Below are positions 1 through 64,000 of a DNA stretch of 64,000 bases, piece by piece. Under the pieces are notes generated by a model. The model did no database searches. It was not told the DNA's origin and saw only the letters and a program-made list of their open reading frames with translations. Every line of letters begins with the position of its first letter. The stretch's first letter is position 1. The position numbers and the translations under genes were made by a program. Source of the DNA: Streptomyces abyssomicinicus (GTDB lineage Bacteria > Actinomycetota > Actinomycetes > Streptomycetales > Streptomycetaceae); NCBI RefSeq assembly GCF_008974245.1, contig NZ_BBZI01000005.1:1-64000 (forward strand). The letters are read 5' to 3'.

Positions 1-102
1 GCCCGACCTGCCGGGTGTCCGGACCGAACGCAAGACGCGCTGCCCACCCCGGTGGAGTCGGGCGGTAGGCATGAAGGGCGGGGATCTGCCCACTCGTCCC
101 CC

Positions 103-1857
103 ATGCCGAGGTCCAACGACGAGGTCGCCGCCCTGCTGCAGGAGTACGCGGACCTGATCGCGATCACCGGGGGCGACGCCTTCAAGGCACGCGTCTACGA
201 GAAGGCCGCCCGGGCGATCGGCGGGCACCACGCCGACGTCGCCACGCTCGACGTCAAGGGGCTCCAGGAGATCCCGGGGGTCGGGAAATCGATCGCCGAG
301 AAGGTCACCGAGTACTTCGGCACCGGCTCCGTCGCCGCGGTCGAGAAGCTGCGGGAGAGGATCCCGGACGGGGTGCGCCGGCTGACCGCCGTCCCCGGGC
401 TCGGCCCCAGGAAGGCGTACACCCTCCACCAGGAACTCGGCGTCTCCTCCGTCGACGGACTCCTCGACGCCGTCCGCGAGGAGCGGGTGCGCGACCTCAA
501 GGGCTTCGGGCCCAGGACCGAGGAGAACATCCGGCACGGCGTGGAACTGCTGCGGTCCTCCGGGGACCGGGTGCTGATCAGCACCGCACTGGACCTCGCC
601 GAGGAGGTGGTCGCCCGCCTGTCGGAGATCGAGGGCTGCCTGCGGTGCGCGTACGCGGGATCGCTGCGCCGGGGCAGGGAGACCATCGGCGACGTCGACG
701 TCCTAATCGCCGCCGAGGACTCCGAGCCGTTCATGCGGGCCTTCACCGCGCTGCCCGACGTCTCGGAGGTGACCGCCCGCGGCCCCGCGAAGACCTCGGT
801 GCGCACCGCCCGGGGTCTCGCCGTCGACCTCCGCGTGGTCCCGCCCGGCTCCTGGGGCGCGGCCCTGCTGTACTTCACCGGCTCCAAGGCGCACAACATC
901 CGGATCCGGGAGACGGCCGTGCACCGGAAGCTGAAACTCTCCGAGTACGGGCTGTTCGACGCCGAGAGCGGCGAGAAGATCGTCTCCGCGACCGAGGAGG
1001 AGGTCTACGCCCGGCTCGGCCTGCCCTGGATCCCGCCGCCGCTGCGGGAGGACCGCGGCGAGACCGAGGCCGCGCGCCGCGGTGAACTGCCCGACCTGGT
1101 CGAGGAGTCCGACCTGCGCGGCGACCTGCACACCCACACCGACCTCACCGACGGCCTCGCCCCGCTGGAACGGATGGCCGCCGAGGCCGCCAGGCTCGGC
1201 CACGCCTACTACGCGATCACCGACCACGCCCCCGACCTGTCCATGCAGCAGATGACCGAGGAGCGGATCCTGGCCCAGCGCGAGGAGGTCCGCGCCCTCG
1301 ACGGCGCGTTCGGCAGGCGGGGCAGGACCGGCAAGGGCGGCGGTATGCGGCTGCTGCACGGGGTCGAGCTGAACATCGGCCCCGACGGCGAGGTGGACTG
1401 GCCGGGGGAGTTCCTGGCCGGGTTCGACCTGTGCGTCGCCTCGATCCACTCGCACTTCCACCAGAGCCGCGAGGAACTCACCCGCCGGCTCGTCCGCGCC
1501 TGCGAGAACCCGTACGTCGACATCATCGGCCATCCCACCACCCGCATCCTCGGCAAGCGGCCCGGGATCGAGTTCGACCTCGACGAGGTGTCCGCCGCGT
1601 GCGCGCGCACCGGCACCGCCATGGAGATCAACGCCCACCCCAACCGCCTCGACCTGCGCGACGAGGACATCCTGCGGGCCAGGCGGCACGGGGTCAGGTT
1701 CGCGATCGACAGCGACTCCCACTCCGTTCCCGACCTGTCCCACCTGCGCTTCGGCGTCGGCACGGCCCGGCGCGGCTGGCTCACCGCCGACGAGGTGATC
1801 AACACCTGGCCGCTGCCGCGCCTGCGGCGCTTCCTGCACGGGAAGCACCGCGGCTGA
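103..1857 (+). CDS. polX: PolX-type DNA polymerase/3'-5' exonuclease (584 aa)
   Basis: Family X DNA polymerase fused to a PHP phosphoesterase, expected to act in gap filling during base excision or end repair. The N-terminal region has helix-hairpin-helix motifs (IPGVGKS near residue 58, VPGLGPRK near 97). The polymerase palm has GSLRRG at 187 followed by the metal-binding pair in GDVDVLI (D197, D199) and a third Asp in AVDLRV (D242). The PHP domain starts at about 341 with DLHTHTDLTDG and continues with further His/Asp motifs to the C-terminus. The ATG at 103 is preferred over the upstream in-frame GTG at 52 because the family N-terminus begins close to it and the 584-residue length fits; no strong ribosome binding site is visible for either. 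It stands alone, convergent with the broken LysE gene. Confidence 0.93.
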   Translation: MPRSNDEVAALLQEYADLIAITGGDAFKARVYEKAARAIGGHHADVATLDVKGLQEIPGVGKSIAEKVTEYFGTGSVAAVEKLRERIPDGVRRLTAVPGLGPRKAYTLHQELGVSSVDGLLDAVREERVRDLKGFGPRTEENIRHGVELLRSSGDRVLISTALDLAEEVVARLSEIEGCLRCAYAGSLRRGRETIGDVDVLIAAEDSEPFMRAFTALPDVSEVTARGPAKTSVRTARGLAVDLRVVPPGSWGAALLYFTGSKAHNIRIRETAVHRKLKLSEYGLFDAESGEKIVSATEEEVYARLGLPWIPPPLREDRGETEAARRGELPDLVEESDLRGDLHTHTDLTDGLAPLERMAAEAARLGHAYYAITDHAPDLSMQQMTEERILAQREEVRALDGAFGRRGRTGKGGGMRLLHGVELNIGPDGEVDWPGEFLAGFDLCVASIHSHFHQSREELTRRLVRACENPYVDIIGHPTTRILGKRPGIEFDLDEVSAACARTGTAMEINAHPNRLDLRDEDILRARRHGVRFAIDSDSHSVPDLSHLRFGVGTARRGWLTADEVINTWPLPRLRRFLHGKHRG

Positions 1858-1873
1858 GCACGGGCACGGCACC

Positions 1874-1890
1874 GGGGCGGCGGCCGCCCC
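1874..1890. terminator. Short GC hairpin after polX
   Basis: A 7-bp perfect GC stem (GGGGCGG/CCGCCCC, 3-nt loop) sits between the convergent polX and lysE-like genes. It has no U-tract, as is usual in Streptomyces, so its role as a bidirectional terminator is inferred. Confidence 0.4.
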
Positions 1891-1921
1891 GACCGCGGGC
1901 CGCGGGCAGCCCGGACACGGG

Positions 1922-1957
1922 CCGCGCAGACCGCTCACGCCGCGCAGACCGCTCACG
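1922..1957. repeat. Perfect 18-bp tandem duplication
   Basis: Two adjacent copies of CCGCGCAGACCGCTCACG (1922-1939 and 1940-1957). The second copy contains the stop codon of the LysE reading frame, so the duplication lies at the 3' end of that gene. Confidence 0.85.
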
Positions 1958-2611
1958 CCGCCACGGCGACGCCGGCGCCGATGGCGATGAAGAGCCAGCC
2001 GGTGGCCACCTCCCACCGGTGCCGGACCCCCCCGGGCGGGCCAGGAACACGCGCAGCCGCCCGGCGACGGCCACCAGCGCGAACCAGTAGGCGACGCCGA
2101 TCAGGACGTCCAGGGTGCCGAGGAGGAAGATCTGCCGCGTCACGGAGCCGCCGCCGTGGACGAACTGCGGCAGCACGCTCAGGAAGAACAGTGCCGCCTT
2201 GGGGTTGAGCACGTTGGTGACGAGGCCCTCGGCGAAGCCCTGCCGCCACCGGCCGCGGGCGGACTCCCGCTCGCCGGTGGCCGGCCGCGCCCCCGGCCGC
2301 CCGGAGCCGCCGGACGCCCGTCGCGCGGCGCGGCGGGCGGCCAGGAGCGCCCGGACGCCCAGGTGCACGAGGTAGGCCGCGCCCAGCAGCCGCACGGCGT
2401 CGAACACCGCCGGTGAGCGGGCGGCGACCACGGACAGCCCGACCGCGGCGGCGAGCATGTGCACGCAGAGCCCGGTCTGCGCGCCCAGCGCCGCGGCCCG
2501 CCCCCTCGCCGGATGCCCGGCCGCCGACCGGAGCACCACGAGGAAGTCCGGACCGGGGACCATGTACGCCACCAGCACCACACCGACGAAGCCCGCGAGG
2601 TCGACCGACAT
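1953..2611 (-). pseudogene. LysE/RhtB family amino-acid exporter, frameshifted near the C-terminus
   Basis: The N-terminal 190 or so residues read as a LysE translocator: MSVDLAGFVGV start, the family motif MVPGPDF near residue 18, LNPKAALFF in the middle and several hydrophobic helices. The original frame then runs into low-complexity Arg/Ser sequence and does not stop until 1799. The normal last helix (WEVATGWLFIAIGAG) is present in the adjacent frame and ends at the TGA at 1953. The shift lies at or near a run of seven C at about 2028-2034; one extra base would restore a protein of about 219 residues, the usual family length. The start ATG at 2611 is chosen from the family N-terminus. This may be a true mutation, a phase-variable tract or a sequencing error. 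Confidence 0.75.
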
Positions 2612-2705
2612 CCGCACCCGCCCTTCCGTGACCGCCCCGGGTACCCCCGGCCGGCGGGCCGAAGGCGCGGGATTCCGCCTCCGTGACATCCATGGCGAGA
2701 AAGGC

Positions 2706-2723
2706 TGTCGAAGCGCTTCGACA
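2706..2723. promoter_or_regulatory. LacI-family operator, copy 1 (perfect 18-bp palindrome)
   Basis: TGTCGAAGCGCTTCGACA is a perfect palindrome with the central CG typical of LacI-family sites. It lies between the lysE-like start (2611) and the lacI start (2826). The same core recurs at 2794, 17073 and 17255, so it probably binds the regulator encoded just downstream. Confidence 0.85.
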
Positions 2724-2793
2724 CCTATGGACACCCGGGCGTGGTGCAGTTACTGTCGACCCGATCTGACTCGCACAAATCGGCACAGCGCAC

Positions 2794-2810
2794 TGTCGAA
2801 GCGCTTCACA
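2794..2810. promoter_or_regulatory. LacI-family operator, copy 2 (imperfect)
   Basis: TGTCGAAGCGCTTCACA differs from the perfect palindrome in its right arm. It ends 15 bp before the lacI start codon, a position suited to autorepression. Confidence 0.75.
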
Positions 2811-2825
2811 ACCTTGGAGAGCTGG

Positions 2826-3839
2826 ATGGTCACCCTCGCTGAGGTTGCCCAGCACGCCGGAGTCTCGGCCAGCACGGTGAGCTACGTCCTCAGCGGCAAA
2901 CGGTCCATCTCGGCCACCACCCGGCAGCGCGTCGAGCAGAGCATCCGCGAGCTCGGCTACCACCCCAACGCCGGCGCCCGCGCCCTGGCCAGCAGCAGGT
3001 CCAACATCATCGCCCTGGTGATCCCGCTGCGCACCGACATGTACGTGCCGGTCATGATGGAGATCGCCATCGCGGTGGCCACCACCGCCCGCCTCCACGG
3101 CTACGACGTCCTGCTGCTCACCGGCGAGGAGGGCCCCGACGCGGTGCGCCGGGTGACCGGCAGCGGACTGGCCGACGCCATGATCCTCATGGACGTCGAA
3201 CTCGACGACGAGCGGCTCCCGTTGCTGCGTGAGGCCGACCAGCCGTCCGTGCTGATCGGCCTGCCCGCCGACACCACCGGCATGACCTGCGTCGACCTCG
3301 ACTTCACCGCGACCGGCGCGCTGTGCGTGGAGCACCTGGCGATGCTCGGGCACCGTGACATCGCGGTCATCGGCGAGGCGCCGGCCGTCTACGAGCGGCA
3401 CACCGGCTTCGCCGAGCGCACCCTCGACGGACTCCGCTCCCGCGCGCGGGCGCTGGGCGTCCGGGTCCTGCACCGCCCCTGCGAGGGGGGCTACGACGCC
3501 CTGACCGTCACCCTCGCCCGCGTCTTCGACGAACGCCCCGGCACCACCGGCTTCGTCGTGCAGAACGAGTCCGCCGTGGAACCGCTGCTCGCCCTGCTGC
3601 GCCAGCAGGGCAGGGCCGTCCCCGAGGACGTGTCGGTGGTCGCGGTCTGCCCCGACCAGGTCGCCGTCCAGGCGTCCGTGCGGCTCACCTCGGTGGCCAT
3701 CCCGGCGCAGGAGATGGGCCGGCGCGCCGTGGAACACCTCCTCACCAAGCTCGAGGGGCGTGGAAACGAAGACATCGTGCTGCTCGCGCCGGAACTGGTG
3801 GTCCGCGCGAGCACCGGGCCGGCGCCCGTGGCCCCCTGA
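2826..3839 (+). CDS. LacI-family transcriptional regulator of the glycan locus (337 aa)
   Basis: The N-terminal helix-turn-helix and hinge are typical: VTLAEVAQHAGVSASTVSYV at residues 2-21, followed by ISATTRQRV and the hinge segment PNAGARALAS. A periplasmic-binding-protein-like effector domain follows to the C-terminus. The open frame extends upstream to 2457, but the ATG at 2826 matches the family N-terminus and is preceded by GGAGAG. Four palindromes of LacI type lie in front of this gene, the sugar transporter operon and the GH3 gene, so it is probably the local repressor, released by a sugar or oligosaccharide from the substrate. GH31 follows 74 nt later in the same direction and is likely cotranscribed. 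Confidence 0.93.
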   Translation: MVTLAEVAQHAGVSASTVSYVLSGKRSISATTRQRVEQSIRELGYHPNAGARALASSRSNIIALVIPLRTDMYVPVMMEIAIAVATTARLHGYDVLLLTGEEGPDAVRRVTGSGLADAMILMDVELDDERLPLLREADQPSVLIGLPADTTGMTCVDLDFTATGALCVEHLAMLGHRDIAVIGEAPAVYERHTGFAERTLDGLRSRARALGVRVLHRPCEGGYDALTVTLARVFDERPGTTGFVVQNESAVEPLLALLRQQGRAVPEDVSVVAVCPDQVAVQASVRLTSVAIPAQEMGRRAVEHLLTKLEGRGNEDIVLLAPELVVRASTGPAPVAP

Positions 3840-3913
3840 GGCCGCCGGCCGGCCCCACGCTGCCCGGGGCATCCCGGTCGGCCCGTCGTCCGCACTCGTA
3901 AGGAGCACGCCAC

Positions 3914-5959
3914 GTGAACCAGCCGGTCGGAACACCTCCCGAGGTCGGCCTCGCCCAGTCCTCACCCACCGTCGGCGTCCTGCGGGAGCGCGACGGCGGC
4001 CTGGAGTGGAGCGGACGGCAGGAGACCGTCCGCGTCGAGCCCTGGGGCCCGGACGCGGTCCGGGTCCGGGCCAGGCTCGGCGGCCCCGTCCTCGACGGGC
4101 TGCCCGGAGCGCTGCTCGACACCGCGCCCGACGCCGCGGCCACGGTCAGGATCGGTGACGGCACCGCCACCCTGACGGTCGGCACGCTCACCGTCGAGGT
4201 CGACGCCCAGGGCATGCTGCGGTTCCTGCGCACGGACGACCGCGCGGAACTCCTCGCCGAGGAACGCGCCCACTTCTGGTGGCCGGGCCCCAGGCTCTAC
4301 ACGGCCGTGGGCAACGGACACCACCGCCTGGAGCAGCGCTTCGCCGCCTACGAGGACGAGAAGCTGTACGGCCTCGGCCAGCACCAGCACGGCAGGCTGG
4401 ACCAGAAGGGCCTGGTGATCGACCTGGTGCAGCGCAACGCCGAGGTGAGCATCCCCGTCCTGACCTCCAGCCGCGGCTACACGCTGCTGTGGAACAACCC
4501 GGCGATCGGCAGGGTGGAGCTCGCGGGCAACGGCACCCGCTGGGTGGCCGACTCCGCCCGGCAGATCGACTACTGGATCACCGCCGGCGCCCCGGCGGAC
4601 ACCCAGCGCGCCTACACCTCGGTCACCGGCCGCTCCCCGATGCTGCCCGCGTGGGCCGCCGGATTCTGGCAGTGCAAGCTGCGCTACCGCACCCAGGACG
4701 AACTGCTCGCCGTGGCCCGCGAGTACCGGCGCCGGGGCCTGCCGCTCGACGCGATCGTCTGCGACTTCTTCCACTGGACTCACCTCGGCGAGTGGAAGTT
4801 CGACCCGAAGGAGTGGCCCGAGCCGGCGGCCATGGTCCGCGAGCTGGAGGAACTCGGCGTCAAACTGGTCGTCTCGGTCTGGCCGTCGGTCTCGCCGCTG
4901 TCGGAGAACCATCCGGTGATGGAGCAGCGCGGATACTTCATCGGCACCCAGTACGGGCCGCTGGCGCACGCCGACTGGCCCGACAAGGAGGTCGCCTCGA
5001 CCGTCCAGGTCGCCTTCTACGACGCCACCAACCCCGAGGCACGGGAGTTCGTCTGGTCCCGGATCAAGGACAACTACCTGGAGCCCTACGGCATCACGGC
5101 GTTCTGGCTGGACGCCGGTGAACCGGAGCTCAAGCCGGGCTTCCCGGAGAACCTGCGCTACTGGGCGGGCCCCGGCCTGGAGGTCGGCAACCTGTACCCG
5201 CGGGAGAACGCCCGGGCCTTCCAGGAGGGGCTGCACGCGGCCGGCGAGAGCGAGGTGATCACGCTGAACCGGTCGGCGTGGGCGGGCAGCCAGCGGCACG
5301 GCGCGGCCCTGTGGTCCGGCGACATCGGCACCGACTTCGCGACGCTGCGCCGCCAGCTGGCCGCCGGCCTCAACACCGCGCTGTCCGGCATCCCCTGGTG
5401 GAACACGGACATCGGGGGCTTCCACGGCGGCGACCCGGACGACGAGGCCTACCGGGAGGTGCTGGTGCGCTGGTTCCAGTTCGGCGCGCTGTCGCCGCTG
5501 ATGCGGCTGCACGGCTACCGGGACCCGGGCATGCCGCTCGGCCCGGACATGACCGGCGGCCCCAACGAGGTGTGGTCGTACGGCGAGGAGGCCGGCGCCG
5601 TCCTGGAGAAGTACCTGCGGCTGCGCGAGCGGCTGAAGCCGTACGTCATGGAGGTCATGCGCGAGGCCCACGAGGAGGGGCTGCCGGTGATGCGGCCGCT
5701 GTTCCTGGAGTTCCCCGGGGACCCGGCGGCCTGGTCGGTGGACGACGCGTACCTCTTCGGCCACGACCTGCTGGTCGCCCCGGTGCTCGAGGCCGGGGCC
5801 ACGGCGCGGACGGTGCGCCTGCCCGCGGGCGCGCGCTGGACGGACGCGTGGACGGACGAGGAGTACGAGGGCGGCGCGGAGGTGACCGTCAAGGCGCCGC
5901 TGGACCGCATCCCGCTGTTCCTGCGCGACGGGGCGAGCCTGCCGGTCCGCGAGTCCTGA
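3914..5959 (+). CDS. Glycoside hydrolase family 31, probable alpha-xylosidase (681 aa)
   Basis: The protein has a beta-sandwich N-terminus and a GH31 TIM barrel starting near residue 245 (LPAWAAGFWQCKLRY). The catalytic nucleophile is D400 in FWLDAGEPE and the likely acid/base is D470 in WSGDIGTDF. It has no signal peptide, so it should act in the cytoplasm on imported oligosaccharides. Alpha-xylosidase specificity is inferred from the barrel motifs and from neighbours expected in xyloglucan use (GH12, GH42, GH95, GH3); alpha-glucosidase is the alternative. The GTG start is preceded by AAGGAG at about 3899. The gene follows lacI and ends at a strong hairpin. Confidence 0.88.
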   Translation: MNQPVGTPPEVGLAQSSPTVGVLRERDGGLEWSGRQETVRVEPWGPDAVRVRARLGGPVLDGLPGALLDTAPDAAATVRIGDGTATLTVGTLTVEVDAQGMLRFLRTDDRAELLAEERAHFWWPGPRLYTAVGNGHHRLEQRFAAYEDEKLYGLGQHQHGRLDQKGLVIDLVQRNAEVSIPVLTSSRGYTLLWNNPAIGRVELAGNGTRWVADSARQIDYWITAGAPADTQRAYTSVTGRSPMLPAWAAGFWQCKLRYRTQDELLAVAREYRRRGLPLDAIVCDFFHWTHLGEWKFDPKEWPEPAAMVRELEELGVKLVVSVWPSVSPLSENHPVMEQRGYFIGTQYGPLAHADWPDKEVASTVQVAFYDATNPEAREFVWSRIKDNYLEPYGITAFWLDAGEPELKPGFPENLRYWAGPGLEVGNLYPRENARAFQEGLHAAGESEVITLNRSAWAGSQRHGAALWSGDIGTDFATLRRQLAAGLNTALSGIPWWNTDIGGFHGGDPDDEAYREVLVRWFQFGALSPLMRLHGYRDPGMPLGPDMTGGPNEVWSYGEEAGAVLEKYLRLRERLKPYVMEVMREAHEEGLPVMRPLFLEFPGDPAAWSVDDAYLFGHDLLVAPVLEAGATARTVRLPAGARWTDAWTDEEYEGGAEVTVKAPLDRIPLFLRDGASLPVRES

Positions 5960-5968
5960 GGCCGGGAG

Positions 5969-5996
5969 GGGCCGCCCGCGCGGACGCGGGCGGCCC
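5969..5996. terminator. Bidirectional hairpin terminator
   Basis: A perfect 12-bp GC stem with a CGGA loop lies between the convergent stop codons of the GH31 gene (5959) and the monooxygenase gene (6009). Confidence 0.75.
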
Positions 5997-6008
5997 ACGC
6001 GCCGGCGG

Positions 6009-7235
6009 TCAGACCGCGGCGATGTCGACGGACTTCTCCTTGAACTGCCGGGCGGCAAGGGCCGTCATCACGCGCTTGCCGAGCGGACGGCTCACGAGCG
6101 ACTGCATGATCGTCCGAAGGGCCTTGTCCTTGCGGTTCTGCGGAACGAACATGGTCAGGCCCTGCGTACGGCCGCTGCGCTGCTGAGCGGCCATGAACGG
6201 GCTCAGCCTCTGCTGCCACTCGCGCAGCGCACGGGGGATGCCGTCGCCGTTGCGCTGCAGCAGGGTGCCCAGCAGGTCGGCACCGGCCAGGGCGGTGGAC
6301 GCGCCCATGCCGGAGTAGAGGGTCAGGCACCACGCGGAGTCGCCGAGCAGGACGACGCGGTCGGTGTGCCAACTCTCCATCTCCACCTGGTGGACGGAGT
6401 CGAAGAGGTGGTCGTCGGCCTGTTCGAACTGCTCCAGGAGGTGTTCCAGGACGGGCCCGGTGGGTTCGGGGCCGAAGGCCCGGCGCAGGGACTCGATGGG
6501 CGGGCGGCGGAACTGGGCGTCCTCGTCGTCGGTGCGGTAGCTGAACAGCAGGCCGGGATTGTGGTCGGTGAAGGGAAAGGTCCAGGCGGAGCGGCCCGGT
6601 TCGGCCAGGACGATCCCGTCGTGGGGCCGGAACCCGGGGACCGGCTCCTTGAGAATGGTGGCACCGATGATGTGGTTCAGCGGTCGCATGAACCGGGCGT
6701 CGGGGCCGAAGGCCAGGCGGCGCACGGTGGAACGCAGGCCGTCGGCGCCGACCACGAGATCGAACCGTTCGGTGGTCTCGGTGGTCTCTGTGGTCCCGGC
6801 GGCGGCGCCGCCCGTGGTGCGCAGCGTCACGTCCACGCCGTCGGGGGCCTCGTCGAGGGCCACCGGTGTCGTCGCGTAGCGGATCTCGGTCCGGGGCGCG
6901 ACGACGTCGTGGAGGGCGGCCTCGATGTCTCCTCGCAGGATCAGGCGCGGGTCGCCGGGCAGATCGCCGTACCCCAGGCCCGGACGGCGCTTGCCGGAGC
7001 GCTCCACGTCGTAGGTGATGCTGTCGGCGCCGGCCCGGTTGCCGATGGCGTCGAGGACTCCCATCCGCTGCGCGGTGGCACGGCCGGTCTCGAAGAGGCC
7101 GATGAAGTAGCCGGCCGGACGTCGCTGCTCGGCGCGTTCGACGATGACGGGTTCCCAGCCGATCTCGTGCAGGCGCATGGCGGTGGCGAGGCCGCCGATG
7201 CCCATGCCGACGATCAGGGCGCGGGGGGATCTCAT
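6009..7235 (-). CDS. FAD-dependent aromatic-ring-type monooxygenase (408 aa)
   Basis: A flavoprotein of the PHBH/TetX type. The Rossmann motif GMGIGGLATA starts at about residue 10, followed by the VIVERA strand end. The second FAD motif VVLLGDSAWCLTLYSGMG lies near 295, where the Gly-Asp contacts the flavin. There is no signal peptide or membrane segment. It is divergent from a TetR gene across a 190-bp region with two palindromes, a common arrangement for inducible detoxification or antibiotic-modifying enzymes. The substrate cannot be told from sequence. The gene and its regulator sit between the two halves of the glycan locus but have no evident part in sugar use. Confidence 0.88.
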   Translation of the reverse strand: MRSPRALIVGMGIGGLATAMRLHEIGWEPVIVERAEQRRPAGYFIGLFETGRATAQRMGVLDAIGNRAGADSITYDVERSGKRRPGLGYGDLPGDPRLILRGDIEAALHDVVAPRTEIRYATTPVALDEAPDGVDVTLRTTGGAAAGTTETTETTERFDLVVGADGLRSTVRRLAFGPDARFMRPLNHIIGATILKEPVPGFRPHDGIVLAEPGRSAWTFPFTDHNPGLLFSYRTDDEDAQFRRPPIESLRRAFGPEPTGPVLEHLLEQFEQADDHLFDSVHQVEMESWHTDRVVLLGDSAWCLTLYSGMGASTALAGADLLGTLLQRNGDGIPRALREWQQRLSPFMAAQQRSGRTQGLTMFVPQNRKDKALRTIMQSLVSRPLGKRVMTALAARQFKEKSVDIAAV

Positions 7236-7337
7236 GACGGGTCTGTCTCCTTCTGCTCTCCGATGCCCGCCGGGCGCGTCCCGGCAGGGCCGTGGGACCG
7301 AGGCAGGCGCTCATGACTCCCCCGGGCAGGGACCATC

Positions 7338-7360
7338 AAGTGGAGATCGGATCTCCACTT
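7338..7360. promoter_or_regulatory. TetR-type operator 1 (11-bp arms)
   Basis: A perfect inverted repeat with arms AAGTGGAGATC and GATCTCCACTT around one central base. It lies in the divergent promoter of the monooxygenase and TetR genes. Confidence 0.85.
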
Positions 7361-7385
7361 ACGGGTCCCACGCTAGCAGCTAATC

Positions 7386-7400
7386 GGAGATGACATCTCC
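7386..7400. promoter_or_regulatory. TetR-type operator 2 (7-bp arms)
   Basis: GGAGATGACATCTCC is a palindrome sharing the GGAGAT half-site with operator 1. It lies 24 bp before the TetR start codon and fits autoregulation. Confidence 0.8.
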
Positions 7401-7424
7401 ACTTGGCCGGGTAACCTGGATGCC

Positions 7425-8093
7425 ATGACCCGACAGGCGGCCTCCACCCCGTATCCGAAGAGCCCTCCGGAGCGCCCGCTGCGAGCGGACGCGGAACGCA
7501 ACAGGCAACGCCTCATCGCCGCCGCTCAGGAGGTCTTCGCCCAGCGTGGGCTCGACGTCACGCTCGACGACGTCGCCCGCCACGCGGGAGTCGGCGTCGG
7601 CACCGCCTACCGCCGCTTCGCCAACCGCGACGAACTGATCGACGCCGTGTTCGAGAGCACGCTGCAGCGCATGATCGGCCTGGCGGAACAAGCGCTCTCC
7701 CACGAAGACCCCTGGGAGGGGCTGGTGCAGATGTTCCTCGCCACCGGCCGGCACTTCGCCGACGACCGCGGTCTGCGCGAGATCCTGCTGGAGGGCACGG
7801 GCGCCAAGGACCGGTCGGCCGCGGCCCGGGAACGTCTCACACCCGCGGTCGGCGCCGTCATCGCACGGGCCCAGGAATCCGGCCGGCTGCGTGACGACAT
7901 CACCCCGACCGACGTCCCGCTCATCCAGCTCATGCTCGGGGCGGTCACCCAGCACAGCCGTGACGTCCGCCCCGAGCTGTGGACGCGCTACCTCACCCTC
8001 GTCCTGGACGGTCTGCGTCACGACCGGGCCCGGCCCACCCCGCTTCCCCAGCACGCCCTGGACCAGGATGAGTTCGACAGGGCCATGCGGTAG
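7425..8093 (+). CDS. TetR-family regulator divergent from the monooxygenase (222 aa)
   Basis: The DNA-binding domain occupies residues 25-72: RQRLIAAAQEVFAQRGLDV, then DDVARHAGVGVGTAYRRF as the recognition helix region. The C-terminal ligand domain is variable, as usual. It is transcribed away from the flavin monooxygenase with two GGAGAT palindromes between them, so it most likely represses that gene and itself. It ends convergent with the GH12 gene. Confidence 0.92.
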   Translation: MTRQAASTPYPKSPPERPLRADAERNRQRLIAAAQEVFAQRGLDVTLDDVARHAGVGVGTAYRRFANRDELIDAVFESTLQRMIGLAEQALSHEDPWEGLVQMFLATGRHFADDRGLREILLEGTGAKDRSAAARERLTPAVGAVIARAQESGRLRDDITPTDVPLIQLMLGAVTQHSRDVRPELWTRYLTLVLDGLRHDRARPTPLPQHALDQDEFDRAMR

Positions 8094-8120
8094 CCGTCAA
8101 CCCTGACCGGATCGGTCGCA

Positions 8121-8157
8121 GCCCGGACCGGACCGGTTGCCGCCCGGACCGGACCGG
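8121..8157. repeat. Direct repeat of GCCCGGACCGGACCGG
   Basis: Two copies (8121-8136, 8142-8157; 21-bp period) in the 187-bp gap between the convergent TetR and GH12 genes. The CCGG-rich units can fold and may act in termination, but no clear terminator is evident. Confidence 0.6.
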
Positions 8158-8280
8158 AGGCCGCCCCGGCTTCCTGCCCGCCGGCAACAGCGCCTCCGGC
8201 CCGGTCCGTCGCCCGCCCGTCAGACCTCCACGCTCCACGAGTGGCTCACGGCGGACCCTGATCCACTCATGAGGCGGACC

Positions 8281-8994
8281 CTAGTTGGCCGTGACCGTCA
8301 GGTTGTCGGTGCGGAAGTCGAGGCCGCCCGACGACGAGGTGATCTCGTAGCCGAACTGCACGTCGCCGATGGTCTCGTCGCCCATCCAGCGCTTGGTGTC
8401 CTTGATCCACCGCAGGATGGGCAGCATGTCGACCGTTCCGGAGGTGGAACGGGAGGTGCGCAGGAACGAGAAGACCTGGTTGGAGCCGTTGTCGCCCTTG
8501 TAGACGTTCCAGGTGTGGCCGCCGAGCGTCACCGTGCCCTGGGACGATCCGAGCGGGCCGACCGGCCCGTACTGGTTGACCCAGAGCATGATCTCGTAGT
8601 CGTAGTCGGTGTCCCAGATGTCGTACGAGGTGTTGTACGCGCCCGCCGACGGCACGCTGACGCTGTAGCTGCTGGTGAGCGTGCGCAGCGAGGAGATGGT
8701 GCGGTTCACCACCTTCTTGGAGTTCGGGTAGGACTTGATGCCGCCGGTGTTCGGGTGGTTGGCCCACACCCCCCAGTTGGTGCCGGAGTTGGCCCACACG
8801 CACTGGCTGCCCGCGCCGGAGCCCCAGATGTTGTTGTAGAGCGTGTAGCCGTTGAGGTTGGTGTTGCCCCACTGGTCGCAGGAGTTCCACACGGCCGCCT
8901 GGGCGGGGGCGGTGGCGAGGCCCGTGGTGATGCCCAGCGCGAGGGCGGGCGCCAGCAGGGCCCGGGCGATGCTGCGGAGGGTGCCTGTTGCCAT
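8281..8994 (-). CDS. Secreted GH12 endo-beta-1,4-glucanase/xyloglucanase (237 aa)
   Basis: A signal peptide spans residues 1-33 and ends ATAPAQA before AVWNSC. The mature part is a GH12 jelly roll: the nucleophile is E134 in DYEIMLWVNQYG and the acid/base is E217 in QFGYEITS. It is the only exported hydrolase of the locus and would cut the beta-glucan backbone outside the cell. Xyloglucanase activity is preferred because the neighbouring enzymes match xyloglucan side chains, but plain endoglucanase activity is possible. The ATG at 8994 is chosen because GGAAGGAAC precedes it and a signal peptide follows. It is the last gene of the minus-strand transporter operon, 34 nt after GH95. Confidence 0.92.
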   Translation of the reverse strand: MATGTLRSIARALLAPALALGITTGLATAPAQAAVWNSCDQWGNTNLNGYTLYNNIWGSGAGSQCVWANSGTNWGVWANHPNTGGIKSYPNSKKVVNRTISSLRTLTSSYSVSVPSAGAYNTSYDIWDTDYDYEIMLWVNQYGPVGPLGSSQGTVTLGGHTWNVYKGDNGSNQVFSFLRTSRSTSGTVDMLPILRWIKDTKRWMGDETIGDVQFGYEITSSSGGLDFRTDNLTVTAN

Positions 8995-9028
8995 GGTGTT
9001 CCTTCCATGGGTGGGGGGAATCACGAGG

Positions 9029-11230
9029 TCACCGCGCCGTCAGGGTGAGGACGCGGTCTTCACCGGCGACCAGGTCGAGGAACCCGGCGCCGGCCGAAGT
9101 CCTGAGTTCGATCCGGAGCGTGCGGGTGGGGTGCAGGACGGCGGTGACGCCGTCCGGGCTCCAGGTGAGGTCGAGGACGGCGCCGAAGCGGGTGCGCACG
9201 CCGTGCAGGGAGCCCCTGGGGTACCCCGGCGGCGGCGCGGGCAGCAGGACCAGCCTGCCGGGCGTGGACTGCGCCAGCGCCTCGATCAGCACGGCGGGCA
9301 GGGCGTGGGCGGCGTCGGCGTTGTAGACGTCGCGGCGCGGGTAGTGCGAACTCATCAGCGAGGCGTGGAAGTAGTCACCGTGCAGGACCCGGCCGAGCGC
9401 GTGGGCGACCCGCTCGCCGTCCCGGAGCCGGGCGGCGACCAGAGCGTGGTGCAGGTGGCCGTGGGCGGAGTCGTTCTCGGCGCCGCGCAGTTCCAGCGCC
9501 CGGTGTGCGGCCGCCGCCAGGGCCGGGGTGTCGTAGGGGTTGATCTCGTCGAGCGGCCAGACGCCGTAGAGGTGGCTGAGATGCCGGTGGTCGTAGGTGT
9601 CGCCGAGACCGGGCCAGGCCCATTCGGCGAGGGCGCCGTCGGCGTTGACGCGGTGCGGCGGCAGCCGGCCGGCGAGCGCGCGCCAGCGGTCGGCGTCGGC
9701 ACCCGGATGGTAGCGGGCGGCGGTGAGCAGGGCGTGCCGGGCGGCGGAGAGGTCCATGGCCGCGTTGAGCGCGCCCCAGCTCCCGCCCGCGGGACGGTTC
9801 TCCGGCGAGTACGAGGGCACCACCACCAGGTGGCCCGCGTCGTCGGTGCGGGTGAGGAAGTCCTCGTAGAACAGGGCGGTCTCGGCCAGCGCGGCCGCCG
9901 TCGCGGGAGTGGCCACGCCGTGGATGTCGTCGTGCTCGACGAGGGGGACCAGCAGCCAGTCCGCCCCGGCCGTCCACAGGTGGAGCGGGTACTCGCGGCT
10001 GAAGTGGCGGGTCAGTCCCGACCATCCGTCGGTGTGCGAGGGGGCGACGACGCCGCGGGCGCCGAAGACGGCGCGCGCGTTCTCCCGCCAGTCCGGGAGC
10101 TGCCGCTCGACCAGGGCGGCCAGCGCCCCGGTGACCTCGGGCAGGGCCGCGGCGCCCGCCGAGGCGGTCTGGAGGTTCACGTTGGCGTTGGTGGTCACGG
10201 CCCCGGACCAGGCGGTGTCCCAGTCGCCGGTCCACAGGCCGGTGAGCCGGGGAGGCAGCAGGCCGGCGGCCGAGAGCAGGTGGTAGCGGCCCGCCGCGAA
10301 GAGACGTTCCAGGAGGGCGGCGCTGTCCGGCCGGCGCAGCAGTGCGGAGCCGGGCAGGGCGCGCTCGGCGGGGTCGGCCGCCAGGTCGAGTCCGGCCCGC
10401 AGGTAGGCCGTGCGGTGCAGGGCGGTGTGGCGGGCGAGGAGGGAGTCGTACGTCCCGGTCGCGAGCAGGTCGCGCAGCGCCCGCGCCTCGGCCACGGGGT
10501 CCGCCTCCCCGGTGTGGCGCCGCACCCGGGTCAGCAGGAGGACCGAGTCCGCGCCCGTGATCCGCAGGCCGCGGGCGAGGGGTTCGACGCGGCCGCCGGT
10601 GACCCGGACGAGGGTGACGCCCGTGTAGCCGAGGTCGCCGCCCGGGTGACGGGCGGTCAGGCCGAGCACGGCGCCCGATCGGGTGAGCCGCACCCGGTGG
10701 CCGACGCGCAGGTGTTCCGGGGCGCCCGGCAGCCGGTGGTCCAGCTCGACGCGCAGATCCGGCGCGGGCCCGGTGACCTGGTGGACGATCACGTCGTCGG
10801 CCCGGGAGACGAAGACCCGCGAGCGCCGGCCGCCGCGCTCGGTGACGGCCTCCCCGGTGGTGAAGTCCACGGACCGGCGCATCGGGGAGGCGCGTCCGTC
10901 ACCGCCGGCGGACCGCAGCCGGACCCGGAAGCCCGGGTGGAAGGGCTGCACCCAGTGCAGCGGCCGTCCGTCGGTGAACTCCTCGGCGGCGGTGAGGTCC
11001 CCCGCGAGCAGCCGGTCCTGGAGTGCGGGGAGGGCGCCGGCCAGGGCGGGCGGCCCGGCCTCGGCGCTGCCGTTGGGGCGGACCAGGGCGTGGTGGGTGA
11101 CCACGACCCGGTCGTCGTCCGGGTCGCCGAACACCAGGGCGCCGTGGCGGCCGTTGCCGGTGAGGAAGGCGTCCTCCCAGCGGGCCGCCGGTGACGGCTC
11201 CCAGGTGCCGTGCACGGGGCCGGTGGTCAT
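9029..11230 (-). CDS. Glycoside hydrolase family 95-like, alpha-L-fucosidase/galactosidase (733 aa)
   Basis: The architecture is that of GH95: an N-terminal beta-domain with LTGNGRHGALVFGD near residue 22, then an (alpha/alpha)6 barrel. Recognisable barrel motifs are NANVNLQTASAG, RGVVAPSHTDGW, the YSPEN segment carrying a probable catalytic Glu, and DTYDHRHLSHLYGVWP. It has no signal peptide, so it would remove terminal alpha-L-fucose or alpha-L-galactose from imported oligosaccharides. The N-terminal motif is divergent from typical members, so specificity is uncertain. Its ATG overlaps the GH42 stop (ATGA at 11227-11230), which implies translational coupling. Confidence 0.85.
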   Translation of the reverse strand: MTTGPVHGTWEPSPAARWEDAFLTGNGRHGALVFGDPDDDRVVVTHHALVRPNGSAEAGPPALAGALPALQDRLLAGDLTAAEEFTDGRPLHWVQPFHPGFRVRLRSAGGDGRASPMRRSVDFTTGEAVTERGGRRSRVFVSRADDVIVHQVTGPAPDLRVELDHRLPGAPEHLRVGHRVRLTRSGAVLGLTARHPGGDLGYTGVTLVRVTGGRVEPLARGLRITGADSVLLLTRVRRHTGEADPVAEARALRDLLATGTYDSLLARHTALHRTAYLRAGLDLAADPAERALPGSALLRRPDSAALLERLFAAGRYHLLSAAGLLPPRLTGLWTGDWDTAWSGAVTTNANVNLQTASAGAAALPEVTGALAALVERQLPDWRENARAVFGARGVVAPSHTDGWSGLTRHFSREYPLHLWTAGADWLLVPLVEHDDIHGVATPATAAALAETALFYEDFLTRTDDAGHLVVVPSYSPENRPAGGSWGALNAAMDLSAARHALLTAARYHPGADADRWRALAGRLPPHRVNADGALAEWAWPGLGDTYDHRHLSHLYGVWPLDEINPYDTPALAAAAHRALELRGAENDSAHGHLHHALVAARLRDGERVAHALGRVLHGDYFHASLMSSHYPRRDVYNADAAHALPAVLIEALAQSTPGRLVLLPAPPPGYPRGSLHGVRTRFGAVLDLTWSPDGVTAVLHPTRTLRIELRTSAGAGFLDLVAGEDRVLTLTAR

Positions 11231-13215
11231 GACCGCAGCACCGCCGCCCCGTAGCGGTCCAGGGTGACGGCGTCCGTGACGGCGGCCCCGCCGAGCAGGT
11301 CGTGGTGGCGGCCGGGGAGCGGGACGGTCACGGGGGCGCGCCCGTGGTTGAGCAGGAACAGCAGGCCGCCCCGGCGCACCGCCTCCACCCCGGGGGGCAG
11401 TCCGTCCAGCACCGGGCGGACCCCCGCCCCGGCGGCGATCCGCGCCAGCAGGGCGCGCAGCGCCTCCGGTTCCGGGAGCGTCGAGAAGTACCAGGCCCGG
11501 TCCCTGCGGAGCACGGCGGGCATGCCGTCGAGCTCCCCGCCCCGGTAGGCGAGGACCTCGTCGACGGTGTCCGCGGCCTCGATCTCCTCCGACCAGAGGA
11601 TCCCCGTGAACCCCTCGCAGTCCACCTGCTCACCGGCCGGCAGCGGCCACCACTCGTGCAGCACGCGGACGCCGAACAGCTCGCGCAGCCTCACGTCCAT
11701 GCCGCCGGGCCGGACCCTGTCGTCCTGGTCGGCCGTGCCGGTCAGGAAGCCCGCGACCAGGGTGCCGCCGCCGCGCACGTAGGCCAGCAGGTTGTCGACG
11801 GCGGCGTCGGTGAGCAGGTAGAGCTGGGGTGCGACGACCATCCGGTAGCCGGACAGGTCGTGCTCGGGATGGGCGAAGTCGCAGGTCACGCCGGATTCCC
11901 AGAGGGCGCCGTGCCAGGCGGAGAGGACTGCCGGGTAGTCGGCCCCGGCCTCGGTGGAGAGGCGGCCGTCCTGGTCGCCGGCCCACCAGGCGTGCCAGTC
12001 GTGCAGGACGGCGACGTCCGCCCGGATGCCCGTACCCGCGACCTCCGCGCCGATCCTTGCCAGGTCCGCGCCGAGCCGCTTCACCTCCTGGAAGGCACGG
12101 CCCCGCGGACCGGCGTGGCCGAGCATGGCGGAGTGGAACTTCTCGGCGCCCTGCCGGGACTGGCGCCACTGGAAGTAGCAGACGGCATCGGCGCCGCGGG
12201 CGACGGCCTGCAGCGACCAGAGGCGGTTGAGGCCCCGCGGCTTGGGCTGGTTGACGGCACGCCAGTTGACGCCGCCTGCGGCCTGCTCCATCACCATCCA
12301 CGGGCCCCGGGCCTGCGAGCGGGTGAGGTCCTGGACCAGTGCGGCGGACCGGGGCGCGAGCGGGTCGCGGGCGTCCGGGTACAGGTCGACGGAGACCACG
12401 TCCTCCTCCTCGGCCCACCGCCAGCCGTCCTGCCCCGTCCACAGCGGCATGAAGTTGGTGGTCACCGGGATGTGCGGGGTGTGCCGGGCGACGATGTCGC
12501 GTTCGGCGGTGAAGCACTCCAGCAGCATGTCGGAGGTGAAGCGGCGGAAGTCCAGCACCTGGGAGGGGTTGTTCAGGTAGTGGGCCCGACGCGGGGGCAG
12601 GACGCCGTCCCAGCAGTCGTAGCCCTGGCTCCAGAAAGCCGTGCCCCAGGCGTCGTTGAGGGCGTCCAGGGTGCCGTACCGGTCGCGCAGCCAGCGCCGG
12701 AACGCGGCCGCCGCCTCGTCGCCGTGGTCGAAGGTGCAGTACTCGTTGTTGATGTGCCACAGGGTGAGGGCCGGATGGGAGCCGTACCGGGCGGCCAGGT
12801 CCTCGGTGATGGCGGCGGCGTAGCGGCGGTAGACGGCGCTGGAGTGCGAGAAGTGCTGCCGGCCGCCCCACCATTCGACGTGGCCGTCGGCGTCCCGGGG
12901 CAGCGTCTCGGGGTGCAGGCGGCCCATCCAGGGCGGGGGAGAGGCCGTCGGGGTGGCCAGCACGACCCCCACACCGTTGTCGTGCATCAGGTCCATCAGG
13001 GTGTCGAGCCAGCCGAACTCCCGCGCTCCGGGCCGGGGTTCCAGCCGGGCCCAGGAGAAGACGCCGAGGGTCACGGTGTTGACCCCGGCCTCCTTCATCA
13101 GCCGGACGTCCTCGTGCCAGGTCTCCTCGGGCCACTGCTCGGGGTTGTAGTCGCCGCCGAACAGGATGCGGCCGCGTGCGGCGTCGGCCAGTACGGGGTC
13201 TCGGGGCCGGTCCAT
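11227..13215 (-). CDS. GH42 beta-galactosidase (662 aa)
   Basis: Typical GH42 start ILFGGDYNPEQWPEETW (residues 17-33), acid/base E158 in LWHINNEYC and nucleophile E310 in WMVMEQAAGGVNW. A flavodoxin-like trimerisation domain follows and a beta domain closes the protein. There is no signal peptide. In this setting it would remove galactose from xyloglucan side chains after GH95 has removed the cap. The gene follows the second permease and overlaps GH95 by four bases. Confidence 0.93.
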   Translation of the reverse strand: MDRPRDPVLADAARGRILFGGDYNPEQWPEETWHEDVRLMKEAGVNTVTLGVFSWARLEPRPGAREFGWLDTLMDLMHDNGVGVVLATPTASPPPWMGRLHPETLPRDADGHVEWWGGRQHFSHSSAVYRRYAAAITEDLAARYGSHPALTLWHINNEYCTFDHGDEAAAAFRRWLRDRYGTLDALNDAWGTAFWSQGYDCWDGVLPPRRAHYLNNPSQVLDFRRFTSDMLLECFTAERDIVARHTPHIPVTTNFMPLWTGQDGWRWAEEEDVVSVDLYPDARDPLAPRSAALVQDLTRSQARGPWMVMEQAAGGVNWRAVNQPKPRGLNRLWSLQAVARGADAVCYFQWRQSRQGAEKFHSAMLGHAGPRGRAFQEVKRLGADLARIGAEVAGTGIRADVAVLHDWHAWWAGDQDGRLSTEAGADYPAVLSAWHGALWESGVTCDFAHPEHDLSGYRMVVAPQLYLLTDAAVDNLLAYVRGGGTLVAGFLTGTADQDDRVRPGGMDVRLRELFGVRVLHEWWPLPAGEQVDCEGFTGILWSEEIEAADTVDEVLAYRGGELDGMPAVLRRDRAWYFSTLPEPEALRALLARIAAGAGVRPVLDGLPPGVEAVRRGGLLFLLNHGRAPVTVPLPGRHHDLLGGAAVTDAVTLDRYGAAVLRS

Positions 13216-13299
13216 GGGCGCCTGCCTTGTCGTGTGCCTACGCGTACGGGACGGACGGGAAGGGAGCGGACGGGAGGGACCGCGGGAGGCAGCGGACGG

Positions 13300-14235
13300 T
13301 CAGCCCTTGACCGCGCCGGTCAGCATGCCCTTCCTGAAGTGCTTCTGGACGAACGGCGACAGCACGGCGACCGGCAGCAGAGCCAGCACCATCACGGCCA
13401 TCTGGACCGCCAGGCCCGACAGTTCGCCCGTCTTGATCGCCTGGCCGAGCCCCACCGGCGCCTGCTGCTTCTGCACCAGCTGGATCATGACGTTCTGCAG
13501 CGGCATCTTGTCCTGGTCGTTCAGGTACAGCGAGGCGTTGAACCAGGCGCTCCAGTAGCCGACGGCGTAGAACAGGGTGATCACCGCGACGACGGCCCGG
13601 GACAGCGGCAGGACGATCTGCCACAGGATGCGGAACTCCCCGGCACCGTCGATCCGGGCGCTGTCGACGAGTTCCTGCGAGATGCCCATGAAGAACCCGC
13701 GCAGCACCAGGATGTTGAAGACGCTGACCGCGCTCGGCAGGATCAGCGAGAGGTAGGTGTCCATCAGGCCCAGCGACTGCACCAGCAGGTACGACGGGAT
13801 CAGGCCCGCGCTGAAGAACATCGTCGCCATCAGCGTCATCAGGATCCAGCGGTGCCCCAGCGAGCCGCTGCGCGACAGGCCGTACGCGCACAGCACGGAC
13901 ACCGCCATCGAGAAGAGCGTGCCGACCAGCGTCACCAGCACGCTGACCACGGCCGCCCGGCTGACCTGCCCGCCGCTGAGCAGTTCCCGGTAGGCGACGA
14001 AGGTGATGTCCTGGGGGACCATCACCAGACCGCCCGCCTCGTCGATCGTCTTCCGCGACGACAGGCTGGTGACGACGACGATCCACAGCGGGAAGAGGAT
14101 GGCCAGGCAGGCGAAGGTCAGCACCAGGCCCTTGCCCGCGAGGCCGGCACGGCCCGGCGGCTCCTCCCACACGGGGCGCGGCGGCGCCGCCCACCACCGC
14201 TGCCGGGCGGGCGCCTCGGCGAGTTCGGTCGTCAC
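13300..14235 (-). CDS. Carbohydrate ABC transporter permease, MalG/YtcP-like (311 aa)
   Basis: An integral membrane permease with about six hydrophobic segments and the EAA-type loop near residue 195 (ELVDSARIDGAGEFRILWQIVLP). The C-terminus FVQKHFRKGMLTGAVKG is typical of this subfamily. The GTG start at 14235 overlaps the stop of the first permease (GTGA), so the two half-transporters are translationally coupled. No ATPase is encoded nearby; in Streptomyces such importers commonly share a remote MsiK-type ATPase, which is inferred here. Confidence 0.92.
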   Translation of the reverse strand: MTTELAEAPARQRWWAAPPRPVWEEPPGRAGLAGKGLVLTFACLAILFPLWIVVVTSLSSRKTIDEAGGLVMVPQDITFVAYRELLSGGQVSRAAVVSVLVTLVGTLFSMAVSVLCAYGLSRSGSLGHRWILMTLMATMFFSAGLIPSYLLVQSLGLMDTYLSLILPSAVSVFNILVLRGFFMGISQELVDSARIDGAGEFRILWQIVLPLSRAVVAVITLFYAVGYWSAWFNASLYLNDQDKMPLQNVMIQLVQKQQAPVGLGQAIKTGELSGLAVQMAVMVLALLPVAVLSPFVQKHFRKGMLTGAVKG

Positions 14236-15293
14236 TTGCGGTACACCCCCTGCTCGCCCATGAGATGGGCGACCTTGTTCGCGGCGAGGACCAGACCGAT
14301 GCTGACCACGCCCTTGACGAGGCCCGCGGCGGCGGCGTAGCCGAAGTCCTGGTTGCGGACGCCGTACCACCACACGAAGGTGTCCAGGACCTCCGAGGCC
14401 TCGGGACCGACGGCGTCGCGTTGCAGCAGTATCTGTTCGAAGCCCACGGTCAGCGCGTCGCCCACCCGCAGGACCAGCAGCAGGGCGATCACCGGACGCA
14501 GCGCGGGCAGTGTGACGTGCCACATGCGCCGCCACCGTCCGGCGCCGTCCATCGCGGCGGCCTCGTAGAGCTCCTGGTCGACCGAGGCCAGCGCGGCGAG
14601 GAAGACGATGATCCCCCAGCCGGCGTCCTTCCACACGCTCTGCGCGGTGACGAGGTACTTGAAGGTCTCCGGATCGGTCATCAGGTCGATGCCGTCGAAC
14701 CCGTGCTGCCGCAGCAGCTGGGAGAGCAGCCCGGCGCCGCCGAGCAGCTGCTGGAAGACGGCGATGACCAGCACCCAGGAGAAGAAGTGCGGCAGGTACA
14801 GGATCGCCTGGGACACCGCCCGCACCCGGGGCCTGACCACGCTGTTGATGAGCAGGGCCAGCGCGATGGGCACCGGGAAGTAGAGGAGGAGCTGGAGCAG
14901 GAAGAGGATCAGCGTGTTCTGCACCGCGTGCCAGAAGGCCGGGTCCCCGAAGAGCTGCTCGAAGTGCTCCAGGCCGATCCAGGAGCTGTTCAGGATCGAG
15001 ACGACGCCGTTGTCGCTGATGTAGGGGTCGTAGTCCTCGAAGGCGACGACGTTGCCGAGGATCGGCAGGTAGTTGAAGACCAGGATCAGGGCCACGGCCG
15101 GGACCGACATCAGCAGCAGCGCGCGGTCCCGCCGCCAGCGCAGCCGCAGTCGCAGCCGCGACCCCTCGGGAGGACCGGCGGTGCTCCGCCGGCCGCCGCC
15201 GGTGCCCCCGGTGGTGTCGCCGGACACCACCGGGGTCGTCTCCGGCTCTTTCGCCGCCCCGGTGTCGCTCCGGGGCGCCGTGCTGTGGGACAC
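14232..15293 (-). CDS. Carbohydrate ABC transporter permease, LplB-like (353 aa)
   Basis: A cytoplasmic Gly/Arg-rich N-terminus of about 55 residues precedes six predicted membrane helices. The first helix is LLLMSVPAVALILVFNYLPI, and the EAA loop is ELYEAAAMDGAGRWRRMWHV. The GTG at 15293 is preferred to upstream starts because GGAGAGG precedes it at good distance. It lies between the binding protein and the second permease in the same operon. Confidence 0.92.
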   Translation of the reverse strand: MSHSTAPRSDTGAAKEPETTPVVSGDTTGGTGGGRRSTAGPPEGSRLRLRLRWRRDRALLLMSVPAVALILVFNYLPILGNVVAFEDYDPYISDNGVVSILNSSWIGLEHFEQLFGDPAFWHAVQNTLILFLLQLLLYFPVPIALALLINSVVRPRVRAVSQAILYLPHFFSWVLVIAVFQQLLGGAGLLSQLLRQHGFDGIDLMTDPETFKYLVTAQSVWKDAGWGIIVFLAALASVDQELYEAAAMDGAGRWRRMWHVTLPALRPVIALLLVLRVGDALTVGFEQILLQRDAVGPEASEVLDTFVWWYGVRNQDFGYAAAAGLVKGVVSIGLVLAANKVAHLMGEQGVYRK

Positions 15294-15322
15294 GGCCCTC
15301 TCCTCGCCTGTGTGGGGCCGGG

Positions 15323-17014
15323 TCAGCCGGCCGCCGAGCCGTTCTCGTCCAGGAGCTTGCGGTACCAGTCGCGCAGTTCGTCGCCGCCCCTGCTCTTCCA
15401 CTCGGAGACGGCCTGCTGCATGTCGGACACCTTCTTGCGGCCGCGGACGATGTCGTCCTCCAGCTGCTCGAAGTCGTTGCCGAGGTCGGCCCAGCGCGAC
15501 GGCTCGGTGATCATCTGGCCGTAGAAGCTGGACTTCCTGGTGAAGGCGCCCATCCGCTGCTGCCACTCCACCTGCGCCTTGGCGACCTCGGGGAAGTCGG
15601 GGTGGGCGATGGTGGCGGAGGGGCTCGCGATCATCACGAAGGCGTTCATCACCTCGTTGTTGCCCTGGTCGTTCTTGGCGGGCACGCCGTCCTTCACCGC
15701 GTAATGGGTGCCCTCGACGCCGTAGTTGACGGCCATGTACTCCTTGGTGCCGTACGGCGCGGCGGTCACGTTGGCGACCGCGAGGACGTCACGGACCACG
15801 GCCTCGGAGGCCTTCTTGTTGACGAAGGCGAAGATGTTGGCCGGCTGGGTCGCCCACAGCAGCGGGTCGCCCCCGTCATGACCGAAGAAGTCCAACCCCG
15901 AGATCTTGAAGTCCGGGTTCTGCACGGCCTGTTCGGCGGTGCGGCTCCACCACTGCGAGATGTCCTGGTTGTACATGAGGAACTCGCCGGCCGCGAACTT
16001 CGGGCCCGGGTCGGGCTGGTTCTTGCCCAGCTTGGCGTCCGGGTGGACGTACCCGGCGGCGAACAGCTTGCGGGTCCACTCCAGCGCCTCGAGGAACTCG
16101 TCGGTCTCGGTGCGGTGCACGAGCTTGCCGTCGACCAGGTTCCAGGCGAGCGGCTTCTCACCGCCGGAGAGCACGCCGAAGGCGCTGAACGCGGTCCACT
16201 TCATGTCCAGGCAGGCCCAGCGCTTGGCGGCGGGGCGGGTGATCTCCTTGCAGAGGGCCTCGAACTCCGCGCAGGAACGCGGGATCTCGTAGCCCTCCTT
16301 CTCGAAGATGTCCTGCCGGTAGAAGGGCACGTTGTTGGGCACGTACGAGGACGGCATCGGCAGGCCGCGGAGCTTGCCGCCGATGATGCACCGCTGCCAG
16401 GCGTCGGTCGGGATCGCGGCCAGGTTCGGGTAGTCCTTGACCTTGTCGCCGGAGAGGTACGGGCCGAGGTCGGCGAACTTGTTGGTGAGGGCGGTGGGTA
16501 TCTTGCCGCCCATGTTCCAGCCGGGCACCACCACCACGTCCGGGATCGCGCTGGAGGCGAGGACCGCGCCGAGCTTCTGGTCGTAGGTGTTGCCGTCCTG
16601 GTTCTGCCAGACGACGTCGACGCCGATCAGGTCGTTCATCGCCTTGTAGTAGGCGTTGTCCTGCTTCGGCGGCGAGCCCCAGAAGGGCGACATCACGGTG
16701 ACCTTGTTGCCCTTGCCGAGCTTCTCGGGCACCGAGGTCTTGAGCGTGGCGAGGTCGAGCTCGGCGGTGAAGCCGACCGCCGAACCGTTCTTCGACGGGA
16801 TGTCGGGGGTGACAACGTTGTTCGCGACGTAGGACGGCAGCAGCTTCTTCGCGCCCTTGTCCGAGGAGGACCCTCCCTGGCCGCCGCTGTCCGAGGCGCC
16901 GCAGGCGCTGAGCAGTGGCGTCCCGCCGGCCACCGCCACGGCGGCGACCGCCGTGGAGGCGAGGAAGGTTCTCCGGCTCGCGCCGGCGGGGGCGGGGGCG
17001 GCGTTCGGCGTCAT
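15323..17014 (-). CDS. Sugar ABC transporter substrate-binding lipoprotein (563 aa)
   Basis: The N-terminus has a twin-arginine-like SRRTFLAS and a lipobox ending LLSAC, so the protein should be exported and lipid-anchored. The mature 530 residues are those of a large family-1 solute-binding protein of the LplA type, as expected with LplB/YtcP-like permeases that import oligosaccharides. The ATG at 17014 is chosen because it directly precedes the signal peptide; the frame remains open upstream through the promoter. It is the first gene of a six-gene operon ending with GH12. A LacI-type palindrome lies 59 bp upstream. Confidence 0.93.
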   Translation of the reverse strand: MTPNAAPAPAGASRRTFLASTAVAAVAVAGGTPLLSACGASDSGGQGGSSSDKGAKKLLPSYVANNVVTPDIPSKNGSAVGFTAELDLATLKTSVPEKLGKGNKVTVMSPFWGSPPKQDNAYYKAMNDLIGVDVVWQNQDGNTYDQKLGAVLASSAIPDVVVVPGWNMGGKIPTALTNKFADLGPYLSGDKVKDYPNLAAIPTDAWQRCIIGGKLRGLPMPSSYVPNNVPFYRQDIFEKEGYEIPRSCAEFEALCKEITRPAAKRWACLDMKWTAFSAFGVLSGGEKPLAWNLVDGKLVHRTETDEFLEALEWTRKLFAAGYVHPDAKLGKNQPDPGPKFAAGEFLMYNQDISQWWSRTAEQAVQNPDFKISGLDFFGHDGGDPLLWATQPANIFAFVNKKASEAVVRDVLAVANVTAAPYGTKEYMAVNYGVEGTHYAVKDGVPAKNDQGNNEVMNAFVMIASPSATIAHPDFPEVAKAQVEWQQRMGAFTRKSSFYGQMITEPSRWADLGNDFEQLEDDIVRGRKKVSDMQQAVSEWKSRGGDELRDWYRKLLDENGSAAG

Positions 17015-17072
17015 TGCGTCAACCCTTCGTGGGGCGCCCGGACACCCGGGCCCATCGACTGCGGCGGCTCTG

Positions 17073-17086
17073 TCGAAGCGCTTCGA
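17073..17086. promoter_or_regulatory. LacI-family operator, copy 3
   Basis: TCGAAGCGCTTCGA is a perfect palindrome located just downstream of the predicted start point of the transporter operon. A bound repressor there would block initiation or early elongation. Confidence 0.85.
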
Positions 17087-17097
17087 AGCTGGAGGCG

Positions 17098-17126
17098 AGG
17101 TTAGGTGAACACTTCGGGGTGCACAA
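17098..17126 (-). promoter_or_regulatory. Predicted promoter of the transporter/hydrolase operon
   Basis: On the minus strand a TTGTGC -35 (17121-17126) and a TAACCT -10 (17098-17103) are separated by 17 bp. Operator copy 3 follows at about +5 to +18. This was read by eye and has not been tested. Confidence 0.5.
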
Positions 17127-17226
17127 GGTCCGTCGCCAAGATTCCTCAACGGGCCCCGGAACCCGCGAAACACCGGGAATGTCTCGGAATAAAGGGCGGG
17201 AAGGCGGACCCGGCCGCCCTACGGGC

Positions 17227-17255
17227 TTGACAGGACCCCCTCCCGAAACCAGCAT
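17227..17255 (+). promoter_or_regulatory. Predicted promoter of the GH3 gene
   Basis: TTGACA at 17227-17232 is a perfect -35. A weak -10 (CAGCAT, 17250-17255) follows at 17 bp and abuts operator copy 4. The -10 match is poor, so the exact promoter is uncertain. Confidence 0.4.
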
Positions 17256-17268
17256 CGAAGCGCTTCGA
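17255..17268. promoter_or_regulatory. LacI-family operator, copy 4
   Basis: TCGAAGCGCTTCGA, identical to copy 3, lies 37 bp upstream of the GH3 start codon. This ties GH3 to the same regulator as the transporter operon. Confidence 0.85.
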
Positions 17269-17305
17269 AAGCCTTCCGCCGCCGCCTTGCAAGGGGACCA
17301 CCAAA

Positions 17306-20164
17306 GTGACCGCAGCGATGCCCCCCGCACCGTCGTTCCGCGATCCCCGGCTGCCGTTCGAGAAGCGCGTCGAGGACCTTCTCGGGCGGCTCACCCTCGA
17401 CGAGAAGATCTCCCTGCTGCACCAGTTCGCGCCCGCCGTCGACCGGCTCGGCGTCGCCGCCTTCCGCACCGGCCAGGAAGCGCTGCACGGCGTCGCCTGG
17501 ATGGGCCCGGCGACGGTGTTCCCCCAGGCGGTCGGGCTCGGCGCGACCTGGAACACCGACCTGGTCCGCCGCGTCGGCGAGGCGGTCTCCCGCGAGGCGC
17601 GCGCCATGCGCGCCCGCGACGAGAGGGTCGGCCTCAACGTGTGGGCGCCGACGGTGAACCTGCTGCGCCACCCGCTGTGGGGCCGCAACGAGGAGGGCTA
17701 CTCGGAGGACCCGCGGCTCACCTCGGCGATCGCCACCGCCTACACCCGGGGGCTGCGCGGGGACCACCCGGTGTACTGGCGCACCGCCCCGGTGCTCAAG
17801 CACTGGCTCGCGCACAACAACGAGACCGGCCGCGACGTCACCTCCTCCTCCGTCCCCCCGCGCGTGCTCCACGAGTACGACCTGCGCGCCTTCGAGGAGA
17901 CCGTGCGGGCCGGGACGGCGGCCGGGGTGATGCCCGCCTACAACCTCGTCAACGGCCGCCCCAACCACGTCTCCCCCTACCTGGAGGAGCACCTGCGCAC
18001 CTGGACCGACGAGCCGCTGCTGGTGTGCTCGGACGCCGGGGCGCCGTCCAACCTGGTCGACTCCGAGCACTACTTCGACACCCACGAGGAGGCCACCGCG
18101 GCCGCCCTGCGGGCCGGCGTCGACAGCTTCACCGACCACGGTACGGACAGCTCGGTGATGACCGGGCGCATCACCCGGGCCCTCGAGAAGGGCCTGCTGA
18201 CCGAGGCCGACATCGACCGGGCGGCCCGCCGCCACCTGTCGGTCCGCTTCCGGCTCGGCGAGTTCGACCCCGGGGACGACCCGCACGCCCGCACCGCCGC
18301 GTTCGACACCCCCGCCCACCGGGAACTGGCCCGGGAGGCCGCCGAGCAGGCCGTGGTGCTGCTGAAGAACGACGACGGCCTGCTGCCCCTGCCGCCGGGA
18401 ACCCGGCTCGCGGTGGTCGGACTCCTCGCCGACGAGTGCAAGCTCGACTGGTACAGCGGCACGCTCCTCCACCGCTCCACCCCGCTGCAGGGACTGCGTG
18501 AGCGCTTCGGGGCGGAGCACGTGGAGTTCGCCGAGGGCGTGGACCGGGTACGGCTGCGCACCGCGGACGGCGCCTTCCTGGAGGTGCCCGCGGCCGACGA
18601 CGCCGGCGACGAGGCCCGCGGCGCGCAGGGGGCGCTCGACCCGGCGCTGCTGGCGGGCCGCACCGACCTGCCGCCGCTGGTCACCGGCGGCGCCGGCACC
18701 GTGCTGGACCTCGCCGACTGGGGCGAGGGCGTGCTCACGCTGCGGGCCCCGGACGGGCGGTACCTGTCGGCGGCGGAGGACGGCCGGGTGCGCGCCTCGG
18801 CCGAGCAACCGGGCGGCTGGGTCGTGCGGGAGACGTTCCGCCTGGAGCCGCGGGGAAGCGCCCACGTCCTGCGACACCTGGGCACCGGCCGCCCCGTCGT
18901 GGCCGACGCGGACGGGGTCCGGGTGGCCGCGGAGGGGGAGGACGCCGCCGAACTCTTCGACGTGGTGGTCGAGGAGCGCGGCGCCGACGCCGTCGCGCGG
19001 GCCGCCGCGCGGGCCGACGCGGTCGTGGTGGTGGCGGGCAACGACCCCCACATCAACGGCCGCGAGACCGAGGACCGCACCACGCTGCGCCTCCCCGGCC
19101 ACCAGCGGCGCCTGCTGCACGCCGCGCGCACCGCCAACCCGCGGACCGTGCTCGCCCTGGTCTCCTCCTACCCCTACGCGGTGCCGGCCGAGGCGCTGCC
19201 GGCGGTGCTCTGGACGGCCCACGGCGGCCAGGCCGCTGGCACCGCGCTCGCCCGGGTGCTCGCCGGCGACGTCTCGCCCGCCGGCCGCCTGCCGCAGACC
19301 TGGTACGCCGACGACGCCGACCTGCCCGGCCTGCTGGACTACGACGTCATCGGCTCACGCCAGACCTACCTGTACTTCGAGGGCGCGGCGCTCTTCCCCT
19401 TCGGCCACGGGCTGTCCTACGCGTCGTTCTCCTACACCGGACTGTCGGCGGCCGTCGTGGACGGCTCGCTGCGGGTGTCCTGCACGGTCACCAACACCGG
19501 GGAGGTCACGGCGGACGAGGTGGTGCAGCTGTACACGCGGGCGGTGGAGCCGCCGGTGGTCCGCCCGCGCCGCGAACTGGCCGCGCACCGGCGGGTGCGG
19601 CTGGCCCCGGGTGAGGCGGCCGAGCAGGTCTTCGACGTGCCGCTGCCGGACTTCGGGTTCTGGGACGTGGCCCGCGGCGGCCGGCGGGTGGCCCCGGGCC
19701 CCTACGAGCTGCTCGTCGGGGCGTCCAGCGAGGACGTCCGGCTGCGCGCCGTCGTCCACCTGCCGGGGGAGCCCGGCGCGCCGCGCCCGGTCGGGGTGTC
19801 CGGGCTGTCCGCGGCGGACTTCGACGAGCACTCCGGGGCCGCGGTCGTGGACCGCGCGAAGACGTCCGGCGACGCGGTCACCCCGGTGGACGGCCGCGCC
19901 GAACTCCTCTACCGGGCCTGTGACTTCGGCGAGGGTGTCACCTCGGTCACCGTCACCGTCGCGGGCGGCGGCACGGTGGAGGTCACCGCCGCGCCGGCCT
20001 CCGGCGGGGCCCCGGCCACGGCGACGCTCTCCCCGGCCGCCCCCACCGCCGGCCCGTACGACCACACCACCCTCACCGCGCCGTTCACCGCGTCGGGCGT
20101 GCGGGACGTCCGCGTCACCCTGCGCGGGGAACTCCGCCTCGCCGAGGTGCGCTTCACCGGCTGA
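17306..20164 (+). CDS. GH3 beta-glucosidase/xylosidase with extra domains (952 aa)
   Basis: The N-terminal barrel has the GH3 order of motifs, including QEALHGV, RNEEGYSEDP, KHWLAHNN and the nucleophile D243 in LLVCSDAGAP. The C-terminal sandwich starts near 340 (EAAEQAVVLLKNDDGLLPLP). It is interrupted at roughly residues 415-560 by an insert containing LRAPDGRYLSAAEDG, which resembles a fascin/beta-trefoil repeat. A fibronectin-III-like domain follows (LRVSCTVTNTGEVTADEVVQLY), and the last 120 or so residues form an extra beta-rich, CBM-like module. There is no signal peptide, so it should act on imported oligosaccharides. The GTG at 17306 follows AAGGGG. Confidence 0.9.
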   Translation: MTAAMPPAPSFRDPRLPFEKRVEDLLGRLTLDEKISLLHQFAPAVDRLGVAAFRTGQEALHGVAWMGPATVFPQAVGLGATWNTDLVRRVGEAVSREARAMRARDERVGLNVWAPTVNLLRHPLWGRNEEGYSEDPRLTSAIATAYTRGLRGDHPVYWRTAPVLKHWLAHNNETGRDVTSSSVPPRVLHEYDLRAFEETVRAGTAAGVMPAYNLVNGRPNHVSPYLEEHLRTWTDEPLLVCSDAGAPSNLVDSEHYFDTHEEATAAALRAGVDSFTDHGTDSSVMTGRITRALEKGLLTEADIDRAARRHLSVRFRLGEFDPGDDPHARTAAFDTPAHRELAREAAEQAVVLLKNDDGLLPLPPGTRLAVVGLLADECKLDWYSGTLLHRSTPLQGLRERFGAEHVEFAEGVDRVRLRTADGAFLEVPAADDAGDEARGAQGALDPALLAGRTDLPPLVTGGAGTVLDLADWGEGVLTLRAPDGRYLSAAEDGRVRASAEQPGGWVVRETFRLEPRGSAHVLRHLGTGRPVVADADGVRVAAEGEDAAELFDVVVEERGADAVARAAARADAVVVVAGNDPHINGRETEDRTTLRLPGHQRRLLHAARTANPRTVLALVSSYPYAVPAEALPAVLWTAHGGQAAGTALARVLAGDVSPAGRLPQTWYADDADLPGLLDYDVIGSRQTYLYFEGAALFPFGHGLSYASFSYTGLSAAVVDGSLRVSCTVTNTGEVTADEVVQLYTRAVEPPVVRPRRELAAHRRVRLAPGEAAEQVFDVPLPDFGFWDVARGGRRVAPGPYELLVGASSEDVRLRAVVHLPGEPGAPRPVGVSGLSAADFDEHSGAAVVDRAKTSGDAVTPVDGRAELLYRACDFGEGVTSVTVTVAGGGTVEVTAAPASGGAPATATLSPAAPTAGPYDHTTLTAPFTASGVRDVRVTLRGELRLAEVRFTG

Positions 20165-20169
20165 GGCGC

Positions 20170-20213
20170 CGCCCGGCGAGGCCCGCGGCCGCGCGGCGGG
20201 GCCTCGCCGGGCG
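20170..20213. terminator. Strong bidirectional hairpin
   Basis: A perfect 15-bp stem (arms 20170-20184 and 20199-20213) lies between the convergent GH3 and PIN-domain genes. Confidence 0.8.
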
Positions 20214-20216
20214 GGC

Positions 20217-20618
20217 CTACCGCAGCCCGATGACGACGATCTCGTCACCGCACAGTTTGCGCAGGTCGTCCTCGTCGGAGGTGAAGACGGTGACCGGTCC
20301 CGGATGCCGCAGGGCCACGGAGGCGAGCGCGGCGTCGATGGCGTACTTGTGCCCGTGGAGACCGGCCTCCCTGAGGAGTCCGACAGCTTCCTCGGCGACG
20401 TCCGCGGTCACCGGCTCGACATGGATGAGGGACAGCGCCCGGTGCCAGGCCGGCGTGTACGTCCTCACGTCGTACGCCTCGATCAAGGTCATGGAGGTGG
20501 TCATGACGCGGATGCCGCAGCGATGCGCCTCCTTGATCCGGGCGCCCATGCGGCGCTCACCGCGTACCCACCGGGACAGGCCCTCGCAGTCCAGGAGGTA
20601 GGCGGCGCCCCCTCTCAA
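20217..20618 (-). CDS. PIN-domain ribonuclease toxin, VapC-like (133 aa)
   Basis: The acidic residues of the PIN active site are in order: YLLDCEG near the N-terminus, TLIEAYD in the middle, KYAIDAALA, and FTSDEDDL near the C-terminus. VapC proteins cut tRNA or rRNA. The frame is open upstream to 20783 but only as an antisense extension of the antitoxin gene. A TTG at 20618 that overlaps the antitoxin stop (TTGA) gives a normal 133-residue PIN protein, so it is the preferred start. The gene is coupled to the antitoxin just upstream. Confidence 0.82.
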   Translation of the reverse strand: MRGGAAYLLDCEGLSRWVRGERRMGARIKEAHRCGIRVMTTSMTLIEAYDVRTYTPAWHRALSLIHVEPVTADVAEEAVGLLREAGLHGHKYAIDAALASVALRHPGPVTVFTSDEDDLRKLCGDEIVVIGLR

Positions 20619-20932
20619 GCCGCTGCCCCCCGCTGCCCCGGCCCGGACGACGGCAGGCCCGGCTCGCCCGTGCCGGCTTCCTGGGCCCTGGCCAGCTCCG
20701 CGTGCCGGCGTTCGGTCTCCCGCCGTTCGGCCTCCGCCTCCGCCAGCTCCGCCTCGGTGACCTCTCCGTACTCCCTCTCCCACCAGGTGACCGCCTCGCC
20801 CAGCCGGTCCTGCTCCCGGCGGCGCTCTATGGCAGCGGTGACGTAACGGCTGAACCCGCCGGGGCCCACCTCGGCGCGAATGGCCTCGGCCAGCTCCTCA
20901 GGGAGCGTGACGGTGTACTTCTTCGTTGCCAT
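20615..20932 (-). CDS. Antitoxin with ribbon-helix-helix-like N-terminus (105 aa)
   Basis: The N-terminus KKYTVTLPEELAEAIRAEVG is a typical RHH-type DNA-binding start, followed by GGFSRYVTAAIERRREQDRL. A charged Glu/Arg helical tail then probably wraps the PIN toxin. It overlaps the toxin gene by four bases. Antitoxins of this kind usually repress their own operon. The ATG at 20932 is the only start that gives the RHH fold. Confidence 0.82.
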   Translation of the reverse strand: MATKKYTVTLPEELAEAIRAEVGPGGFSRYVTAAIERRREQDRLGEAVTWWEREYGEVTEAELAEAEAERRETERRHAELARAQEAGTGEPGLPSSGPGQRGAAA

Positions 20933-21061
20933 ACCATCCACCATACCGAGTGTCGTGCGGGATTCGAGCCGGCCGGGCGAGGCGTGGTGACGGCTCGGAG
21001 CGTCTCCTCCCGCCGGAAGCCGGCTCCAAGGGCTCCATCTTCGCCGCCCCGCCGCCCCACC
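20933..21061. other. Upstream region of the toxin-antitoxin pair
   Basis: No gene is visible here. It should hold the promoter of the antitoxin-toxin operon. It ends at the decayed copy of the 2Fe-2S subunit gene. Confidence 0.5.
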
Positions 21062-21176
21062 GCCCTGATCGCGGCCCGGATGCGCGGTCAGGTCCCGCAG
21101 CGGCGGATGCCCGCGGATGCCGCTGGGCCGGCCCGGTGATCTCGCGGTCCTCCTCGGCGACGCGGCGGACCAGGGG
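21062..21176 (-). pseudogene. Decayed duplicate of the C-terminus of the 2Fe-2S subunit gene
   Basis: About 115 bp align by eye with 27303-27418, the end of the intact small-subunit gene. They share GCCCTGATCGCGGC at one end, TGATCTCGCGG and TCCTCGGCGAC in the middle and GGCGGACCAGGG at the other, at roughly 80-85 percent identity. The copy has small insertions and substitutions and no usable reading frame. Orientation is the same as the intact gene. The two copies bracket about 6.1 kb of accessory genes. Confidence 0.75.
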
Positions 21177-21215
21177 TACGGAGCCCCGACGCACCGGCTG
21201 CCCGGGGCCGCCCGG

Positions 21216-21275
21216 GGGGCTCCGTAGCCGTGGCCGGGGCTCCGCAGCCGTGCCAGGGGCTCTGCAGCCGTGCCG
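21216..21275. repeat. Three tandem copies of a 20-bp unit
   Basis: The units begin at 21216, 21236 and 21256; the consensus is GGGGCTCCGCAGCCGTGCC plus one base, with one to three differences between copies. They lie just beyond the decayed 2Fe-2S fragment. Confidence 0.8.
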
Positions 21276-21341
21276 GGGCCGTACGAGCGGCCCATGAGCC
21301 GCGCGGCGGAGGCCGCGCCGCCCACTGCGGCTGCGACCGCG

Positions 21342-21467
21342 TCACCCCGACAGGAACGGGCTCGGCTCCCCGTGCCGGAAGACGTCGACGCTGTCCCGCG
21401 CCCGGGTCGCGGCGACGAAGACCAGTGAGCAGGCCCGCTGAAGTTCGCGCCGCCGCCCGCCTGCGAG
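21342..21467 (-). pseudogene. C-terminal remnant of a UvrD-like helicase
   Basis: The last 40 or so codons of a minus-strand frame read ACSLVFVAATRARDSVDVF then GEPSPFL and stop at 21342. This matches the end of UvrD/Rep superfamily-1 helicases, where motif VI (VAATRARD) is followed by a GEPSPFL-type tail. Nothing upstream in the frame resembles a helicase, so the rest of the gene is gone. Confidence 0.65.
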
Positions 21468-21512
21468 GTGCCGGGCGCACGGCCGGGACCGAGAATGGCG
21501 TCGTCGACTTTG

Positions 21513-22032
21513 ACCGATTGGTGCGTTGGTGGAGGACGTGTACGCCTTCGCGGCGACCGCCCGAGGACCCGCGCCGGCTGTCAGCGGGACGCGCTTGCGG
21601 TGATGAACCGGGAGGCCGACGGTCCTCGCGGGTGGGTCATCTTGGACTGGGACAAGAACAACGACGACGAGCGGACCGTGAGCCGGCCGTGCCTTCCCTT
21701 CGTCCGGTTGCCCGGGGCGGAACTGGAGAACCGGCTGCACCCCCTCACGGCCCGGACGGCGGGCGACTGGGTCACCATGCCGGACCTGAACCGATCGGCT
21801 TCGACGCCCTCGGGCACGCCCTCGAGTCAGCCGTTCTGGGATACGGCCACGACGAGGCGGAGCCCAGATCCCCCCACTGGAGACAGCGGCCCAGCGGGAG
21901 GCACGCGAGGCCAGGCTGAACCTGCTCCAGCAGGTCATGGGGACCTACACGTCGACCGAAGCCGTGGAGAAGCACGACGGAATCACGGACAGCCTCGGGC
22001 GCATGGCCGCCGGGCACATTGAGCACGTTTGA
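21513..22032 (+). pseudogene. Decayed gene of unknown function with several frameshifts
   Basis: Plausible protein-like segments follow one another in three different frames: ALVEDVYAFAATARG, then GPRGWVILDWDKNNDDERT through a long stretch, then IGFDALGHALESAVLGYGHD, then ARLNLLQQVMGTYTSTEAVE to a TGA at 22030. At least three shifts are needed to join them. The family is not recognised. The 3' end overlaps the start of the ATPase fragment on the other strand. Confidence 0.5.
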
Positions 22033-22143
22033 CTTCCCCACGCCGTTCGGACCCACCAGCACGGTGAGCGGGCCGAGCGGGATGCTCACATCACGCAGGC
22101 TGCGGAAGTTCTCCACGTGCAGTTCTAGGAGACGGCCGGACAT
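22018..22143 (-). pseudogene. N-terminal remnant of an OLD/RecF-like ABC-type ATPase
   Basis: An ATG at 22143 starts MSGRLLELHVENFRSLRDV, and the P-loop VGPNGVGKSN follows near residue 30. This is the usual beginning of AAA_15/OLD-nuclease and RecF-like ATPases. After about 42 residues the frame turns into unrelated sequence, so only the first strand and Walker A remain. A UvrD-like tail lies 0.6 kb downstream on the same strand. Confidence 0.65.
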
Positions 22144-22213
22144 GGCGGGGCGGAGTGCACCAGTACGGCAGGAGGACGGGGTGGGGCAGAAGCGGCTCGG
22201 TGTGGAGATGCGC

Positions 22214-25200
22214 TCACTCCGTCTCCCGCAGCTGCAGCAGGAGGGCCTCGGCCTCAGGGCAGAGGACGCCCTCCTCCAGGAGATTCTGGAGGAGGGGATT
22301 CCAGGCGCCTTCGGACGCGGTCTGGGAGCACGCCGTCACAGCGGCGCACTGGCCACCGCACTGCCATTTGCCGATGAAGGCCACCAGTTCCTCCGGGGTG
22401 GTGACGCCCTTTCCCACCGCGCGGACCAGAAGCATTTCTCCCAGAGTCCTGCCTCGGCCCCGGACGGGCAGGACTCCGGAGGCGGCGCCCGTTCCGTACA
22501 CCTCGAGTGCCGTGCGCGCCTGTTCCCAGCGCTCGGCCGGAGGGCTGGTCAAGGCGCATTCGAAACAGGTGCGCACCAGCGCGACCCAGGCCTTCGCGGG
22601 CTCCCCCGCGCATTCGCCGCTGTGCGCCGCGTTCCGCAGGAGCACCTGCAATTCCCGACGGTGGGGCTCCGCGTTGTCAGGAAAGGCGCGGAGCCAACTG
22701 TCGAAGGTGGTGTACAGCGCCTGCCGCTCGCCGGGAGTGGCGTCCGGTCCGGTGCAGCCGAGGAGCGCGGGCGTGGCGTCCTTTGCCTGCCGGTGTCCTT
22801 GGCGCAGGAGTTTGTCCAGCATGGAGAGAGCCGCGCGGCGCGTTCCGCTCCACCGGGAGGAGAGCAGGTGCCGCCACTGCGCGGCGGTGAGGACCGTGCC
22901 GTTCCCGGACGCCTGCGGCAGCCTGCTGGCCGCCTGCCGGGCGGTGACGTCGTGGGCGTGACCTGCCGAGACGACGACCACTTCGTCCAGGGAAAGCCTT
23001 CGTACGGTCTCGCGGTCGAGGGTGCCTTCCAGGAGCCGGTCGGTTCCCCGCTGCCGCTCCGGCGGGGCCGTCCGCGCCAGCAGGCGATCCAGCCGGGTCT
23101 TCTCCTCGGGGGAGGCGATGAAGGAGGAGACACGTCGTCCAAGCCCATAGAGGACGGCTCGGACTTCGTCGGAATATGTCTTGTCCCAGGGGAGGGGAAG
23201 GGACTGGAACCAGGTCGCGACCTCCGTGGCGACGTCCGGCTCGGAACACAGGTCCCCCAGCACGTTCGCCGCGCGCTTCCGGACTTCCACAGCGCCGGAG
23301 CCCGCGTCCAGACACCGCCACAAGGCGTCCCGCAGTACGGGCCGTTCCCTGGCGAGGAGCCGTGCCGTGTGCTGGGCCAACCGGGAGTTCGGAAACGTGT
23401 CCGTGTCGGTGATCAGTTTGTCCAGCACGCGTTCCGCCATCGGTTCCGCCTCGAGGAGCGCCGTGGCGACGAACCGGGCACCCTCGTCCGCGGGGACGAA
23501 GACGTCGTCGGGCAGCGCCACGAGGAACCGGAGGAAGGTGTTCCTGCTTCCGGCCGGTGTTCCTGGCGTGCCCACCAGACGGATGTACACCTCGCGGACT
23601 TTGCGGCCCGCGGCCTCGAAGTCCTCCTGGACGGCTTGAACGGTTTCCACGGACACCGGGGCGCCTACCTCCAACGCGGGCCCCAGCATGTCCTGGAGAG
23701 CTTCGTCCGGCTGCCGGACGACCGTGGGCCCCCGCCGGGGCCAGTCCGCTCTGCGCGCATGCACCGCCCGGATGCCGGGGGCCAGGTCGGCCACATCGTC
23801 CCCCGGCCGTCGGCGGACGGACAACAGACCGAACAACGCGACGGAGGCGGAGACCTGTTGATGCGGAAGGTCGCGCAGTCCGCCGAGGGCGACGGCCCGA
23901 GCGGCGTCCAGGCCGGGTTCGGTCACCGCTTCCAGTGCGTCCCACAGCGAGACGATCCGCTGGTCGAGCCGTCCGGTCGCCTCCTGGGCGAGGCCGCTGA
24001 TGTGAGCGCTGTTGCCGCAGTTGGCGACGGCGAAGGCGGTGTTGCGGAAGATGCCGAGGTCATCGAGGCGGAGTTCGGGCACCACGTCGTCGAGCCGGTG
24101 AAGTACGTCCTCCATTCCCAGCAGGTGCCGAAGGACCGGTAGCGCGAACCCGTACCCCGCCGGGTCGCTGCAGAGCCGCTGATAGAACTCCCGCCGCTCG
24201 TCGTCGAGTTCGACAAGCCAGTGGGCAACGGCGTACTCGGCGAGGGTCTGGTGCCGGAACTCCACCACCTTGATCGGCATCGCTCCTTGTTCGACCTCGT
24301 TGAGGAAACCGTCGTCGCAGAGCTCTTGGAGCGCGGCCCTGCGCCGCGCGCTGCCCGTGTCCAGCCCGGCGGGCCCACCGCCGGCCGTTCCCGTCAGACG
24401 GTTCCTGGTCAGCCGGTCCTGGAATCGGGTACGGGACTCCCGCCACAGCAGCGAGGCCATGTATCGGCAGAGGGCCTCTTTGTCCTCGATCCGTTCGTCC
24501 ATGGCCTCCTGGGAACCGGTCAAACGGGTGCTCGACACCTTCTCCGCCCAGTACCGGGCGTAGAGACCGCTGGTGGTGAGGTCCTGGGGCACGTGTCCGT
24601 CGGTGCCGCCGAAGATCTCGCACACCATCCCGAGCAGGAGCGGGCTGCTGAGAAGGCGGCGCAGCCCGACGTGCGCGCCGCCGGACGAGATGGTGATCAG
24701 CCGTTGGCCGAACTCTTCCTCGCCGATCGCCGGGCGGATGCCCTTGGCCGTCAGATACTGCCGGGTGAAGTCGACGATCTCCTGCTGATCCAGGGCAGGC
24801 ACGGACTTGACGACGGCCTTGTGGCCGCCTTCGTCCACCAGCGTGGTCAGCGGTCCGCAGTACGCGCTGTACTCGCGGGGGCGGCAGGTCAGCACGATCG
24901 TGGTGCCGGTGGCGGAGAGTTCCGAGAGATAGGCGCACAGGGGGTCGGCCCACTGGCGGGAGAGCAGCAGGTCCAGGGTGTCGAGCAGGAGGACCCGGCC
25001 CTCGCCCGAGAACTGCTCGAGCGCCGCGGTGAGCCGGCCCGCGCCGGACGCCGCGCCGAAGGCCTGGTCCAGGGATTCGGACGCCAGGGCCGTGGCGAGG
25101 GGAAGCTGGCCCGTCAACGGCGCCGACGCGGCTGTCGGCGGCGACTCCGGGAGGAGGACCTGGTCGCAGCGGACCATGACGGGGGTCGAGGGCCCGGAGC

Positions 25201-25462
25201 TGCCCAGCAGTTCGTACAGGTGCCCCAGGAGAACCGTCTTGCCCGAACCGGCGTCGGCGACGACGCTCAACAGGCCTCCGCCCTCCGCGCGCATGTCCTG
25301 CACCAGAGGAAACACGATGTCCGCGGTCACTGCGCGGGCGAGCAGCGGCACACGCCGAGGCTTGAACTCCTGGATCAGCGCGCGTTGACCGGCCCGGAAG
25401 CGTCGTTCGGCGCTCGAATCGTCATGGGCGCCGACGAGGCCGGTGGTGACGCCGTTGGTCAT
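22214..25462 (-). CDS. STAND/NACHT-like P-loop NTPase with helical repeat C-terminus (1082 aa)
   Basis: The NTPase core has Walker A DAGSGKTV (residues 70-77), Walker B RVLLLDTLD (156-164) and TTIVLTCRPREYSAY (187-201). A helical segment LLSSPLLLGMVCEIFGG follows, as in NACHT modules. From about residue 420 to the end the protein looks like alpha-helical repeats of HEAT/ARM type, suited to sensing. No effector domain was recognised. Its ATG overlaps the stop of a small membrane-protein gene (ATGA at 25459-25462), so the pair is one unit. STAND NTPases of this shape include antiphage and signalling proteins; a defence role is inferred from domain type and from surrounding gene debris. Confidence 0.8.
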   Translation of the reverse strand: MTNGVTTGLVGAHDDSSAERRFRAGQRALIQEFKPRRVPLLARAVTADIVFPLVQDMRAEGGGLLSVVADAGSGKTVLLGHLYELLGSSGPSTPVMVRCDQVLLPESPPTAASAPLTGQLPLATALASESLDQAFGAASGAGRLTAALEQFSGEGRVLLLDTLDLLLSRQWADPLCAYLSELSATGTTIVLTCRPREYSAYCGPLTTLVDEGGHKAVVKSVPALDQQEIVDFTRQYLTAKGIRPAIGEEEFGQRLITISSGGAHVGLRRLLSSPLLLGMVCEIFGGTDGHVPQDLTTSGLYARYWAEKVSSTRLTGSQEAMDERIEDKEALCRYMASLLWRESRTRFQDRLTRNRLTGTAGGGPAGLDTGSARRRAALQELCDDGFLNEVEQGAMPIKVVEFRHQTLAEYAVAHWLVELDDERREFYQRLCSDPAGYGFALPVLRHLLGMEDVLHRLDDVVPELRLDDLGIFRNTAFAVANCGNSAHISGLAQEATGRLDQRIVSLWDALEAVTEPGLDAARAVALGGLRDLPHQQVSASVALFGLLSVRRRPGDDVADLAPGIRAVHARRADWPRRGPTVVRQPDEALQDMLGPALEVGAPVSVETVQAVQEDFEAAGRKVREVYIRLVGTPGTPAGSRNTFLRFLVALPDDVFVPADEGARFVATALLEAEPMAERVLDKLITDTDTFPNSRLAQHTARLLARERPVLRDALWRCLDAGSGAVEVRKRAANVLGDLCSEPDVATEVATWFQSLPLPWDKTYSDEVRAVLYGLGRRVSSFIASPEEKTRLDRLLARTAPPERQRGTDRLLEGTLDRETVRRLSLDEVVVVSAGHAHDVTARQAASRLPQASGNGTVLTAAQWRHLLSSRWSGTRRAALSMLDKLLRQGHRQAKDATPALLGCTGPDATPGERQALYTTFDSWLRAFPDNAEPHRRELQVLLRNAAHSGECAGEPAKAWVALVRTCFECALTSPPAERWEQARTALEVYGTGAASGVLPVRGRGRTLGEMLLVRAVGKGVTTPEELVAFIGKWQCGGQCAAVTACSQTASEGAWNPLLQNLLEEGVLCPEAEALLLQLRETE

Positions 25463-25884
25463 GATTCCGTCACCGCGGTGGCTTCAGCGACCCGGGTGGT
25501 CTCCTCGATGGCGGTGGTGAGGGCGGGAACACCGGGCAGCGGCACGGTGAGTAGCGCAGCGCAGTGCGGCAGTTGCGCGTGCAGTCCCGCCAGGGCCGCC
25601 CGAACCTCGGGGAGGTGCACGCCCTGCCAACGAGCCTGGTTCAAGGCGGCCATCCGCACTTCGGCGAGCGCAGTGCGCAGAACGGACCGAAGTTCGGTGA
25701 GCTGGGCTCGTTTCTGAAGATCGGCGACCTGTCGGTTCGCGTGCTCTGCGATACGAATCGCGTCGGTGGAGCGGCGGACCGACTGCCGGGCGGAGCGAGC
25801 CTGGGACAGGGTGAAACCGGCTGCCACCAAAGCGACTGCCAGGCTTCCTGCCGCGATCACGATTTCGCCGTTCAACAGCCCCAC
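25459..25884 (-). CDS. Small membrane-anchored coiled-coil protein coupled to the STAND NTPase (141 aa)
   Basis: One hydrophobic helix near the N-terminus (IVIAAGSLAVALVAAGFTL) precedes a long charged, probably coiled-coil helix (about residues 30-90) and a C-terminal soluble part. No family was recognised. AGGAGG lies directly before the GTG at 25884, too close for it, but about 9 nt before an in-frame TTG at 25875, so the real start may be the TTG. The four-base overlap with the NTPase gene suggests fixed stoichiometry. It could be a membrane effector or an anchor for the NTPase; this is inference. Confidence 0.72.
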   Translation of the reverse strand: MGLLNGEIVIAAGSLAVALVAAGFTLSQARSARQSVRRSTDAIRIAEHANRQVADLQKRAQLTELRSVLRTALAEVRMAALNQARWQGVHLPEVRAALAGLHAQLPHCAALLTVPLPGVPALTTAIEETTRVAEATAVTES

Positions 25885-26048
25885 CCTCCTACCGATCCGC
25901 TTCCGTGACTGCGGGACCTGGCGGCACGACAGATTACTCGGTCGTGCCGTCCTCGGTCCTCGCTCGGAGCGCCCGGCTGGAATCTTGCTGTTCAGGGGGA
26001 GGCCTGAGGTCCTCGCACTGTGAGGACCGCAGTAGCGTCGGGTGACGT
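25885..26048. other. Upstream region of the STAND operon
   Basis: No convincing gene is present. The region should contain the minus-strand promoter for the membrane protein and STAND genes. No clear -10/-35 pair or palindrome was identified. Confidence 0.45.
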
Positions 26049-26180
26049 GAGGGAATCACCGATCCGTCACAGCTGGACTGCGACAGTCTCCAGCGGGCCC
26101 AGGCGATCGCCGCCATCATGCCGTTCGCCGACGTCGAGCCGGTCGAGCTGGGGCCATCCTGCACGACTTCTTACTCTTAG
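26049..26180 (+). pseudogene. 3' fragment of an unknown gene
   Basis: A 43-codon frame reads EGITDPSQLDCDSLQRAQA and continues in protein-like style to a TAG at 26178. An in-frame TGA lies just upstream and no ATG, GTG or TTG precedes the readable part. It looks like the tail of a gene whose 5' part was lost. It ends 3 nt before the next start codon. Confidence 0.35.
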
Positions 26181-26183
26181 GTC

Positions 26184-26783
26184 ATGGCAGATGAGACATG
26201 GGAGGCCCTGCGAGGCACTCCGCCCAGCGAGGTGCGCAGACGTGTGGCGGCCGTCAGCGAGACGCTCGGCCCCCGTTTCGTCAGAGAGCTGCGCGGCGCG
26301 CAGCGCTACGAGTTCAACCAAGGCATCGGGCAGTGGGTGGTGTGGTATTTCACCCCGGATCGGCAGGTTCTGTTGCTGACCTATGAGGGGCTCGCGGACA
26401 CCACACCTTCCTCGGACGATTACCCCACCATGGAGATGTTCTACCGGGACGTCCCCGACGACCTCGTCGCTCTCGTACGCAACGACGACGAAGTGAGCAC
26501 GACCGTCATCAACAAGGAGAGCGGCGAGACCCTTCACTGGGCCAGCAGCGTGTTCTGGTGCGATGGCAGCACGTGGTGGATCTCGGAAGGCTTCCTCGAC
26601 TTCTGCGAGGAGGAGGGCTACGACCCGTTGGTGAGCTCCTGCTTCCAGGACCCGCTGTTCCCGTACGCCTTCGGGCGGGAGCTGACGGCCGAGTCGGTTG
26701 CCCGGTTGTCAGCCGATGAGGACGACGAGTGGTTCGGCGACGTGGTGGCCGAGGTACGCGAACGGCTGCGGCGTCAGTACTGA
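26184..26783 (+). CDS. Hypothetical protein (199 aa)
   Basis: A complete acidic soluble protein with many Trp and Tyr residues (for example GQWVVWYFTPDRQ and WCDGSTWWISEGF). It has no signal peptide or membrane helix. The C-terminus is strongly charged (DEDDEWFGDVVAEVRERL). The family is not recognised; the size and composition resemble immunity or SUKH-like proteins, but no defining motif was found. Its GC content is slightly lower than in the flanking metabolic blocks, in keeping with an accessory gene. Confidence 0.7.
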   Translation: MADETWEALRGTPPSEVRRRVAAVSETLGPRFVRELRGAQRYEFNQGIGQWVVWYFTPDRQVLLLTYEGLADTTPSSDDYPTMEMFYRDVPDDLVALVRNDDEVSTTVINKESGETLHWASSVFWCDGSTWWISEGFLDFCEEEGYDPLVSSCFQDPLFPYAFGRELTAESVARLSADEDDEWFGDVVAEVRERLRRQY

Positions 26784-26815
26784 GAGGTCACGGAAGGGCT
26801 GGTGGCTTTGTCTAG

Positions 26816-27180
26816 ATCCGACGCCGGCGGAGGGGCGGTACCGAAGGGGGCGACGCACGGCGGGCAGCGGAAGCACTGGGCATACATCTGGGCCACGAGT
26901 TCCGCGCGGAGGCAGACGGCCTCGGCGTCGTATGGACCGATGGACCGACCGTGGAGGCAGTACGCCGAGCGGCCGCCAAGGTCCCCGGAGCAGACGATCC
27001 CCGCCTTGGTCTCCGTCGCGAACTCTCCGCCTCAGCGGTCACCCTGGGCGCCGTCCGCAGTGCGCTGGGCGGCTTCGGCGCACCCCATGCCGTGGTGGGC
27101 CTCGAAGGCGGCCCTGCGGTGGAGGTGCTCACGGAGCAGGGCCGGGTGAGGGTGGAGACACCGACCATCCGGACGCATGG
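26816..27180 (+). pseudogene. Fragment of an unknown gene without a start codon
   Basis: After an in-frame TAG at 26813 the frame reads protein-like sequence containing GIHLGHEFRAEADGLGVVW, DGPTVEAVRRAAAKVPGADD and HAVVGLEGGPAVEVL, then degenerates. No start codon is seen near the beginning, and no natural stop appears before the antisense of the next gene. The family is unknown. It is likely a remnant in the accessory island. Confidence 0.35.
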
Positions 27181-27283
27181 CAACGGTGGTCGGGGGTCTG
27201 CCGCGCCCTCTGCCGGACAGCGTCCTCGACAGGCCGGGACGCGTACTCCCCGTGCATGGTCCCCCCCCCGCCCGCTCCGCGGG

Positions 27284-27760
27284 TCACATGTCCGCGGCCC
27301 CTGCCCTGATCGCGGCGCGGATGCGGGGGTAGGTGCCGCAGCGGCAGATGTTGCGGATGCCGTCGAGGTCGGCCTCGGTGATCTCGCGGCCCTCCTCGGC
27401 GACCCGGCGGACCAGGGCGACGGCGGCCATGATCTGGCCGGGCTGGCAGTAGCCGCACTGGGCCACGTCCTGGTCCAGCCAGGCCCGCTGCATGGGGTGC
27501 AGGTCGGCGCCCACCGTGGCGGCGAGGCCCTCGATGGTGGTGATCTCGTCGGTGGGGGCGAGGTCCTTCACCGGGACGGCGCAGGGGTTCACGGCGCGGC
27601 CGTTGAGGTGGCTGGTGCACGCCTTGCAGACGTTGATGCCGCACCCGTACTTCGGCCCGGTGACGCCCAGCACGTCGCGCAGGACCCACAGCAGCCGCTC
27701 GTCGTCGTCGACGTCGACGGTGACCTGTTCGCCGTTCAGGCGGAAGGTGTGCTCGGGCAT
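27284..27760 (-). CDS. 2Fe-2S small subunit of a xanthine dehydrogenase-type aldehyde oxidase (158 aa)
   Basis: The plant-type 2Fe-2S cluster has C40, C45 and C48 (YGCGINVCKAC) and C60. The second cluster has C102 and C105 (AQCGYCQPGQIM) and C139 and C141 (ICRCGTY). This is the small subunit layout of Mo hydroxylases such as isoquinoline 1-oxidoreductase. It lies 71 nt after the large subunit and ends the lcp operon. In Streptomyces sp. K30 an oxiA/oxiB pair of this type follows lcp and oxidises the aldehydes made from rubber; the same role is inferred, but which of the two symbols applies is not settled here. Confidence 0.9.
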   Translation of the reverse strand: MPEHTFRLNGEQVTVDVDDDERLLWVLRDVLGVTGPKYGCGINVCKACTSHLNGRAVNPCAVPVKDLAPTDEITTIEGLAATVGADLHPMQRAWLDQDVAQCGYCQPGQIMAAVALVRRVAEEGREITEADLDGIRNICRCGTYPRIRAAIRAGAADM

Positions 27761-27831
27761 GGGTTCTCGGTTCTCCCAAGGGTCGGGGCGGGTCGGGTCG
27801 GAGCGGCTCGTGGCGGGTCGGGGCGGCCGGG

Positions 27832-30222
27832 TCAGCGGACGTGGTCGAGGCCGTCCGTGGGCGAGGCCGGGACGGGCGGGACGGTCGGCTTCGGCTCGAA
27901 GGAGAGGGTGCCGTGGTTGACCGGGAAGGTGGTGGGCATGGTGCCGGTGGCGCGGCCGTAGGCGCAGGCCACGGCGGCCATCGAGGCGGCGACGCCCAGT
28001 TCGCCCGCCCCGCCGGGCTTCCCGGTGGTGTCCGGCAGGACGATGACCTCCACCTCGGGCGGCGTGTTCCACTGCCGGGTGTAGAAGTAGTTGTCCCAGC
28101 TCGCCTCGAGGAAGTGGCCGTCGCGCAGGTGCAGGCTGGAGGTCAGGGTCAGCGCGATGCCGTCCATCAGGCACCCCATCATCTGCGCCTCGAGACCGCG
28201 CGGGTTGACGGCCAGGCCCACGTCCACGGCGGTGAACGCCCTGGTGACGCGCGGGCCGGCCACGCCGTCGCGGACCGGCCGGTTCACGGTCTCCGGCCGG
28301 CAGTCGATCTCCACCAGCACCGCGTTGACGGAGCGGTACTCGGTGTGCAGCGCGATGCCCTGCGCCGTGCCCGCGGGCATGGCGCGGCCCCAGTTCCCCG
28401 CCTCGGCGACCGCCTCCAGCGCCGCCCGGGCGCGGTCGTCGCGCAGGAGGTCACGGCGGAAGGCGTAGGGGTCCTTGCCCATCTTCGCGGCGACCCGGTC
28501 GACCATGAGCTCCCGTGCGCAGGTGACGTCCGGGGAGAAGACGTTGCGCATGCTGCCCGTGTTGAACCCCTTGTCGGTCTCGTTCAGCAGGCGGCTGTTG
28601 ACGCCGAACTCGTAGGGCATCGACTGGGAGAGCTGGAAGAAGACCTGGGAGAAGGCGGCGTCGCCGACCGGAAGCTGCGCCACCGTGGCGGTGAGGAGCT
28701 CACCGAGACCGTGGCCGAGGTCGGTGGCGACGCCGGTGTGCCGCTGCCGGTAGCCGAGGACGGTGTTCCCGGCGTAGGCGATGCGCACCCGCGAGCGCGC
28801 CATCGGATGGGTGCGCCCCTGGCGGGAGTCGTCCGCGCGGTGCCACATCAGCTTGACGGGCTTGCCGGTCTTCCGGGAGACCTCGGCGGCCTCCAGCGCG
28901 GCGTCGAAGAAGAGCTTGCGGCCGAACGAGCCGCCGCCCTCGGTGACATGGACGGTGACCGCGCCCACCGGCAGCCCGAGCCGGGCGGCGATGGTCTCCT
29001 GGGCGACGATCGGCGACTTCAGGGACGCCCAGATCTCGGCACGGCCGGGCCGTACATCGGCGATCGCGCAGTTGGGCTCCAGCGCGCTGTTGCTGCGGAA
29101 GTGGAAGGTGAACTCGCCCTCCACGTGCGGCGTCAGCGGCGGCAGCCCGATGGGTATCTCGGCGGCACGCAGCTCCTTGAGGACGGTCGCGTCGGACTTG
29201 CCCTCGGCGGTGCCCGGCTTCCAGGTCACCCGCAGGGCACGGACGGCGTCGACGCACCGGCCGAAGGTTCGCGCCCGGACCGCCACCCCCGTGGAGATCA
29301 CCACGACGTCGGTGACGCCCGGCATGGCGCGGACCTCGTCGAGGTTGGCCACCGAGCCGACCTTGCCGTTGATGGTCGGAGGGCGGCAGACCATGGTCGG
29401 CAGGGCGTTGGGTACCTGGAGGTCCATGGTGAACCTCTTGCGCCCGGTCACCGCGTCGAGCGCGTCGACGCGGTTGTGGGGGCGGCCGACGACGGTGAAC
29501 TCCTCGCTCGCCTTGAGCTCTACCGACTCCGCCTCGGTCCGCAGGGCGGCGGCCTTCGCGGAGAGCTCGCCGATGCCGATCCGCCGCCCGGCGGGGCCGG
29601 TGACGACGCCCGCGTCCAGGCGCAGGTCACCGACGGGCGCGTCCAGTTCGGCGGCGGCGGCGCGCAGCAGCCGCAGCCGGGCGACGGCGGCGGCGACACG
29701 GACCGGCGTGTAGGTCGAGATGGTGGTGTTGGAGCCGCCGGTGAGCTGGTTGAACAGCAGCTCGGGCCGGGCGTCGGCCAGCGTGACGCGCACCCGGTCC
29801 ACCGGCACTCCCATCTCCTCGGCGATCAGCATGGCCGTGGAGGTGGTGATGCCCTGGCCGACCTCGGCCCGCGGCAGGGCGAACGAGACGGTGCCGTCGG
29901 TGTGCACCTCGACCGTGATCAGGCCCGAGGTCGGCAGGGCGGCGATGGTCATCGCGTCGTTCAGGTCGAGCAGGTCGGTGATCTCCAGGGAGGGGATCCC
30001 CGCCGCCGCGCCTGCCGAGGACGCCGCGCCCGCCGAGGACGTCCCGGCGGCCCGGGCCGGTGCCGCGGGGGCGAGTTCGGCGGCCGCCACCAGGGTCGGC
30101 GCGGCCAGCACGTACCCGAGGAAGCGGCGCCGTCCGAGGGCGGGCGGGCCGGACTCCGGCCGTGCCGGACGGTGGAGGCCACCGGCCGTGTCTCGCGGTG
30201 TCGCGGTCCCGTCACTGGACAT
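27832..30222 (-). CDS. Molybdopterin-binding large subunit, IorB-like aldehyde oxidoreductase (796 aa)
   Basis: A twin-arginine signal (GRRRFLGYVLAAP near residue 30, then APAAPARA) suggests export of the holoenzyme. The mature part has Mo-hydroxylase motifs: TEGGGSFGRKLFFDAALEAA for cofactor binding, several repeats of the IorB family, and the catalytic Glu in GGAGELGVAA near the C-terminus. With the 2Fe-2S subunit downstream it forms a two-subunit aldehyde or N-heterocycle oxidase without a separate FAD subunit. The ATG at 30222 directly precedes the Tat region. The gene lies in the same operon as two rubber oxygenases, pointing to oligo-isoprenoid aldehydes as substrate. Confidence 0.9.
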   Translation of the reverse strand: MSSDGTATPRDTAGGLHRPARPESGPPALGRRRFLGYVLAAPTLVAAAELAPAAPARAAGTSSAGAASSAGAAAGIPSLEITDLLDLNDAMTIAALPTSGLITVEVHTDGTVSFALPRAEVGQGITTSTAMLIAEEMGVPVDRVRVTLADARPELLFNQLTGGSNTTISTYTPVRVAAAVARLRLLRAAAAELDAPVGDLRLDAGVVTGPAGRRIGIGELSAKAAALRTEAESVELKASEEFTVVGRPHNRVDALDAVTGRKRFTMDLQVPNALPTMVCRPPTINGKVGSVANLDEVRAMPGVTDVVVISTGVAVRARTFGRCVDAVRALRVTWKPGTAEGKSDATVLKELRAAEIPIGLPPLTPHVEGEFTFHFRSNSALEPNCAIADVRPGRAEIWASLKSPIVAQETIAARLGLPVGAVTVHVTEGGGSFGRKLFFDAALEAAEVSRKTGKPVKLMWHRADDSRQGRTHPMARSRVRIAYAGNTVLGYRQRHTGVATDLGHGLGELLTATVAQLPVGDAAFSQVFFQLSQSMPYEFGVNSRLLNETDKGFNTGSMRNVFSPDVTCARELMVDRVAAKMGKDPYAFRRDLLRDDRARAALEAVAEAGNWGRAMPAGTAQGIALHTEYRSVNAVLVEIDCRPETVNRPVRDGVAGPRVTRAFTAVDVGLAVNPRGLEAQMMGCLMDGIALTLTSSLHLRDGHFLEASWDNYFYTRQWNTPPEVEVIVLPDTTGKPGGAGELGVAASMAAVACAYGRATGTMPTTFPVNHGTLSFEPKPTVPPVPASPTDGLDHVR

Positions 30223-30430
30223 GGTCGTCAGGTTCCCATCGTGGTCGGGCGGTTGCGGCTCGCACACCTTGCCGTGGGGCCACGCGCGCGGCAAGGGGGC
30301 GTCGTGTGGGGATGTCGTGCCCTGCGAGGCGGTCCGGGGCGCGGGGCCCCGCCGGTGGAGGCGGCGGAGCCCCGCGCCCCGGTGGAAGCGGGCGAGCGGG
30401 CGAGCGGGCGGCGGTGGAGCGGGCCGGCGC

Positions 30431-31654
30431 TCAGGAGGGGCGGTTGGCGTCCGGGATCTCCAGGTGGATGGGCCGGCCCTCCGCCATGAAGAGGAGCACG
30501 AACTTGCGCAGCGCCTCCTCCAGCACCCAGGCGATGGACGGGATCCCCGGCAGCGGGATCAGGCCCTCGCGGAAGGCCACCACCAGCGGCCACGCGGCCG
30601 CGACGATCGGCTTCAGGATCGGCTCGCGGTCCAGGCCGATCTTGTCGCCCACGTCGTCGCCGACGATGTAGCGGGAATACGCGTTGATCAGCGGCTCGGT
30701 GAGCCCGGCGTCGACCTCGGCGATGATGCCCAGGAGCGCGTCGGTGAGCGCCACGCCCTCGGGGGTGCGGGCGATGATCGGGTCGAGCACCTGCCGGGAC
30801 TGGGCGTTGGCGTCCGCCCAGGTCGCGGGGATGTACTCGTCCTTGATGCCGAGCATGTGGGCGGAGACCTGCCACACGTGCAGGAAGCCCTCCGACTCGG
30901 CGGTCGTCATCGGGACCTTCCACTTCAGGAGGGTCTTCATGACGTACGTGGGGAGGCTGTGCCAGGTGACCATCATGTCGGCCTGGCTGATCGGGATGGT
31001 CTGGCCGCCGCTCGTCTGCGACCAGCCGGGGGACTGCGGCAGCAGGTGCCGCACGGCCGCGTGCACCAGGCGGGTCCGCACCGAGGTCGCGATCATGCCG
31101 CCCTGCGGCTGGTAGGCGTACCGGTCGCCGACGTCGTAGCCCAGCTGGGCGGTCTTGGCCACCCGGTCCTTCATGTCGGCGCCGCCCTTGGAGTAGTACA
31201 CGGCGCGCGCCTCGCGCGGGATGGCGGTGCTCAGCAGGCCGCTGCCCAGGCCGTACAGGGCCCCGGTGTACAGCCCCTTCCTCCGGGTGAACTCGACCGC
31301 CGCCTGCAGCTTGGCCGGGTTCGCCCAGGCGGGCATCTTCCGGGCCTCCTCCATCCAGACCCCGAGGTCCGTGGGGAGCCCGGAGGGCAGCGGCTGGTCG
31401 TTGCGGACCCAGTCCCGCAGCAGGTCGTTGACCATGGGGACCTGGCCGCGCCGGATGACGTCGGCGACGATCGCGTCGACCTCCTCGTCCCACACCCACT
31501 CGGGGTCGACGCCCGCCCCGCTGCCCGCCACGGACCCGGTCGGGGACCAGGTCCACAGGGACCGGGCGCGGGCCGGGGACGCCAGGCTCAGCGCGCCGAA
31601 GGCGCCCAGCGAGCCGCCCGCCAGCAGTAACCTGCGCCGGTTGATGTCAGCCAT
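30431..31654 (-). CDS. lcp: Latex clearing protein, rubber oxygenase (407 aa)
   Basis: A DUF2236/MpaB-type b-heme oxygenase with a Tat signal (NRRRLLLAGG; processing after SPARA). The residues known to be essential in Lcp of Streptomyces sp. K30 occur at the same positions: R164, K167 and T168 in DRVAKT, and the heme ligand H198 in RTRLVHAAVRH. Lcp cleaves poly(cis-1,4-isoprene) outside the cell to oligo-isoprenoids with aldehyde and ketone ends. AGGAGG precedes the ATG. It is the second of two tandem lcp paralogues and lies upstream of the Mo-hydroxylase genes. Confidence 0.93.
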   Translation of the reverse strand: MADINRRRLLLAGGSLGAFGALSLASPARARSLWTWSPTGSVAGSGAGVDPEWVWDEEVDAIVADVIRRGQVPMVNDLLRDWVRNDQPLPSGLPTDLGVWMEEARKMPAWANPAKLQAAVEFTRRKGLYTGALYGLGSGLLSTAIPREARAVYYSKGGADMKDRVAKTAQLGYDVGDRYAYQPQGGMIATSVRTRLVHAAVRHLLPQSPGWSQTSGGQTIPISQADMMVTWHSLPTYVMKTLLKWKVPMTTAESEGFLHVWQVSAHMLGIKDEYIPATWADANAQSRQVLDPIIARTPEGVALTDALLGIIAEVDAGLTEPLINAYSRYIVGDDVGDKIGLDREPILKPIVAAAWPLVVAFREGLIPLPGIPSIAWVLEEALRKFVLLFMAEGRPIHLEIPDANRPS

Positions 31655-31675
31655 GTGTGCATGCCTCCTGGGTTG

Positions 31676-32911
31676 TCACGGGTTGGTGGGGCGGTTGGTG
31701 TCGGGGATGTCGATGTGCGTGCCCTGTCCCTTGGTCAGGTAGAAGAGGATGTACTGGCGGATGGCCTCGTCGACCGTCCAGGCGAGCGGCGGCACCAGCG
31801 GAAGCGGGATGAGCTTCTCGCGGAAGGCCACCAGCGCCGGCCAGGCCGTCCTGATCGCCCCCTCCCAGAACGGCTCCCGGGGGATGCCGTCCATGTCGGC
31901 GATCTCGTCGCCGACGAGGTACCGGGCCAGGGCGTCGCACAGGGGGCGGTCGATGCCGCCGGGGCTGGTCTGCTCGGCGAGCTGGCCCAGCAGGATGTCG
32001 GTCAGCTCGACGCCCTCCGGGGTCGAGGCCAGGATCGGCTCCAGCACCTGCCGGTACTGGGAGTTCGCGTCCGCCCAGGTGGCGGGGATGTACTCGTCCC
32101 GGATGCCGAGCATGTGCGCGCTGACCTGCCACAGGTGCAGATACGCCTCCTTGTCGGCGGCGGGCATCGGCACCTTCCACTCGAGCATCTTGCGCATCGC
32201 GTAGGTGGGCAGGCTGTGCCAGGTGACCATCATGTCGGCCTGGCTGATCGGGATGGTCTGGCCGCCACTGGTCCGCGACCAGCCGGGGGACTGCGGCAGC
32301 AGGTGCCGCACGGCCGCGTGCACCAGGCGCGTCTTGACCGACTCCACCACCACCTTGCCGTCGGGCCGGTAGGCGTTCAGGTCGCCGACGGCGAAGCCCA
32401 GGAGGCTGGTCTTGGCGACCCGGTCCTCCATGTCGGCGCCGCCCTTGGAGTAGTAGACGGCGCGCGCCTCGCGGGGGATGGCGGTGCTCAGCATGCCGCC
32501 GCCCACGCCGTTGAGCAGGTTGAGGTAGATGCCCCGGCGCCGGTTGAAGTCGGCCGCCAGCTCGAGCTTGGACCGGTCGGCCCACGAGGGCAGCCGGCGG
32601 GCCTCCTCCATCCACTCCCGCACGTCGGCCGGCAGCGCGGCGGGCAGCGGCTGGTCGTTGCGGGTCCACGTCCGCAGCGCCTCGTTCACCCGGGGGACGT
32701 CGCCCCGGTCGATCACGGCGGCGACCAGCTGGTCGACCTCCTCGTCCCACACCCATTCGGGGTCGACGCCCGCCCCGCTGCCCGCCACCGATCCGGCCGG
32801 CGACCAGGTCCACAGGGACCGGGCCTTCGCCGGTGACGCAAGGCCCAGCGCCCCCAGCACCCCCAGGGCACCGCCCGCGGCCAGCACGCCGCGTCTGCCG
32901 AGTCCGTCCAT
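31676..32911 (-). CDS. lcp: Latex clearing protein paralogue (411 aa)
   Basis: Very similar to the downstream copy over its whole length. It has a Tat-type start (LGRRGVLAAGG, processing after SPAKA) and identical catalytic positions (R164, K167, T168, H198). Differences concentrate between residues 105 and 135 and in the C-terminal third. The ATG at 32911 follows GAGGAGGAG. The gap to the second lcp is only 21 nt, so they are cotranscribed. Two copies may differ in chain-length preference or simply raise dosage. Confidence 0.92.
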   Translation of the reverse strand: MDGLGRRGVLAAGGALGVLGALGLASPAKARSLWTWSPAGSVAGSGAGVDPEWVWDEEVDQLVAAVIDRGDVPRVNEALRTWTRNDQPLPAALPADVREWMEEARRLPSWADRSKLELAADFNRRRGIYLNLLNGVGGGMLSTAIPREARAVYYSKGGADMEDRVAKTSLLGFAVGDLNAYRPDGKVVVESVKTRLVHAAVRHLLPQSPGWSRTSGGQTIPISQADMMVTWHSLPTYAMRKMLEWKVPMPAADKEAYLHLWQVSAHMLGIRDEYIPATWADANSQYRQVLEPILASTPEGVELTDILLGQLAEQTSPGGIDRPLCDALARYLVGDEIADMDGIPREPFWEGAIRTAWPALVAFREKLIPLPLVPPLAWTVDEAIRQYILFYLTKGQGTHIDIPDTNRPTNP

Positions 32912-32958
32912 GACTCCCAGCTCCTCCTCGAGTCCGCGGTCACGCACGCACCGATTTG

Positions 32959-32989
32959 GTATCCTGATACACGATGCGTATCCGTGTAC
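32959..32989. promoter_or_regulatory. Paired operator-like repeats in the lcp/TetR intergenic region
   Basis: GTATCCTGATAC (32959-32970) is an inverted repeat with 5-bp arms. GTATCCGTGTAC follows 19 bp downstream (32978-32989) as a related copy. The spacing is close to two helical turns. They lie between the divergent lcp operon and the TetR gene and are the best candidate binding sites for that regulator. Confidence 0.6.
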
Positions 32990-33114
32990 CTCCCTAGAGG
33001 AGCACAACGGAGGCCGGAACGCCAGAGGTTCAACAGCACCAAGGAGGAACCCGTGGACACGGCGAACCCGAGCGCCTGGGCGAAGGCGCGCGTGCACCCT
33101 GTACGGTCGGCCCC

Positions 33115-33762
33115 ATGACCACCCCGGACGCCCCGTCGCTGCTCGAGATCGCGTTCACCGAGGCCGTCCAGGGCGCGGACCCGGAGGACGAGACGGCCGC
33201 ACGCCTGCTCGACGCCGCCTACGAACAGTTCTGCCGCATGGGCATCAAGCGGTCCACGATGGCCGACGTGGCCAAGCTCGCGGGGGTCTCGCGCATCACC
33301 GTCTACCGCCGGTTCGCGAGCAAGGACGTCCTGGTCGAGCAGGTGGTGCGCCGCGAGTTCCGGCGGTACTTCGACCAGTTCGTCCACGACATCCAGGGCG
33401 CCGAGACCGTCGCCGACCGGGTCGTGATCGGCTTCGTCAGCTCGCTGCGCGCCATCCGCCGCAACGCTCTCATCGGCGGCCTGATGACCGTCGAGCCGGA
33501 CGCCGTGGTGCCGTCCATGACCAGCGACGGCGGCCGCACGCTGGCCGCGGTGCGGCAGTTCCTCGCCGGCGGCCTGCGGCGGGAGCAGCTCGCCGGCAAC
33601 GTCTCGGAGGGCGTCGACGTCGATCTGGTGGCCGAGATGATGGTCCGGATCTCCGCGTCCTTCCTGGTCATCCCCAGCCACGTCGTCGACATCGAGGACG
33701 ACGAGCGGATGCGCGAGGTGGCCCGGCGGTTCCTGGTGCCGATGCTCGAGCCTCCGCGCTAG
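33115..33762 (+). CDS. TetR-family regulator divergent from lcp (215 aa)
   Basis: The HTH lies at residues 28-75, with LLDAAYEQFCRMGIKRSTM and DVAKLAGVSRITVYRRFASK. The rest is a helical ligand-binding domain. It is transcribed away from two lcp genes with paired palindromic repeats between them. TetR regulators of lcp are known in other rubber degraders (for example LcpR in Gordonia), so control of rubber oxidation is the likely role. Confidence 0.9.
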   Translation: MTTPDAPSLLEIAFTEAVQGADPEDETAARLLDAAYEQFCRMGIKRSTMADVAKLAGVSRITVYRRFASKDVLVEQVVRREFRRYFDQFVHDIQGAETVADRVVIGFVSSLRAIRRNALIGGLMTVEPDAVVPSMTSDGGRTLAAVRQFLAGGLRREQLAGNVSEGVDVDLVAEMMVRISASFLVIPSHVVDIEDDERMREVARRFLVPMLEPPR

Positions 33763-34094
33763 CGGCGGGGCGGGCGCCGGGGCGGCGGGCGCCGCAGGCG
33801 GGCGGGCCGGCCGTCGCCGGTGCTCTGTCGCCGGCGTCCGTCGGCCCGTCCGTGGGCCCGTCCGGGGACTTTCCCCTGCCCGCCGTGCCCGGTGGGAGGC
33901 TGGAGCAGGCCGTCCGTTGGCGCCCTGTCAACGGATTCGTGGCGACCATCTGCCGTGTCGCTGGGGCGAGTTGACTTCTTCCCGTCGTCCCACGGGCGGT
34001 TCGTGCGCGGCCTATTGACACCCGGCCAACTACGGGTCCACGGTGGGCCCCGCTCGAGGAGTCCGCTCACGGTTCGCGATGGAGGGAGCCCGCC
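33763..34094. other. Non-coding gap before the acyl-CoA synthetase
   Basis: No gene is supported. GGAGGGA near 34081 is the ribosome binding site of the next gene. TTGAC elements occur near 33973 and 34015, but no matching -10 was identified with confidence. Confidence 0.5.
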
Positions 34095-35912
34095 GTGGCC
34101 ACAGCAGAGCAACTGCGACAGTCCGTCGAGGGGTTGACCATTCCCAGGCTGCTGCGGCGCAACGCCGGGCAGTTCGCCGCACTTCCCGCACTCACCACAG
34201 GCATCGGCCCCGAGGAGGGGACGCTGACCTGGTCCCAGCTGCGCGCCGAGGTCGCCGCCCTCACCCGCGGACTCGCCGCACTCGGTCTCCGGCAGGGCGA
34301 GCGGATGCTCATCGCGATGTCGAAGCGGGCCGAGCACTGGGTCGCCGACCTGGCGGCCATCCATCTCGGCGCCCTGTCCTGTTCCACGTACGACACCCTC
34401 AGCACCGAGCAGATCCGCTTCGTCGCGCGGCACAGCGCGGCCACCGTCCTCGTCCTCGAGGGCGAGGAGCAGATGCGGCGCTGGGGTCCGGTGCTGGACG
34501 ACCTGCCGCATCTGCGGGCCGTCGTCGTCCTCGACTGGAGCGCCGCCCCGGAGGGCGACGGGCGGTTCGTCAGCTACCAGGCCGTACGCGGCGGGGTGAA
34601 GCCCGACGAGGCCGCCTTCGAGGCCCTCACCGAAGCGGTCACCACCGACCAGCCGATGACCGTGGTGTACACCTCGGGCACCACCGGTGACCCGAAGGGC
34701 GTGGTGCTCACCCACCGCAACGTCATCCACGAGTCGTTGATGCAGGACCAGCTCGTCGCCGTCCCCGAGCACCCCCGGACCCTCGCGTACCTGCCCATGG
34801 CGCACATCGCCGAGCGGGTCCTCGGCATCTACCTGCCGATCTGCAACGCCGGCCACGTCACGATCTGCCCGGACCCAGCTCAGCTCCTGCCCGGACTGCT
34901 CCAGGTGCGCCCGCACGGGTTCTTCGGCGTCCCCCGGGTCTGGGAGAAGCTCGCCGCCGGCCTGGAGGCCAGGCTCGCCACGCTGACCGGGGAACGGGCC
35001 GAGGCCGTGGAGCAGGCGCGCAAGCTCGCGCTGGAGACGTTCCGCCTGCGCTCCGAGGGCCGGCGGGTCCCCGAGGACGTCGCCGCCTCGCTGCGTCGGC
35101 TCGACGAGGAGGTGCTGCTCTCGATCCGCGCCGCTGTCGGGTTCGACGACTGCCGCCGCGCCTTCAGCGGTGCGGCGCCGATCCCCACCGCCGTCCTGGA
35201 ACTCCTGGCGAGCGTCGGCCTCGCCGTGTACGAGGTGTGGGGGCTGAGCGAGACCACCGGCGCGGCCACGGTCGGCGTCCCCGACGCGTTCGCCCTGGGC
35301 GCCGTCGGACGCCCGGGTCCCGGCATCGAGGTCAAGGCCGCCGAGGACGGCGAGCTGTTCGTCCGCGGCCCCGTGGTGGTGCCCGGCTACCTGAACCCGC
35401 AGGGCGGCGTCGACCCGGCGACCGACGCGGAGGGCTGGCTGCCCACCGGTGACCTCGGCGCGGTGGACGAACGGGGCATCGTCTCCGTCACCGACCGCAA
35501 GAAGGAGATCATCATCACCGACGGGGGCAAGAACGTCGCCCCCACCCGGGTGGAATCCCTGCTGCGCGCGCACCCCCTGATCGCCCAGGCCGTCGCCGTC
35601 GGCGACCGGCGGCCGTACATCACCGCGCTGCTGGTGCTGGACGAGGAGACGGCCCCGCGGTGGGCCGAGGCACACGGGATCGACGCCGACGGCCTGGACG
35701 AACTGGCCCGCCACCCCGAGGTGCTCGCCGCCGTCGACGCCGCGGTCGCCGAGGCCAACGCCAGGCTCTCCCGCCCGGAGCAGGTGAAGAGGCACCGCGT
35801 GCTGGCCGGCCCCTGGACCGCGGAGTCCGGGGAGCTGACGCCCAAACTGAGCCTGCGGCGACGGGACATCGACCGGCTGCACGCCGCGACGATCGAGTCG
35901 ATGTACACGTAG
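34095..35912 (+). CDS. Long-chain fatty-acid-CoA ligase, AMP-forming (605 aa)
   Basis: An ANL-superfamily enzyme. The P-loop is VVYTSGTTGDPKGVVLTHRN, the A5 motif is YEVWGLSETTGA, and A7-A10 are seen as WLPTGDLG, DRKKEIIITDGGKNVAPT and a C-terminal Lys in SGELTPKLSL. It activates fatty acids to acyl-CoA in the cytoplasm. The GTG follows GGAGGGA. Its nearness to the rubber locus suggests possible activation of isoprenoid acids, but a housekeeping role is equally possible. A TetR gene follows in the same direction 56 nt later. Confidence 0.93.
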   Translation: MATAEQLRQSVEGLTIPRLLRRNAGQFAALPALTTGIGPEEGTLTWSQLRAEVAALTRGLAALGLRQGERMLIAMSKRAEHWVADLAAIHLGALSCSTYDTLSTEQIRFVARHSAATVLVLEGEEQMRRWGPVLDDLPHLRAVVVLDWSAAPEGDGRFVSYQAVRGGVKPDEAAFEALTEAVTTDQPMTVVYTSGTTGDPKGVVLTHRNVIHESLMQDQLVAVPEHPRTLAYLPMAHIAERVLGIYLPICNAGHVTICPDPAQLLPGLLQVRPHGFFGVPRVWEKLAAGLEARLATLTGERAEAVEQARKLALETFRLRSEGRRVPEDVAASLRRLDEEVLLSIRAAVGFDDCRRAFSGAAPIPTAVLELLASVGLAVYEVWGLSETTGAATVGVPDAFALGAVGRPGPGIEVKAAEDGELFVRGPVVVPGYLNPQGGVDPATDAEGWLPTGDLGAVDERGIVSVTDRKKEIIITDGGKNVAPTRVESLLRAHPLIAQAVAVGDRRPYITALLVLDEETAPRWAEAHGIDADGLDELARHPEVLAAVDAAVAEANARLSRPEQVKRHRVLAGPWTAESGELTPKLSLRRRDIDRLHAATIESMYT

Positions 35913-35968
35913 GTCCGTCCTCGGCGGCACCTCGCCGCCGAGGACACGGCAACGGGAGGGATGAGGGC

Positions 35969-36592
35969 ATGGACGGTCGGCGCCAGGCACCACGACGCAG
36001 GATGGACCCGGACGCCCGCCGGGCGGAGATCCTGGCCGTCGCCCGCGGGCTGTTCGGGGCGAAGAGCTACGCCACGGTGTCCACCTCGGACATCGCGGCC
36101 CGGGCCGGGGTGGCCCGGGCGCTGATCAACCACTACTTCGGCGGCAAGCGGCAGCTGTACCTGGAGGTGGTGCGGCAGATGATGGTCGTGCCGGCCTCCG
36201 TCTCGGAGCGGCTGCCGCCCACCACCGCCGAGGAGCGGGTCTCGATCTGCGTCGACCGGTGGCTCGAAGTCGTCGAACGCAACCGGGAGATGTGGCTCTC
36301 CGCGATCGGACTGGAAGCCCTCGGCAACGACCCCGAGATCGACCGGATCATGCTCGAGGCCGACGAGATCGCCACCGACCGGGTCCTCGAGGCGGCGATG
36401 ATGACCGACGTGGTGGAAGGCCGGGAGAAGCTGCGGGCGATGATCCGCGCCCACAGCGGCATGCTCAAGGCCGCCTCCCGCGAGTGGCTGGTGCGCGGCA
36501 CGCTCGGCCGCAGCGATCTGCACGTCATGCTGACGCGCACCGTGCTCCACCTCGTCGACACGGTCTTCCCGGCCGTGCGGGACGACGCGTGA
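35969..36592 (+). CDS. TetR-family regulator (207 aa)
   Basis: The HTH spans residues 15-60: RRAEILAVARGLFGAKSYATV, with DIAARAGVARALINHYFGGK as the DNA-contacting part. The C-terminal domain resembles the TetR_C group found beside fatty-acid genes. The ATG at 35969 is in frame; another ATG at 35961 is not. It follows the acyl-CoA synthetase and may regulate it. The end is convergent with an HATPase gene. Confidence 0.9.
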   Translation: MDGRRQAPRRRMDPDARRAEILAVARGLFGAKSYATVSTSDIAARAGVARALINHYFGGKRQLYLEVVRQMMVVPASVSERLPPTTAEERVSICVDRWLEVVERNREMWLSAIGLEALGNDPEIDRIMLEADEIATDRVLEAAMMTDVVEGREKLRAMIRAHSGMLKAASREWLVRGTLGRSDLHVMLTRTVLHLVDTVFPAVRDDA

Positions 36593-36593
36593 C

Positions 36594-37039
36594 GGGGTGT
36601 CCCCCAACCGGAGGGTGGCCCACACCGTCTTCCCGCCCGGATGGTACGGCCGGACGCCCCAGTCGTCCGCCAGCGCCTCGACGAGGAACAGGCCGCGCCC
36701 TGACGTGCCGTCCGGGTCCGCCCGCGGCACGGGCGGGCGGTCGCCCCGGGCGTCGGTGACCTCGATCCGGAGCTCGGCGGCGTCCAGCAGGAGCGTGAGC
36801 CGGGCCCCACGGCCACGCACCCGGCCGTGCAGGGCGGCGTTGGCCGCGAGTTCGGCGACGAGCAGGGCGGCGGTCGGAATCAGGCCGTCACCGGCCGGCA
36901 GGTGCGTGCCGAGCCAGCGTTCGGCGGCACGGCGCACGGCGTGCGCACCGCGCGGGGTGGCGGGGAAGAGCGTGCCGAAGCGCGGCGGCCGCGCGGCCGG
37001 CCGGGGGCGGTGGACAGCGGTTCCGGATTTCTCGTTCAC
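36594..37039 (-). CDS. HATPase_c regulatory ATP-binding protein, no stop at expected end
   Basis: About 148 residues show the anti-sigma-factor kinase-like fold common in Streptomyces: PATPRGAHAVRRAAERWL, ALLVAELAANAALHG (N-box), LRIEVTDARGDRPP, and the G2 region GRGLFLVEALADDWGV followed by TVWATLRL. The domain ends near 36594, but the frame has no stop there and stays open to 35387, antisense through the whole TetR gene. Normal family members end close to the VWATL strand, so a stop may have been lost by an indel. The GTG at 37039 is the start. Coordinates given cover the recognisable domain only. Confidence 0.65.
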
Positions 37040-37213
37040 CTCACCGAGAGTGACGTGATGGATCTACTGTGAGGAGCATCCGGGCCGGTACCGACGGCCA
37101 CTGTCCGGCGGCGCCGAGCGATCTGTCCGGACGGGCGGCCGGGTTGTCCGGGTGTCCGGGCGTGCTTGCCGTTCGTCACGCTCGGTGATCAGTGGAGCAA
37201 GGTGGTGGCAGGG

Positions 37214-38077
37214 ATGGCAGCGGGAGTCGGAGTGAACACGGAGGACCCGGCGGCCTCGGACGAGGCGGCGGACCTGTTCCGGGCGGTCGGCCGCCAGCTC
37301 AAGGCCGCGAGGGAGCGGGCGGGGCTGGGGCAGCGGGAGTTGGGCAGGCGGCTGGGATACAGCGAGGAACAGATCTCCTCCCTGGAGCGCGGGCGGCGCA
37401 CACCGCAGCCGGAGTTCCTGCGGGCGGCGGACGAACTGCTCGGCTGCGGCGGCCTGCTGGCCGTCGCCGCGGAGGACGTGGAGCGGGCGAAGACGCGTCG
37501 GCGGGTGAGGCATCCGGAGTGGTTCCGCGACTACGCGGAGCTGGAGGGCAAGGCGGTCGAGCTGTGCTACTTCGCCAATCAGGCCGTCCCCGGCCTGTTT
37601 CAGACGGAGGCGTACGCGCGTGCCGTCTTCTCCAACCGTCAGCCCTACTTCGACGAGGAGACCATCGAGCAGCGTGTCACTGCACGGCTCGCCCGGCAGG
37701 AACTGCTGACCAAGTGGCCGCCGCCGAAGGTGACGGCCGTGGTGCAGGAAGCGGTGCTGCGGCAGTCCTTCGGCGGACCCACGGTCCAGCGTGAGCAGTT
37801 GCGGCATCTGGTGCAGGTGGGTGGCCTGCGGCACGTCGAGATCCAGGTGATGCCGATGAGCAGCGAGGAACACGCGGGAATGGGCGGCCCGTTCACCATG
37901 CTCGAACTCAAGGACAGGCCGCGCATGGCATACCTGGAGGTCCAGCACGTCAGCCGGCTGGTCACCGAGCCCGAAGAGGTCCGGGTGCTGGCCGCGAAGT
38001 ATGGCAGCATCCGAGGGCAGGCGCTTTCCACCCACGAATCCTTGCGCCTTGTCGAGAAGTTGCTGGGAGACCTATGA
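37214..38077 (+). CDS. XRE-type HTH regulator with DUF5753 domain (287 aa)
   Basis: An N-terminal XRE helix-turn-helix (LKAARERAGLGQRELGRRLG, then EEQISSLERGRRTP) is followed by the DUF5753 C-terminal domain (PGLFQTEAYARAVF, VQEAVLRQ, IQVMPM, FTMLEL). Such proteins pair with small DUF397 proteins in Streptomyces and affect development, as with BldB/WhiJ-like loci. The frame is open to a TTG at 37166; the ATG at 37214 is used, but a GTG at 37232 with GGGAG in front is also good. It overlaps the DUF397 gene by four bases. Confidence 0.88.
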   Translation: MAAGVGVNTEDPAASDEAADLFRAVGRQLKAARERAGLGQRELGRRLGYSEEQISSLERGRRTPQPEFLRAADELLGCGGLLAVAAEDVERAKTRRRVRHPEWFRDYAELEGKAVELCYFANQAVPGLFQTEAYARAVFSNRQPYFDEETIEQRVTARLARQELLTKWPPPKVTAVVQEAVLRQSFGGPTVQREQLRHLVQVGGLRHVEIQVMPMSSEEHAGMGGPFTMLELKDRPRMAYLEVQHVSRLVTEPEEVRVLAAKYGSIRGQALSTHESLRLVEKLLGDL

Positions 38078-38277
38078 ACACCGAACAGCCCGCAGGGCTC
38101 CGCTGGTTCAAAAGCACCTACAGCGGCGACGAGGGCGGCGAATGCGTCGAGGTCGCCGTCGACCGGGCCGCGATCCACGTGCGGGACTCCAAGGCGCGCG
38201 GCGGCCCCCGGGTCGCCTTCGGGCGGAACGCGTGGGCCGGGTTCGTCGCCGTGGTGGGCCGGGGCCGTTCCGACTGA
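38074..38277 (+). CDS. DUF397 protein (67 aa)
   Basis: The DUF397 signature is visible: RWFKSTYSGDEGGECVEVA, then VRDSKARGGP and the tail AWAGFVAVV. It forms an operon with the DUF5753 regulator through an ATGA overlap. The pair is a common regulator and partner unit in Streptomyces. Confidence 0.92.
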   Translation: MNTEQPAGLRWFKSTYSGDEGGECVEVAVDRAAIHVRDSKARGGPRVAFGRNAWAGFVAVVGRGRSD

Positions 38278-38295
38278 GAGGGCCGGGCGCCTGGT

Positions 38296-39519
38296 TCAGT
38301 CCTGCCAGTGGAAGAGCAGCGTGTCGACGGGCAGGGGCTTCCTGCTGCCGAAGTAGTAGACGCACAGGCCGGTGACCGGGATCGCGGCGAGTGACGTGTC
38401 GATCCAGCGGAAACCGGCGGACATCAGGGCGTCGCGGGCGGCGGGGGCGGCCGCGCCCCCGGAACCCGAGGTGGCGAAGCGGCCGAGCGTGCTGATGAGC
38501 ACGGTGTCGTCGCCGCAATCGATCAGGTCGTAGGTGCCCTCTCCCTGCTGGTGGTACTCGTCGGCGGAGACCGGGCGGCCGGGCTCGAGACCCGCCGCGG
38601 TGAGGGCGCGCACGGCGCGGTGAAGCTGTGCCCGGTGGTCGACCGGGGGCGGCGGGGCGGTGCAGAGGGCTTCCAGCCGCCAGCGGGGGTCGGTGCTCCG
38701 CTCGCAGTGCCAGGGCGCGTACCGGTGGACGATCGCCCGGCGGATCTCCTCGTCCAGGCCGGGCACCTCCACCCGCGGGCGCCCCAGCGACTCGTAGACC
38801 GCACGCGGCTCGTCCACGTCCTCGGTGAGGCGGTACAGGGCGAACGCGGCCCAGAGCTTCGCGTCGGTCGTGGGCGCCCGGTGGAGGTGGGCGCGAAGCC
38901 GTTCGGGGTCCGTCAGGTACTCCTGGGCCTCGAAGGCCACCCCGGGGTCGGGGTCCGCCATGCCGTCGGACACGTCCTCGCCGGCACGGTGCCGGATCCG
39001 GAGGTGGGCGGCCCGGTCCTCCGGCCGCTCGGTGCCGAGCTCGGCCCGGATCGCCTCGTCCCCGTACCGGGCGGCCAGCGCGTCCAGCCCCGCCTCCCCG
39101 GCGGCCCGCCGGACGGGGGCGAACGCGAGGGTGGCCAGTTCGCGTGCCGCCGAGAGGTCGCCGAGCCGTCCGCGTGCCTGGAGGATCGCCGGGGACATGC
39201 CGTAGCCCGTCTCCCGCAGCCGGTCCTCATGGCACAGCCACGGCAGCAACTCCGCCCGTTCGGACAGGACCTCCAGCAACGCGGTGCGGACCTCGGGGGT
39301 GTCCCCGGTGTCCCGGACGCGGGCGGACAGTTCGGCGACGTGCGCGTCGGGCACCCGCCCGGCCAGGGCGGCGGCGCAGGCCCTGCGCCGCCACCACGGA
39401 TGCGAGGGATGCGCGACGTACGCCGCGAGCTCCCCCGCGTCGACCGTCCGCAGGGCGTCCATGTCGGCCTGCCCCGCCGCCGGAACGAGTGCTTCCAGGC
39501 CGTCCACCATGCCGTCCAT
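38296..39519 (-). CDS. HEAT-like repeat hypothetical protein (407 aa)
   Basis: Helical repeats are seen through residues 30-260 (HPSHPWWRRRACAAALAG; VRTALLEVLSERAELL; DPDPGVAFEAQEYL), consistent with a HEAT-repeat scaffold. The C-terminal 140 residues form a separate domain (TYDLIDCGDDTVLISTLG, ending TLLFHWQD). There is no signal peptide. The ATG at 39519 is chosen; the next Met is three codons later. The function is unknown. It is only 18 nt from the convergent DUF397 gene. Confidence 0.75.
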   Translation of the reverse strand: MDGMVDGLEALVPAAGQADMDALRTVDAGELAAYVAHPSHPWWRRRACAAALAGRVPDAHVAELSARVRDTGDTPEVRTALLEVLSERAELLPWLCHEDRLRETGYGMSPAILQARGRLGDLSAARELATLAFAPVRRAAGEAGLDALAARYGDEAIRAELGTERPEDRAAHLRIRHRAGEDVSDGMADPDPGVAFEAQEYLTDPERLRAHLHRAPTTDAKLWAAFALYRLTEDVDEPRAVYESLGRPRVEVPGLDEEIRRAIVHRYAPWHCERSTDPRWRLEALCTAPPPPVDHRAQLHRAVRALTAAGLEPGRPVSADEYHQQGEGTYDLIDCGDDTVLISTLGRFATSGSGGAAAPAARDALMSAGFRWIDTSLAAIPVTGLCVYYFGSRKPLPVDTLLFHWQD

Positions 39520-39565
39520 CCCGCGGATCCTAGTGACCGGGGAGGGACGGCGGGGGACGGTCCGG

Positions 39566-40795
39566 TCAGCAGATGGACTGGCTGCTGTTGACCAGCGTGT
39601 TGTTGCGGAACGTCGTGTTGGTGCCGCAAGGGCTCTCACGGATCGCGGAGTTGGTCACCGTCAGGTTCTGGACCCAGATGTCCGCGTTGTTCGGGAACTC
39701 CGTGCGCGCCGCGAGGCGGATCTCGCCGCCGCCGCTGACCGTGCCGCTCTGGGCGGCGAGGGTCACGTTGTAGCAGTTCTCGATCAGCACGGCGTTGTTG
39801 CCGGTGTTGGAGATGTTCACCCGGTCGATGACCGCGCCGCCGCTCTCCGAGACGCAGAAGACGCCGCGCCCGCCGCCACGGGCCACCACCTCGCCCACCC
39901 GGATGTTGGTCGGGTACGAACTGCCCACCCGGCCGTTGCGGTTGGCCATCCGGAAGGCCGCGTAGCCGGTGCCGGTGCCGGCGTTCTCCGCGTCGACCTT
40001 GGTGACCGTCGCGTTGATGGTCTGGTTGAGCAGCAGGCCCGACTCGCCGACGTTGCGGGCGGTGACGGTGCCGACGGTGAGGCCGTCGACGCCGTACGTC
40101 TCGACGGCGTGGCTGGAGGCGCCCGAGACGTAGACGTTGTCGATGCGGATGTTGCGGCTCCACTGGCTGGTGTCGCCCCGGTTGTCGATCCGCACGCCCA
40201 GGCCGGAGGACAGGCGCATGTCGATCTGGCCGAGGACCACGTTCTGCACGTTGCGCATGAAGATGCCGTACAGCGGGGCGCCGGTCACGTTGAGGTGCTG
40301 GACCTCCACGTCCCTCGTGCCGCGCGAGTACACCGGCGCCTGGTCGCCGGAACCGCTGCCGGTGACGTTGATGGTGCCGCAGACGTCCAGGGTGGTGTAG
40401 CTGGGCAGCGAGATGCGGGAGCCGGCCGACATCGAGCCGGAGCCGCGGACGACCACGCGCTCCTTGTACGTGCGGTTCGCGGTGAGGCTGCTCACGGCCG
40501 CCTGCACGGCGGCGCGCAGATCGCTGCCGGTGTACACCGTCGAGGAGCCCCGACGGGCGGTCCAGGTGCTTCCGTTGAGCACGGCCTCGGCCTGGTAGGA
40601 CCCTTCCCCGCAGGCCGCGGCCGCGGAAACGGACGACGCCAGGACGGCGGGGGCCTCGGCCTCGGGCGCGGCCACCGCCGCGGCGGTGGTGGTGAGGGCC
40701 AGTGCGGCGGCGGCGAGGGCGCCGGTGCGGCGGCGCTCGGGTCCACGCCTGCCCAACAAACCCTTGAATAACGGAAGTTCTGATCGGCTTCCCAT
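39566..40795 (-). CDS. Secreted right-handed beta-helix protein (409 aa)
   Basis: A long signal region (RRTGALAAAALALTTTAAAV) is followed by a mature domain with many short repeats rich in Asn, Val and Gly (for example DVEVQHLNVTGAP, GVRIDNRGD, SGLLLNQTINATV). This is the pattern of a pectate-lyase-like parallel beta-helix. Two to three Cys pairs occur (CGTINV, ENCYNV, SPCGTN and the final C). It may bind or cut a polysaccharide, but no catalytic set was recognised. The ATG at 40795 has GGAG upstream. Confidence 0.82.
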   Translation of the reverse strand: MGSRSELPLFKGLLGRRGPERRRTGALAAAALALTTTAAAVAAPEAEAPAVLASSVSAAAACGEGSYQAEAVLNGSTWTARRGSSTVYTGSDLRAAVQAAVSSLTANRTYKERVVVRGSGSMSAGSRISLPSYTTLDVCGTINVTGSGSGDQAPVYSRGTRDVEVQHLNVTGAPLYGIFMRNVQNVVLGQIDMRLSSGLGVRIDNRGDTSQWSRNIRIDNVYVSGASSHAVETYGVDGLTVGTVTARNVGESGLLLNQTINATVTKVDAENAGTGTGYAAFRMANRNGRVGSSYPTNIRVGEVVARGGGRGVFCVSESGGAVIDRVNISNTGNNAVLIENCYNVTLAAQSGTVSGGGEIRLAARTEFPNNADIWVQNLTVTNSAIRESPCGTNTTFRNNTLVNSSQSIC

Positions 40796-40819
40796 GAGGA
40801 GGATCTCCGCTCGGTCGGC

Positions 40820-40844
40820 GCACCGGCCCGGGGGGAACCGGTGC
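40820..40844. promoter_or_regulatory. Inverted repeat upstream of the beta-helix gene
   Basis: A 7-bp stem (GCACCGG/CCGGTGC, 11-nt spacer) lies 25 bp before the beta-helix start codon in the divergent region shared with the SARP-like gene. It could be an operator or a 5'-UTR hairpin. Confidence 0.35.
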
Positions 40845-41012
40845 GTACGTTTGTGGGGATGGTGAGTCTGCTGAGGGCGCGGGGGCAGCGTCAATGGCAT
40901 GTTGAGACAGGCTGGGGGAGCGCGGCCGGGGAAGTCCTGTTCCGGATGTGTCCGGCGTCGTTACGCTGCCCCGGTCACGGAGGATCCGGGGGCGCGGCAT
41001 GGGGGCAGGCGG

Positions 41013-41810
41013 ATGAGGGAGCCGACGTTCGGCATATTGGGCCCGCTGCAGATCAGAGGCGTCGCAGCGCGGAGCTGCGTCCCGCTCGGAGGACCCAAGC
41101 CGCGGGCCGTCCTGGCCACGCTGCTGCTGCGTCCCGGCGCGTTCGTCTCGCTCGACACTTTGACCGAAGTGCTGTGGCCGCAACGGCCGCCGCGTTCCGC
41201 CGTCGCCAACCTGCGCACCTATGTACGCGCGTTGCGCGGCGCGCTGGCCGCGGCGGGGGTGGACACCACGGGGCTGCGCACCCGCCACGGCGGCTACGTC
41301 CTCGACGTGCCCCCGCTCGACCACGACCTGCTGCTCTTCGAGAGACGCGTGGACCGGGCGCGGACCGCGCGGAACGCCGGGCAGCACGCCGCCGCGTTGC
41401 GGGGCTACCTGTCGGCGCTCTCCCTGTGGCGCGGCGGCGTCCTGCAGGACCTGCCGGGCAGTGTGCTGTGGGACCCCGTCCTGACCCGTGCCGAACAGCT
41501 GCGGACCGTCGTCCAGGACGAGTCGCTGCGCCTGCGGCTGGTCACCGGTGACCACGGTCCGCTCGTCGCCGAGCTGCGCACCCGGATCGCCGCCGACCCG
41601 CTGCGCGAGGACCTGTGGCAGCTGCTGGTGAGCGCGCTCGACCGCGCCGGCCGCACCGCCGAGGCCCGCGTCGCCTACGCCGACGCGCGGCGGCTGCTCG
41701 CCGCCGAGCTCGGCGTGGCCCCCGGCGAAGCCCTCAGGGCCGCGGGCGAGGCCCTGTTCAGCAGCCGTTCGTACTGGTCTGGTAGCGCACCAGGTAGTCG
41801 TTCCAGGTGA
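41013..41810 (+). CDS. SARP/BTAD-type transcriptional regulator (265 aa)
   Basis: The N-terminal OmpR-like DNA-binding domain (FGILGPLQI, KPRAVLATLLLRPGAFVS, EVLWPQRPPRSAVANLRTYV) is followed by a bacterial transcriptional activation domain with TPR helices (RAEQLRTVVQDESLRLRL, EDLWQLLVSALDRAGR). SARP-type proteins activate secondary-metabolite or secreted-enzyme genes. No biosynthetic cluster lies next to it; the divergent beta-helix gene is the nearest possible target. The 3' end overlaps the convergent M23 gene by 53 bp. Confidence 0.88.
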   Translation: MREPTFGILGPLQIRGVAARSCVPLGGPKPRAVLATLLLRPGAFVSLDTLTEVLWPQRPPRSAVANLRTYVRALRGALAAAGVDTTGLRTRHGGYVLDVPPLDHDLLLFERRVDRARTARNAGQHAAALRGYLSALSLWRGGVLQDLPGSVLWDPVLTRAEQLRTVVQDESLRLRLVTGDHGPLVAELRTRIAADPLREDLWQLLVSALDRAGRTAEARVAYADARRLLAAELGVAPGEALRAAGEALFSSRSYWSGSAPGSRSR

Positions 41811-42324
41811 CTCCCTGGACGACGGCGACGACGACCGAGCCGTCGTGGATCTGCTCGTAGTGCAGATGCGGCGACAGGGAGTACAGCGCGGACGTCGCCC
41901 CCACCTTGCCGATCAGCTGCCCGCGGTCGACGGTGTCGCCCTTCTGCACGTCCCGGCTCTGGAGGTGGGCGTAGCGGGTCCGCCACCCGTCGCCGTGACC
42001 GATCACGACGGTGTTCCCGTACCCGGTGTCGGTGGCGTAGTAGGAGGACAGCACGGTCCCCCCGGCGCTGGCCAGGACCCGGCGGCCGAGGTCGTCGGGG
42101 TTGCCCGCGGCGTCGTAGTGGTTCCAGTCGATGGAGTGGGCGGGACTGTGGCCGTCCCAGTTGCTGCCGCGCCAGGACTGGTCGCAGACGAACGGCATCC
42201 GGAACGCCGGCCGGGCGGCGTCCGCGTCCGCGGCGGCCGGAGAGCCCTGGAGCAGGGCGGTGACCATCGTCAGACCCGCCAGCGCGGCGGGCAGGGAGCG
42301 TGCGGTGAATCCTCGTCTCGCCAT
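41758..42324 (-). CDS. Secreted M23-family metallopeptidase (188 aa)
   Basis: The signal peptide is residues 1-32 (ARRGFTARS start, end GSPAAA). The zinc site of LytM-type enzymes is seen as H63 and D66 in AHSIDWNHYD and H153/H155 in SPHLHYEQIH. It would cut peptidoglycan cross-bridges or related glycyl peptides outside the cell. The ATG at 42324 follows GGGAGGATCC. It is short, with a catalytic domain only and no cell-wall-binding module. Confidence 0.9.
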   Translation of the reverse strand: MARRGFTARSLPAALAGLTMVTALLQGSPAAADADAARPAFRMPFVCDQSWRGSNWDGHSPAHSIDWNHYDAAGNPDDLGRRVLASAGGTVLSSYYATDTGYGNTVVIGHGDGWRTRYAHLQSRDVQKGDTVDRGQLIGKVGATSALYSLSPHLHYEQIHDGSVVVAVVQGVTWNDYLVRYQTSTNGC

Positions 42325-42412
42325 GGATCCTCCCGTGGTGGTGGGGATGATCCGGCGATTGAAGGAGGCCGGCATACAAAGGCCGTACAAGACGGCCCGC
42401 GGGCCGACGGGG

Positions 42413-42700
42413 TCAGAGCAGCGAACCCAGCGGCCCGAGGTCCAGGTTGAGGTCGTCGCGGGTCAGGCCGTGCCGGGCGCAGAGGTCGTCCATGCGCTGG
42501 TCCAGGAGCATCAGGGCGGTGCCGAGGCGGTCCTCCTGCTCGGGAGTGAGCGTGCCTTCCTCGAAGCGGCGGACCGCCTGCTTCTCCATGAGCTGGTGGA
42601 GCAGTTCGACCACGGTGAGGACGAGTTGGGCCAGGCCGTCGGCGACCTTCTCCGGATCGAGGTCGAGCGTTCCGTCGCGGGGGGCGGGCGGTGGGTTCAC
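42413..42700 (-). CDS. gvpK: Gas vesicle protein GvpK (95 aa)
   Basis: The GvpK family is recognised from LDLDPEKVADGLAQLVLTVV, ELLHQLMEKQAVRRFEEGTL and the end LGLTRDDLNLDLGPLG-like sequence. It is the last gene of the cluster. The start is the GTG at 42700, preceded by GAGGA; an in-frame GTG at 42712 is less likely. The upstream junction is duplicated, see the repeat at 42696-42740. Confidence 0.9.
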   Translation of the reverse strand: MNPPPAPRDGTLDLDPEKVADGLAQLVLTVVELLHQLMEKQAVRRFEEGTLTPEQEDRLGTALMLLDQRMDDLCARHGLTRDDLNLDLGPLGSLL

Positions 42701-42740
42701 GAAGGTCCTCACAGGGGGTTCACGAAGGTCCTCACAGGGG
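42696..42740. repeat. Tandem duplication of the gvpS/gvpK junction (23-bp period)
   Basis: TTCACGAAGGTCCTCACAGG plus GG occurs at 42696-42717 and again at 42719-42740. On the minus strand each copy holds a stop (TGA), a GAGGA ribosome binding site and a GTG. The upstream copy creates a four-codon frame (GTG AAC CCC CTG TGA, 42723-42709) just before gvpK. Confidence 0.8.
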
Positions 42741-42983
42741 ACCGCTGTCGGCCCAGGGGGAGGGGACGCGCGAGGAGACCGAGCAGAGCAGGGCGTGCAG
42801 CGAGACGCGCACCAGCGGGACGTCGGCGATGGCCAGGACCAGGTCGCCGCTGACCACCACGCCCGCGCCGAGCACCCGGTCGAGGAGGTCGACCAGGGGG
42901 AGCCCGATCGGGGCGTACGGCTCGTCACCGTCCCACGGAACGGGGGGCGGCAGCCCGTCCTCCCGGGCGTCGGGCAGGATCAC
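42732..42983 (-). CDS. gvpS: Gas vesicle protein GvpS, GvpA/J family (83 aa)
   Basis: The conserved GvpA-like core is PLVDLLDRVLGAGVVVSGDL followed by VLAIADVPLVRVSLHALL. It is a minor structural or assembly protein of the vesicle wall. The GTG at 42983 overlaps the gvpL stop (GTGA). The stop at 42732 lies inside the duplicated junction. Confidence 0.88.
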   Translation of the reverse strand: MILPDAREDGLPPPVPWDGDEPYAPIGLPLVDLLDRVLGAGVVVSGDLVLAIADVPLVRVSLHALLCSVSSRVPSPWADSGPL

Positions 42984-43909
42984 GGCGCCCCCGTTTTGGG
43001 GACACCGGCGACACCCGCGCCCGCCGTCACCCCGGCCGTGGCCTCCGGCGTGGCCACCGCCATGGCCTCCGGCTCGTCGAGGCGGGCGAAGGAGTAGGGG
43101 ATCCACGGTCCGGAGCTGGTGATCTCCACCTCGCGCAGGCGTTCGTCGGCGCGGAGGCGTTCCAGCGCGGCCGTGAACTCGCGGTGGCGGGCGTCGTCGA
43201 CCAGGTACGCCGCGTTGAGGAGCTGGGGGGCCCTGCGGCCGGTCAGCCGCTCGCTCTGCGGGCGGTGGGCGGTGGCGTCGACGGCGTACCTCCGCAGCGT
43301 CAGGTCGACGGTGCGGGCCACGGCCCGGGCCGTCTCGTGCAGGTCGCGCCGCGACCGCTGCCGTGCGCTCGCCCGGCTGAGGTAGCTCCTGCCGCCGGCC
43401 GCGCCGCTGCCTCCGCTGTCACCGGTGCCGCCCGTGCCCGTGCCGCCCGGGGCCGCGCGCGCGGCGGCGGGCGGCGCCGGGGAGCCGGCCGGCTCCCCGG
43501 GGGCGGCGTGCACCTTGACGGCCCACTCGGTCCGGCCGGTCAGCCGCCGGAACACCGCGAGGACCGCCTCCTCCCGGGCGGCCACGGCGGCGACCGCGTT
43601 GTCGTCGCTCAGGTAGACCGTCGCCATCGGCAGCGGCACGACCGGCCCGCAGGGCGCCCCGGCCGCCACGCCACGGTGATGGGCGAGGGCACAACGCCGC
43701 AGGTCCCCCGGCCGGTTGAGCCGGTCGGCCAGCGTGCGCTCGTCGAAGTCGGCGGCCGGGACGTCCTGCACGATCAGGTGCACCGCCCCGGCCCGCAGGG
43801 CCCGCAGCGGGCCGCCGCCGGAGTGCCCGGCGACGGCGGACAGCGCCTCGTCCGGCGGACGGGCGGCGCACAGGGCGAAGAGATAGGTGACGGTGTCGCT
43901 GCTGCTCAT
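42980..43909 (-). CDS. gvpL: Gas vesicle protein GvpL, GvpL/F family (309 aa)
   Basis: The protein begins like GvpL/F members (DTVTYLFALCAARPP) with VYLSDDNAVAAVAAREEAVL and TEWAVKVHA in the middle. A family C-terminal half follows (LLNAAYLVDDARHREFTAAL, GPWIPYSFARL). A Gly/Ala/Pro-rich linker of about 40 residues separates the two halves. It is an accessory assembly protein. Its ATG overlaps the gvpJ stop. Confidence 0.9.
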   Translation of the reverse strand: MSSSDTVTYLFALCAARPPDEALSAVAGHSGGGPLRALRAGAVHLIVQDVPAADFDERTLADRLNRPGDLRRCALAHHRGVAAGAPCGPVVPLPMATVYLSDDNAVAAVAAREEAVLAVFRRLTGRTEWAVKVHAAPGEPAGSPAPPAAARAAPGGTGTGGTGDSGGSGAAGGRSYLSRASARQRSRRDLHETARAVARTVDLTLRRYAVDATAHRPQSERLTGRRAPQLLNAAYLVDDARHREFTAALERLRADERLREVEITSSGPWIPYSFARLDEPEAMAVATPEATAGVTAGAGVAGVPKTGAP

Positions 43910-44310
43910 CGGACGCGGTTCTCCGGGGTGCTCTCCGTGGGCGTGGACCTGGTCGTGGGTGTGGACGGGCTGCCGCTCCCGCCCTCCAGGCGGCTCTCCA
44001 GGGCCGCCAGACGTTCGCGGAGCATCTCGTTCTCCTCGGTGAGGGCGTCCCGCGCGGCACGCGAGGACATCGCCGGGTCGGTCTCCCACCAGTCGATGCC
44101 CGCTCTCTTCGCCGTGTCGACGGAGGCGATGAAGAGGCGGAGTCGGATGGTGAGGAGCTCGATGTCCAGCAGGTCGATCTTGATGTCGCCGGCGATGACG
44201 ACGCCCTTGTCGAGGATCCGTTCCAGCAGGTCGGCGAGGGTGCTGTTGTTGGGGCCCGGGACGTACACGGTCGTGTCCTCCGGGTCCGCCCAACCGGACA
44301 CGTCCGTCAC
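43906..44310 (-). CDS. gvpJ: Gas vesicle protein GvpJ (134 aa)
   Basis: GvpA/J core: TLADLLERILDKGVVIAGDI and KIDLLDIELLTIRLRLFIAS, then the conserved tail IDWWETDP and a coiled-coil segment (LTEENEMLRERLAALESRL). A Ser/Thr/Pro-rich end closes the protein. The GTG start overlaps the stop of gvpZ. Confidence 0.92.
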   Translation of the reverse strand: MTDVSGWADPEDTTVYVPGPNNSTLADLLERILDKGVVIAGDIKIDLLDIELLTIRLRLFIASVDTAKRAGIDWWETDPAMSSRAARDALTEENEMLRERLAALESRLEGGSGSPSTPTTRSTPTESTPENRVR

Positions 44311-45431
44311 GGTGCTCCCCGCCGGTCACGGCGACGTCGTCGCCGGCCGCCGCCACGGCCGTCGTCGCGATCCGCGTTCCGCGGCTCCTCGTCGTCCCCG
44401 TCCTCTTCCTCTTCCTCGTCCTCGTCGAGGTCCTCCTCGTCGTCGCCGTACTCGCCCTCCTCCTCGTCCTCCTCGCCGTAGGGCTCGTCGTCCTCGTACT
44501 CGTCCTCGTCCTCCTCGTCCTCGTCCCGCTCCTCCGCCTCGCGGGCCTCCTCGTCCTCCATCGCCTCCTCGTGGCTGCGGACCACCTCGCCCTCGCGGAT
44601 CTCGCCGCGCCAGCCCTCCAGCTCCTCGTCGCCGTGGAGCGTCACGTGCCGGGCGAAGTGCTTGAGGTCCAGACGGAGGCGTCGGCCCTGGGCGCGCCAC
44701 AGGTTGCCGGTCTTCTCGAAGAATCCGGCCGGGTAGTACTCGACCACCACCACGATGCGGGTGAGGCGAGGGGCGAGCTCGTGGAAGGTGACCGCGCCCC
44801 GGGTGCTGCCCTTGGCGCCCTCGGAGGTCCACATGATGCGGTCGTCCGGGATCTGCTCCTCGACGGTGGCCTTCCAGCTCCTGCTGGACGGGCCGATCTT
44901 CAGGTTCCAGTCGGAGGTGATCTCGTCCTTCTGGCTCACCCCGCGGACACCCTTGGTGAAGCCGCTGAACTCCTCGAACTGCGTCCACTGGTCGTACGCG
45001 GTGCGCAACGGGACGGCCACGTCGAGGACTTCGACGATGTTGGTGGCCTTGAGGCCACCGCCGCCGCCCTTCCCGCCGCCACCTCCGCCACCGCCACCGC
45101 CACCGCCCGTGAGTTTGTCCTTGACGGTGTCCTTCACGCCTTTGGCCTTCTCCGACAGCATGGCCTTCGCCGGGGACTCTCCCTTGATCACCCGTCCGGC
45201 CACGGCCCCCAGGCCGCCGGCCTTGCCGGCCTTGCCGCCCACGCCGTCCGCCGCGTCGAGGAGGCGGTCGGTGACGCCGCCGAGCCGGTCGCCCGCCTTC
45301 GAGACCAGACTGCTGCCCAGGGCGCCGATCAACTCGCCGAAGGCGTCCTTGAGTTCGTCGAACGGGAGCCCCTCGTCCTGGTGGTCCCGGCCGCCGCCGC
45401 GTTCCTGACGTCCGTTCGTCATGTCGCTCAC
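44307..45431 (-). CDS. gvpZ: GvpZ: SRPBCC-domain gas vesicle cluster protein with acidic tail (374 aa)
   Basis: The N-terminal 110 residues are helical, then a poly-Gly linker leads to a SRPBCC/START-like domain (KATNIVEVLDVAVPLRTAYD, WTQFEEFSGF, RIMWTSEGAKGSTRGAVTF). The last 90 residues are mostly Glu/Asp and then Arg. It occupies the gvpZ place of the streptomycete gvp order. The role in vesicle formation is unknown; such domains often bind hydrophobic ligands. The GTG at 45431 overlaps gvpY. Confidence 0.85.
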   Translation of the reverse strand: MSDMTNGRQERGGGRDHQDEGLPFDELKDAFGELIGALGSSLVSKAGDRLGGVTDRLLDAADGVGGKAGKAGGLGAVAGRVIKGESPAKAMLSEKAKGVKDTVKDKLTGGGGGGGGGGGGKGGGGGLKATNIVEVLDVAVPLRTAYDQWTQFEEFSGFTKGVRGVSQKDEITSDWNLKIGPSSRSWKATVEEQIPDDRIMWTSEGAKGSTRGAVTFHELAPRLTRIVVVVEYYPAGFFEKTGNLWRAQGRRLRLDLKHFARHVTLHGDEELEGWRGEIREGEVVRSHEEAMEDEEAREAEERDEDEEDEDEYEDDEPYGEEDEEEGEYGDDEEDLDEDEEEEEDGDDEEPRNADRDDGRGGGRRRRRRDRRGAP

Positions 45432-46093
45432 TTCCCTCGCCGAGTGCCGGACCCGGAGCCGGACTTGGTGGCAGCTCTCTTCTTGACCGCGGCGTTGGCC
45501 ACCGAGGGACCCGTCGACGCGGCGCGGCGGACCGTGGCCCGGCGCGCGGTGCCCCGGTCGGCCACGGACGACCGCAGGCCCGCGGACCCCGCCGAGGTCC
45601 GCCGCCTCGGCGTGCCCGCGGCAGGCTTCCCGTCCGGCTCGTCGTCGTCCTCGTCGTAGGCGTCGTCCCGGTCGTACGCGTCCTCGTCGTCCTCGTCCGC
45701 CTCGTTCACGGGCTCCTCGTCGTACGCGGAGTCGTCGTCGGCGTACGCGTCGTCCTCGTCCCGGTCCCCGCGGCCCGCCCCGCCGGACAGGCGTTCGCCG
45801 CGGTCACGCAGGGAGTCGCTGAGGTCGAGGAGCTTGCGGCGGGCGGCCGCGGTGACCGCCGAGCGGCCGGCGTTCAGCACCTCGTGGCGCACCTGGTCGG
45901 TGAGGTCCTGGAACTGCGGGGTCTCCCGCAGCTTGGACAGGCCCTGCGTGGCGAGCTGGGAGGGCGACATGCTGAAGCGCCGCCCCGCCAGGTAGGTGCC
46001 GACGGCCAGGGCCAGCTTGGCCTTCTTCGTGCGGCCCAGGAGATATCCACCGGCGACGGCGGCGGCCATCGCCGCCTTGCAGTTCTGGTTCAT
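45428..46093 (-). CDS. gvpY: GvpY: gas vesicle cluster membrane-associated protein (221 aa)
   Basis: A hydrophobic Ala/Gly-rich N-terminus (KAAMAAAVAGGYLLGRTKKA, ALAVGTYLAGRRF) suggests membrane association. A middle helical region (QDLTDQVRHEVLNAGRSAV) follows, then a very acidic Asp/Glu/Tyr stretch and a basic Lys/Arg end. It has the gvpY position, between gvpG and gvpZ, overlapping both by four bases. The function is not established. Confidence 0.83.
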   Translation of the reverse strand: MNQNCKAAMAAAVAGGYLLGRTKKAKLALAVGTYLAGRRFSMSPSQLATQGLSKLRETPQFQDLTDQVRHEVLNAGRSAVTAAARRKLLDLSDSLRDRGERLSGGAGRGDRDEDDAYADDDSAYDEEPVNEADEDDEDAYDRDDAYDEDDDEPDGKPAAGTPRRRTSAGSAGLRSSVADRGTARRATVRRAASTGPSVANAAVKKRAATKSGSGSGTRRGK

Positions 46094-46377
46094 CGAAGTC
46101 CCTCGGGAGTACGGGTGCGAGCGGGAGTGGTGGGGCGGCCGCCCACGCGGCGGACAGGGTCCTCCAGCAGCCTCAGGAGGCGGTCCTCCTCCTTCTCGAA
46201 GGCCGCCTCGTCGATGGCGCCCTCGTCCAGGGCGCGGTGCAGCGCCGCCAGCCTCGCCTGCACCAGACGCGGGTCACGGGCCTGCCGCTCGGCCTCGCGG
46301 GCGAGCTGGTCGGCGATCCACACCGTCCCCCGGACCGGGGCGAGGGGCAGCAGCAGGATCTCGGTCAGAAGTCCCAC
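46090..46377 (-). CDS. gvpG: Gas vesicle protein GvpG (95 aa)
   Basis: Typical GvpG: GLLTEILLLPLAPVRGTVWI at the start, then EGAIDEAAFEKEEDRLLRLL. It is a small accessory assembly protein. GTG start at 46377, four nt after gvpF; the stop overlaps the gvpY start. Confidence 0.9.
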   Translation of the reverse strand: MGLLTEILLLPLAPVRGTVWIADQLAREAERQARDPRLVQARLAALHRALDEGAIDEAAFEKEEDRLLRLLEDPVRRVGGRPTTPARTRTPEGLR

Positions 46378-46381
46378 GCCC

Positions 46382-47209
46382 CTACCTCCCCGCCGAGCCG
46401 GGAGCGGACGTGACGGTGGCGCGCGGGGCGGTGACGGCGGTCGTGGGAGCGTCCACGAAGCTGTAGCAGGGCAGCGGCCCGGTCAGAGCGAGCGCGATCC
46501 GCGCGCCGTGACGCAGTGCCTGCTCCTCCACGGCCTGCCGGAAGCGCTCCTCCGCGTCCGCGGGCACCAGGAAGGAGGCGCTGAGCACGACGGTGTCGTC
46601 CACCTCGCCCCGTGCCGTGCGGGTGGCCAGCGTGGCGAGACGGGAGTGCACCTCGCGCGCCGCGCGCTCCGCCTCCCTGGTGACCGCGCGGGACAGCGCC
46701 TCGCCCAGCCGGACGTTGGCGTCGTAGTCGGGACGGCGGCGGGTCCGCCGGGCCAGCGCCCGCAGCTTGTCGTCGCGGCGGACCAGGTCCTCGAAGCAGC
46801 CGGGCACCGTCGTGCCCTTGACATTCATCTCGACGCAGCCCTGGATCCGGTCCAACTGCGCCTCGAAATGGCAACGTTGCTCCCGCAGGTACGACGCAAG
46901 CGTGTCCTGGTCCTGGGCGAGCACGGCGAACCGCATGGGCAGGACCGGGCCCTGCCGGGCCAGTTCGCCGAGCACCGTCTGGTGCGCCAGCAGATGCCGG
47001 CGGCGGGCCCGGATCTCGGCGGGGGCCGCGGAGACCGCGGCGGACAGCCCCGAGGAGGTCAGCAGCCGGACCTCGGCGCCGTCCACACCCCGGGCGAGGG
47101 GAACCGGGACGCCGGCCGGGGCGATGCCGTAGACGTAGAGGGGCCCGGTGCCGGCCGGCGCTCCGGCGGCGGAGGACCGGGAGGGGGGCGCGAAGGGTGC
47201 GGTGGCCAC
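46382..47209 (-). CDS. gvpF: Gas vesicle protein GvpF, GvpL/F family (275 aa)
   Basis: GvpF features are LYVYGIAPAGVP near residue 24, LPMRFAVLAQDQDTLASYL, then RIQGCVEMNVKG and VVLSASFLVPADAEERF, ending GPLPCYSFVD. It is thought to bind GvpA during assembly. The GTG start lies 2 nt after the gvpA stop. Confidence 0.92.
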   Translation of the reverse strand: MATAPFAPPSRSSAAGAPAGTGPLYVYGIAPAGVPVPLARGVDGAEVRLLTSSGLSAAVSAAPAEIRARRRHLLAHQTVLGELARQGPVLPMRFAVLAQDQDTLASYLREQRCHFEAQLDRIQGCVEMNVKGTTVPGCFEDLVRRDDKLRALARRTRRRPDYDANVRLGEALSRAVTREAERAAREVHSRLATLATRTARGEVDDTVVLSASFLVPADAEERFRQAVEEQALRHGARIALALTGPLPCYSFVDAPTTAVTAPRATVTSAPGSAGR

Positions 47210-47211
47210 GG

Positions 47212-47820
47212 TCAGTCCTCCGAACGGCGCCGGGCACGCGGCCGGTCGCGGTCGCGGTCACGGTCACGGTCGCGGTCACGATCGCGGCCGCGGTCGCGGT
47301 CCCTGGAGGCGCCCGTCGGCCGGCGGCGGCCCTCCTCCGGCCGGCGGCGCCGCTGCGGCCGAGGGCTCTCCTCGTACGCGTACTCCTCCTCGCCGAGCTC
47401 GTCCCCCGCGTACCCGGCGTCCCGGTCGTCCCGGTCGTCGCGGTCCTGCTCACCGTCGGTTCCGAGGACCCCGCGCACCTTGTCGCCGAGGGACCGCCCC
47501 GCCTTGCGCGCGCCCGCCTTCGCGGCCGTCCTGCCCACCGCCCCGCCGCCGCCGAAGAGTTCCGGCACGGTCTTGCTGCGCGAGGTGCGCTCCAGGTCGA
47601 GCCGGTTGCAGGCCTCGGCGAACCGCAGGTAGGTGTCGACGCTCGCCACGACGATCCGGGCGTCGATCTTGATGATCTCGATGCCCACCAGGGAGACGCG
47701 GACGAAGACGTCGATGACCATGCCGCGGTCGAGGATCAGGTCCAGGACGTCGTAGAGGGTGCCCGCGCGCGGTACACAGGCGAGTTCGTCGGCGTACGGG
47801 GACGGGGTCACGACGGTCAT
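47212..47820 (-). CDS. gvpA: Gas vesicle structural protein GvpA with long charged C-terminus (202 aa)
   Basis: The conserved GvpA core is TLYDVLDLILDRGMVIDVFV followed by RVSLVGIEIIKIDARIVVAS and VDTYLRFAEACNRLDL, which ends near residue 75. A 125-residue extension follows with a Gly/Lys linker, an Asp-rich part and an Arg/Asp alternating tail coded by a hexamer-like repeat at about 47240-47300. Canonical GvpA has about 70 residues, so the tail is unusual and may sit on the vesicle surface. GAGGAACG precedes the ATG. Confidence 0.9.
   Translation of the reverse strand: MTVVTPSPYADELACVPRAGTLYDVLDLILDRGMVIDVFVRVSLVGIEIIKIDARIVVASVDTYLRFAEACNRLDLERTSRSKTVPELFGGGGAVGRTAAKAGARKAGRSLGDKVRGVLGTDGEQDRDDRDDRDAGYAGDELGEEEYAYEESPRPQRRRRPEEGRRRPTGASRDRDRGRDRDRDRDRDRDRDRPRARRRSED
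47240..47300. repeat. Microsatellite-like GCGGTC/ACGGTC tract in gvpA
   Basis: About ten imperfect 6-bp units on the plus strand encode alternating Arg-Asp in the gvpA frame. Such tracts can change length by slippage in steps of two residues without frameshift. Confidence 0.75.
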
Positions 47821-47852
47821 GTGGCGTTCCTCTCGGAAGGGGGTACGGCCGC

Positions 47853-48179
47853 CTACTGGTCGGCGCCCCCGCGCCGGTAGCGAGCGGTGCGGCAGTACTG
47901 GAGCATCCGGCCCCCGGCGTCCAGTTCCACCTCGTAGGACGCGAGCAGGCTGGTGGTGTCGGGGATGCGGGCCAGTTCCAGCACGTCCAGCACGACGGTC
48001 CAGCCGCCGTCCTCGGTCCTGCGGACCGCCGACACGCCTTCCTGGGGGTGATGGACGAGTTCCGCCAGGCCGTCGGCGGCACATCGCGCCGCGTCGGCCG
48101 CGGTGCGGACCTTGCGTTCCCGCGGCGCGCGCCGGGTGGCCGTGGCCGAGGCGCGTCGCCGCTCACCGTTGTCTGCCAT
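47853..48179 (-). CDS. gvpO: Gas vesicle protein GvpO (108 aa)
   Basis: GvpO family: ADGLAELVHHPQEGVSAVRR, GGWTVVLDVLELARIPDTTS, LLASYEVELDAGGRMLQYCR and RYRRG. It is a regulatory or assembly factor and first in the ten-gene operon. It is divergent from a DUF2243 membrane protein gene across 152 bp. No clear promoter consensus was found in that gap. Confidence 0.9.
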   Translation of the reverse strand: MADNGERRRASATATRRAPRERKVRTAADAARCAADGLAELVHHPQEGVSAVRRTEDGGWTVVLDVLELARIPDTTSLLASYEVELDAGGRMLQYCRTARYRRGGADQ

Positions 48180-48331
48180 GGACCCACTCTCACCGCAGGT
48201 CCGCCCCGACGCGTGCGCAGTTGGGCCGTCCGGGTCGCCGGGCGCGGGCGGGAGATTCGCAGAAGACCGGGAGGGAAGCCGTGTCCGGAGCGCCGGTCAC
48301 GCCCGGACGACGGAACGGACGGAAAACACCC

Positions 48332-48898
48332 ATGGCCCCGGAAGACGACGCGCGGCCGCACGCCGCGACACCCAGCAGCCTCCGGCTGCCGGGAATCCTG
48401 CTGGGGGCGGGACTCGGAGGGTTCGTGGACGGGATCCTCCTGCACCAGATCCTCCAGTGGCACCACCTGCTCAGCAGCACCGACCACGACCGCATCGGCG
48501 TCAGGTACTACGACCCGAGGACCGTTCCGGGTCTGGAGATGAACACGGTCTGGGACGGCTTCTTCCACGCGCTGTGCTGGGTCCTGGTCCTGGCGGGCCT
48601 GGCCGTCCTCTACGGGAGGGTGACGCACGAGCGGCGGGCGGTGTGGACCTCGCGGGTGCTGTGGGGCTGGGTGCTGTCCGGCTGGGGCCTGTTCAACATC
48701 GTCGAGGGCCTGCTGAACCATCAGATCCTCGGCATCCACCACGTCCGTTCCGGTGAGCACCAGGCGTGGTGGGACGCCGGCTTCCTGGTGCTCGGCGTCC
48801 TGCTCGTGACCGCCGGCCACCTGCTGCGGCGCGGTGGCCGTCCCTTCGACCCGAGCGCCCCGCGCGGTGCCGCGCGGGCCGCCGGAGGCCGCGCCTGA
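48332..48898 (+). CDS. DUF2243 membrane protein (188 aa)
   Basis: Four hydrophobic segments and the DUF2243 signature are visible: GGFVDGILLHQILQWHHLLS, GFFHALCWVLVL and LLNHQILGIHHVR. His residues in two of the motifs suggest metal or heme binding. The TGA shares a base with the ATG of the next gene, a CtaG-like protein, so the two are coupled. Confidence 0.88.
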   Translation: MAPEDDARPHAATPSSLRLPGILLGAGLGGFVDGILLHQILQWHHLLSSTDHDRIGVRYYDPRTVPGLEMNTVWDGFFHALCWVLVLAGLAVLYGRVTHERRAVWTSRVLWGWVLSGWGLFNIVEGLLNHQILGIHHVRSGEHQAWWDAGFLVLGVLLVTAGHLLRRGGRPFDPSAPRGAARAAGGRA

Positions 48899-49815
48899 TG
48901 GACCACGGGCAGCACCACCACGGCGGCGGCGCCCCCAGCCTGCTGGAGCCGGCGCTCACCGTCCTCGTCCTGGCCGCGCTCGCCTGCGGCTATCTGCTCG
49001 CCGTGCGGCGGGCCCGGCGCCGCAACCCCGTCCAGGGCTGGAACGTCCGGCGCTCGGCGTCGTTCCTCGGCGGACTCGCGCTGCTCGCCCTGGCGCTGCT
49101 GCCGCCGCTGGGACCGGCCGCGCACTCCGACTTCCGCGCGCACATGACCCAGCACCTGATCATCGGCATGTACGCGCCGCTCGCACTGGTGCTGGCCGCG
49201 CCGGCCACCCTCCTGCTGCGCGCGCTCCCCGCACCCCACGCCCGCCGGCTGACCGCCGTACTGCACAGCCCGCCCGTCCGGGTGGTGACCCACCCCGCGG
49301 TGGCCCTCCTGCTCGGCACGGGCACGCTGGCGCTGGTCTACTTCACCCCGCTGTACGAGGCGGCCACGGCGCACCCGGCCGGCCACCGGCTGCTGCACCT
49401 GCACTTCCTCGCCTCCGGCTGCCTGTTCGCCCACGTGATCGCCGGGCCCGACCCGGCGCCCGCCCGCCCCGGCGTGCGGGCCCGCCTGGTCTGGCTCGGC
49501 GTCGCGATCGCCGCGCACGCCCTCGTCTCCCAGGCCCTCTACGGCGGGTTCCACGTCCAGGTCGACGCTCCGGCCGTCCAGCTCCGGCAGGGCGGCGAGA
49601 TCATGTACTACGGCGGGGACCTCGCCGAGCTGCTGCTGGCCGGCGCGCTGGTGGCGACCTGGCGGCCCGAACGCCGGGCCACCGGCCGGGCCCGGGGAGT
49701 CACCGGCGGCGCGCGGCGATTGACCCCACGGCCCGCGGGCTACCCGGAGGAACGACAGAGCCCGGGGGAGAGGCCGGTGCGGTCCGCCCCGCTCCCCGGG
49801 CGCCGGACGGCCTGA
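48898..49815 (+). CDS. CtaG-type cytochrome c oxidase assembly membrane protein (305 aa)
   Basis: Seven or so hydrophobic helices with the caa3_CtaG motifs HMTQHLIIGMYAPL, LLHLHFLASGCLFAHVIAGP and GGDLAELLLAGAL. A His-rich N-terminus (DHGQHHHGGG) could bind copper. These proteins help copper insertion in terminal oxidases. The start overlaps the upstream gene (TGATG). Confidence 0.9.
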   Translation: MDHGQHHHGGGAPSLLEPALTVLVLAALACGYLLAVRRARRRNPVQGWNVRRSASFLGGLALLALALLPPLGPAAHSDFRAHMTQHLIIGMYAPLALVLAAPATLLLRALPAPHARRLTAVLHSPPVRVVTHPAVALLLGTGTLALVYFTPLYEAATAHPAGHRLLHLHFLASGCLFAHVIAGPDPAPARPGVRARLVWLGVAIAAHALVSQALYGGFHVQVDAPAVQLRQGGEIMYYGGDLAELLLAGALVATWRPERRATGRARGVTGGARRLTPRPAGYPEERQSPGERPVRSAPLPGRRTA

Positions 49816-49829
49816 GGAGATGAGCGGGC

Positions 49830-50495
49830 ATGGTGGCCGAATCCGTCGAGGTCCCCTCGGGGGGCGTGCGGCTGGACGGTGATCTCGCCGTCCCGCCCGA
49901 CGCCCGCGGCGTCGTCCTCTTCGCGCACGGCAGCGGCAGCTCACGCCACAGTCCCCGCAACCGCGCGGTCGCCGAGGGACTGCGCGGGGCCGGGTTCGGG
50001 ACGCTGCTGATGGACCTGCTGACGCCGGCCGAGGAACTCGAGGACACCGCCACCGCCCGGCTCCGCTTCGACATCGCCCTGCTGGCCGGGCGGCTGGCCG
50101 ACGCCGTCGACCTGCTGGGGGCCCGGACGGACACGGCGGACCTGCCGGTGGGCCTGTTCGGGGCGAGCACCGGGGCGGCGGCCGCCCTGGTGGCGGCCGC
50201 CGAACGGCCCGGACGGGTCGCCGCGGTGGTCTCCCGGGGCGGCCGGCCGGACCTCGCCGGTGACGCCCTGGCCCAGGTCACCGCACCGGTCCTGCTCGTG
50301 GTGGGCGGCGACGACGGAACCGTCCTCGACCTCAACCGGCAGGCGGCCGGGCGGCTGCGGGCCGTCCACGGGATCCACGTCGTCCCCGGCGCCACCCATC
50401 TTTTCCCCGAGCCCGGAGCGCTGGAAGAGGTCACCCGGGCCGCCGCCGGCTGGTTCCAGGAGCACCTCACGGACCACCGGCCGCCCGCCGGGTGA
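49830..50495 (+). CDS. Alpha/beta hydrolase, dienelactone hydrolase-like (221 aa)
   Basis: Alpha/beta-hydrolase order: oxyanion strand GVVLFAHGSGSSRHS near residue 27, nucleophile Ser in FGASTGAAAAL, Asp in VVGGDDGTVL and His in PGATHLFPEPG. No signal peptide. The substrate is unknown. In related genomes such genes sit next to phosphoribosyltransferase-domain genes, as here. Confidence 0.88.
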   Translation: MVAESVEVPSGGVRLDGDLAVPPDARGVVLFAHGSGSSRHSPRNRAVAEGLRGAGFGTLLMDLLTPAEELEDTATARLRFDIALLAGRLADAVDLLGARTDTADLPVGLFGASTGAAAALVAAAERPGRVAAVVSRGGRPDLAGDALAQVTAPVLLVVGGDDGTVLDLNRQAAGRLRAVHGIHVVPGATHLFPEPGALEEVTRAAAGWFQEHLTDHRPPAG

Positions 50496-50604
50496 GGCCG
50501 CGCGGGCCGGACCGGGCGCGGGCCGTTTCGGGCGCCGGCCGGCACGGAACCCGGACCACCCGGGGCCCGACCACCGCCACCGAGGGAAAGGCAGACCTCA
50601 CGTC

Positions 50605-51252
50605 ATGCGATTCCACAACCGCCGGGAAGCCGGCCAGGAACTCGGCCTGCGGATGATGGAGTGGGCCTCCGAAGGCGAACTCTTCGAGCCCGTCGTGCTC
50701 GCCCTGCCCCGCGGCGGCGTGCCGGTGGCCGCCGAGGTCACCCGGGCACTGGGGGCGCCGCTGGACGTCCTCGTCGTACGGAAGATCGGCCTGCCGGGCC
50801 GTCCCGAGGTGGGCGTCGGCGCCGTCGTGGGCGACGACCCGCCCCTCTTCGACCGGGCGTCCCTGGAGATGCTCGGACTGAGCGAGGAACGGCTCGCGCC
50901 GGACGTGGCCCGTGAGCGGGAGGAACTGAGACGCCGCACCCTGCTCTACCGGGGCGACCGCTCCCTGCCCGACGTCCAGCACCGCACCGTGCTCCTGGTC
51001 GACGACGGCCTGGCCACCGGCGTCACCGCGCGCGCGGCCCTGCGCCACCTGCGCCGCCGTGAACCCGCCCGGCTGATCCTCGCGGTCCCCGTCGGCGCGC
51101 CCGAGGCCGTCTCCGCGCTGCGCTCCGAGGCCGACGACGTGGTCTGCCTCCGGCAGCCCACGGACTTCCAGGCGGTCGGCCTCTGGTACGAGGACTTCGA
51201 GCAGGTCGGCGACGACGAGGTCGTCGGCATACTGAGCGAACACAGGTCATGA
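50605..51252 (+). CDS. Phosphoribosyltransferase-domain protein (215 aa)
   Basis: The PRPP-binding motif VLLVDDGLATGVTARAAL lies near residue 130. The N-terminal half has LALPRGGVPVAAEV and VVRKIGLPGRPEVGVGAV, the form seen in stand-alone phosphoribosyltransferase-fold proteins beside hydrolases. The partner base is unknown. The stop overlaps the next start (ATGA). Confidence 0.9.
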   Translation: MRFHNRREAGQELGLRMMEWASEGELFEPVVLALPRGGVPVAAEVTRALGAPLDVLVVRKIGLPGRPEVGVGAVVGDDPPLFDRASLEMLGLSEERLAPDVAREREELRRRTLLYRGDRSLPDVQHRTVLLVDDGLATGVTARAALRHLRRREPARLILAVPVGAPEAVSALRSEADDVVCLRQPTDFQAVGLWYEDFEQVGDDEVVGILSEHRS

Positions 51253-51650
51253 CCGGCGACGACGAGTCCCGCCGCGAAGACCCCCGCCGCGACGGGTCCC
51301 GCGGCAGTGGCCCCCGCCGCGACGGCCCGCGCGACCGTGCCGGCACAGAGCCCACGACGCGGCGGAACTCGGGGATGATCGGCCGCCGTTCCCCCCGGAC
51401 GGGCACGGAACCGGTCACCGCGCGCAGCGCCCTCGGGCTGCGGCTGGTCCTGTCCGCCGTCTTCGTCCCGGTCTTCGTCGCGCTGACCGTCCACTTCGCC
51501 CTCTGGGCGGCGGACGCCGACCCGGGGGAGAGCCCCACCCGGGGCACCCTGGTCGGGACCACCGTGGTGTGCGCGCTGATCGCCCTGCTGGCGGCGCTCG
51601 ACCTCCTGGTCGTGCTGCGGCGGCGCAGGCGCGAACGCGGCGGCGCCTGA
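51249..51650 (+). CDS. DUF6343-type membrane protein (133 aa)
   Basis: A charged Arg/Asp/Gly-rich N-terminus is followed by the motif RTGTEPVTARSALGLRLVL and two membrane helices (SAVFVPVFVALTVHFALWAA; VGTTVVCALIALLAALDLLV). The C-terminus is Arg-rich. Its role is unknown. Confidence 0.8.
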   Translation: MTGDDESRREDPRRDGSRGSGPRRDGPRDRAGTEPTTRRNSGMIGRRSPRTGTEPVTARSALGLRLVLSAVFVPVFVALTVHFALWAADADPGESPTRGTLVGTTVVCALIALLAALDLLVVLRRRRRERGGA

Positions 51651-51700
51651 CCGGGGCCGACCCGTCCGTCAGGCCGTGCCCATCGGGCCGGTGCTGCCCG

Positions 51701-53389
51701 TCAGGCCGCGGTGGCGGTGTCCGGCGTCCCGTTCAGGCGGGCCGCGAGGAGGGCGATGTCGTCCGTCTTCTCCCTGCCGTACCGCTCCAGCAGCAGGTCG
51801 CACAGGTCCCCGATCTCGCCGGGCGCGTCGGCGAGGGTGGCCTGGAGCGCGGCGAGGCTGTCACCGAGGTCCACTCCCGGGACCTCGATCAGGCCGTCGG
51901 TGAGCATCAGGAGGGTGGCTCCCTCCGGCACGTCGTGGGCGGTGGCCGGAGGATGCCGCACGTTCAGGCCCAGCAGGGGACCGTGCTCGGTCAGGTAGCG
52001 GGTCGAGCCGTCCGGACAGCGCAGCAGAGGCGGTATGTGACCGGCGTTGGCGACCTGGATGCGCCGCGCACCGGGCTCCACCAGGACCAGGCAGACGGTG
52101 ACCGTGATCGCCGGCCGCAGCCGGGTCAGCAGGGCGTCCAGCCGGTCCAGCAGGGTGCGCGGGTCGTGGCCCTCGATGGCGTAGGCGCGCAACGCGTGCC
52201 GGACCTCGCCCATGATCATCGCCGCCTTCAGGGAGTGCCCCGCCACGTCGCCGATGGCCAGCAGCAGACCGGCCGGGGTCTCGATGACCTCGTAGAAGTC
52301 GCCGCCGATCTCCGAGTCGTCGGCCGCCGGCTCGTAGCGCACCGCCAGGTCCACACCGGCCACCTCCGGAAGCCGGTCCGGCAGGAAGGTGCGCTGGAGG
52401 GTGAGCACCAGCGCGTGCTCCTCGCTGCGCGAGCGCAGGGCCTCCAGCGCCAGCGCGCAGGCCTGGGCGAGCTGCGAGAGCAGATCACGGTCGTCCACCC
52501 GGGCGAGGGCCTCGCCGTCCACGGCGAGCGCGACCGGGGGCCTGCCCTTCTTGGTGCGGGCCAGGATCAGGGCGACCTCGCCCGCGAACACGTCGGCCTC
52601 GGCGCCGTCCGCGCGGCAGACCGTGCCGCGCCACTCGGCGGCGGACAGCAGCACGGTGGCGGTGCCGGTGCCGTCCCCGAGGACCCGGCCGGCCAGCAGG
52701 TCCAGCAGCCGCGGCTCCGACCGGAACACCTTCACCGGCGCGACGACGCCGGCCGGGGCCGCCCCCTGCTCCGTGTTCCGGGCCGCGGCGGCGATGTGCA
52801 GGGTGCTGTTGTCCGGGCTCAGGGCGACCGCGACCGCGGGCGACTGCATCAAGGTGGCCGCGCCGGTCGCGGCCGCCTCGGCGAACGAGCAGCCGTCCTT
52901 CGCCCCGTAGACCGCCAGGGTGCTGCTGTTCAGCGCCGCCACCCGCGCCGCGAGCCGCTCCGCGCGGCGGCGGGCCCGGGCGTAGCGCAGCGCGGCGGTG
53001 ACCGTCGCCAGCAGCTCGTCCGGGGCGATCGGGTCCGTGAGGTAGGCGTCCGCGCCCCGGTGCAGGCCCTGGGTGCGGTCGCTCACCTCGATGGCGTGCG
53101 CCGAGATGTGGATGACCGGCAGCGAGGCGGTCCGCGGGTCCGCCTTGATCTGCTCGCAGACCTCGAAACCGCTCATGTCGGGCAGCTTCACGTCGACGAC
53201 CGCCAGCTCCGGCAGCTCCCCGTCGGGGGAACCGGCGAGCAGGGCCAGGCCCTCCGCGCCGTCGGCGGCCTCCACCACCGTGTGGCCGGCCCGGCGCAGC
53301 CAGCTGCTGATGATGTACCGCTTGGTGTCGTTGTCGTCGAGCACCATCACCTTGGCGACGGCGCTGTCCTGCTGGAGACAGGGGCTCAC
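51701..53389 (-). CDS. Response regulator-SpoIIE phosphatase (562 aa)
   Basis: An N-terminal receiver with phospho-acceptor D66 ([14 protein letters not shown]) is followed by a GAF-like middle region and a C-terminal PP2C/SpoIIE phosphatase ([48 protein letters not shown]). It would dephosphorylate an anti-sigma antagonist in response to the hybrid kinase encoded just upstream, with which it overlaps (GTGA). It is the last gene of the rsbRST operon and gives the switch a second phosphatase output. Confidence 0.93.
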
Positions 53390-55179
53390 GGCCGTGGATC
53401 CTTCCTGCTCGCCCCCTGTACCACGTGTGTCACGCGTCCCGCGAAGGCCGCCGTCAGCTGCGACAGCGACAGGGCCGACTTGTCGAGCACCGCCCGCGCG
53501 TGGCGGAGCCGCTCGTGGTCCAGGCCGTCCCGGGACGCCGAGGTGATGACGACCACCGGGATGCCGCTGAGATCAGGGTCCGCGGCGAGTTCCCCCAGCA
53601 CCGCGTACCCGTCCACGTCCGGCATGTTCAGATCGAGGAGGACCGCGTCCGGCCGCTCCTCGCGGACCGCCCGGCTCGCCCGGTCGCCCCGGTCCACCTC
53701 CACGACCCGCTCCGCCAGCTGGTCGAGCAGCGGCCGGATCCTCGCGCGGAAGACGTCGTCGTCGTCGACGGTCACCAGGACGGTGACCAGCGGGCCGCCC
53801 GCCGCGCCGGGCTCCTCGCGGCGGGGGTCCAACGGCAGGCGCACGGTGACCCGGGTGCCCGTCCCCGGCGTGCTGGTCAGGCTGAGCGTGCCGCCCAGCA
53901 GCTCGGTCAGCCGGCGCGCGTAGGGCAGGCCGAGGCCGGTGCCCGAACGGCCCCGCTGGTGCGGACCCCGGACCTGGTAGAACTCCTCGAAGATCTGCTG
54001 CTGTTCCTCCTCGGGTATGCCCACGCCGGTGTCCGTCACGGTGAACACCACCTGGCCGTTCCCGTCCCCGTCCCCGTCCCCGGCCTCGGTGGCGACGTCC
54101 AGCCGCACCGTGCCGGCCTCGGTGAACTTCAGCGCGTTGGAGAGCAGGTTGCGCAGGACCCGGGTGAGCATCACGTCGTCGCTGACGATCTCCATCTCCG
54201 GCTCCGCCACGACCAGTTCCGCGTCGCCGTGCCGGGCGTACCCGCCCAGGGTGCCCCGCAACTGCCCGAGCAGCGCCCTCAGGTCGACCGGCCCGAAGCT
54301 GGGCTCCAGCCGGCCCGATTCGGCCTTGGCGACGTCCAGCAGTTCGTCCACGAGCGCCAGCAGCGTGGAACCCGAGGCGGAGATCAGCGACACCTGCCGG
54401 TGCTGCTCCTCGTTGAGCCGCTCCACGTCGAACTCCAGCAGCAGCCGCGCCAGGCCCACCACGGCGTTCACCGGGGTGCGCAGCTCGTGGCTGACGTTGG
54501 CCCAGAATCGGGTCTTGGCCTCGCTCGCCTCCCGCAACTGACGCGACTTCTCGTCGAGTTCGGCGTACAGGGCGACCACGCCCCGGTTGGTCTCCTCGAG
54601 TTCCTCGGAGAGCTCGGAGTACAGGGCCATCACCCCGCGGTTGGTCTCCTCCAGCTCCGCGTTGAGGCGGCGCAGTTCCTCCCGCTGCGCCCGCGACTCC
54701 TCCAGCGCCGCTATGAGATCGACCGTCTGGGCGCGCGCGTCCTCCACGGCGGTCGCCCCCTTGTGGGTCCGGAGCACCTCCCGCGTCCGCGCGACGACCT
54801 CGGCCGACGGCGCCCGCGCCCCGAGCGGCTGCTCGATGACGACGGTGCGCTCCACCCTGGCGTGCTCCACCGTCACCAGCCGGGACGCCGCGAGCAGCGC
54901 CTCCTCGCCGGGACCGGGACCGTCCGTCCACAGCAGGGTGAACCGCAGGCTCTGGCGCCCCTCGCCCACCAGCGCGAAGGAGACGGACAGCTCGCTGGAG
55001 CCCACCAGGTCACGGCCCAGTTCGCTCAGCGCGGTCGCCAGCCGGATCTGGTCCTGCGGCTCCACGCCGAGCGCCTCGGCCGCCGTCTTGCCGCTGCGGC
55101 GCAGCACGAAGACGTCCTGTTCGGTGGTGAGGGAGAGCGACACCAGTGGCACCGCCCCGCACGCCGCGGCCATGCTCAC
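53386..55179 (-). CDS. Hybrid sensor histidine kinase with ATPase-like N-terminus (597 aa)
   Basis: The first 130 residues resemble a divergent RsbT-like ATPase ([18 protein letters not shown]-like). A repeated coiled-coil follows (ELEETNRGV occurs twice), then HisKA with H231 in [12 protein letters not shown] and HATPase_c ([35 protein letters not shown]). The C-terminal receiver has its acceptor in [14 protein letters not shown]. No membrane segment, so it senses a cytoplasmic cue. The GTG at 55179 overlaps the upstream stop. Confidence 0.9.
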
Positions 55180-56405
55180 CACGACCCCTTCGCCACGACG
55201 ACGCCCGCGTCGTCGCGGCGGACGCCCGCCTCGCGCAGCAGCTGGGCGGCGGCCACCAGCGGGGTGTGGTCGAGGAACCCGGGCATGTCCGAGGCCTGCC
55301 AGCGTTCGGTGAGACCGTCCGAGTGCATGATCACGGCGCCGTCCGGCGGAAGGTCCTGGCGGACCGTCCGCAGGGTGGGCATCTGGTGCCCGACGATGCC
55401 GGGCGCGGACACCAGCGACCGGCGGACCCCGGTGGCGGGGTCGACGACGAAGGAGCTGATGTTCCCCACGCCGCAGAAGTACACGCTCCGGGAGGCCGGT
55501 TCGATCCGCGCCACGGCGACGGCTCCGCCGCGGCTGCCGCGCAGCGCCCTGTGGAGGTCGGCGAGCATCGCCGCCGGGTCCTCCGCCTTCGAGGCGCGGA
55601 AGGCCGTCACCGCGGCCTGCGAGGCACGTCCGGCGAGCGGCCCGTGTCCCAGGCCGTCGCAGCACATGACCATCAGCGCCCGCCCGTCGGCGTCCGGGCC
55701 GCCGCGGTACGCGGTCAGCCGGTCGGGGAGCGCGCGGGCGTGTTCCGGCGGGGGCCGCAGGCCGGTGAGTTCCGCCCAGCCCAGGACGCCACGGGAGGAA
55801 TCGGACCTGGCCTCGGCGGCGGTGTCGGCCGGCAGCGAACCCGCGGTACTGGACCCGGCCGTGGGCGTGCCGACCAGGCGGGCCGCCCACGAGTCCCCGC
55901 ACACCTCCTCGCCGGTGATCGCGCGGGTCAGGCCCTCGACCAGCGGGGCCGCCGAGGCGGCCTGCCCCCGGCCCGCGTCCTTGGTCCAGAAGCGCGCCGT
56001 CAGGACGGTCCCGCGCCCCGGCAGCGAGTGCAGCCGGAAGGTGTCGGCGAGCCGGGATATCGCTCCGAGGCCGATCCCGAGGGTGCCCGCCGTGGAGGTC
56101 CCGTCGGTCAGGGAGCGCGCCACGTCGGCCATGCCCGGGCCCGCGTCCGTCGTCACGAACTCGACGCCGGCGTCGTGCCGGGTCCGCACCACGCGCAGCA
56201 GGAGCGCGCCGTCGACGGCGTGCCGGCGCAGGTTGGTCGCCGCCTCGCTGACCGCGAGGGCGACCTCGGCACAGCGCTGTTCGTCGAAGCCGATGCGCCG
56301 GGCCACGGACACGGCCGCGATCCGGGCGGCGGCGGGGAACGATTCCTGGTCGCGGAGCCAGACCACATCCTCCGCGTCCAGGACCGCCCAGGTCAGCGGC
56401 CCCAT
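55176..56405 (-). CDS. HATPase plus SpoIIE-type phosphatase, RsbX/RsbU-like (409 aa)
   Basis: An N-terminal ATPase domain of the anti-sigma type ([41 protein letters not shown]) is joined to a PP2C-like phosphatase ([39 protein letters not shown]). It probably resets the stressosome by dephosphorylating RsbR/RsbS, as RsbX does. The ATG at 56405 lies inside the last codons of rsbT (13-bp overlap). Confidence 0.88.
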
Positions 56406-56818
56406 TTGGTCACCGAAACCCGGGTGCCGCCGCCGGCCTCGGTGTCCAGGGCGAACTCGTCGACGAGACGGCGCGCGCCACTGAGGCCGAGCCCGAGACC
56501 TCCGCCGGAGGTCCAGCCGTCGGTCAGCGCCTGGTCGACGTCGGGGATGCCGGGCCCCGAGTCGTCGAACACCGCCGTCACCCCGGTCTTTCCGTCCCGC
56601 CGGACCAGACCGATCCGCAGGACTCCGCCTCCTCCGTAGACGAGGGTGTTGCGCGCCAGCTCGCTCGCGGCGGTCACCAGCTTGGTCTGGTCGACCAGCG
56701 AGAGCTTGCAGCGCTGGGCGAGCGTCCGCACCAGCTGCCGGGCCCGCACCACGTCGTCGTTGGAGGCGATCGGCAGGGTCTGGTCGTCGGCGCCGAGCTC
56801 GGGCAGGGGCCCGTTCAT
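56393..56818 (-). CDS. rsbT: RsbT-type switch kinase (141 aa)
   Basis: A single HATPase_c domain: [18 protein letters not shown] (N-box), [16 protein letters not shown] (G1) and [18 protein letters not shown] (G2), ending with [10 protein letters not shown]. RsbT phosphorylates RsbS and RsbR and, when freed, activates a phosphatase. Its ATG overlaps the rsbS stop. Confidence 0.93.
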
Positions 56819-57192
56819 CGTTGTGCCGGACGGTCGTCGCCCGGTCGGGCCAGCATATCCAGGCCCTTCTCCAGCGAGAGAGCGGTCCGCACCCCACCGA
56901 GCGACAGGCCCAGTTCGACGAGGGTGATGGCCACGGCCGGCCGCATGCCGACGACGACGGTCTCCGCGTCGAGCATCCGGGAGATGGCCGCGGTGGTGGC
57001 CAGCATGCGGCCCACGAACGAGTCGACGATCTCCACCGCGGTGATGTCGATGACGACGCCCCGGGCGCCGGACTCCACGATCCGGGCGGCCAGGTCCTCC
57101 TGGAGGTCCAGGACGATCTGGTCCTCCAGGTCGACCTGGATGGACACCAGGAGGACGTCACCGATCTTCAGGACGGGTACGCGCTCGGTCAC
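56815..57192 (-). CDS. rsbS: RsbS-type STAS-domain stressosome protein (125 aa)
   Basis: A single STAS domain: VPVLKIGDVLLVSIQVDLED, VVIDITAVEIVDSFVGRML with the likely phosphorylated S58, and GMRPAVAITLVELG. It forms the stressosome core with RsbR and holds RsbT. The GTG start overlaps the rsbR stop. Confidence 0.93.
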   Translation of the reverse strand: MTERVPVLKIGDVLLVSIQVDLEDQIVLDLQEDLAARIVESGARGVVIDITAVEIVDSFVGRMLATTAAISRMLDAETVVVGMRPAVAITLVELGLSLGGVRTALSLEKGLDMLARPGDDRPAQR

Positions 57193-58034
57193 GCCTGGCC
57201 GCCACTGGTCGTGACGTCGGCCCCGCCGCGGCGGAGCGCGTGCTTGAGGGCGTCGGCGAGGGACGCCTTGGTGACGATGTCGCCGAACTGGATGCCCAGC
57301 GCGACGATGGTCTGCGCGATCTGCGGGCGGATGCCGGAGATGATGCACTCGGCGCCCATCAGACGGGCCGCCACCACGGTCTTCAGCAGGTGCTGGGCGA
57401 CCTCGGTGTCCACCGCGGGAACCCCGGTGATGTCGATGATCGCCTGGTCGGCGTCGACGTCGACCAGGGCCTGGAGGAGCTTCTCCATCACCACCTGGGT
57501 GCGCGCGGAGTCCAGGGTCCCCACCAGCGGGACGGCGACCACGCCCTCCCACAGCTTCACGACCGGGGTGGAGAGCTCCATCAGCTGCTCGGACTGCGCG
57601 CTGATGATCTCCTCGCGCGTCTTGGCGTAGACCTCCAGCGTGAACAGCGCCAGGGCGTCCATCAGCTTGCCGAGGTGGAGGTAGGCGTGGATGTCGTCGG
57701 ACGGGGTGTCCGTCGTCGGCGCGAGGATGTCCTTGCAGGCCAGCACGCTGGTCGCGGTCTCGGTGGGCGTGAAGCCCTGCCGGGCCCGGCTGCGGGACAG
57801 CTCGGCGAGCAGCGCCCGCAGCTCCGCGTAGGCGTCCCCCTGCCAGTCGAACGCGCCCTTGCGCAGTCCGTCCACCAGGGCCGTGTACAGCTCGCGGAGC
57901 TCACGCTCGAGCTCGGCCAGCGACATCCGGCCGCGCAGCGTGCGGGAGACGGCCTCCACCCAGGCGGAGGCGAGCTGTTCGTCCTTGGCCGTCAGCAGCT
58001 CGACGAGTCTGCTGGAAACTTCTTGCCCTGCCAC
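57189..58034 (-). CDS. rsbR: RsbR-type stressosome sensor (281 aa)
   Basis: An N-terminal helical globin-like sensor of about 150 residues (SRLVELLTAKDEQLASAWVE) is joined to a C-terminal STAS domain (PVVKLWEGVVAVPLVGTLDS, AIIDITGVPAVDTEVAQHLL with the conserved Thr residues). The GTG at 58034 is chosen because AGAGGAG lies about 8 nt upstream; an ATG at 58055 has no ribosome binding site. First gene of a six-gene overlapping operon. Confidence 0.9.
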   Translation of the reverse strand: MAGQEVSSRLVELLTAKDEQLASAWVEAVSRTLRGRMSLAELERELRELYTALVDGLRKGAFDWQGDAYAELRALLAELSRSRARQGFTPTETATSVLACKDILAPTTDTPSDDIHAYLHLGKLMDALALFTLEVYAKTREEIISAQSEQLMELSTPVVKLWEGVVAVPLVGTLDSARTQVVMEKLLQALVDVDADQAIIDITGVPAVDTEVAQHLLKTVVAARLMGAECIISGIRPQIAQTIVALGIQFGDIVTKASLADALKHALRRGGADVTTSGGQA

Positions 58035-58142
58035 CGCTGAACTCCTCTGATACATGCACTCGCCACCGGTTGCGACGGCAGTGTCGGCGCGGCGCGCCTC
58101 CCCGCGCAGGCGGGACGGCACGACGGAAACGTCTGGCTCCCG

Positions 58143-58167
58143 ATACCCCGGCTCACACGCCACACAC
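58143..58167 (-). promoter_or_regulatory. SigB-type promoter candidate for the rsb operon
   Basis: On the minus strand GTGTG, 14 bp, then GGGTAT fits the streptomycete SigB-type consensus (GNNTN, 14-16 bp, GGGTAY). The start point would be about 100 bp before rsbR, which would make the operon autoregulated. Confidence 0.5.
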
Positions 58168-58169
58168 CT

Positions 58170-58182
58170 GCGAATTTTTCGC
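58170..58182. promoter_or_regulatory. Small palindrome next to the rsbR promoter
   Basis: GCGAATTTTTCGC, 5-bp arms around three T, directly upstream of the predicted -35 of rsbR. Its AT-rich core stands out in this region. Confidence 0.35.
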
Positions 58183-58396
58183 GATGGTTCCGGGGGGATC
58201 CGTCGTGCCACGGTACGCCCGCAGGACGGTCCCGGCGCAAGCCTCCCCGGGGTCGTACGGTGGATCGGGGCAGGCAGGAAGCGCAGGCGGCCGGAAATCG
58301 TGCCCGTCGGTCCCCAGGGGCGAGGGGTGTTTCCACTTCCTTCACAAGGTGAAGTAACCTCCGGAGTCGTCCTTTGGCATGGGCGGAAAACCGGAA

Positions 58397-58421
58397 GCAT
58401 GGTGCCGGGAATTCCGGGTAG
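58397..58421 (+). promoter_or_regulatory. SigB-type promoter candidate for the poly-HAMP kinase
   Basis: GCATG, 14 bp, then GGGTAG on the plus strand. The final base departs from the consensus Y. It lies 76 bp before the chosen start codon. Confidence 0.35.
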
Positions 58422-58496
58422 GCGAGGGGTTCGCCGTGCGGCCTTTCGTCCATGGCATCACTGCGTCATGGCAACGATGAGGGAAAGAGGTCGGTC

Positions 58497-63080
<4,584 letters not shown>

Positions 63081-63171
63081 CCCGGTGGCGCGGGGCGCCC
63101 GCCGCGCCCCGCGCCGTCCGCCCACGACCCCACGCCAGCCGTCCACCGCCTACCGAGGAGTCAGCAGCACC

Positions 63172-64000
63172 GTGAGCACTCCCGACAAGCCCGCCCATCC
63201 CGAGCGGGCGGACGAGACCGTCGCCGGAGAGGTGTCTCGCGTACCCGCGGCCAGGACGGAGGCGGGCGCGGACAGCTCCGGGGCGGGTGGGCCCGAGGGC
63301 GCGGCCGGCATGGGCCGGCTGGCCGCCACGGTGGCCCGGCTGCGGGACGAGATCCGCGCGGCGCAGGCCGCCGCGGACGGCCGGGCGCTGATCGAGCTCG
63401 CCAAGGGCGTGCTGATCGAGCGGCTCGGCTGCGGGCCGACCGCCGCCGGCCGCCAGCTGGCCACGCTGGCCGAGGAGTCGGGCCTGTCGCAGCTGGAGCT
63501 CGCGGCGGACATCGTCAACCAGGCGGCCCGCGACCACGTGGCCGAGGTGGCCGCCGACTTCGTGCGCCGCGCCACCGCCACCGGAGCCCACGACGGCGAC
63601 GGCCACGACGACCAGGACGTGCCCGAGGCGGAGGACGCCGCGACCGTCGCCGTCCGCCTGCGCACCGCCGAGAGCGGCGCGGCCGCCGCCGGGGACACCC
63701 AGGCGGTCGCCGAGTCGCTGCTGGAGCACGCGCTGACCCCGCTGGGGGCCACCGCGGTCGCCGTCTGGGCGGCGGGCTCCGACGCCTCGCTCACCCTGGC
63801 CGGGCACGCCGGCTTCCCCGCCGACGAGGCCGGCCGGTGGCGGTACGTGCCGCCGGGCGTGTGCACGCTGGCCCGGCAGGCGCTCACCGACCGGCGCACC
63901 GTGCTCGCCGGGACGCAGCCCTCCTCCGCCATGCCCTCGATCGGCTGGGCCCACAACCCGCGCGGCGGGCGGATCGCCGTTCCGGCCGGCACCGGCGGCC
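63172..64000 (+). CDS. ANTAR- and GAF-domain protein, cut by the window end
   Basis: After a disordered N-terminus, an ANTAR-like RNA-binding segment is seen near residues 65-125 (ALIELAKGVLIERLGCGPTA, AEESGLSQLELAADIVNQAA). A GAF-like sensor starts near residue 175 (AVAESLLEHALTPLGATAVA). Most ANTAR proteins have the sensor first, so the order is reversed here. The GTG follows GAGGAG at 12 nt. It lies 91 bp after the giant kinase and may take part in the same signalling chain. The C-terminus is outside the window; more domains are likely. Confidence 0.75.
   Translation, partial: MSTPDKPAHPERADETVAGEVSRVPAARTEAGADSSGAGGPEGAAGMGRLAATVARLRDEIRAAQAAADGRALIELAKGVLIERLGCGPTAAGRQLATLAEESGLSQLELAADIVNQAARDHVAEVAADFVRRATATGAHDGDGHDDQDVPEAEDAATVAVRLRTAESGAAAAGDTQAVAESLLEHALTPLGATAVAVWAAGSDASLTLAGHAGFPADEAGRWRYVPPGVCTLARQALTDRRTVLAGTQPSSAMPSIGWAHNPRGGRIAVPAGTGG

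Follow-up and report, generated by a model that had tools for sequence, protein, structure and literature searches.

The locus at positions 27284-33762 of the window, the 64,000-nucleotide stretch of Streptomyces abyssomicinicus DNA that was analysed, is very probably a rubber-degradation locus of a Streptomyces, a level of confidence that applies to the rubber function and not to transcription of its genes as a single unit. Its two limits coincide exactly with the ends of oxiA and of a TetR-family regulator gene. On the minus strand, two adjacent and co-oriented lcp genes separated by 21 bp are followed by oxiB and oxiA, and a tetR gene is divergently oriented. The first-pass annotation had described a rubber degradation locus with tandem lcp genes, and two lcp genes with oxiBA and a divergent TetR is indeed the best reading of the region. 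A 388-aa open reading frame at 31647-32813 (minus strand), considered as an alternative lcpA, was rejected because it lies in the wrong frame. The features discussed below are as follows.

lcpA, 31676..32911, minus strand: 411-aa rubber oxygenase, the first of two latex clearing proteins, PF09995, clade A
lcpB, 30431..31654, minus strand: second latex clearing protein, 407 aa, the K30-type copy, PF09995, in clade B with K30
Stem-loop, 30334..30382, minus strand: in the lcpB-oxiB gap, 21 pairs, one of them G-U
oxiB, 27832..30222, minus strand: molybdenum hydroxylase large subunit, 796 aa, Pfam MoCoBD_1/MoCoBD_2
oxiA, 27284..27760, minus strand: [2Fe-2S] subunit, 158 aa, Pfam Fer2/Fer2_2
Putative LcpR operator, 32957..32990, minus strand: between lcpA and tetR, with positions 32957-32971 (TGTATCAGGATACCA) as its core
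tetR (lcpR-like), 33115..33762, plus strand: divergent TetR-family regulator, 215 aa, Pfam TetR_N
AMP-binding acyl-CoA ligase-like gene adjoining the locus, 34095..35912, plus strand: PF00501, PF23562

Gene identity and order, export motifs, active-site residues and a conserved gap motif are established by the sequence, and enzyme activity, aldehyde oxidation and regulation are ascribed by analogy with published relatives. Among solved structures, both Lcp proteins matched the K30 rubber oxygenase only (5O1L; 588 bits for LcpA and 644 bits for LcpB, with E-values of 7.8e-176 and 9.9e-193, which exclude chance). LcpA is 63.4% and LcpB 68.3% identical to K30 Lcp, and the two are 65.8% identical to each other; the LcpB-K30 alignment runs without gaps over residues 4-407 and the LcpA-K30 alignment without gaps to about residue 315. 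NCBIfam returned no family for either protein at E 0.001. As judged from motifs only, both have a Tat-type signal, with RR at positions 6-7 and, on inspection by eye, a hydrophobic segment and a site of the ARA/AKA type. The initial observation that both proteins keep R164, K167, T168 and the heme ligand H198 at the K30 positions was borne out, and E148 is retained as well (K30 numbering). The comparison covered 144 Lcp rows: K30, the two proteins of the window and 141 rows from loci, some of them duplicates, the window's own genes included. All 144 have E148, R164, T168 and H198, and 143 have K167. Given this near-invariance, retention of these residues is to be expected for Lcps this close to K30, and we regard the 63% and 68% identity to K30 as the stronger evidence.

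Sequence alone is no proof that rubber is the substrate of the two Lcps. PF09995 is a broad family, with four more matches in the same genome besides three Lcps, and both proteins might be PF09995 oxygenases acting mainly on some other isoprenoid or lipid, the products of which OxiAB would oxidise. We consider this very improbable in view of the identity to K30 Lcp and of the published substrate-pocket residues, retained at 10 of 11 positions in LcpA and 11 of 11 in LcpB. Moreover, the Lcps of Actinoplanes OR16, which are only 47.6-56.6% identical to K30, are reported to consume O2 on latex (PMC7413915).

Accepting a rubber function, and by analogy with these relatives, the organism would be expected to cleave polyisoprene. 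The two Tat-secreted heme-b rubber oxygenases would cleave poly(cis-1,4-isoprene) with insertion of O2 at the double bond, yielding oligo-isoprenoids with aldehyde and ketone ends, and the OxiAB molybdenum hydroxylase, exported via the Tat signal of OxiB with OxiA carried along, would turn the aldehyde ends into acids for uptake and beta-oxidation. A role of the adjoining acyl-CoA ligase-like gene (34095..35912) in activating oligo-isoprenoid acids is only a guess. OxiB and OxiA domains were found downstream of lcpB, in agreement with the Mo-hydroxylase pair proposed after lcp on first inspection. OxiB carries the Tat-type motif RRRFL at residue 31 and a GGAGELG motif, the Glu of which is presumably catalytic. 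It is 50-83% identical to OxiB of related loci, and its best solved-structure matches are the aldehyde dehydrogenase 8GY3 and PaoC. OxiA has the eight [2Fe-2S] cluster cysteines, with Cys motifs at 40 and 102, and inspection by eye revealed no Tat motif in this subunit.

The divergent TetR, of the LcpR type, is predicted to govern the lcp promoter, most likely by repression, through a putative operator located 45 bp upstream of lcpA. It is homologous to TetRs that adjoin lcp at other loci: of 78 related loci, 52 contain a relative, at 46-85% identity (46-50% for the TetRs of the Gordonia loci L071 and L072) and in one case as a 51-aa fragment. For the operator count, 54 tetR-lcp gaps were reduced to 52, the window's own gap included, by removing L004, which is the window itself, and L089, whose gap equals that of L016 in length and, over the portion inspected, in sequence. 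Using a consensus read from these same 52 gaps and counting the best match anywhere in each gap, a motif with at least 10 of 14 consensus bases was present in 50 of the 52, including that of the window, and two Gordonia gaps lacked the motif at this level. The window's motif scores 10/14, among the weakest, a score reached by 4.0% of mononucleotide-shuffled gaps; the best match in L082 lies 144 bp from lcp and may therefore be a different site. The operator core was the single match in the 7.93-Mb genome to a pattern that was drawn to include the core. The palindrome published for OR16 contains the gap motif, in the form TGTAACAGCGTATCA, related to the window core TGTATCAGGATACCA (PMC7413915).

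The same genome has a third lcp, located beyond the window on a different contig and next to a gene with two TetR_N matches (a double TetR). This third lcp has an LcpRB-like palindrome, TATGTTAATGAGAAATCACA, which departs by one base from the published half-sites and is the single match to the LcpRB palindrome in the genome with up to one mismatch allowed. The double TetR_N neighbor and the palindrome resemble LcpRB/lcp of S. coelicolor A3(2) as described (PMC7413915, PMC8235351), a comparison that differs in that the matching lcp is not in the window. The LcpRB palindrome was also considered as the regulatory site of the window locus and was rejected, the window containing no exact match to the relaxed pattern and the one genome match being at the third lcp.

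The four genes lcpA-lcpB-oxiB-oxiA probably form one transcript. Co-transcription of lcp and oxiBA is not assured, since the lcpB-oxiB gap measures 208 bp and holds the 21-pair stem at 30334-30382, a length reached by none of 100 mononucleotide shuffles (whole-gap dinucleotide z only −1.59). These features would suit a stem-loop that insulates oxiBA from lcp as a transcription unit of its own, an arrangement that we consider unlikely: the stem has no T run, the gap is only about 11 bp in L011 and L014 as judged from tblastn ends, and RT-PCR in OR16 is reported to link lcp2 to oxiB and oxiB to oxiA (PMC7413915). A scan of 27000-34100 found no sigma-70-like promoter and no T-tailed terminator. 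The stem-loop is not conserved as such in the 12 lcpB-oxiB gaps of relatives that we examined, a set that excludes L011 and L014 (11 bp) and in which L009 is not a true gap (its oxiB lies outside the available DNA). The stem-loop could possibly be an attenuator or transcript stabiliser.

An lcp pair followed by oxiBA was found in 14 of the 78 related loci, and in 13 of these the divergent TetR was found as well. Adjacent lcp pairs followed by oxiB and oxiA are described in Actinoplanes OR16, Streptomyces CFMR 7 and Dactylosporangium AC04546 (PMC7413915, PMC9108482, PMC11169899), and all three Lcps of AC04546 are reported to be active (PMC11169899). According to PMC7413915, lcp1-lcp2-oxiB-oxiA of OR16 is co-transcribed, its Lcps are active, and the divergent TetR ACTI_59620 binds the promoter. 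The layout of paired lcp, oxiBA and divergent TetR is thus already known from published relatives. The present genome shares with OR16 the gene order, the divergent TetR and a third lcp apart with a two-HTH TetR regulator, so that the window pair together with the third lcp and its double-TetR neighbor matches the OR16 set (PMC7413915). It differs in genus and in having lcpB in clade B and a strong stem-loop before oxiB. The likeness to Streptomyces sp. CFMR 7, which has an adjacent lcp pair, then oxiB and oxiA, and a third lcp apart, is one of published descriptions of arrangement rather than of sequence (PMC9108482, PMC7413915). Streptomyces sp. K30 lcp-oxiB-oxiA (5O1L/5O1M; PMC5522427) shares the Lcp family, the active-site residues and the OxiAB partners; unlike the window pair, K30 has one lcp only, and its clade A copy is missing, apparently through loss. 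The first-pass annotation treated both the lcp duplication and the divergent TetR as additions. The TetR has already been described for OR16 and belongs to nearly all of the pair-oxiBA loci counted above, and the lcp-lcp-oxiBA layout is likewise published, with lcpA and lcpB belonging to old, separate clades.

This separation comes from two trees. The first comprised K30, the two window proteins and 102 of the 141 locus Lcps, the remainder having been removed to thin out Actinomadura and Tsukamurella singles, duplicates from the own genome and short rows. The second, more careful tree contained 66 hand-chosen rows of the first (groups A 29, B 24, C 10, D 3; second identical copies omitted). 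The two genes were placed in different clades, each common to many species, with support of 100/100 for A (lcpA) and 99/94 for B (lcpB). Because the groups had been defined from the first tree, finding A and B monophyletic amounts to confirming them with the same data. Within this sampling, which had no OR16 Lcps, clade B contains only Streptomyces rows. With rows scored by hand for an adjacent A copy (the state of K30 from the description in PMC9108482), at least six state changes occurred among the 24 B rows, and the nearest clade B relatives of K30, its near twin G072 excepted, have the lcp pair. The adjacency, shared orientation, 21-bp spacing and 66% identity of lcpA and lcpB could suggest a recent, redundant tandem duplication on a K30-like operon. 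That origin is contradicted by the tree, with its supported clades, repeated state changes and pair-bearing relatives of K30, and we rejected it as scarcely credible. Given that each gene represents an old clade of its own, the single lcp of K30 looks derived, most simply through loss of the clade A copy.

Between the two clades, 20 positions differ, each residue being present in at least 85% of its own clade. Five of the 20 are in the published pocket/tunnel list (S138G, A169S, D174A, E392K and I396T, K30/clade B residue first; p 0.044) and four are in helix E (p 0.007), two of these also on the pocket/tunnel list; the pocket/tunnel enrichment is weak, and the p values are uncorrected for the choice of sets and of the 85% threshold. 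We tentatively suggest, as a possibility that falls somewhat short of probable, that LcpA and LcpB diverged long ago and have been kept together in different rather than redundant roles (for example, long-chain entry versus oligomer trimming), K30 having a reduced operon that lost its LcpA.

The locus is a further, well-formed example of a published rubber-degradation cluster layout, in a likely rubber-degrading Streptomyces. The evolutionary addition is that the operon behind the structural model enzyme, that of K30, seems to have lost one of two old partner enzymes, and studies of single Lcps may therefore miss a division of labor.

The two adjacent latex clearing protein (Lcp, rubber oxygenase) genes of the window, which covers C5:1-64000 in a 24-contig genome of 7.93 Mb, are followed by genes for the large (oxiB) and [2Fe-2S] (oxiA) subunits of a Mo-hydroxylase, with a TetR-family gene diverging from them:

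lcpA, 31676-32911, minus strand, Lcp, Pfam PF09995
lcpB, 30431-31654, minus strand, Lcp, Pfam PF09995
oxiB, 27832-30222, minus strand, Pfam MoCoBD_1 and MoCoBD_2
oxiA, 27284-27760, minus strand, Pfam Fer2 and Fer2_2
TetR-family gene, 33115-33762, opposite direction to the other four, Pfam TetR_N

Gaps of 21 bp (lcpA-lcpB), 208 bp (lcpB-oxiB) and 71 bp (oxiB-oxiA) separate the minus-strand genes. The oxiB and oxiA domains bear out the Mo-hydroxylase pair claimed in the first-pass annotation. OxiB contains a Tat-type motif and a GGAGELG motif, was matched best among solved structures by an aldehyde dehydrogenase and PaoC, and had no second match in its own genome at E 1e-10; OxiA has eight cluster cysteines. 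Around the locus, a 199-aa frame on the opposite strand (26184-26783, plus), ∼500 bp past the end of oxiA, gave no Pfam match at E 0.001, and a 1082-aa frame (22214-25462, minus) resembles the AAA_16 ATPase family only weakly, its score falling short of the Pfam threshold. A 952-aa GH family 3 enzyme with an Fn3-like domain is encoded at 17306-20164 (plus), and at 36126-38077 an HTH_31/DUF5753 regulator adjoins an HATPase_c_2 anti-sigma-like protein, a pair common in Streptomyces.

The Streptomyces sp. K30 rubber oxygenase (5O1L, 5O1M) was the sole solved-structure match for LcpA (588 bits; 258/407 residues identical, 63.4%) and LcpB (644 bits; 278/407, 68.3%), which are 65.8% identical to each other. 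R164, K167, T168 and H198 occupy their K30 positions in both proteins, as had been claimed, and E148 does likewise. With duplicates counted, E148, R164, T168 and H198 occur in all 144 Lcp rows and K167 in 143. Since K167 was found in only 59% of 495 Lcps (H198 in 100%), according to the part of the K30 structure paper available (PMC5522427), our set represents closer kin. At the sequence level, these active-site residues confirm Lcp membership without singling out LcpA and LcpB.

The lcp pair and divergent TetR, described earlier as additional to the K30 arrangement, are indeed present but not novel, since Actinoplanes sp. OR16 shares both the order lcp-lcp-oxiB-oxiA and the divergent TetR. 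In the available portion of the OR16 work (PMC7413915), this TetR bound the lcp1 promoter, the cluster was co-transcribed, the Lcps took up O2 on latex, and Lcp1 activity was ∼7 times that of Lcp2 and ∼18 times that of Lcp3. According to the accessible text, Streptomyces sp. CFMR 7 (as described in PMC9108482) and Dactylosporangium AC04546 (PMC11169899) likewise carry the lcp pair followed by oxiB-oxiA. The window's cluster, as known from its sequence, is of this already described kind.

Between lcpB and oxiB (30334-30382, minus) lies a GC-rich stem-loop of 21 pairs, one of them G-U, with no T run. None of 100 mononucleotide shuffles reached such a stem; under dinucleotide shuffling the whole gap gave a z of only −1.59, with 12 of 200 shuffles folding as well. 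Among 12 relatives' lcpB-oxiB stretches, stems beyond all shuffles occurred only in L010 and L016. RT-PCR joins all four genes in OR16 (PMC7413915, seen in part).

The TetR-lcp gaps of related loci share the motif TGTTTCANCGTATCA, preceded in most rows, judged by eye and uncounted, by an inverted TGATAC half. Of 52 gaps, 50 score 10/14 or higher, one of these being the window's own, and the Gordonia gaps L071 and L072 score below that; 4.0% of mononucleotide-shuffled gaps reach 10/14. The window's copy, TGTATCAGGATACCA at 32957-32971, is among the weakest (10/14) and thus near chance level if taken alone. A looser pattern, drawn to include this copy, matched the genome exactly once, at the copy itself (control, zero), and the published OR16 palindrome (PMC7413915, available in part) contains TGTAACAGCGTATCA. 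We regard TGTATCAGGATACCA as a putative TetR operator.

A genome contig scan with two peptide patterns, capped at 80 loci, listed 78 related loci, whose counts are therefore not population frequencies. Fourteen have an adjacent lcp pair followed by oxiB and oxiA, 13 of them with a divergent TetR by tblastn (L008, L011-L015, L019-L024, L031) and one, L010, with none by that search. L009 and L017 have the pair, with oxiBA not found within the available stretch; L016, L025, L033 and L070 have a lone K30-type lcp plus oxiBA; in most others a single lcp was found, and no oxiBA. In L018, L026 and L041 an additional lcp follows lcp-oxiB-oxiA, with an intervening TetR in L018 and L026, so the cluster has been rearranged. 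Among 295 same-genus genomes (six candidates scored per genome), 32 encode an Lcp at E 1e-40 or better, and in 10 of these, the window's genome among them, two such Lcps are adjacent; no Lcp passes this threshold in the other 263. Some same-genus Lcp rows are identical to named Streptomyces rows (e.g., G245 and S. clavifer), which led us to assign the genus as Streptomyces. One genome, G283, has an apparently broken K30-type (lcpB-like) lcp in two pieces (C20:7936-9155).

A careful tree of 66 rows picked from a first tree placed LcpA in clade A (29 rows, support 100/100; Streptomyces, Streptosporangiaceae, Pseudonocardiaceae and Frankia) and LcpB, with K30, in clade B (24 rows, support 99/94; only Streptomyces among sampled rows). 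Presence or absence of an adjacent A copy across B rows requires at least six changes. K30 and G072, nearly identical twins, lack the A copy and group beside S. clavifer and G053, where it is present; on this topology the simplest account is that the K30 line lost lcpA. Horizontal replacement may have occurred instead, and change counts alone do not separate gain from loss of the A copy. Non-Streptomyces pairs, and the same-genus G284, combine A with C, a third type; tandem pairs thus come in more than one composition.

Twenty K30 positions are diagnostic (one residue in at least 85% of A rows, another in at least 85% of B rows), five of which (138, 169, 174, 392 and 396) are in the pocket/tunnel list taken from the available part of PMC11095694. 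There, I396 is one of three residues touching all docked substrate poses; position 396 is I in 24/24 B rows and T in 25/29 A rows. The diagnostic positions are weakly enriched in the tunnel/pocket set (p 0.044) and in helix E (p 0.007), both p values being uncorrected.

A third Lcp, 49.7% identical to K30, is encoded at C7:646428-647615, elsewhere in the genome. Together with a double-TetR neighbor and a palindrome resembling the site of LcpRB, the lcp regulator of Streptomyces coelicolor A3(2), it spans C7:646311-649238 (L118:5312-8239). The adjoining frame (P0009) has two TetR_N matches, and the upstream palindrome TATGTTAATGAGAAATCACA is one base off the LcpRB site TATGTTAAT-N2-AAAATCACA given in the accessible text of PMC8235351. 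An LcpRB-type pattern, relaxed at the differing base and allowing at most one mismatch, matched the whole genome only at the third lcp (control, zero). Counting the window's locus, the genome thus has an lcp of each published TetR-controlled kind, like OR16 (PMC7413915, in the part available). By analogy with the characterized systems, the organism probably cleaves rubber.
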